The notes beneath the pieces are model-generated. The model worked only from the letters and a program-made list of their open reading frames with translations, searched no databases and had not been told where the DNA came from. A stretch of DNA of 23,040 bases, taken from positions 1-23,040 of the IMG/VR virus record IMGVR_UViG_3300006810_000415; one strand, 5' to 3'. Made by a program: the position numbers and the translations under genes. Each line of letters starts with the position of its first letter. Position 1 is the stretch's first letter. Below, piece by piece: positions 1-23,040 of the stretch. The DNA is from a virus.

Positions 1-3000
1 ACTCCACTAGATGTTGATGTTCTGCCTATAATAACTTCGCCAGAATTAAAGTTATCATTGGTAGAAACTTTCAAAGTTTCATCGGTTTCATTCCAATCAA
101 CTACTACACCAAAGGAACCATTTGAAGATACGGTTTCTCCTATATTAAAGATATTCTTTTCGAGAAGAACATTAAATATTGGAAATTGTTTTTGGGGAAT
201 AATTCTTCCAGATGAATTTACAATATCAAATGTTCCTGGTATTTCTCTATCGGAAAGAAAGTTTGAAATATTGTAAGAAACAGTAGCCCCAACACCTCCA
301 ATATTAGGGTCAGTATTTACTATAGTAAAAAGAGTATAGTTATAATTTGATGAATTATATCCTTTTGCTGTAGAACCAACGCCAACACTAGTATTCTCAA
401 TAAGAACCTTATCTCCAATATCAAATGGAAAATCAGCTGCATCACTAAAACTAGATCCTAAAGTAACAATAACATCTTTGGAAGAGGGAATAAATCTAAT
501 AGAACTAATACTAACTCCGTTAGTATTATTAATTGGAATGATATTTGGAGTTACATTGTTAATAGCCTTAGTATTCTTTAAAATAGTTACTGTCTTAGAA
601 TCCAAGTTATATCTAAGATCAACATCAGATACAACTTTATTTGTGAGTCCATCTAAAACAATAAGATCTGGTGCAATAGAATATCCTCTACCAACAGATG
701 ATATTCCGATAGATTTGAATGATGCTTGTGGAGTTACCTTCATAACATCAGGAAGTTTTGCGGTAGGTCTTACCGAATAATCATTAGAATATCCAAATCC
801 AATATCATCAATAGTAGTTTTAATAACTTTTCCAATACTACTAGTAGATACTTCTAAAATTTCTCCAGAACCAAGTTTCGAAGATACATTTTCAATCTCT
901 GGAATAGATCTTAAATTAAGACCGCCATAATTTGTAGAAATAGATTCAATTTCACCATATGCATTTGGGGAATTAGTTACATATGTTGTCGAAGAATTTA
1001 TGGTATCATATGAAGACTTTTCGGGGGTATTTGAGAGTATGTAAGTGAAAGATGTTGAAGTAATTCCAGATATTGTATGAGTTCCGTTGTAAACACTCTG
1101 CACAACATTAACTGTGCTACCATCCACTACTTCATTATCTACTATAATTTCTTCCTTAACTGTTGGAATAATACTCAGATTTGTTGGAGTAAGTTTATAG
1201 TATAATTTTCTTGGCGTTGAATCATTTACTCTTAAAGCAACAGTAGCATTTGTATCAATACCAACTCTTCCAGTTCTTACAATTTCTACACGATTTGAGT
1301 CAGTAAATTCAAATGGGAAGTTAAAATTGGGATCAGTGTAAAAATCAAAATTAAACGCAGAATAAAGGATTCCACTGTTAGTAAATGAAAGTGTAGGACT
1401 TGATACGTCAAATAATAAAGTATTTTTGCTTGTTAAATTTATGGAGGGATTTACTGGTAAAATTGATCCATCTGATGCTGATGTTATGTTTATTTCATTT
1501 CTTTCTACTCTGGAGGAATAATAGTAACTATTTGAAAGTTTAATAGTATTTTCATCAACTACAATTACATAATAAATTTCTTCATTAGAAAGTCCACCAG
1601 ATGGCGATGCTGAGGTATAGATTACCTTTTGACTTGTGTAAAGACCATGATTTGGTATCGTTATTGTATTTCTTGTAGGATCAACTGCAGAAGATAAGAA
1701 ATCTAATTTATTGATAATTAATCTTCTATTATAATCATTATAAGAAACTGAAATTTGAGTAGAAATACCTGAAACAACATTTAATATAACAGAATTTCCT
1801 AATGCAAGTCCGTGAGTTGATGCAGTGGAAACGGTTACTTGATTCTTTGAAATATTACCAGTTAAAATGTTTTCATAATTTGTAGTAAAACTATGAATTT
1901 CTCCGCTACCAACACTAGTAAAATACAGAAGATCTGAATCCGTTGATATTCCTGCATAATAACCAGTTGTACCAAGTCCAACTCGATAGGAACTAATACC
2001 AATCAGATCAGAAGTCAATCTGGTCACATAAACAACAGAATTATCTAATAATTGATATGATGAAACACCATCAGTTGAGATTGATATTTGAGTTCCTCCA
2101 TTTGAAGAGTAAATTAACTCATCTCCAGATATTAATTGATGATTTGGGAGATAAATCGATCTTGTTGGAATGGAAATCTGAGTAGCACCAACTCCAGGAT
2201 TTGAGAATGTGAGTGTAGTTGCAACTCCAGGACCAGAAGTAGTTCCTATTCCCAAAGATTCTAATGGATTAAAGTAAAATTCGGTATTTAATTTGTAGTC
2301 ATAGTTATTTTCAATATTCAAATCGATGAATAATTTTCTAGTAACCTCAGTAATTGCAATACCTACAGAATATGTACTAATTCCTGATATTTCTCCGATA
2401 TTTCTAAGAACTCTTACTCTTGAGGACTCTGAATCTACATTTAATATCTTTACTCTTTCATCAAGAACTTGATAAATGTCATTTTCTTTTATAAAGATCT
2501 CTGAGAGATTTCCAATTACATTAAAGTAGGTTACTAAACCAGTATACTCAGTAGATCCAATTCCAGTGGATACAATTAAACTGTTTATACTATTTGAAAT
2601 AGTATCTACCTGAGGGTTCTCAAAATCAGATGTAAAGGTTACAGTATCTCTATTATTAAAATAGTGAGGTATAGTTGAAAATGCAACATATCCATTTGAT
2701 GATGGATAGAATTCTAAGTTTGTTAATTCTGAAGAAGCTACACTAACAGAACTTACTGTTTTTCCTTTAATGAGAGAGACACTAGATGCTGGTTTTTTGG
2801 ATGAAAGATCTACCTCTTTAAAAATAATCTTATCGCCAACTTGATAATTGGTTCCTCCAGTCAGAATACCAACCGAACTTATAGTGCCACTTGATACCGA
2901 CTTTACGCGAGATATTTGCTCCCTAACTTTATTTGGATCATATAAGAATCGATAACCACTATTAGAATTTGTAATATTATATGGTGTAGTGTTACGAATC

Positions 3001-3590
3001 CAATTAGTTTCGTTAATATTAATGTCTTCTTGATTAGAAGATTTTAAGAAATTGAATGTTTCTGGTTTTGATTTATATGTGTTTCCGATGAAGTATGGGA
3101 ATACTGGTGATTTATAATTTCTAAAAACTCCTACCGAATCTACCTGGTTGGAACTAATAGTAGTAAAATATGCATAAACACCATTAGGATACTCCGGAGT
3201 TACGCAGAATCTTCCATTATTTTCATCTAGATCTCCATCACCAACAAATTCATAATCTTCAACGAAAAATCCAGCAGGATACAGTGTAGTGCTTGGTCTG
3301 TTTGTTTGAAGATTTAATCTATAACCGGATACCATCGATCTAACAGATCCACCAGTGATTGATGAATATCCATATGGACCATAAATTGGATTTCCATCAT
3401 AAGCCCATCCAATAATAGGAGAGTGTGCGTTTGATGTTACTTCCTTACCATTAATGACTTGTAAATCTGGTTGATAAAAAATCTGACCGTTTCTATATCT
3501 TGTTCCAAGAACTGAAGACCTTAATTTTCTTGGAATAAAGATGGAAATACTGAAGACCGAACCCAGAGAAACTATCTCCCAATACACCAT
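1..3590 (-). CDS. Giant virion structural protein, downstream part (YHYH-like motif), partial at left edge
   Basis: The minus frame is open from about 3590 to the left edge (roughly 1196 codons, no stop found) and so lacks its C-terminus here. Reading from the ATG at 3588-3590, residues about 59-75 are IIGWAYDGNPIYGPYGY, a YHYH-type motif known from cyanophage structural proteins. The rest is Ser/Thr/Asn/Gly-rich beta-repeat sequence with motifs such as GLYTSQKVIY and GRGYSIAPDL, like those in the gene just upstream. It overlaps that gene by 98 nt in another frame, and no Shine-Dalgarno sequence precedes the ATG. I infer that it is the second half of one baseplate protein whose frame shifts near 3520. 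A genuinely separate gene starting at 3590 is the alternative. It probably acts in or on the baseplate. Confidence 0.7.
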   Translation of the reverse strand, partial: MVYWEIVSLGSVFSISIFIPRKLRSSVLGTRYRNGQIFYQPDLQVINGKEVTSNAHSPIIGWAYDGNPIYGPYGYSSITGGSVRSMVSGYRLNLQTNRPSTTLYPAGFFVEDYEFVGDGDLDENNGRFCVTPEYPNGVYAYFTTISSNQVDSVGVFRNYKSPVFPYFIGNTYKSKPETFNFLKSSNQEDININETNWIRNTTPYNITNSNSGYRFLYDPNKVREQISRVKSVSSGTISSVGILTGGTNYQVGDKIIFKEVDLSSKKPASSVSLIKGKTVSSVSVASSELTNLEFYPSSNGYVAFSTIPHYFNNRDTVTFTSDFENPQVDTISNSINSLIVSTGIGSTEYTGLVTYFNVIGNLSEIFIKENDIYQVLDERVKILNVDSESSRVRVLRNIGEISGISTYSVGIAITEVTRKLFIDLNIENNYDYKLNTEFYFNPLESLGIGTTSGPGVATTLTFSNPGVGATQISIPTRSIYLPNHQLISGDELIYSSNGGTQISISTDGVSSYQLLDNSVVYVTRLTSDLIGISSYRVGLGTTGYYAGISTDSDLLYFTSVGSGEIHSFTTNYENILTGNISKNQVTVSTASTHGLALGNSVILNVVSGISTQISVSYNDYNRRLIINKLDFLSSAVDPTRNTITIPNHGLYTSQKVIYTSASPSGGLSNEEIYYVIVVDENTIKLSNSYYYSSRVERNEINITSASDGSILPVNPSINLTSKNTLLFDVSSPTLSFTNSGILYSAFNFDFYTDPNFNFPFEFTDSNRVEIVRTGRVGIDTNATVALRVNDSTPRKLYYKLTPTNLSIIPTVKEEIIVDNEVVDGSTVNVVQSVYNGTHTISGITSTSFTYILSNTPEKSSYDTINSSTTYVTNSPNAYGEIESISTNYGGLNLRSIPEIENVSSKLGSGEILEVSTSSIGKVIKTTIDDIGFGYSNDYSVRPTAKLPDVMKVTPQASFKSIGISSVGRGYSIAPDLIVLDGLTNKVVSDVDLRYNLDSKTVTILKNTKAINNVTPNIIPINNTNGVSISSIRFIPSSKDVIVTLGSSFSDAADFPFDIGDKVLIENTSVGVGSTAKGYNSSNYNYTLFTIVNTDPNIGGVGATVSYNISNFLSDREIPGTFDIVNSSGRIIPQKQFPIFNVLLEKNIFNIGETVSSNGSFGVVVDWNETDETLKVSTNDNFNSGEVIIGRTSTSSG

Positions 3591-6500
3591 CATCATCAGT
3601 GATTTGATTTGTTTGTAAAAATCTTTCAAATAAGTTAACATTCCAAGATTTAATGGTACACTCAAATTTTGCCGATAACCCTGCAGCCGTTACTTCAATA
3701 CTAGTATCAGAATCTAAATATCCAACACCACCAAAAACTATAGTTACTGATGTTATAGTTCCATTTGAAATTATTGGAGTTAATAATGCACCAGACCCAC
3801 TTCCACTAACAGTTATATTTGGTGGCGAGTTATAATTTGTTCCAGGATTATTAACAATAACATTAACAATAGAACCATTATTAATTACAGGAGTTAGTTG
3901 AGCACCACTTCCATTTAAAAGTAAAAATTCAGGTTGTCTATTGTGATTTAAAATATCATCAGATCCAAAATTATTTCCGCCACTTTGAACATGGACAGAA
4001 TCAATACTTCCTCTAAAAACTGGTTGAAGAGTTGCGTTAAAATCTTGGCCTGTTAAAGTCGAAACACCTATTACCCCAGATACAGTTACCGTTATAGATT
4101 CGTAATTAAAAATATGAATACCACTTCCAACACTTATAAGATCTACATAATTTTTGGTGATATAATTTAGGTCGATTGGTTGTGTTGTAGAGGTTCCAAC
4201 CAAAGATAATTTAAAACTATCATCATCAATTTTAGTTACATAATATGTTGAAGTTGACGATAATCCTACTATAGGACTTTCTGTAAAATCATAAGTTAAA
4301 ACTTCTCCGTTCTGATATCCATGGTTCTGGATATTAATAGTATTAGAAGCAGTATTAATTCCAGATACTGTAGAAGTTCTCTTTTTGTTTTCATAATTAG
4401 AACCTGGATTGATTACCGTAATCGATCCAATTTTTCTTTTCTTATTGGAAGATTTAAATCTTTGAATACCACTTCCATTATTTGCAAGAGAAACCGTATT
4501 TACTCCAAGAATGCTATCAGAGTACGTAGAGTGAAGTTTGATGCTGTTAGAGTCGATTACAGATACGAAGTACGACGAATTTGTAGATAGTCCAGCAACA
4601 ACAGTTTGACCCTGAGGATCATATACAACCTGCTCATAATCTCTAAACTTATGATCTTCAATAAATGAGATTTCTCCTGTAGTTGCATTTATTGCACCAG
4701 AAGTTGGACTTGCGTTAAAGAATGCAAGATGATCAAAAGATACTAGATTAGCCTTTGCTTCTGCTAAAGAACCATTACCACCAGAGATTTTGATTCTTGG
4801 TTCTTCTAGGTAATCAAATCCACCATCTACAACGTCTATTCTTTCTAAACTTCCCTTTACATTACAGTAAGCAGTTGCACCAGAACCTACAGCATCTGAA
4901 ACATGAAGGATAGGGGGGTTAATAATATCGTAACCAGAGCCAGTTGACGTTACTGAGATCTCATCAATTGGACCATAAAAGACGTTATTTGTAGATTTGT
5001 AATTTAGTACTTCGACACCATTTACAAGAACACCAATTGCTCCAGGCAAAGTTTGGAATTTATTTTCATCATCCACCGGATCAGATATTTTTCTGATTAG
5101 TTTCTGTGGTTCAAGTTGCTTTGTTTCTAATGAATCTGAAACGAAAAAAGAAAATTCTAACTTATTATTAGAGACAGTTCCTGATACAGATACAACTTTG
5201 TTTGTATAGAGATTTGCTCTACTTTTTGCTAACTGTATTGTTGAACTATCAACTTTTCTTACAAAATAAAATCCATCATCTATTCCAAGGTTGTTACCTA
5301 TACCATTAGACCTATAATAAACACCGTCTCCCGTATAGAACGGATGATTTGTAATCGTCAAATTAGTTCCACTAAAACTTCCAGAAAAAGTTACTGACCT
5401 ATCATTTACTGCTATCTTTTGATCGAGATAAGTTGGTAATGATGGAGATGCAACATATAAAGATCTCTCCTTATCTGAATAAACATTCTGTACATTTGTT
5501 GTGTGCTTATTAAGAGTAGGGTAATTGCTAGAATCAAATCTAGACAAAACTTTACTTAGATCATAAACTTGAGATGGACTTAAAGAACCTTGACCAGAAA
5601 CTACGATTGACTTTTGATTTCTGTAAGAGATTACAACACCAAAAACTTCTGTTCCAGGTCTTCCAAATGAGGGAAGTATAGAAACTCTATCTCCAATTAC
5701 AAAGGAATGGTCATCGTAAAAATTAATGGCATATGAATTATTTGACGAATCGAGTAATTCGACTGATTTCGTTGTATATGTTGTTGATACGTTAAAAAAC
5801 CAGTTGTTGAATTTATATTCTTCTAAATTGCCACCAAGTGTTTTTATTTTAATCGGATCACCTGCAGAAAAAGAGATATTGTGATTCTGAAGTTCAATAT
5901 CAGATAATACACCGGTTACTCTAAACTTTACAACTTCTTGAGAATCATCATACCCATATGCATATGCATTTGATTTTATTTCAGTTCCACTTGGAATTTC
6001 TTGAGTAATTCCTGTACAGTTTAAAAATTGAGTGAGAGTTTTGTCTGTATATGTTATTATAATCTGAGACCCATTTTCTAAATCTACAATCAACTCTCCA
6101 GATTGGGGGAATCCAACTGTAGAATCTACATCGAGTGAAGTAAAATTAGGAGTAAATTCACCAACACTGAGATCAGTATCTCTAATATCAGTTATCAATA
6201 AAGTTTTTGGATGAATTGAAAATTCACCAAAAATTGTTCCATCAACATCAATATCTCTTTGATATCCAATATCTAAACTAAGAACATAATAATCTTTCTC
6301 TGCCCTTTGGATTCTTTCTACCTGAGTTACAGTCCCTCTTGCTTTGGGTAGAAAAGAATTTTCATCCTGATAAACAGTTCTGTTAACTAATTGATTTATA
6401 TCTCCATCTATCGATTCTACAACCAAATCCTTAGTTACTCTATATTGAGCATTAGATGGTTGAATCAAATAATCTTGTGGCCTTATGACGGTGATATCTT

Positions 6501-7140
6501 CTCCATATAAAGCCCTGAATAAAATCTCAAAAGATCCTTCAGTTCCTTTTGACGAATAAAAATCTACTGCCTGCTTAATAAAGAGACCATCATTTAATCC
6601 AGTAAAAAGTGTTCTGTCTTCAAATCCAGGAATTACTTGCGTCTTTAGTTTGGTAAAAAACTTTTGTAAGAAAAGAATACTAAGATTTTTTACCGTTGAT
6701 AGTGAATTGTGCTCTTCTACAGAAGAATTTGAGAATACAAGTTCATCAGGATTTGATGGATTATCTAATGATGTTATTCCACTAAAACCTCTAATACATC
6801 CAGTAAAAGAAGTTGCAGTTTTTCCGGTATATGTTATGATCTCTGAATCAATTAAAAGAAGACCGTAAGAATCTGGAAATCCAGCAGTAGAGACTACGTT
6901 AATGCTAGTATCAAAAAAAGATACGTTAGATGTGAGAGTAGTAGAATCGATTAAATTTGATAACGTATCTACTTTTACATACTGATCTAAATTAGATGCT
7001 AAATCATATACTGATCCTTGACTTTCTAGTGAAAGATAGTATTGTTTCAAAAATTCAGAAACTAAAGGAAATTCATCCCTTACAAACTCTGGAAGTTGAT
7101 TGTCTACAACTGAACTGATTTTGATTCTTGTTTCTGCCAT
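3493..7140 (-). CDS. Giant baseplate structural protein, N-terminal part (gp7 position)
   Basis: This 1215-aa product begins MAETRIKISSVVDNQLPEFV and lies 4 nt after gp6, where T4 has gene 7. The N-terminal ~300 residues are a mixed domain. The remainder is built of recurring beta modules with the pattern Val-x-Gly-Gly-x-x-Tyr followed by PP-x-I-x-VSG-x-GSGA (for example TNYNSPPNITVSGSGSGA). These resemble repeats in large cyanophage virion proteins. The C-terminus, about from QYFHLY, runs into an atypical tail SKKIKVFSSWNKI, while another frame continues with FIPRKLRSSVLG. The natural C-terminus may therefore be lost through a frameshift. The role as a baseplate wedge or peripheral component is inferred from position; I do not recognise direct similarity to T4 gp7. 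Confidence 0.8.
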   Translation of the reverse strand: MAETRIKISSVVDNQLPEFVRDEFPLVSEFLKQYYLSLESQGSVYDLASNLDQYVKVDTLSNLIDSTTLTSNVSFFDTSINVVSTAGFPDSYGLLLIDSEIITYTGKTATSFTGCIRGFSGITSLDNPSNPDELVFSNSSVEEHNSLSTVKNLSILFLQKFFTKLKTQVIPGFEDRTLFTGLNDGLFIKQAVDFYSSKGTEGSFEILFRALYGEDITVIRPQDYLIQPSNAQYRVTKDLVVESIDGDINQLVNRTVYQDENSFLPKARGTVTQVERIQRAEKDYYVLSLDIGYQRDIDVDGTIFGEFSIHPKTLLITDIRDTDLSVGEFTPNFTSLDVDSTVGFPQSGELIVDLENGSQIIITYTDKTLTQFLNCTGITQEIPSGTEIKSNAYAYGYDDSQEVVKFRVTGVLSDIELQNHNISFSAGDPIKIKTLGGNLEEYKFNNWFFNVSTTYTTKSVELLDSSNNSYAINFYDDHSFVIGDRVSILPSFGRPGTEVFGVVISYRNQKSIVVSGQGSLSPSQVYDLSKVLSRFDSSNYPTLNKHTTNVQNVYSDKERSLYVASPSLPTYLDQKIAVNDRSVTFSGSFSGTNLTITNHPFYTGDGVYYRSNGIGNNLGIDDGFYFVRKVDSSTIQLAKSRANLYTNKVVSVSGTVSNNKLEFSFFVSDSLETKQLEPQKLIRKISDPVDDENKFQTLPGAIGVLVNGVEVLNYKSTNNVFYGPIDEISVTSTGSGYDIINPPILHVSDAVGSGATAYCNVKGSLERIDVVDGGFDYLEEPRIKISGGNGSLAEAKANLVSFDHLAFFNASPTSGAINATTGEISFIEDHKFRDYEQVVYDPQGQTVVAGLSTNSSYFVSVIDSNSIKLHSTYSDSILGVNTVSLANNGSGIQRFKSSNKKRKIGSITVINPGSNYENKKRTSTVSGINTASNTINIQNHGYQNGEVLTYDFTESPIVGLSSTSTYYVTKIDDDSFKLSLVGTSTTQPIDLNYITKNYVDLISVGSGIHIFNYESITVTVSGVIGVSTLTGQDFNATLQPVFRGSIDSVHVQSGGNNFGSDDILNHNRQPEFLLLNGSGAQLTPVINNGSIVNVIVNNPGTNYNSPPNITVSGSGSGALLTPIISNGTITSVTIVFGGVGYLDSDTSIEVTAAGLSAKFECTIKSWNVNLFERFLQTNQITDDDGVLGDSFSGFGLQYFHLYSKKIKVFSSWNKI

Positions 7141-7144
7141 TTTG

Positions 7145-9055
7145 TTATATTCTTACGAGGTCTCCGTTGGAATAACTTGAAGTTACCGTATATGTTGATC
7201 CAGAGATATCAGAACCTGAAGATATTTCATCTGATACCATATTTAACACACTGGAAGATGGGTCTAATTGTAGATATAAATCTTGTAATCCAATTACATC
7301 ATTAGATCTTGGTGATACTGAAATTTGAATTATAGATTCTCCCCCAATATTTTTCGAAGTGGAGGTAATGTTGACGGGATTTAATATAATTTCTCCCCTT
7401 TCATAATCAATCCTACCAACATTATTTCTTACAACGGTGGGAGTGTTTGAAGATGTTATGGTAAAGAAGAATATGGATCCAGTTCTTCCATCAGAATTTG
7501 GAATATCCGACATATACACTGTCCCATTTACCGAACTTATAGTAAACCCTGAGGACTTAATGTTATATCCACTCATCTTTCCAATATGGAAAGCATTTCC
7601 ATAACATACTTCATAATCAGCAAATTGGTTGAGTGCAGGCTTCATGTCTCTTCTCATAACAATCTTTGTTATGTTTGATGTAATTGCACTATTACTATCA
7701 TCAATCAACTTTAAGAACTTACTATACTTGAATCTTGCACCATACTTATTCAGTTCCGATGAATTGGCATATTGGTTAATATTGGTTGATACAATTGTTT
7801 GCAAGTAATCTGCACTTGGTGCTGCATTTGTATTATAATAAACAGAAGAGTCGAACTCCACATAGAGATACTTTAAATCTAAAATTTCGGGAACAATTCC
7901 AGCAACACTATACTTTCTCAAACTGTTACGAATATTTTCTTTTACCTGACTCGAAACGAATGTTCCATTTATTGGTTTAATTGAAATATAAACCTTTCCA
8001 AATCTTGGTGGATTTAAATCTTCACCACCAAAGACAGAAACTGATTCTGTTTCTGGATAGATCGTTGGAATAATAGTTTCATAATCTGTTGCTGTTACTG
8101 CTCTATTCTGCGAAGAATATATTCTTGGAGCATACTTCTTAATAGAATCAACAGATTCTATATTTTGACCACCTCTGGATTGAGTATTAGTTGTTAAAAG
8201 TGAAATTCCAGTAGTAACAACACGATTATTGTTATCAACTATCCTGCCGTTAAATGTGAACGATGAAACTCCATTTGCATCTTCACCTGTAGTAGTAACA
8301 TAAGATACTTCGATATAGTTTTGATCATCAAGTTTAACCCCAAATACTCCATCACCAAAGATAAGTTCATATCTCTGATCTTCAATTTCTTGATTAAAGA
8401 AAACTCTAGAATTTGAATCTACATCAAGTAAACTAGTAGATAAAGAGAACTTACGAGTTACACTACTTGATTGAGTGTTTCTTACTAAAACTGAGATTGA
8501 TTGTGTATCAATATCAGAGTTATCTAAAATATATCTTTGATTCGGATCGTTAGCATTAACTGTAAAGGTTTTTACTAAGAAAGTTCCCTCATAAACAGAA
8601 ATATTCTCAAATAATGCAATTCCATTTATTACAGGCCTTGTGACATCCTCAGGAACTGTAAAAGTATAACTCTGATTACCAAAGGTACTACTAGACGTAC
8701 ATACCGTACCCTTTTTAAGGGTAAGAGTTAAAGGTCTTGTTGTAAACCCTGTGGTATCTACAAAGAAAGATATATTTGCTCTTGCTGATGTTTTTGAGCG
8801 AGGAACATAACCAATATTTCTTGCAAGAGAAACTACATTTTCTCTTAAAGTGGCACTATCAATAAACACCTCATTACTAATCATATTAGCATTATATGAT
8901 GTAATGTAAGTGTTGTATGCTAGAACATCTATTAGTGTTGATAGAGTCGATCCTTCAAAATCATAATCAGTAAAATTTGAATTCGATCTTAGGTAATCCT
9001 TAATCGAAGTCTTTATTTGATCGAAGTCTAAGTTAGTGAAGTTTACTAGTGCCAT
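7145..9055 (-). CDS. 6: Baseplate wedge subunit gp6
   Basis: The 636-aa product is close in length to T4 gp6 (660 aa). It has the typical cyanophage N-terminus (FTNLDFDQIKTSIKDYLRSN), then FEGSTLSTLIDVLAYNTYITSYNANMI-type helices near residues 35-60, and a central baseplate J-like region (YAPRIYSSQNRAVTATDYE near residue 310). gp6 forms the ring of dimers that ties the six wedges of the contractile-tail baseplate together. The start codon overlaps the gp25 stop (TAATG), so the two are probably translationally coupled. The order gp25-gp6-giant structural protein is the usual one in T4-like cyanophages. Confidence 0.95.
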   Translation of the reverse strand: MALVNFTNLDFDQIKTSIKDYLRSNSNFTDYDFEGSTLSTLIDVLAYNTYITSYNANMISNEVFIDSATLRENVVSLARNIGYVPRSKTSARANISFFVDTTGFTTRPLTLTLKKGTVCTSSSTFGNQSYTFTVPEDVTRPVINGIALFENISVYEGTFLVKTFTVNANDPNQRYILDNSDIDTQSISVLVRNTQSSSVTRKFSLSTSLLDVDSNSRVFFNQEIEDQRYELIFGDGVFGVKLDDQNYIEVSYVTTTGEDANGVSSFTFNGRIVDNNNRVVTTGISLLTTNTQSRGGQNIESVDSIKKYAPRIYSSQNRAVTATDYETIIPTIYPETESVSVFGGEDLNPPRFGKVYISIKPINGTFVSSQVKENIRNSLRKYSVAGIVPEILDLKYLYVEFDSSVYYNTNAAPSADYLQTIVSTNINQYANSSELNKYGARFKYSKFLKLIDDSNSAITSNITKIVMRRDMKPALNQFADYEVCYGNAFHIGKMSGYNIKSSGFTISSVNGTVYMSDIPNSDGRTGSIFFFTITSSNTPTVVRNNVGRIDYERGEIILNPVNITSTSKNIGGESIIQISVSPRSNDVIGLQDLYLQLDPSSSVLNMVSDEISSGSDISGSTYTVTSSYSNGDLVRI

Positions 9056-9456
9056 TATCGTGTTGGCTGTAATGCAAATGATAATTCTTGAGGTAATACA
9101 TCAATTCCAACAATATAATAATTAATTGTTACATTAAATTCATTATTATCATAATTTGGAAAAACATCAACGGATATCAAGTCAACTCTCGGTTCGTAAT
9201 TATTGATGGTATTAGTGATTTCATCCTTAATAACAGATGCAGAAATCTCATCCATATTTTCAAATAGTGTTTGAGACACCCTAGAACCAAGATTTTGATT
9301 GAAAAATCTTTCTCCAGGAAGTGTAAAGATGAGATTTCTGATCGAACGAGCAATAGCGGTCTCATTCTTGATCGAAATTATATCATTATTCAGGGGATTT
9401 GCCTGAAATGACATACTAATATCTTTGAAACCTCTACTTAGCCGTTCTACAGGCAT
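9055..9456 (-). CDS. 25: Baseplate wedge subunit gp25 (GPW/gp25 family)
   Basis: The product is 133 aa; T4 gp25 is 132 aa. The family signature is clear: FKDISMSFQANPLNND near residues 10-25, then ARSIRNLIFTLPGERFFNQNLGS near 35-58 and YEPRVDLISVDV near 88-99. gp25 sits at the wedge-tube-sheath junction, where it starts sheath polymerisation, and is homologous to type VI secretion TssE. It is the first gene of the baseplate block here, with a late-promoter-like AATAAATA 22 nt upstream of its ATG. Its stop overlaps the gp6 start. Confidence 0.95.
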   Translation of the reverse strand: MPVERLSRGFKDISMSFQANPLNNDIISIKNETAIARSIRNLIFTLPGERFFNQNLGSRVSQTLFENMDEISASVIKDEITNTINNYEPRVDLISVDVFPNYDNNEFNVTINYYIVGIDVLPQELSFALQPTR

Positions 9457-9477
9457 AAAAATATTATGAATCTATCT

Positions 9478-9485
9478 TATTTATT
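9478..9485 (-). promoter_or_regulatory. T4-type late promoter candidate upstream of gp25
   Basis: The minus strand reads AATAAATA, matching the NATAAATA form of the T4-like late promoter reported for cyanophages. It lies about 22 nt before the gp25 ATG and overlaps the stop of the preceding small gene. The match is by eye only, and the sequence around it is AT-rich. Confidence 0.5.
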
Positions 9486-9738
9486 CGGGTTTTTTCGATT
9501 CATAAAGTGGTTCTGTACCATACTCCCAGTCATCATAGTCTTCATCGTTGCGAATTTTTTCATGAATTTCATTTTGATGAAAGAAATCGTGCTTTTTGGG
9601 AGTGAGATCGTCATTATTGATCTCTCTAAGCATCTTTTTATCTTGAATTTTTTTAAAAATACCATAATCTGATGTTAAATTGGTAGTTCCCCAAAGTTCA
9701 TACATGTAATTGGGGTCACGATCTGATGGTTTTCCCAT
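9481..9738 (-). CDS. Small charged protein of unknown function (85 aa)
   Basis: This is an 85-aa, highly charged, probably soluble protein (MGKPSDRDPNYMYELWGTT at the start, acidic DEDYDDWEYG near the end). The ATG has a good ribosome binding site, AGGAG, about 7 nt upstream. It has no membrane segment or motif I recognise. It sits immediately before gp25, a position where cyanophages often carry a small conserved gene, so a late or virion-related role is possible but unproven. Its TAA overlaps the putative late promoter of gp25. Confidence 0.75.
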   Translation of the reverse strand: MGKPSDRDPNYMYELWGTTNLTSDYGIFKKIQDKKMLREINNDDLTPKKHDFFHQNEIHEKIRNDEDYDDWEYGTEPLYESKKPE

Positions 9739-9790
9739 TTTTGCTCTCCTGATTTGTTAAATCGGAACTTTTTACGGGGTTTCTATCCCG
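9739..9790 (-). other. Intergenic leader with two small inverted repeats
   Basis: The minus strand contains ACGGG/CCCGT arms and then GATTT-aac-AAATC just before the AGGAG ribosome binding site of the 85-aa gene. No T-run follows the first hairpin, so it is not a convincing terminator. It may be an mRNA-stability or translation-control structure. Confidence 0.3.
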
Positions 9791-10390
9791 TTAGTGTATA
9801 TAAAAACCTCTTCTTAGATAGTCTTCATCCTCAATAAACCTAAAATTTTCAATGTTTTCTACTTTTTCATCTTTCCAGACAGGAATTGCAATTATATTTC
9901 CATATCTAAAGTCAGGATTCCTTCTAAAATGAACTTCTATAAGTCGATTTCCGATAAATTCGCAGTTTATCCATTCATACTTTCCTTTTAAACTATTTAA
10001 TACTGAAGGAAAAGGTACTTCTACATCAATTTTAGTCCATTTTTTCCACCTATAGATAGGATCTTCTTCGTCTCTCTCACCTAATACTACTAGTTCTGAC
10101 TTTTTGTTATGATAATCTACACTATAATGATCTCCATAGAACATCTCACACCAAAATTCTGATGGATGAAAGTTGTCAGTGCTCTTATAAATCCACTCCT
10201 TACAAGAAGATCGTCCCATACCAAGTAAATTAATACTTGGTCGGACGATATAATACCCTGAATATGGAACAGGCACCCCTGTAGGTCCACAGAGATGCCC
10301 CAAACGACGATTTAAAAAGAGTTTGTTATAGACCCATAGATCTTCTGGATGTATTGAATTCCATTCTTCTTGTGGATCTATATTGTACAT
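9791..10390 (-). CDS. Hypothetical cyanophage protein (199 aa)
   Basis: The 199-aa soluble protein starts MYNIDPQEEWNSIHPEDLW and has a recognisable block, GPTGVPVPYSGYYIVRPSIN followed by LLGMG, near residues 35-59. The second half is rich in aromatic and charged residues (YRWKKWTKIDVEVPFPS). Its ATG follows directly on the TAA of the upstream 43-aa gene, so it is part of the same transcript. The Tyr-Tyr-Ile-Val-Arg-Pro block is vaguely like an ATP-grasp N-terminal segment, but I cannot assign a function. Similar proteins occur in T4-like cyanophages to my recollection. Confidence 0.75.
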   Translation of the reverse strand: MYNIDPQEEWNSIHPEDLWVYNKLFLNRRLGHLCGPTGVPVPYSGYYIVRPSINLLGMGRSSCKEWIYKSTDNFHPSEFWCEMFYGDHYSVDYHNKKSELVVLGERDEEDPIYRWKKWTKIDVEVPFPSVLNSLKGKYEWINCEFIGNRLIEVHFRRNPDFRYGNIIAIPVWKDEKVENIENFRFIEDEDYLRRGFYIH

Positions 10391-10522
10391 TTACTTACCT
10401 TGTCCCCGATACTTTTTCTTACGACCATTACGAGAGGTTGCTGAGAGAAGGGTCCGGGGTGAACGTCCTTGACGTGTCTTCTTCGGTGCTCCTTTTTCGA
10501 AAATAGTTTTATTCAGTGCCAT
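10391..10522 (-). CDS. Small basic protein (43 aa), conserved type in cyanophages
   Basis: The ORF encodes 43 aa beginning MALNKTIFEKGAPKKTRQGR and ending RNGRKKKYRGQGK. It is very rich in Lys/Arg, which suggests nucleic-acid binding. A strong ribosome binding site (GGAGGAAAT) precedes the ATG, and the start overlaps the upstream stop as TAATG. The next gene begins directly after its TAA. The sequence resembles short basic proteins found in many cyanophage genomes. Function is unknown. Confidence 0.75.
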   Translation of the reverse strand: MALNKTIFEKGAPKKTRQGRSPRTLLSATSRNGRKKKYRGQGK

Positions 10523-10668
10523 TAGATTTCCTCCAGTTCGAGTTGTTCGATATCAAAGTCCTCGTCAGTATAATACTTAGAGGAGAGTTCGTCAAGAACC
10601 TCAGTACATTCTTCATGACTGAGGTTCTGATATATCTTACGTCCTTTGTATAAGATATTAAATGTCAT
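10522..10668 (-). CDS. Small acidic protein (48 aa)
   Basis: The 48-aa product begins MTFNILYKGRKIYQNLSHEE and ends DEDFDIEQLELEEI, with the pattern of a short beta hairpin followed by an acidic helix. Both ends overlap neighbours as TAATG: its ATG overlaps the glycosyltransferase stop, and its TAA overlaps the start of the 43-aa basic protein gene. The organisation of the whole string implies one polycistronic mRNA. Function is unknown. Confidence 0.75.
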   Translation of the reverse strand: MTFNILYKGRKIYQNLSHEECTEVLDELSSKYYTDEDFDIEQLELEEI

Positions 10669-11435
10669 TAAATCACACGAGTTTTTTCATGTCCTACGCG
10701 AATACGAGGATCACACCAGATATCAAATCCTGCCTCTTTTGCATCGAGGCAGAATGATACGTCTTCACCGCACATATCTTGAACAGCTCCAGACTCAAAT
10801 ACTTGCATCTTCGGAGCAAACCAAGGATACTCAAGATTTTCAAATACACCTTTCTTGATCAGGACCCAACCAAAACCAGTGTAGTCAACAGTAAAAGGCT
10901 TACGACGTTTTGAGATACCTTCTACATTCTCATGATTCATGACTCCACCATTCTTACGGAAGTCATCTTCTTCTAACCAGTGAGCAACAGAGGTTGTGTG
11001 ACCATCTTCAGTTGCATACCAACCAGCAACGATCTCTTTCTCCTCACCGTCTTCATTCAGTGCCATATCACACAGTTGCCAGAACTTTTCAGTGTTGAAT
11101 ACAATATCACTATCAATCCACAGTTGATAGTCATAATTCAGTTTACCATCCCAAGGAACCTGTTTTGGACCACGCAATACATTTGCTCCAAGAACTTTAC
11201 AACGAGCAAAGTTAACCATCGAAGAGTAATCTTGAGAGATTTGAATACTCATCTGGTTTTGTACAAGATCAAAGCATAGTTGAACAAATGCCTTCAGAAA
11301 GATAAATGAGCAACCACGACCAGGAAGACAAAAGACAATCGATTTGCCTTTCATTCGTTCCTTAATTGCTTCATAGTCCCATTCTGCTTCTTTTGGTTTT
11401 GGTGCATTAGCCTTCAAAGTAAATCCTTTTGCCAT
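10668..11435 (-). CDS. GT-A fold glycosyltransferase
   Basis: The 255-aa product has the layout of a nucleotide-sugar transferase: KSIVFCLPGRGCS near residues 31-43, a DxD metal/nucleotide-sugar motif in LWIDSDIVF (DSD at 108-110), TGFGWVLIKKGVFE at 186-199 and GEDVSFC at 223-229 (catalytic-base region), and CDPRIRVGHEK at 241-251. No membrane segment is seen, so it is probably cytosolic. Possible roles are modification of phage DNA, virion proteins or host surface sugars; the target cannot be read from sequence. A TTGACA-N18-TAAAAT promoter sits 25 nt upstream. The neighbouring mannose-isomerase-like cupin suggests a shared sugar theme. Confidence 0.85.
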   Translation of the reverse strand: MAKGFTLKANAPKPKEAEWDYEAIKERMKGKSIVFCLPGRGCSFIFLKAFVQLCFDLVQNQMSIQISQDYSSMVNFARCKVLGANVLRGPKQVPWDGKLNYDYQLWIDSDIVFNTEKFWQLCDMALNEDGEEKEIVAGWYATEDGHTTSVAHWLEEDDFRKNGGVMNHENVEGISKRRKPFTVDYTGFGWVLIKKGVFENLEYPWFAPKMQVFESGAVQDMCGEDVSFCLDAKEAGFDIWCDPRIRVGHEKTRVI

Positions 11436-11459
11436 GAGTGAAAAACAACCTTCAGATCA

Positions 11460-11489
11460 ATTTTAACAGTCTATATATGCTCTTGTCAA
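11460..11489 (-). promoter_or_regulatory. Sigma70-type promoter for the glycosyltransferase operon
   Basis: On the minus strand, TTGACA (11484-11489) and TAAAAT (11460-11465) are separated by 18 nt, and the first ATG downstream is the glycosyltransferase start at 11435. The -35 box overlaps the stop codon region of the preceding 63-aa gene. A perfect -35 and a 5/6 -10 suggest a host-polymerase promoter of early type. Confidence 0.7.
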
Positions 11490-11677
11490 TAGGAACTATC
11501 TAAAGAGATTTTCCGGTTCACCATAAGTTCCTCATAAGATAAATCATCAACATCATAATCTGTATGTATAATGTCTACCATATTCTTTAAGGTCCTCCAA
11601 GTAATTTCAAACTCATCTTCTTTGATCGAATGAAATAAACAACGATTCTTTGCATAGATGTGATAAATCTTTTCCAT
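11486..11677 (-). CDS. Small hypothetical protein (63 aa)
   Basis: The 63-aa product begins MEKIYHIYAKNRCLFHSIKE and has a central FEITWRTLKNMVDII segment followed by an acidic stretch. It looks like a compact soluble alpha/beta protein. Its ATG overlaps the stop of the cupin gene as TAATG, so the two are probably coupled. I do not recognise the family. Confidence 0.7.
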   Translation of the reverse strand: MEKIYHIYAKNRCLFHSIKEDEFEITWRTLKNMVDIIHTDYDVDDLSYEELMVNRKISLDSSY

Positions 11678-12015
11678 TACTCTACTCTCCCATAATGGTC
11701 CTCTAAACGAATTATATCATCCTCATTACATAAACCAATTTGAGTTTCAATAATCGTGATTCCATTCTTGCCTGCTTTGAGACGATGAACATCTTCCTTA
11801 CCTATAAACACACTATCACCAACCTCTACAGTTCTCACAATATCTTCATGAGTAAGTTCTCCATCACCCTCAACAACTATCCAATACTCTTCCCTATGGA
11901 AATGATATTGGAGAGATATTGATTGATTTGGTGAGATAATAATTCTCTTTACCTTATAATCAATTTCTTCTAATAAGTTTTCAAATAACCCCCATGGGCG
12001 AACCTCTGTAGTCAT
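11677..12015 (-). CDS. Cupin, phosphomannose isomerase type II C-terminal domain-like
   Basis: The 112-aa single-domain protein carries the cupin signature of type II mannose-6-phosphate isomerase/ManC: RPWG at residues 6-9, VKRIIISPNQSISLQYHFHR (22-41) with HFHREEYW giving metal ligands His38, His40 and probably Glu43, GDSVFIGKEDVHRL (66-79) with a further His77, and DIIRLEDHYGR at the end. Full-length ManC proteins have an added nucleotidyltransferase domain that is absent here. In phages such stand-alone cupins are thought to alter mannose/GDP-mannose metabolism or surface sugars. It has no strong ribosome binding site; the leader carries a CCCGGA-type motif. Confidence 0.85.
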   Translation of the reverse strand: MTTEVRPWGLFENLLEEIDYKVKRIIISPNQSISLQYHFHREEYWIVVEGDGELTHEDIVRTVEVGDSVFIGKEDVHRLKAGKNGITIIETQIGLCNEDDIIRLEDHYGRVE

Positions 12016-12036
12016 AAAAATTTTTCCGGGAATTTT

Positions 12037-12192
12037 TTACCTCACTGCATTATATATCAACACAAACAAAAAACCGACAGTACCTCCGAAGATCGTAAAG
12101 CACTGTCGTGGATATCGTATTAACCAACCCGCAAAGACAACCTTCCAGAAGTTCCAATAGGGACTATTTCTTCTTCCTCTTATTCGCACCAT
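12037..12192 (-). CDS. Small membrane protein (51 aa)
   Basis: The 51-aa product has a basic N-terminus (MVRIRGRRNSPYWNFWK) and one predicted membrane segment near residues 32-48 (FTIFGGTVGFLFVLIYNA), so it is probably an inner-membrane peptide. The ATG at 12192 overlaps the end of the next upstream small gene by 29 nt. Longer starts up to 12327 exist, but their extra residues coincide with that gene in another frame. No clear ribosome binding site is seen. Function unknown. Confidence 0.55.
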   Translation of the reverse strand: MVRIRGRRNSPYWNFWKVVFAGWLIRYPRQCFTIFGGTVGFLFVLIYNAVR

Positions 12193-12271
12193 TTTTCTTT
12201 GCTTGACTTTTATAAGATTTACACCTTTTATCTGGAGTAGACTTTCCGTTTTTATGAATCCATCTGAACAC
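12164..12271 (-). CDS. Very small basic protein with GTG start (35 aa)
   Basis: A GTG at 12271 follows GGAG with 9 nt spacing and opens a 35-aa frame reading FRWIHKNGKSTPDKRCKSYK and ending in NKRKKK. The composition (Lys/Arg-rich, one Trp, one Cys) is protein-like and unlike random translation, and small basic proteins of this kind are common in cyanophages. It overlaps the start of the downstream membrane-peptide gene. Not listed by simple length-based ORF finding. Confidence 0.5.
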   Translation of the reverse strand: MFRWIHKNGKSTPDKRCKSYKSQAKKNGANKRKKK

Positions 12272-12481
12272 GTTTTAATACTCCGGGAATTTTTTGTTTT
12301 TATGATATATCGAGGTCGAATTGTCACCTCTGTAGGTTACAGGGACCCATCGATTTTTATACGGACCCCGTTACGCCCGCAGGGCACATAACCGCAACGC
12401 CACAATAACTGCCGAAAACGATAACGAATAAGACTGCAAATAAGGTGCCCTACGAATAACTGTAGAGCACCTCAGTTAGTA
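12272..12481. other. Intergenic region without convincing gene
   Basis: About 210 nt. It holds a leader with the motif AAAAAATTCCCGGA (minus), a small GCCC-GCA-GGGC hairpin near 12376-12386, and the longer hairpin listed separately. One minus frame translates to a hydrophobic peptide (LFAVLFVIVFGSYCG), but it has no ordinary start codon. Confidence 0.4.
12443..12472 (-). terminator. Hairpin after the region C gene cluster
   Basis: Arms AGGTGCCCTAC and GTAGAGCACCT pair over about 10 bp with one mismatch around an 8-nt loop, 10 nt after the stop of the 46-aa gene. The following minus-strand sequence is only moderately T-rich (TTATTTGC), so it may be a weak terminator or an mRNA 3'-end stabiliser. 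Confidence 0.45.
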
Positions 12482-12622
12482 TCAGAACTCGATCACATCT
12501 GCAGTGGGTTGAGCAACAGCAACGTCACTCTGATTGTCTTCGATAAGAGTATCGAGGATCTGCAGAATCTCGTTGCCGTTGTTACCTTGTGCCAGCAGAG
12601 AAAGCATCACGGACTTGGACAT
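12482..12622 (-). CDS. Small acidic protein (46 aa), cyanophage type
   Basis: The 46-aa product begins MSKSVMLSLLAQGNNGNEIL and continues QILDTLIEDN to an acidic, disordered C-terminus. The helix-rich N-terminus with LSLLAQG-x-x-G-x-EILQIL matches a short protein I have seen repeatedly in cyanophage genomes. It lacks a Shine-Dalgarno sequence; instead its leader has the pyrimidine-rich CAACACTTTTCTTTC shared with other genes of this cluster. It is the last gene before the 12443-12472 hairpin. Confidence 0.75.
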   Translation of the reverse strand: MSKSVMLSLLAQGNNGNEILQILDTLIEDNQSDVAVAQPTADVIEF

Positions 12623-12708
12623 AATAACGAAAGAAAAGTGTTGTGAACTGTGTGTGTTGTGTGAGTGTCTTTATCGGTCAGATATTTCCAACCCTTATAG
12701 AGGCGCAT
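12607..12708 (-). CDS. Possible very small ORF (33 aa)
   Basis: The ATG at 12708 has a good ribosome binding site (AAGAGGAATGAG) and opens a 33-aa frame beginning MRLYKGWKYLTDKDTH. The second half translates the pyrimidine-rich leader of the next gene and overlaps it by 16 nt, so the frame could be a leader peptide or chance. The first 15 residues look protein-like. Confidence 0.35.
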   Translation of the reverse strand: MRLYKGWKYLTDKDTHTTHTVHNTFLSLLCPSP

Positions 12709-12729
12709 CTCATTCCTCTTGAGTGTTAC

Positions 12730-13011
12730 TTAGGCAGGAACAGAGGTGTTCATCTGTGCCTTATATTCGTTCCACTTGTTGATTGCTTGCTCCAGGTCTT
12801 GGACATCAGCAAACAGAGAAAAGTTCTCCTTAAGATCTAACTGACCAGTGATACCCAAGTAGTTAACGAACCCCAGAATCTGCATCGATTGCTCATACTC
12901 ATAAGCATCAAAGATACGGGAGAGTTCTTCACTACGAAAATCAGAACATACGATCAGGTCGAACACATAGTAGAAAGGACGACGGATAGCGTAAGGGATG
13001 AAGTTCAGCAT
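12730..13011 (-). CDS. Small hypothetical protein (93 aa)
   Basis: From the ATG at 13011 the product is 93 aa, starting MLNFIPYAIRRPFYYVFDLI and ending NEYKAQMNTSVPA, with helical segments and an acidic middle. An upstream TTG at 13047, directly after the preceding gene's TGA, would add 12 residues (TLKTHTLTNTL). I prefer the ATG because the extra sequence equals the CACACTT-type leader of this cluster. No known family is recognised. Confidence 0.65.
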   Translation of the reverse strand: MLNFIPYAIRRPFYYVFDLIVCSDFRSEELSRIFDAYEYEQSMQILGFVNYLGITGQLDLKENFSLFADVQDLEQAINKWNEYKAQMNTSVPA

Positions 13012-13047
13012 CAGAGTGTTAGTAAGTGTGTGGGTCTTAAGTGTCAA

Positions 13048-13293
13048 TCAGAAGTCAAACACATCGCTATTGATCTGGATGACATTTACAGCAGGGTCAC
13101 TATACTTAACCCCATCACCAGTTGTAGCATTTGAACCCAGGCAATCACAGAAGGTTTCGTAATCACCACAGTCCATTGCTAGGTGATACAAACCCTCGTC
13201 ATTGTTGATCCAGAGAGCAACATTCCAGGTCTCATAATTCTCCCAACCGTTATACTAAGTGGAGAGGACATTGTGTTGGTAAGTGGTAGTCAT
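13048..13293 (-). pseudogene. Cyanophage small protein (NGWENYETWNVALW family) with in-frame amber at codon 13
   Basis: The frame from the ATG at 13293 reads MTTTYQHNVLST, then TAG (13255-13257), then YNGWENYETWNVALWINNDE and on to VFDF and TGA at 13048-13050, 81 sense or stop-interrupted codons in all. The part after the amber is a clear match to a common small phage family whose members normally start a few residues before the NGW motif (to my memory DUF7249-like). No replacement start codon lies just after the TAG. So the gene is broken by a point mutation, or expressed by readthrough. The leader is the CACACTTTTCCTC type, so it probably was functional recently. Confidence 0.65.
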
Positions 13294-13323
13294 TTGAGGA
13301 AAAGTGTGGTTGAAAAGTGTAAC

Positions 13324-13503
13324 TCAGGAGAGGACGAATACACAGTCAGGGTGATGATCTTCGCACCAATAAGTGGCAGGATAACCACTCTCAGAACAGT
13401 GCGAATTCATACGATCAACCTCATTCTGTGCTTGAGATTCAGTCAGGTGAGAGTAATGAACTCGGGTCTGATTCTGAAACTTGGAGTATACTGCGAATGT
13501 CAT
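13324..13503 (-). CDS. Small hypothetical protein (59 aa)
   Basis: The 59-aa product begins MTFAVYSKFQNQTRVHYSHL and ends PATYWCEDHHPDCVFVLS. The pattern (beta strand, helix TESQAQNEVDRMN, beta strand) suggests a compact alpha/beta fold, and the Cys/His content near the end (C-E-D-H-H-P-D-C) could bind a metal, which is speculative. It lacks a ribosome binding site and carries the CAACACTTTTCTTCC leader directly before the ATG. It lies in the same transcript as its neighbours. Confidence 0.7.
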   Translation of the reverse strand: MTFAVYSKFQNQTRVHYSHLTESQAQNEVDRMNSHCSESGYPATYWCEDHHPDCVFVLS

Positions 13504-13545
13504 TTGTGGAAGAAAAGTGTTGATGAGTGAGAAACGGTTAGGGTA

Positions 13546-13737
13546 TCAGGCACCCAGGATTTGACGTGCTTTGGTATCAACAGCAAGGGCACGGCAGATA
13601 TCATCGTGGAAGAAATCTACGGTGACATTTCCCTCAATGTAGTCCCAAAGTGTGGCACGAACATTATCTTGCTCTGCGAAACTGATGAGAGTGTATGCGA
13701 ACCAGTAGAGTTCCTTGATGTAGTTTTTGGTGGTCAT
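13546..13737 (-). CDS. Small hypothetical protein (63 aa)
   Basis: The 63-aa product begins MTTKNYIKELYWFAYTLISF and continues EQDNVRATLWDYIEGNVTVD, ending KARQILGA. It looks helical and soluble. Its ATG overlaps the stop of a 15-codon upstream ORF as ATGA. No family is recognised. Confidence 0.7.
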   Translation of the reverse strand: MTTKNYIKELYWFAYTLISFAEQDNVRATLWDYIEGNVTVDFFHDDICRALAVDTKARQILGA

Positions 13738-13781
13738 TTCTTGAGAATTTGGTATGCTTGGTGGAGCGGTGTGCCCCTCAT
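13734..13781 (-). CDS. Tiny ORF (15 aa) behind intergenic repeat copy 1
   Basis: Immediately after repeat copy 1, ATG opens MRGTPLHQAYQILKK and stops in an ATGA overlap with the 63-aa gene. The exact placement after the repeat and the coupled stop suggest a translated leader peptide for the next gene, or the remnant of a longer gene whose middle was deleted. Confidence 0.4.
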   Translation of the reverse strand: MRGTPLHQAYQILKK

Positions 13782-13817
13782 ACTACTAGGACACTTTAGA
13801 GGGCCCACTATTTGTTA
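13779..13817 (-). repeat. Intergenic linker repeat, copy 1
   Basis: Leftmost of ten copies. On the minus strand it reads ACAAATAGTGGGCCC then TCTAAAGTGTCCTAGTAGT and ends on ATG. It precedes the 15-aa ORF. Confidence 0.9.
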
Positions 13818-13823
13818 CTCATG

Positions 13824-14006
13824 CTAGTCTATGTCAATCAAACCCGCTTCAATCTTCTCCTGGATTTTATACACAAACTCAATTCCATGTGTCCCACATA
13901 AGCGTTCATAATGCCCCAACACATTTCCTATGTGGGACACACAGTTTTGTGGTATTCTCATTCTTTCTGTGTGTCCCATATGAGGATACTTGTTCGAAAA
14001 TGGCAT
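13824..14006 (-). CDS. Hypothetical ORF overlapping the TGTGTCCCACATA repeats (60 aa)
   Basis: The frame encodes 60 aa starting MPFSNKYPHMGHTERMRIPQ and ending YKIQEKIEAGLIDID. The last 30 residues look like normal protein, but the first half is translated across copies of the 13-nt repeat (giving GHTER, VSHIGN and CGTHG). Either a small gene has been invaded by repeats, with a true start further in, or the frame is partly fortuitous. Confidence 0.45.
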   Translation of the reverse strand: MPFSNKYPHMGHTERMRIPQNCVSHIGNVLGHYERLCGTHGIEFVYKIQEKIEAGLIDID

Positions 14007-14090
14007 AATCTATGTGTCCCACATAAGTCAAGTCAGTATACCTCATGTGTCCCACATAAGTCAAGTCAGTATACCTCATGTGGGACACAT
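13888..14090. repeat. Cluster of direct and inverted TGTGTCCCACATA repeats
   Basis: Direct copies lie at 13888-13900, 14013-14025 and 14046-14058, a shortened one at 13970-13980, and inverted copies at 13929-13941 and 14077-14090. The copies at 14013 and 14046 belong to a 33-nt direct repeat. Adjacent direct/inverted pairs can form stems of 13 bp or more. Confidence 0.85.
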
Positions 14091-14102
14091 AGAATTCATG
14101 AG

Positions 14103-14276
14103 TCACCACCTATCAGGCAAGCTGAGCGATTCTACATATGCCTCGCACTTCTCAGCTGGTTCGAGATCAAGTACTCTATCCCACTGAATCTGTAGCGGGT
14201 CCATATCATCGAATACTTCAAGCTCTAGAGTGACCCTATAACGCTGCTTCTGTGCCTTCTGATACGCAACCGACAT
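14103..14276 (-). CDS. Small hypothetical protein (57 aa), first gene of region C operon
   Basis: The 57-aa product begins MSVAYQKAQKQRYRVTLELE and continues VFDDMDPLQIQWDRVLDLEP, ending LSLPDRW. It looks like a basic N-terminal helix followed by a strand and an acidic helical part. It is the first gene after the TTGACA-N17-TACAAT promoter. The leader CACGGAGCACACTT holds a partial ribosome binding site (GGAG) and the CACTT element of the cluster. Function unknown. Confidence 0.7.
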   Translation of the reverse strand: MSVAYQKAQKQRYRVTLELEVFDDMDPLQIQWDRVLDLEPAEKCEAYVESLSLPDRW

Positions 14277-14303
14277 AAGTGTGCTCCGTGACTGTATGTG
14301 AGT

Positions 14304-14332
14304 ATTGTAGAATAGTCTAGGGTGAATGTCAA
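14304..14332 (-). promoter_or_regulatory. Strong sigma70-type early promoter
   Basis: On the minus strand a perfect TTGACA (14327-14332) is separated by exactly 17 nt from TACAAT (14304-14309), 28 nt before the ATG of the 57-aa gene. This is the best host-type promoter in the window and would drive the region C genes down to the hairpin at 12443-12472. Confidence 0.85.
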
Positions 14333-14335
14333 GGT

Positions 14336-14453
14336 CTTGGGGGTATTTATGGGGGGGTTGGTGGAGTTTTATGGGGTATGTGTGGGATTTCTGATAGTGG
14401 GGGGTTGACAGATTGGGGGAGGTGTGCTAAGCTGACGCAGGCAAAGATCACAA
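14336..14453 (+). other. G-tract-rich noncoding segment with plus-strand promoter candidate
   Basis: The plus strand carries at least five runs of 3-7 G within about 90 nt (14337-14418), enough for G-quadruplex potential. At 14405-14410 there is TTGACA, then 17 nt, then TAAGCT (14428-14433) preceded by TG, an extended -10 arrangement that would transcribe rightward through the tandem array. On the minus strand, CATAAATA at 14344-14351 matches the late-promoter form. No gene is visible. Confidence 0.5.
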
Positions 14454-14613
14454 GGTCTCAGAGCATTAAAAGGGTATAAGTTACGGGGTCTCAGAGCATT
14501 AAAAGGGTATAAGTTACGGGGTCTCAGAGCATTAAAAGGGTATAAGTTACGGGGTCTCAGAGCATTAAAAGGGTATAAGTATCAGACTTAGAGACAATTA
14601 AAAGGGTATAAAG
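14454..14613. repeat. 33-bp tandem repeat array (iteron-like)
   Basis: Four near-identical 33-bp units start at 14454, 14487, 14520 and 14553, followed by a diverged fifth ending near 14613. Each unit contains GGTCTCAGAG followed by CATTAAAAGGGTATAAG. The array lies in a noncoding gap between two operons. Confidence 0.9.
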
Positions 14614-14754
14614 GGTCTTTAAGTGATACGAATTCGTATTATTATCACCCTTTAATATCAATCATTATCAGCAAATCAAAACACTTAGCTATAATTAAAA
14701 AAGGCTTTTTTGATTGTTTTAATACATTTTTTACCACAAATCTACCAAATAAGC
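14614..14754. other. AT-rich noncoding segment with palindrome
   Basis: A perfect 14-bp palindrome ATACGAATTCGTAT lies at 14626-14639, inside GTGATA/TATCAC outer arms (14623-14648). Downstream the sequence is strongly AT-rich, with AAAAAAGGCTTTTTT at about 14697-14712. No ORF with protein character was found. Confidence 0.6.
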
Positions 14755-14781
14755 ATAAAAAAGACCTCTAATGTGAGGTCT
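14755..14781 (-). terminator. Rho-independent terminator of region E operon
   Basis: On the minus strand AGACCTC-ACATTA-GAGGTCT forms a perfect 7-bp stem with a 6-nt loop, followed by a T run. It lies 10 nt after the stop of the 78-aa gene, the last gene of the right-hand array. Confidence 0.9.
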
Positions 14782-14791
14782 CTATGTGTAT

Positions 14792-15028
14792 TCAATCAAG
14801 TGCTAATCTGTACCGAGCATAATCCTCTGCATCCTTACGTTTGCGGAATCGTGCTAACTCTCCTTCAAATCTTAAGGGAAGAAATCTAAACTTCTTTCCT
14901 TCCTTGGTGATAACAGTTCGAGAGAATAGATGCAATGAGTAACTACCTTCTTCTGTTCTTTCTGCTTCCTTTTGTATAATGAAAGGAGGAAGTTGTTGGT
15001 CAGTGAATGATGCTTTGGAGAGTAACAT
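14792..15028 (-). CDS. Small hypothetical protein (78 aa)
   Basis: The 78-aa product begins MLLSKASFTDQQLPPFIIQK and ends DAEDYARYRLALD. A beta-rich middle (YSLHLFSRTVITKEGKKFRF) is followed by a basic helix (RFRKRKDAEDYARYRLA). It is probably soluble and may bind nucleic acid. It is the promoter-distal gene of the region E operon, 7 nt after the previous stop and directly before the terminator. I do not recognise a family. Confidence 0.7.
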   Translation of the reverse strand: MLLSKASFTDQQLPPFIIQKEAERTEEGSYSLHLFSRTVITKEGKKFRFLPLRFEGELARFRKRKDAEDYARYRLALD

Positions 15029-15035
15029 TTGATTC

Positions 15036-15170
15036 TTAGTTGTTAATCAATTCAGCAGGACTTCCACAAGAGAGATAGAATTGTATCATCCTTTGTGCTT
15101 CATCAAGTGTAGGAAAGTTTTGCGTTCTCCACTGTTGTTGATAAGGAGTAAAGTAGCAAATGGTGAACAT
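15036..15170 (-). CDS. Small hypothetical protein (44 aa)
   Basis: The 44-aa product begins MFTICYFTPYQQQWRTQNFP and continues TLDEAQRMIQFYLSCGSPAE, a beta-hairpin then helix pattern common in small phage proteins. The ATG overlaps the upstream stop as TGATG, supporting coupled translation and the reality of this short frame. Function unknown. Confidence 0.65.
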   Translation of the reverse strand: MFTICYFTPYQQQWRTQNFPTLDEAQRMIQFYLSCGSPAELINN

Positions 15171-15307
15171 CAGTTAAGAGGAAGGATTTGAGTGAGTTTG
15201 TAACCAGCAAGATTGCCAAAGTTCTGGTGAATTGCTTTATACTCTGACCTTGCAATAATCGTCTTAATGTGATGAGTATTGCAGTGTTGGAAGATATACT
15301 TTTTCAT
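15170..15307 (-). CDS. Small hypothetical protein (45 aa)
   Basis: The 45-aa product begins MKKYIFQHCNTHHIKTIIAR and ends AGYKLTQILPLN. Basic and probably alpha/beta, it overlaps the next gene as TGATG. Its leader contains AGTAGTATAAGACCAAAC, also found after repeat copy 4, suggesting a decayed linker repeat here. Confidence 0.65.
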   Translation of the reverse strand: MKKYIFQHCNTHHIKTIIARSEYKAIHQNFGNLAGYKLTQILPLN

Positions 15308-15344
15308 GAGTGATTTCAGTGGTTTGGTCTTATACTACTTTGTA

Positions 15345-15644
15345 TCAAACGAGAACAATATTGTCGCGTCCTTCCTTAATGCGAATCGAACCATTGTGCT
15401 CGTAGATTGTATAATCTACACCATACACAGTTTCGTTAATTACTTGCCAAGAATCTTGGTTGATCTTAACAATCACATAACCATAAACATCCTCATGAGA
15501 GAGTACATCTTGACCAGTGCGATAGGCATACTCAAGAGTAGGAACTACAGCACGATCAACACCAAACTCACCCATAGAGTTGGTGGAGAGAATGAAGAGA
15601 GTGTAGAAGGATCGCATCTTTTTGGAATCGTTGGAAGTGCTCAT
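15345..15644 (-). CDS. Hypothetical protein (99 aa) behind repeat copy 2
   Basis: From the ATG at the end of repeat copy 2 the product is 99 aa: MSTSNDSKKMRSFYTLFILS, then a beta-rich region (YGYVIVKINQDSWQVINETV) ending GRDNIVLV. A longer frame starting at GTG inside the repeat would add nine residues, but that GTG is not conserved among repeat copies. No family is recognised. It probably belongs to the early host-takeover class by context. Confidence 0.7.
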   Translation of the reverse strand: MSTSNDSKKMRSFYTLFILSTNSMGEFGVDRAVVPTLEYAYRTGQDVLSHEDVYGYVIVKINQDSWQVINETVYGVDYTIYEHNGSIRIKEGRDNIVLV

Positions 15645-15680
15645 ACTACTAGGACACTTTAGAGGGCCCACTATTTGTTA
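15642..15680 (-). repeat. Intergenic linker repeat, copy 2
   Basis: Full-length copy ending on the ATG of the 99-aa gene; the variant base is C (GGGCCCTCTAAAG). The upstream gene's stop is 8 nt before it. Confidence 0.95.
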
Positions 15681-15688
15681 GTGAGTGC

Positions 15689-15856
15689 TCAGTTAGAGTA
15701 AAGAATGTCGATCATTCGCTGATGAAACTTATCAGCATCAGTCACACATTCATAAGACAAAGTAGGATCTTCGATGTCATATTGTCTGAGTTCAAGTGCA
15801 TGAATCACATCACCCATAAGTTCAGTCAGAGCGAATACTTTATCTGCATCAGTCAT
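15689..15856 (-). CDS. Small acidic hypothetical protein (55 aa)
   Basis: The 55-aa product begins MTDADKVFALTELMGDVIHA and ends DKFHQRMIDILYSN; it is helical and acidic. I chose the ATG at 15856 because it overlaps the upstream TGA as TGATG. A start at 15874 would extend 6 residues into the neighbour. Function unknown. Confidence 0.7.
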   Translation of the reverse strand: MTDADKVFALTELMGDVIHALELRQYDIEDPTLSYECVTDADKFHQRMIDILYSN

Positions 15857-16110
15857 CAGAACTTCTCCATCCATTGTGCAATCTTAGTCAGTGCAGTTTC
15901 TTCATCATTGCACTTACACTTACGGAACTTCGTAGTGTTTAATCCTTTGGAGATTAACTCTAGTTTGCCATCAGTTAGACAAAAGATTCCATAGCGTGAG
16001 TTATGAAAAATACCGTTAATCCATGTCTCTTGAGTATCAGCACTCACCTTGAAAAAAGTGGAAGAATGACCACCAAGAGTGCTAGTTTCAGTGAAAAGGT
16101 AAGGGAACAT
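15856..16110 (-). CDS. Small hypothetical protein (84 aa)
   Basis: The 84-aa product begins MFPYLFTETSTLGGHSSTFF and ends ALTKIAQWMEKF. A beta-rich body (YGIFCLTDGKLELISKG) with a basic patch (KFRKCKC) precedes a C-terminal helix. It lies 8 nt after the previous gene and couples to the next by TGATG. Not recognised. Confidence 0.7.
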   Translation of the reverse strand: MFPYLFTETSTLGGHSSTFFKVSADTQETWINGIFHNSRYGIFCLTDGKLELISKGLNTTKFRKCKCNDEETALTKIAQWMEKF

Positions 16111-16118
16111 AATTGTTG

Positions 16119-16322
16119 TCAGTTAAGAGTGAAAGATTGAGAAACTAGAATCTCATCATAACCATTCTCTTCGTTATAAAAATACTTCTCATAATTCCAA
16201 GTTTTATCATCATCTTGCTGTGCATAAGAGTGAAGATAACCTTGAGAATCTTCTTTGCAATAACAATCACATTCGGGTTGATAGTAATAACCAGAAGCAA
16301 TAAGTGCGTCAGTGAATGTCAT
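16119..16322 (-). CDS. Small hypothetical protein (67 aa)
   Basis: The 67-aa product begins MTFTDALIASGYYYQPECDC and is rich in Tyr, Asp and Glu (YKEDSQ-, DDDKTWNYEKYFYNEENGYD), so strongly acidic. Such acidic, DNA-mimic-like small proteins are frequent in phage early regions, but no function can be assigned. The leader holds two ACTGAAACTC boxes (16323-16365) instead of a ribosome binding site. Confidence 0.7.
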   Translation of the reverse strand: MTFTDALIASGYYYQPECDCYCKEDSQGYLHSYAQQDDDKTWNYEKYFYNEENGYDEILVSQSFTLN

Positions 16323-16365
16323 TTGAGTTTCAGTGAGTAAATGTTACTTAAGAGAAAAAAGAGTT

Positions 16366-16542
16366 TCAGTTAAACAGAAGGTGAATCTTGTTGCGAATAG
16401 CATAAACATCTTCTGGATTGAACAGATCATCATCAAGTGCATTTCCGATGAAGTTGTAGATCAAATCCCACTGATCTTCAGTGAACAGTTCGCGGTAGAT
16501 TTGCTTGGAAAGTTCTTGGTTGTTCATGTCAGTCTTGCTCAT
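16366..16542 (-). CDS. Small acidic protein (58 aa) behind repeat copy 3
   Basis: The 58-aa product begins MSKTDMNNQELSKQIYRELF and continues TEDQWDLIYNFIGNALDDDL to HLLFN. It is mainly helical and acidic. The start is the ATG ending repeat copy 3, so the start position is fixed by comparison with other copies. Not recognised. Confidence 0.7.
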   Translation of the reverse strand: MSKTDMNNQELSKQIYRELFTEDQWDLIYNFIGNALDDDLFNPEDVYAIRNKIHLLFN

Positions 16543-16577
16543 ACTACTAGGACACTTTAGAGGGCCCACTATTTGTT
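16540..16577 (-). repeat. Intergenic linker repeat, copy 3
   Basis: It exactly fills the gap between the TGA at 16578-16580 and the ATG at 16542. C variant. Confidence 0.95.
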
Positions 16578-16763
16578 TCAGAACTCAATGTTCCAGTCAT
16601 TGTCTGATGTAAGATTGACCCAAAAGTGATTCCTACCGTTAGCAGAAGTGAGAAACACTTTGTTCCCGTGATGTTGCTCTACAATACATTCCTCATTGCG
16701 ATTCATAAGATTACAGAAACGATTGGTAGCTTTCTTACTCTTGGGTGTTACAAATGCGATCAT
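16578..16763 (-). CDS. Small hypothetical protein (61 aa)
   Basis: The 61-aa product begins MIAFVTPKSKKATNRFCNLM and ends NLTSDNDWNIEF. A basic helix is followed by a beta-rich half (GNKVFLTSANGRNHFWV). The ATG is preceded by AACTGAAACA rather than a ribosome binding site, with 4 nt between it and the previous stop. Not recognised. Confidence 0.7.
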   Translation of the reverse strand: MIAFVTPKSKKATNRFCNLMNRNEECIVEQHHGNKVFLTSANGRNHFWVNLTSDNDWNIEF

Positions 16764-16767
16764 TGTT

Positions 16768-17103
16768 TCAGTTACTCATCAGTGCAAATGCCTCATTCTG
16801 AGTGATGCTATCTTGTGGCAGTTGGACATTGCGAGCACAGGCAATCGCATCAGCAAAGACATCGAACTTACCGAAGTTCTTTTGATTGCCAACCCAGCAA
16901 CCTTTGTACTCATAGATCATTGCTTCGACAGAGAATACATCGTTTTTGAAGTTACGATCTACACTGTGCTTGATGTAAACTTTCCCGTCATTTCGGGTGT
17001 AAGTATCGAAAGTCGAAGACTTGAAAGTACGGGAGAAGTCAGTTACAAACTCAGCAGTGAGATCGGTATTCTGAGCGAAGAGATTTGCGTAGTGAACAGT
17101 CAT
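16768..17103 (-). CDS. Hypothetical protein (111 aa) with displaced repeat copy 4
   Basis: The 111-aa product begins MTVHYANLFAQNTDLTAEFV and ends DSITQNEAFALMSN, with a beta-rich middle (GKVYIKHSVDRNFKNDVFSV) and a helix (FADAIACARNV). Unlike the other repeat-linked genes, its ATG lies 23 nt after the repeat, whose terminal ATG is changed to ATA. This argues that the repeat need not provide the start codon. Function unknown. Confidence 0.7.
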   Translation of the reverse strand: MTVHYANLFAQNTDLTAEFVTDFSRTFKSSTFDTYTRNDGKVYIKHSVDRNFKNDVFSVEAMIYEYKGCWVGNQKNFGKFDVFADAIACARNVQLPQDSITQNEAFALMSN

Positions 17104-17125
17104 TTAGTGGTTTTTCGTTTGGTCT

Positions 17126-17164
17126 TATACTACTAGGACACTTTAGAGGGCCCAGTATTTGTCA
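17126..17164 (-). repeat. Intergenic linker repeat, copy 4 (ATA variant)
   Basis: Full-length copy with AATACTGGGCCC (CTG where most copies have GTG) and ATA in place of the terminal ATG. It overlaps the TGA of the upstream gene (17162-17164). Confidence 0.95.
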
Positions 17165-17446
17165 GTTAAAACCTCCGAGCATCAGAAACTCAGAGACAAT
17201 CAGTTTCTTTGCGATACGCTTACCGTTGATTTGGTAAGTATAACGGAACTGACCTTTTACAGTCTTGGAGAGTTTGCAAGTGAGGACAATTTCACCATCT
17301 CGTTGACCTTGGAGATCATACTTTGCGAAGTAGTGGTTACAAACTCCAGTGGCATTGTAATCAACAATACTGTTCAGTTGAGTATAATGATCCTTGGCAA
17401 GATTCTCAGTGAGAATGATCGAATCGTAGAGGTCGTTGATGTTCAT
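17162..17446 (-). CDS. Hypothetical protein (94 aa) behind repeat copy 5
   Basis: The 94-aa product begins MNINDLYDSIILTENLAKDH and contains a beta-rich centre (GEIVLTCKLSKTVKGQFRYT) followed by INGKRIAKKLIVSEFLMLGG. The fold looks alpha then beta meander. The start is the ATG ending repeat copy 5. The TGA lies inside repeat copy 4, so this gene is a complete repeat-bounded cassette. No family recognised. Confidence 0.7.
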   Translation of the reverse strand: MNINDLYDSIILTENLAKDHYTQLNSIVDYNATGVCNHYFAKYDLQGQRDGEIVLTCKLSKTVKGQFRYTYQINGKRIAKKLIVSEFLMLGGFN

Positions 17447-17477
17447 ACTACTAGGACACTTTAGAGGGCCCACTATT
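17444..17477 (-). repeat. Intergenic linker repeat, copy 5 (supplies an upstream stop codon)
   Basis: Its AATAG supplies the GAA-TAG end of the upstream 56-aa gene (stop 17473-17475), while its terminal ATG starts the next gene. The outer part of the repeat (ACAA) is missing. Confidence 0.95.
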
Positions 17478-17643
17478 CATTACCAACCTCAACCCATTCT
17501 CCATCAACACACACAACATCTGGTCCTTCGATGTCACAAAACTCCAAAAGAAAGTGGTCTAGTGTAACACCTACTTGTTGTGCTTCGGTATAAAACTGTT
17601 GGTATTGTTCGCCGTTCAGAATGAAGAAATTAGTCTCAATCAT
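17473..17643 (-). CDS. Small acidic protein (56 aa)
   Basis: The 56-aa product begins MIETNFFILNGEQYQQFYTE and ends CVDGEWVEVGNE. It is acidic, with a short helix followed by beta strands. The stop codon TAG is contributed by repeat copy 5. The start overlaps the end of the preceding membrane-peptide gene by 8 nt. Not recognised. Confidence 0.7.
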   Translation of the reverse strand: MIETNFFILNGEQYQQFYTEAQQVGVTLDHFLLEFCDIEGPDVVCVDGEWVEVGNE

Positions 17644-17785
17644 TGGAAGAAATAATGTCTGCTACAGTGTGAAGTGTGTTGGAAGTTGTTACTCTTACTG
17701 TGGGTGAGAGTATAAATGCCACAACAAAGATCAACAGAATTGTTTTCACTTTAGATGGGGACTTGAATGTTAATCTCCGTGCCAT
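17636..17785 (-). CDS. Small membrane-anchored peptide (49 aa)
   Basis: The 49-aa product has a basic N-terminus (MARRLTFKSPSKVK), one membrane span (TILLIFVVAFILSPTV, about residues 15-30) and a short C-terminal tail NTLHTVADIISSND. The N-in/C-out topology of a single-span inner-membrane peptide is likely from the positive-inside rule. The ATG has a good ribosome binding site (GGAGG) within the end of the upstream gene. Small peptides with an 'FILSP...TL.TVADII' shape are typical of cyanophages. Function unknown. Confidence 0.7.
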   Translation of the reverse strand: MARRLTFKSPSKVKTILLIFVVAFILSPTVRVTTSNTLHTVADIISSND

Positions 17786-17790
17786 TCAAT

Positions 17791-18006
17791 CTAACCTCCA
17801 CCGTACACATATTCGATTATACCTGCTTCCTCAACTCCTACGGATTCGATAACAGTGAACCGTGCAAACTCATCGAAGTCCCGAGCATGATACTCGCTGA
17901 ACTCTTTAATAAACAACTCGCGGCACTGTTCTTTAGATTCAGCAGCGATAACTGCCATGCCAGAAGTCCAATCAGCGAGGACATTGTTGAGTATAAACAG
18001 TTTCAT
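17791..18006 (-). CDS. Small hypothetical protein (71 aa)
   Basis: The 71-aa product begins MKLFILNNVLADWTSGMAVI and continues AAESKEQCRELFIKEFSEYH to EYVYGGG. The N-terminal strand-helix pattern (SGMAVIAAESKEQCRELF) resembles small phage alpha/beta proteins in which a strand carries AVIAAES before a helix. Its end codes the ribosome binding site (GGAGG) of the next gene. The leader has GACTGAAACTTAACT, resembling ACTGAAAC boxes before other genes here. Confidence 0.7.
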   Translation of the reverse strand: MKLFILNNVLADWTSGMAVIAAESKEQCRELFIKEFSEYHARDFDEFARFTVIESVGVEEAGIIEYVYGGG

Positions 18007-18021
18007 GGTTTTAGTTAAGTT

Positions 18022-18252
18022 TCAGTCGAAGCGAGAGGATACATCAGGACCAGGATTCTCAAGGTGTGCAACACTATCTGCAACACCTTCAGCAGTTAAT
18101 GCAAACTGTACTTTTTGACCGTTGTAGTAAATGTCAAAGGCAGATTGCACATAAGGTGCCAGATTGCCTTGCGAATCCCATGCGTTGCGTATATGAGAAG
18201 TCTCGATAATTTCGTAGACTTTAGAGGTGAGAGGTGAAGTGTAGGTCATCAT
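18022..18252 (-). CDS. Small hypothetical protein (76 aa) behind repeat copy 6
   Basis: The 76-aa product begins MMTYTSPLTSKVYEIIETSH and ends NPGPDVSSRFD. A beta-rich core (AFDIYYNGQKVQFALTAEG) suggests a small sheet domain. The first ATG ends repeat copy 6; the second ATG directly follows and could be the real start. Not recognised. Confidence 0.7.
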   Translation of the reverse strand: MMTYTSPLTSKVYEIIETSHIRNAWDSQGNLAPYVQSAFDIYYNGQKVQFALTAEGVADSVAHLENPGPDVSSRFD

Positions 18253-18287
18253 ACTACTAGGACACTTTACAGGGCCCACTATTGTTA
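18250..18287 (-). repeat. Intergenic linker repeat, copy 6
   Basis: G variant (GGGCCCTGTAAAG). It overlaps the upstream TAA (18285-18287) and ends on the next ATG, thus filling the whole gap. Confidence 0.95.
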
Positions 18288-18509
18288 TGCTTGATCAGTT
18301 GATGTTACACTTTCCAGCAGATCATTTAATACTTCTTCATCGTACAATTCTTCAATCTCAGAGAGAAGTTCTGCCTCAGTGTATTTGTTATACTCCGCAA
18401 CTAGAGATTCGATGGCAAATGTGACAAGATCATCCATGTCCATACCATCAATAACCATCTCTGCATAAGATTCAGTCAGAGCACAAAGTTGTTCGTTAGT
18501 AAGTGTCAT
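18285..18509 (-). CDS. Acidic helical protein (74 aa), cyanophage type
   Basis: From the ATG at 18509 the product is 74 aa, starting MTLTNEQLCALTESYAEMVI and strongly acidic (EAELLSEIEELYDEEVLNDL). It looks fully helical. The MTLTNEQLCALTESYAEM start resembles small cyanophage proteins I have seen. An ATG at 18539 overlaps the upstream stop as ATGA and would add ten residues (MISLPNPTSK), so the start is ambiguous. Acidic composition would fit a partner-binding early protein; this is inference. Confidence 0.7.
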   Translation of the reverse strand: MTLTNEQLCALTESYAEMVIDGMDMDDLVTFAIESLVAEYNKYTEAELLSEIEELYDEEVLNDLLESVTSTDQA

Positions 18510-18535
18510 TTTGCTTGTAGGATTAGGAAGGGAAA

Positions 18536-18751
18536 TCATTTCAGAACGTGGCGATAATCAAGGGATTTGATACACCAACCTGTTGCACAGGTGATCTCTT
18601 CTACGAGGTCATCTTCATCATCTGCCTCCCAGATAGAACCAACATACTCTTGGTTGAGTTTTTCTTCAGTGCAGATTTGATCACTTTCGGACCAATCATC
18701 TTCACAGTCGAGAGAACAATCAAACTCGATGTAAGTAACTTGGAATTGCAT
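18536..18751 (-). CDS. Small acidic protein (71 aa), cyanophage type
   Basis: The 71-aa product begins MQFQVTYIEFDCSLDCEDDW and carries GSIWEADDEDDLVEEITCAT (residues 38-57) and a C-terminal WCIKSLDYRHVLK. The pattern strand - acidic helix - strand with IKSLDYRH is typical of a small cyanophage family whose role is unknown. It contains five Cys residues, so metal binding is conceivable. It overlaps the next gene's alternative start as ATGA. Confidence 0.75.
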   Translation of the reverse strand: MQFQVTYIEFDCSLDCEDDWSESDQICTEEKLNQEYVGSIWEADDEDDLVEEITCATGWCIKSLDYRHVLK

Positions 18752-18753
18752 AA

Positions 18754-18924
18754 TCAGTCAACAACAGAGTAACAGGCAACCCAGGAAGGAATCCCAGAGA
18801 GTGATAGCGAACCATTGCGAGCATCGCAATAATCTTGTGCGTCATCTTCAGAGTAGAAAGGTCCAATGTACTCTGGAGAATCGAGTGCCTCAGACCAGAA
18901 TCGGACGGTGTAAGTGTTGCTCAT
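18754..18924 (-). CDS. Small hypothetical protein (56 aa) behind repeat copy 7
   Basis: The 56-aa product begins MSNTYTVRFWSEALDSPEYI and continues GPFYSEDDAQDYCDARNGSL to CYSVVD. A strand, a helix led by FYSEDDAQDYCDA, and a final strand suggest an alpha/beta 'strand-helix-strand' miniprotein. The start is set by repeat copy 7. Not recognised. Confidence 0.7.
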   Translation of the reverse strand: MSNTYTVRFWSEALDSPEYIGPFYSEDDAQDYCDARNGSLSLSGIPSWVACYSVVD

Positions 18925-18955
18925 ACTACTAGGACACTTTACAGGGCCCACTATC
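18922..18955 (-). repeat. Intergenic linker repeat, copy 7
   Basis: G variant, ending on the ATG of the 56-aa gene. The upstream sequence has no evident gene for 170 nt, so this copy does not need an adjacent upstream stop. Confidence 0.95.
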
Positions 18956-18956
18956 A

Positions 18957-19126
18957 TTCAACAATGGTTTTTTGCAGGCAGCGATACCCTCTCAAGCAAA
19001 TCTCAGATGAGACGCAATGAGAACCCAGTCCAGCACTAGAGCAAAAACCGAAAAAACTTGCAATTCTACTGCAAAGGAGCATCAGGTCATCCACGACAGA
19101 GAGTACAAACAAAAACAAAGAGAAAA
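18957..19126. other. Noncoding gap upstream of repeat copy 7
   Basis: A 170-nt stretch. One minus frame stays open (about 40 codons from an ATG at about 19085, ending in TGA before the repeat), but the translation is Cys/Ser-rich and does not look like protein. A deleted gene or a control region is possible. Confidence 0.4.
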
Positions 19127-19315
19127 TCAAAAGGGTTCTTGATACTCTTTGATGTCGCTGTCATAATACTTTCGAAAAATTGAGTCGATTGTATCGTACC
19201 AAATACTATTCCCTGAAGGATACCCACATTCTCGTGCTTGATTCAGAAACTTAAGAATACAACTTTCCTCATTAGGAGTGAAATTAACGCGATTGAAAGT
19301 GTAACCGTCAGTCAT
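19127..19315 (-). CDS. Small hypothetical protein (62 aa)
   Basis: The 62-aa product begins MTDGYTFNRVNFTPNEESCI and ends YDSDIKEYQEPF. The helical centre (ESCILKFLNQARECGYPSGN) suggests a compact soluble protein. A longer frame reaching 19393 would overlap the upstream gene; the ATG at 19315, 4 nt after that gene's stop, is preferred. Not recognised. Confidence 0.7.
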   Translation of the reverse strand: MTDGYTFNRVNFTPNEESCILKFLNQARECGYPSGNSIWYDTIDSIFRKYYDSDIKEYQEPF

Positions 19316-19319
19316 TTGA

Positions 19320-19523
19320 TTAACCATAAGTTGCAAGATAGTCTTCAAGAGTATATTCTTCGTCTGTACCAGTTTCTGATACCAACTCGTCAAAAGACAA
19401 AGTTTTAATCATCTCCAGGTATTCTTCGGGAGTTGGGTCTTCATCAGGGTCAAAATCATCATGGCACAGATACTCATACTCTTGATAAAGTGCCTCAATA
19501 AGTTGTTCTCTTGTTGGTGTCAT
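19320..19523 (-). CDS. Acidic helical protein (67 aa), cyanophage type
   Basis: The 67-aa product begins MTPTREQLIEALYQEYEYLC and continues DDFDPDEDPTPEEYLEMIKT, ending EDYLATYG. It is extremely acidic and helical. The start at 19523 overlaps the upstream TAA (TAATG). The TPTREQLIEAL.EYEYL start resembles short proteins known to me from cyanophage early regions. DNA mimicry or binding to a host enzyme is possible but untested. Confidence 0.75.
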   Translation of the reverse strand: MTPTREQLIEALYQEYEYLCHDDFDPDEDPTPEEYLEMIKTLSFDELVSETGTDEEYTLEDYLATYG

Positions 19524-19687
19524 TAAGAATAAACAGGGATTGATGTGATTTCTTTCCACTCTCGGGGGAAGATTTCGTTGGCAATTTTGTCGTTCAGTTT
19601 GACACAGTTGATAGGTTTGATGTTACTTTTGCGTTGAAACTTCTCAACAGTTCCATCCTTAAACTCAACGCGAATGTTGTAAAGCAT
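19523..19687 (-). CDS. Small basic protein (54 aa)
   Basis: The 54-aa product begins MLYNIRVEFKDGTVEKFQRK and ends WKEITSIPVYS. The initial beta hairpin (YNIRVEFKDGTVEKF) is characteristic of small phage beta proteins. Basic residues in the middle may contact nucleic acid. Its stop overlaps the next gene as TAATG. Confidence 0.7.
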   Translation of the reverse strand: MLYNIRVEFKDGTVEKFQRKSNIKPINCVKLNDKIANEIFPREWKEITSIPVYS

Positions 19688-19689
19688 AA

Positions 19690-19938
19690 TCAGAAGTGTG
19701 CTTCAGAGTAGTCAAGAACTTCGCTGTACTTAGCGATACCATCATAGCAACGTTTTGCCATTTCAGAATCACCTTCAGCGACATAACCTTTCAGAAACTC
19801 GAAGCAGTATTTGATACGCTGCTCAGGAGTAATTTTAGCGAGTTGTTGTTGCTTACGCTCGTAAGCCGCATTGTATGCAAACATTTCACGATCTTCGAGG
19901 GAGATGTTGTGAAACTTGCGTTCGGTAGTGTTGTTCAT
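19690..19938 (-). CDS. Helical hypothetical protein (82 aa) behind repeat copy 8
   Basis: The 82-aa product begins MNNTTERKFHNISLEDREMF and appears all-helical (AYERKQQQLAKITPEQRIKY, then YVAEGDSEMAKRCYDGIAKY). The alternating helix pattern is similar to a TPR-like hairpin, which is only an impression. It starts on the ATG ending repeat copy 8 and stops 2 nt before the next ATG. Confidence 0.7.
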   Translation of the reverse strand: MNNTTERKFHNISLEDREMFAYNAAYERKQQQLAKITPEQRIKYCFEFLKGYVAEGDSEMAKRCYDGIAKYSEVLDYSEAHF

Positions 19939-19974
19939 ACTACTAGGACACTTTAGAGGGCCCAGTATTTGTTA
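19936..19974 (-). repeat. Intergenic linker repeat, copy 8
   Basis: Full-length copy with the AATACTGGGCCC variant. It overlaps the upstream TAA (19972-19974) and ends on the next ATG. Confidence 0.95.
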
Positions 19975-20280
19975 GGCAAAGAACTTTTGGTATATCCAAC
20001 CAATCAGAACTAGAGCAGCAATAGGTACAACAATCCACCAGTATTCTACCAGCAACCAGATACCAACTGCAATGGCACCTAGGATAAGATAACCACTAAC
20101 ATCACCATCGGAAGTGAATGAAGAACCACCAGAGCTTACTTGACGTAAATTGCGAATGTAGATAGGGTTATACAGATGCTCAATTTCCTGTTTTGCGACA
20201 TAAGATGCACCTGCTTCTACAGTAACAGTATATGCAGAGCCTGTAGGAGTTGTTTTAATCTCTGCTTTCCAAGTTGCCAT
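19972..20280 (-). CDS. Two-span membrane protein (102 aa)
   Basis: From the ATG at 20280 the product is 102 aa: MATWKAEIKTTPTGSAYTVT at the start, a conserved-looking IEHLYNPIYIRNLRQVS (about 32-48), a Gly/Ser linker, then two hydrophobic segments (YLILGAIAVGIWLLVEYW and IVVPIAALVLIGWIYQ). The N-terminal domain is probably cytosolic with a C-terminal membrane hairpin. Similar 'MATWK...IYNPI.IRNLRQVSS' proteins occur in cyanophages to my recollection, with no known function. The start overlaps the upstream TAA as TAATG. TAA lies in repeat copy 8. Confidence 0.75.
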   Translation of the reverse strand: MATWKAEIKTTPTGSAYTVTVEAGASYVAKQEIEHLYNPIYIRNLRQVSSGGSSFTSDGDVSGYLILGAIAVGIWLLVEYWWIVVPIAALVLIGWIYQKFFA

Positions 20281-20534
20281 TACCAAGTACCTCTTTGGAT
20301 GTGAATGTTGCGGATTTGAGTGTAAATAAACTGCTTCAATTTATTGTCGTCAGTGTTATCAAAAGCATAATAAAGACGGTTCAAATACTTATCTTGTGTG
20401 GAACCTATGTTACCATCACCACCGATGTCGTTGAGTGATGAACCTGCCTTTCTTCGTGGTTGTGAAATGTTACCTGAAGTTCTGAACTTTGGTTTTATTT
20501 TTGATAGATTGGAGGTTGCAAAATCAAGTGTCAT
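20280..20534 (-). CDS. Basic hypothetical protein (84 aa) next to the homing endonuclease
   Basis: The 84-aa product begins MTLDFATSNLSKIKPKFRTS. A basic, flexible N-terminal half (GNISQPRRKAGSSLNDIGGD) is followed by a helical C-terminal half (YLNRLYYAFDNTDDNKLKQF). Its ATG lies 33 nt from the divergent plus-strand endonuclease gene, so the insertion separated it from its former upstream neighbour. Not recognised. Confidence 0.7.
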   Translation of the reverse strand: MTLDFATSNLSKIKPKFRTSGNISQPRRKAGSSLNDIGGDGNIGSTQDKYLNRLYYAFDNTDDNKLKQFIYTQIRNIHIQRGTW

Positions 20535-20566
20535 TGTGCTAAATAATACAGGTAACTTTGGTTAAA

Positions 20567-21214
20567 ATGAGACACAAACACCACATCATTCCCAAGCACA
20601 GAGGTGGAACAAATGACCCATCAAATCTGGTTGAGATTAGTTTAACTCAACACGCTATGTTTCATTATTGTGAATGGAAACTGCACGGAAAGAGAGCAGA
20701 TTATGTTGCTTGGAAACGATTAGTTGGTAACTTAAAAGATGAGGAACTTGTGCATCAAAAACTGATTATGGGAGGTGAAACATCTGGAAAGAGATGTAAG
20801 GAACTTGGAATAGGCATCTTTGCTTTGAGTAAAGAAGAAAAAAGTAAAATAGGTAAAAAATATGGAAAACTGGGTGGAAAGAAAGGTGGAGTAAGTAGGA
20901 GTGAAAAGAAAATAAATGCTTGCAGAAAAAATATAAAAAAAGCTATTGAAGTTTTTATGGAAAATGATACACCAGAAAAAGCAAGAGAAAGAGGAATAAA
21001 GGGCAACAAATCTCAAAGAGAAAAGTTTGAGAGTGAAGGTAGAACAATCGCGGAACAAAAGTGGATTGTAACTACACCAAATGGAGAAACTTTAGAAGTA
21101 TCAAATCTTAAGAAGTTTTGTAGAGAAAATAACTTACTACCAAACAAAATGTGTGAAGTTGGGAAGGGAAAGTGGAAACAACATAGAGGTTATACTTGCA
21201 AGAGGTTAGAGTAA
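20567..21214 (+). CDS. HNH homing endonuclease
   Basis: This is the only plus-strand gene. From the ATG at 20567 it encodes 215 aa. The N-terminus is an HNH nuclease of the HHIIPKHRGG type (His5-His6, Pro9, Gly13-Gly14), continuing TNDPSNLVEISLTQHAMFHY with Asn20, His29 and His33 as likely metal/catalytic residues. A Lys/Gly-rich middle (KIGKKYGKLGGKKGG) is followed by a C-terminal DNA-binding module (about 166-214: TTPNGETLEVSNLKKFCREN, then KWKQHRGYTC), a NUMOD-like segment typical of phage homing endonucleases. It has AGGTAA upstream. It probably cuts phage DNA lacking it and spreads by repair. Opposite orientation and A-rich codon use mark it as a recent insert. Confidence 0.9.
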   Translation: MRHKHHIIPKHRGGTNDPSNLVEISLTQHAMFHYCEWKLHGKRADYVAWKRLVGNLKDEELVHQKLIMGGETSGKRCKELGIGIFALSKEEKSKIGKKYGKLGGKKGGVSRSEKKINACRKNIKKAIEVFMENDTPEKARERGIKGNKSQREKFESEGRTIAEQKWIVTTPNGETLEVSNLKKFCRENNLLPNKMCEVGKGKWKQHRGYTCKRLE

Positions 21215-21221
21215 GTCATAA

Positions 21222-21377
21222 TCAAACCTCACCACGCATTTTAAGAAGTTCTTTGCGAAGTTCGCCAGATTCATAGGCAAGAAGACCTGTGATTTCAATT
21301 ACTTCATACCATCCTTCATTTTGGTGATACTCAATCAGGGAAACTATAGCATCAATTTGTTTAGTTGTTAAAGTCAT
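21222..21377 (-). CDS. Small hypothetical protein (51 aa)
   Basis: The 51-aa product begins MTLTTKQIDAIVSLIEYHQN and ends GELRKELLKMRGEV. It looks like a small helical bundle with a basic C-terminus. The ATG overlaps the upstream stop as ATGA. Its 3' end is 7 nt from the stop of the convergent homing endonuclease. Confidence 0.7.
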   Translation of the reverse strand: MTLTTKQIDAIVSLIEYHQNEGWYEVIEITGLLAYESGELRKELLKMRGEV

Positions 21378-21625
21378 CGTGCAACAATGTCCAGGGTTTC
21401 CAACAGCATCATCGAAAGTTCCATCTGGTTCTCATCATCAACCACAGGAATGTTTGTCTCTACAAACTCACTAATCAGTTGGGCAAAGAGTTCAGTTGTG
21501 CGTTCATCTGCGAATAGAGCAGTGGCAAGTTCATTCTTGAACCCATCACGCAAAAGTTTGAGGGACTTTGTGACAGTCATTTCTTTGATTTGTTCATCGT
21601 AGGTCATTTCAGTGTCGTAGGTCAT
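21374..21625 (-). CDS. Acidic helical protein (83 aa)
   Basis: The 83-aa product begins MTYDTEMTYDEQIKEMTVTK and ends LSMMLLETLDIVAR; it is helical and acidic. The sequence ATGACCTACGA occurs twice at the 5' end, giving MTYDTEMTYDE and two possible starts (21625 and 21607), a small tandem duplication. The first overlaps the upstream stop as ATGA and is preferred. Confidence 0.7.
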   Translation of the reverse strand: MTYDTEMTYDEQIKEMTVTKSLKLLRDGFKNELATALFADERTTELFAQLISEFVETNIPVVDDENQMELSMMLLETLDIVAR

Positions 21626-21807
21626 TTGTATTGTTCCAATACATCAATAACATGTTGAATACAATCTTTGGGGATGTGAATGGTTTGGTATCCAGGACCA
21701 TTACCATCTTCTATACTCACAGTGCCATACTCATCTGCCGTGAAGTCAAAACTCCACCCATCTTCATCACTTTCAATTTTGATGTGTTTGGTGATAGTGT
21801 AGGTCAT
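21622..21807 (-). CDS. Small beta-rich protein (61 aa)
   Basis: The 61-aa product begins MTYTITKHIKIESDEDGWSF and continues DFTADEYGTVSIEDGNGPGY to VLEQYK. It looks like a beta meander with a C-terminal helix (IPKDCIQHVIDVLEQY). It couples to both neighbours by ATGA overlaps. Function unknown. Confidence 0.7.
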   Translation of the reverse strand: MTYTITKHIKIESDEDGWSFDFTADEYGTVSIEDGNGPGYQTIHIPKDCIQHVIDVLEQYK

Positions 21808-21989
21808 TCATCCTCCTCATAAGGGAACATTTCATCATACTCTTCATCGGTCAGAGTAAGATACTGAACATCAGCATTTTTGTGCTCTTCAGCATACATT
21901 AACTGATAATGTGCGAAGTTTGATGGACTGGTACTAGCATACTCTAGCAGTCCATCAACAAAACAAAGGTAGTTCATTGGAGTGCTCAT
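21804..21989 (-). CDS. Acidic hypothetical protein (61 aa) behind repeat copy 9
   Basis: The 61-aa product begins MSTPMNYLCFVDGLLEYAST and ends TLTDEEYDEMFPYEEDE. A short alpha/beta body is followed by a very acidic tail. The start is set by repeat copy 9; the stop overlaps the next start as ATGA. Not recognised. Confidence 0.7.
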   Translation of the reverse strand: MSTPMNYLCFVDGLLEYASTSPSNFAHYQLMYAEEHKNADVQYLTLTDEEYDEMFPYEEDE

Positions 21990-22017
21990 ACTACTAGGAC
22001 ACTTTAGAGGGCCCAGT
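21987..22017 (-). repeat. Intergenic linker repeat, copy 9
   Basis: Slightly shortened copy (GTAACTGGGCCC at the outer end, CTG variant), ending on the next ATG. The upstream TGA is 5 nt away. Confidence 0.9.
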
Positions 22018-22022
22018 TACAA

Positions 22023-22457
22023 TCAACGACGGTAAAGCCATCCGCCGCTCCAATCCGCATTTTCCAGAGCCCACTCCCTCTCTTTAATGATTAGGAGATT
22101 GCACCTTTCACCCTTTGCAGGAGATTTCCAGGAAGCAGATTTTAGAACTGAACCAGTTTGCTTATCAACAAAGAAAGCAGCACTACGATGTCCACCACCA
22201 TCAACAAAGATGACTTTGTGATACTTTTTACCAGTTTCTACCTGATAATCAATGTCACACTTGCCAGACTTGAGTTCATCAATCTTCTGCTGATGATACC
22301 CAGGAGTTGCATCAAATCGCTCAACAGAACGCTGATGCCCGCGAATAGCATACTGACGATAGTTGTCTTTCAGTGCTTCAATCAGCAGCAGAGTATTCTT
22401 GAGAACATTCTCTGCGATAGTTTGTTGTGCTTGTGCTTGCATTGTGGTTGTGCTCAT
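22023..22457 (-). CDS. Conserved phage protein (144 aa) behind repeat copy 10
   Basis: The 144-aa product begins MSTTTMQAQAQQTIAENVLK and has a helical N-terminal third, then KYHKVIFVDGGGHRSAAFFV (about 84-103) and DKQTGSVLKSASWKSPAKGE (about 104-123). The strand, 'FVDK.TG.V.K.ASWK.PAK' block is one I recognise from many unrelated tailed phages, where it is annotated as a conserved protein of unknown function. It is probably a small beta-sheet domain. The start is fixed by repeat copy 10. Confidence 0.75.
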   Translation of the reverse strand: MSTTTMQAQAQQTIAENVLKNTLLLIEALKDNYRQYAIRGHQRSVERFDATPGYHQQKIDELKSGKCDIDYQVETGKKYHKVIFVDGGGHRSAAFFVDKQTGSVLKSASWKSPAKGERCNLLIIKEREWALENADWSGGWLYRR

Positions 22458-22486
22458 ACTACTAGGACACTTTACAGGGCCCACTA
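22455..22486 (-). repeat. Intergenic linker repeat, copy 10
   Basis: G variant, ending on the ATG of the 144-aa gene. The upstream TGA (22488-22490) lies directly next to it. Confidence 0.95.
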
Positions 22487-22487
22487 C

Positions 22488-23040
22488 TCAACCCCAGGTC
22501 TTTGGAGTTACAAAGTTATGATGAGAGAATACTTCACGATCAACAACCTTGTAAGACCCAAACTTGTTATGAATGACAAAACCCTCGTGAAAGGAATCTT
22601 CACCATTGATAGAACACTCAATGTCATCCAGTTCGTGAATGAAAAGGAACAAATCTTCCTTGATAGACTTCACCAACTTCCACAAACGCAGCAGGTTGAT
22701 GTCACAATCACATTTTTCTGCAATTTCATCTTCATTCACGACCTTTTGCTCACGGATGCAAGCATTGATCTCTTTTTTGATTTCTGATGCTTTGCGATCA
22801 GACACAAACTCACATAGAGTGCTCATCTGCTTGGCAAACTTACACACATCCTCCAAATCCTCACGATAAGGATTCAGTTCTACAGAAGGTTGCACAAACA
22901 GAACAGTCTTAGTGCTCACAAACTTACTGGTGATAGGGTGTGCTACCATTTCGGGTAGTTTATCACCAGTGTAGTAAGTGTGAGGGCAAATGACAATCTC
23001 CTGGCGAACAATCTCAGGGAACTTGTAGGTGATCAGTTGC
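22488..23040 (-). CDS. Hypothetical protein with EGFVI motif, partial at right edge
   Basis: The frame remains open to the right edge, giving at least 183 C-terminal residues. It reads LITYKFPEIVRQEIVICPHT near the edge. The helical middle is followed by INGEDSFHEGFVIHNKFGSY and KVVDREVFSHHNF at the end. EGFVIHN...KVVDRE...FS resembles motifs IV and V of the covalent nucleotidyltransferase superfamily (ATP-dependent ligases), with Glu and Lys at the expected spacing. If so, the KxDG motif would lie outside the window. An internal ATG at 22949 exists, but the reading frame plainly continues upstream. The nucleotidyltransferase idea is tentative. Confidence 0.65.
   Translation of the reverse strand, partial: QLITYKFPEIVRQEIVICPHTYYTGDKLPEMVAHPITSKFVSTKTVLFVQPSVELNPYREDLEDVCKFAKQMSTLCEFVSDRKASEIKKEINACIREQKVVNEDEIAEKCDCDINLLRLWKLVKSIKEDLFLFIHELDDIECSINGEDSFHEGFVIHNKFGSYKVVDREVFSHHNFVTPKTWG

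Follow-up and report, generated by a model that had tools for sequence, protein, structure and literature searches.

The window, by which we mean the whole 23,040-nt stretch of viral DNA that was analysed, carries on its minus strand ten copies of TGGGCCCT(C/G)TAAAGTGTCCTAGTAGTAT, each lying between small genes (Table 1). The sequence AAAGTGTCCTAGTAGT has ten exact matches in the window, where 0.37 would be expected with up to three mismatches allowed, and TGGGCCCT has ten matches against an expectation of 0.08; all ten copies listed in an earlier note on this DNA were thereby recovered at their places. Only a single position of the 28-nt core varies, being C in seven copies and G in three. 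The earlier note was likewise right that an in-frame ATG closes nine of the ten copies (the copy at 17126 has ATA), that the stop codon of the upstream gene falls in or beside the 5' edge of the copy, and that the bordered genes are unrelated: the proteins encoded downstream are short and unrelated to one another, with differing PHROGs or none. Its unit length of 33-39 bp needs correction, as about 29-31 nt are conserved and the 5' 'ACAAATA' is present in only about half of the window copies. Ribosome binding sites are indeed absent, as it had remarked, but this is not peculiar to the repeats, because genes inside the cassettes also lack a Shine-Dalgarno site. The window also contains an HNH gene; it was considered as the origin of the repeats and rejected because its position is between copies and not at any of them.

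Table 1. Repeat copies and associated features in the window.
Feature	Element	28-nt core	Strand	Remarks
Copy 1	13779..13808	13780-13807	-	Box + core + ATG; ATG starts 15-codon ORF; ATGA overlap with next gene
Copy 2	15642..15671	15643-15670	-	ATG starts ORF ending at 15345
Copy 3	16540..16569	16541-16568	-	ATG starts ORF ending at 16366; codon 6 is another in-frame ATG
Copy 4, leader type	17126..17155	17127-17154	-	ATA for ATG; gene starts at 17103, 24 nt downstream
Copy 5	17444..17473	17445-17472	-	ATG starts ORF ending at 17162
Copy 6	18250..18279	18251-18278	-	ATG starts ORF ending at 18022
Copy 7	18922..18951	18923-18950	-	ATG starts ORF ending at 18754
Copy 8	19936..19965	19937-19964	-	ATG starts ORF 19938-19690
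Copy 9	21987..22016	21988-22015	-	ATG starts ORF 21989-21804
Copy 10	22455..22484	22456-22483	-	ATG starts ORF ending at 22023; PHROG 818, unknown function
Degenerate eleventh copy, AAAGTAGTATAAGACCAAAC	15321..15341		-	Lacks box and 7 core bases; matches 3' part of copy 4
Intrinsic terminator	14760..14783		-	Downstream of main early-gene run; followed by copy 1 and a few short ORFs

The search for the repeat in other phages that the earlier note had proposed found related elements in at least 118 IMG/VR stretches, albeit with 5' sequences that differ between genomes; among the IMG/VR matches listed, all copies on a given contig lie on one strand. Cognate elements, with a 5' box and a 3' core at fixed spacing before early genes, are also present in the cultured Kyanoviridae S-SM2 (AAGGGGGGTCGCCT and AAAGYGTCCCTATAGTRTRAG), SynMITS9220M01 (TGTTACTCACCTCT and AAAGTGTCCCTATAGTRTRAG), S-B05 (GAATTACTCACCTCN and AAANGTCCNCTATAGTGTAA), and P-TIM68 (TTAGTTACCTCT and AAATTGACTTATTAATGTAATCAAGG). 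In all four the copies lie in the same hyperplastic region, and the gp6 of the window is ~60% identical to those of S-SM2 and P-TIM68. Syn9 and Bellamy have weaker cognates, and copies in Syn9 and P-TIM40 were recovered by de novo search; the motifs of Syn9, Bellamy, and P-TIM40 are related to the element by layout, with no clear alignment. No clear motif was found in S-B43 between 49.7 and 74 kb, the early genes of this phage probably lying elsewhere in its record, and the AAGTGTCCTG repeats of B23 were too divergent to be counted. The element had no match among 85,000 bacterial and archaeal genomes (GTDB), and a host origin was rejected on that basis.

Across these phages, the element has two parts, the conserved 3' core AAAGTGT-N5-TAGTRTRAG and, 5' to it, a box of ~10 nt that is the same throughout one genome and unlike between genomes (TGGGCC in the window, and CTCACC, GGGGGGTCG, GGATCG, and others elsewhere). 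In a scan that made no use of the box to find copies, the boxes of different genes on the same contig had an identity of 0.87, and those of the same gene on different contigs 0.50, against a background of 0.48. The box thus goes with the phage and not with the gene, as would be expected of a site for a lineage-specific factor. Unrelated boxes accompany one and the same core, which speaks against pairing between the two parts.

Most likely, the repeat serves the phage as its own switch for early genes. The earlier note had offered a cassette boundary, a shared 5' leader for a phage or host regulator or ribonuclease, or both; this was partly borne out, the leader being the better supported half because the core is kept across the Kyanoviridae and the 5' box is private to each genome. 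At a probability of roughly 60%, and judging from sequence comparison, we read the repeat as an early-gene expression element (promoter or 5'-leader) of a T4-like cyanophage of the Kyanoviridae, its box being read by a lineage factor. One such short unit would head each early cassette of one to four genes; the 3' core would contain an AT-rich start region, and the 5' box (TGGGCC here) would be the upstream recognition site for a factor specific to the phage lineage. A lineage-specific reader would explain why copies are alike within a genome whereas boxes diverge between lineages. Initiation of transcription by the element, its start position, and a trans-acting reader of the box are what we infer from this layout.

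Where bases 27-29 are ATG, the frame matches that of the gene in 131 of 138 copies, and a second ATG within 33 nt is, with three exceptions, also in frame; about 50 of the 138 have no alternative start within 15 codons. ATG-type copies have no Shine-Dalgarno site. The last core bases double as the start codon in about two-thirds of copies, from which it would follow that the message begins at or just before the AUG and is nearly leaderless; in the remainder, an A/C-rich stretch of 15-30 nt, presumably a leader, precedes the AUG. Hexamers resembling a -10 sequence (TATAGT, TATTAAT, TATAAG) recur at one place in the element, and P-TIM40 has TATAAT 13 nt after its own box. The best of them, TATAGT at bases 21-26, implies a start near base 33, past the ATG; this clashes with the rule of the in-frame ATG, except if transcription really begins near base 27 or if translation takes place on read-through messages. 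A sigma-70 scan of the early region gave no excess of promoters (20 versus 23 in shuffles). Read-through was rejected as the cause of ATG-type copies, as this type is not rarer where the upstream gene is far off (15/18 copies, p=0.19). An N-terminal tag translated from GTG GGC CCT ... in the frame of the ATG (MGPLKCPSSM in the window) was rejected too, because common variants (CCTGAAAG) contain an in-frame TGA.

A rival proposal is that early messages are long and that the repeat is an RNA site bound by a protein of phage or host, a small RNA, or a ribonuclease, controlling translation or cutting before each gene. Most copies start 0-12 nt past the upstream stop codon without a terminator, the element's ATG is read in frame and the stretch is therefore in mRNA, and the missing Shine-Dalgarno site of ATG-type copies would also fit. 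We nevertheless consider this unlikely. Predicted RNA folds were no better than those of shuffled sequences (z-scores +1.8, +0.9, +1.3, +0.3, and -0.5) and the element has no Rfam match, so a structured RNA with a stable or conserved base-paired fold was rejected; one core with unrelated boxes leaves no box-core pairing, and the fixed spacing and -10-like hexamers resemble DNA signals. Furthermore, the first S-B05 copy comes after a divergent gene and hence opens a transcription unit. Some 14 distinct strong terminators end just ahead of a copy. Terminator-like sequence lies upstream of 24/720 copies versus 52/1753 controls, which is no enrichment, and a built-in terminator was accordingly rejected.

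A box that is constant within a genome, varied between genomes, and in a single orientation relative to transcription could also belong to a multi-copy operator, stoperator-like or immunity-like: a bound phage protein would repress or modulate the early genes, and its specificity, differing by lineage, would prevent cross-regulation in co-infection. Mycobacteriophage stoperators are likewise many short, oriented sites of lineage-specific sequence; they are bound by the repressor of a temperate phage. In the present case no repressor gene was identified, phages of this kind are regarded as lytic, and the conserved core with its -10-like motif suggests activation or initiation and not repression alone; we judge an operator improbable.

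Recombination at the copies is real. Two of the related stretches (L006 and L020), 100% and 99.7% identical, differ by one exact repeat-to-repeat cassette of 952 bp. Unique breakpoints fall on copies in 44 of 278 cases although copies make up 3.7% of the zone, 16 of 194 recent breakpoints have copies on both sides (versus 2.8% coverage), and partners switch at 29/51 copies versus 60/209 ordinary junctions (p=0.0002), a modest enrichment of 2-4 fold overall. That the repeat is retained for the swapping of gene cassettes by homologous recombination is, however, a reading already weakened, and one that we regard as very improbable. More than 80-90% of breakpoints lie away from copies, partner switching is frequent at ordinary gene junctions too, the same gene in another phage does not have its box (the 0.50 identity above), and selection for homology only would not hold one core fixed across lineages with different boxes. 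The exchange boundary of the earlier note thus survives as a secondary effect: the numerous identical copies would supply homology for occasional cassette deletion or exchange, and gene shuffling at them is most likely a side effect.

This kind of element is probably already known, and the earlier note's statement that no such system is described in cyanophages was too strong. Promoter(early)-stem-loop cassettes (PeSLs) of T4-type phages are promoter-bearing shuffling cassettes (Arbiol 2010; Comeau 2014; both via PMC4503421) and are discussed for cyanophage S-PM2. As portrayed there, they resemble our element in being repeated regulatory linkers that separate small early genes of hyperplastic regions and undergo exchange, as in the exact deletion and enrichment above; the present element differs in having no stem-loop and usually no terminator, in being ~29 nt long, in overlapping the start codon, and in its genome-private 5' half. 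Lacking both a stable RNA fold and a built-in terminator, it is not a classical PeSL. Intergenic repeats of halovirus HF2, similarly short and repeated, were experimentally shown to be promoters, but belong to archaeal viruses and are unrelated in sequence (PMC8707807). In T4 middle promoters, which combine a MotA box with a sigma-70 -10, a box likewise precedes a -10-like hexamer by ~13 nt, whereas the present element is early, not middle, and its box varies by lineage; none of the boxes found (TGGGCC and the others above) matched the MotA box. Doron et al. (2016, ISME J; cited in PMC5780444) reportedly described a new regulatory element of the early genes of T4-like cyanophages, including Syn9 and P-TIM40. 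It too occurs in many copies ahead of small early genes in the early region, but the window sequence is not that of Syn9. To our knowledge, neither a split into private box and core nor a start codon inside the element has been described for it, and the split appears to be a new architecture.

A more far-reaching version, which we advance tentatively and think somewhat more probably wrong than right, is a two-part code: a family-wide core, at whose start codon transcription of a leaderless early mRNA would begin, would be joined to an address box that evolves fast, is kept identical throughout one genome, and is read by a co-diverging phage factor, and acquired genes would be rewritten to the recipient's box. 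If true, such rewriting would determine which phages are transcriptionally compatible. According to PMC5780444, cyanophages lack motA and asiA, and how early genes are switched on without this T4 system is poorly understood. A signal found in more than 100 environmental phages, with a lineage-private box, offers a sequence handle on the factor that would read the box, and on the range of phages between which genes can be exchanged and still expressed. The element also lets early genes, mostly of unknown function, be called directly in metagenomic contigs.

The core of the repeat, TGGGCCCT(C/G)TAAAGTGTCCTAGTAGTAT, gave ten exact matches on the minus strand of the window and none on the plus strand, and all ten linker copies described in the earlier note were found at the places it had assigned to them. 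Only one core position varies among the ten; for a 16-nt part of the core, with three mismatches allowed, the chance expectation is 0.37. Nine copies run on as ATGA, bearing out the claim that nine of ten end on ATG, and the copy at 17126 runs on as ATAAGACC, its gene starting 24 nt further. The window, 23,040 bases long, is an entire virus record of IMG/VR. Its gp6 protein is ~60% identical to gp6 of P-TIM68, S-SM2, and Bellamy, which places the phage among the T4-like cyanophages (Kyanoviridae). The repeats sit in a small-gene block ending at gp25/gp6, a location matched in cultured relatives.

An exact scan of IMG/VR for the element yielded 21 stretches and a relaxed scan at least 118, the matches listed from the latter holding 351 copies, on one strand per contig and never both; GTDB genomes gave zero matches. 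BLAST against cultured phages returned weak matches only, because conservation is confined to the 3' half and another sequence takes the place of the 5' half: read directly, SynMITS9220M01 has TGTTACTCACCTCT then AAAGTGTCCCTATAGTRTRAG, and S-SM2 has AAGGGGGGTCGCCT then AAAG(C/T)GTCCCTATAGTRTRAG. De novo searches recovered a cognate element in P-TIM68, with at least 12 copies, and in S-B05, with 12; for Syn9, Bellamy, and P-TIM40 they gave looser counterparts.

IMG/VR was also scanned with only the conserved 3' core of the element (AAAGTGT-N5-TAGTRTRAG; at least 120 stretches), so that the box, the 5' part of the element, was not conditioned on. Among the matches listed, the box is in nearly all cases particular to its contig and varies little or not at all between the copies there; examples are GTTAGTAACC, GTTAGTTACC, ACTTGGATCGTCC, GTTAGGATCG, GTTACGATCG, ACTGAAGCC, ACTGAGGCTTC, ACTGTAGCC, GGGGGGACG, CTGGGGCC, and TGGGCC, the box of the window. 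Across 395 copies in 90 non-redundant contigs (again among matches listed), identity over the 10-nt box was 0.87 when two copies shared the contig but preceded different genes, 0.50 when they shared the gene family but not the contig, and 0.48 when they shared neither. More than 12 different boxes precede the MKNTHLEHPED... gene family, and the TGGGCC group shows the same concerted pattern (1.8 versus 4.3 differences, permutation p=0.0005). The box thus goes with the genome rather than with the gene behind it, unlike a boundary travelling with its cassette.

The proposal that the repeats are boundaries for cassette exchange survives in part. Two contigs from different samples (L006 and L020), identical over 1,344 bp and 99.7% identical over 2,161 bp, differ by exactly one 952-bp cassette between two copies, although an assembly error is possible there. 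Where related contigs are compared, copies hold ~3-4 times as many breakpoints as their share of sequence would predict, and neighbours switched at copies in 29 of 51 clusters versus 60 of 209 at other gene junctions (p=0.0002; in the reverse direction, 30/50 versus 85/190, p=0.06). Rearrangements nevertheless lie mostly away from copies; exchange at copies is a real but secondary effect.

We favour, from the sequence, reading the element as a promoter or leader. Its internal spacing is fixed, and a -10-like hexamer, TATAGT, lies near the 3' end ~13 nt after the box (counterparts: TATTAAT in P-TIM68, TATAAG in Syn9, TATAAT in P-TIM40), a layout similar to that of the T4 middle promoter. The gene that precedes the first copy in S-B05 is divergent, so that copy stands at the head of a transcription unit. 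Some 14 distinct strong terminators have their ends a short distance ahead of a copy, though overall terminators are no commoner there than before other genes. RNA folding gave no support for a structured element, and Rfam no match to it. Other features are collected below.

Features of the window and of two compared phages
Feature	Location	Strand	Description
Copy 4	window 17126-17155	-	
Copy 8	window 19936-19965	-	
Copy 9	window 21987-22016	-	
HNH/homing endonuclease-like gene	window 20558-21214	+	PHROGs 2081, 655; between copies 8 and 9, inserted opposite-strand among early genes
Early-block terminator	window 14760-14783		
Tandem repeat	window 14454-14580	-	33 bp, 3.8 perfect copies of CTTATACCCTTTTAATGCTCTGAGACCCCGTAA; just past the terminator
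Repeat array	window 13880-14110		TGTGGGACACA / TGTGTCCCACA recurs many times, twice within a perfect 33-bp tandem unit holding TTGACT-18-TATACT; looks like a putative operator or promoter array
Early promoters	P-TIM40 (L136) 8400-21600		palindrome GTGACA...TGTCAC joined to CACTACCG box, TATAAT 13 nt on; another box type, canonical -10
Long intergenic repeats	B23 (L134) 19375, 21612, 22558, 23187		GCAGGNRAAGTGTCCTG...TTGAATACAGTCTAGCAC; AAGTGTCCT in common with the element; away from start codons

Bases 27-29 of the element are ATG in 138 of 205 unique copies among the matches listed; the remainder have RTA or ATC there, followed by an A/C-rich leader of ~15-30 nt. The ATG is in the frame of the gene in 131 of the 138, and further ATGs in the following 33 nt are, with three exceptions, also in frame. 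About 50 of the 138 have no other start inside 15 codons, and leader-using orthologues of the MKNTHLEHPED family (P-TIM68 and the locus L043) have their start aligned with this ATG. Together, these observations argue that the ATG of the element is translated and is part of the mRNA. In 50 of the 138 copies, spread over many loci, codon 6 exactly is again an in-frame ATG, which suggests a pair of alternative starts or the relic of a leader. A coding frame upstream of the ATG was rejected because frequent variants hold an in-frame TGA. Read classically, TATAGT would place the transcription start around base 33, past the ATG; the in-frame rule would call for initiation no later than base 27 (leaderless), or for translation of read-through messages. 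Base 27 is mostly a purine, a bias partly imposed by the search patterns.

In 2016, Doron et al. reportedly described a novel element that regulates the early genes of Syn9 and P-TIM40. The PeSLs of T4-type phages are repeated cassettes, each an early promoter with a stem-loop, through which shuffling takes place (PMC4503421). They have location and shuffling in common with the present element, which lacks their stem-loop; the intergenic repeats of halovirus HF2 are an experimentally proven analogue (PMC8707807). What looks new is a private box on a common core, together with a start codon inside the element. Such a genome-following box is the pattern that a putative lineage-specific trans-acting reader would produce.
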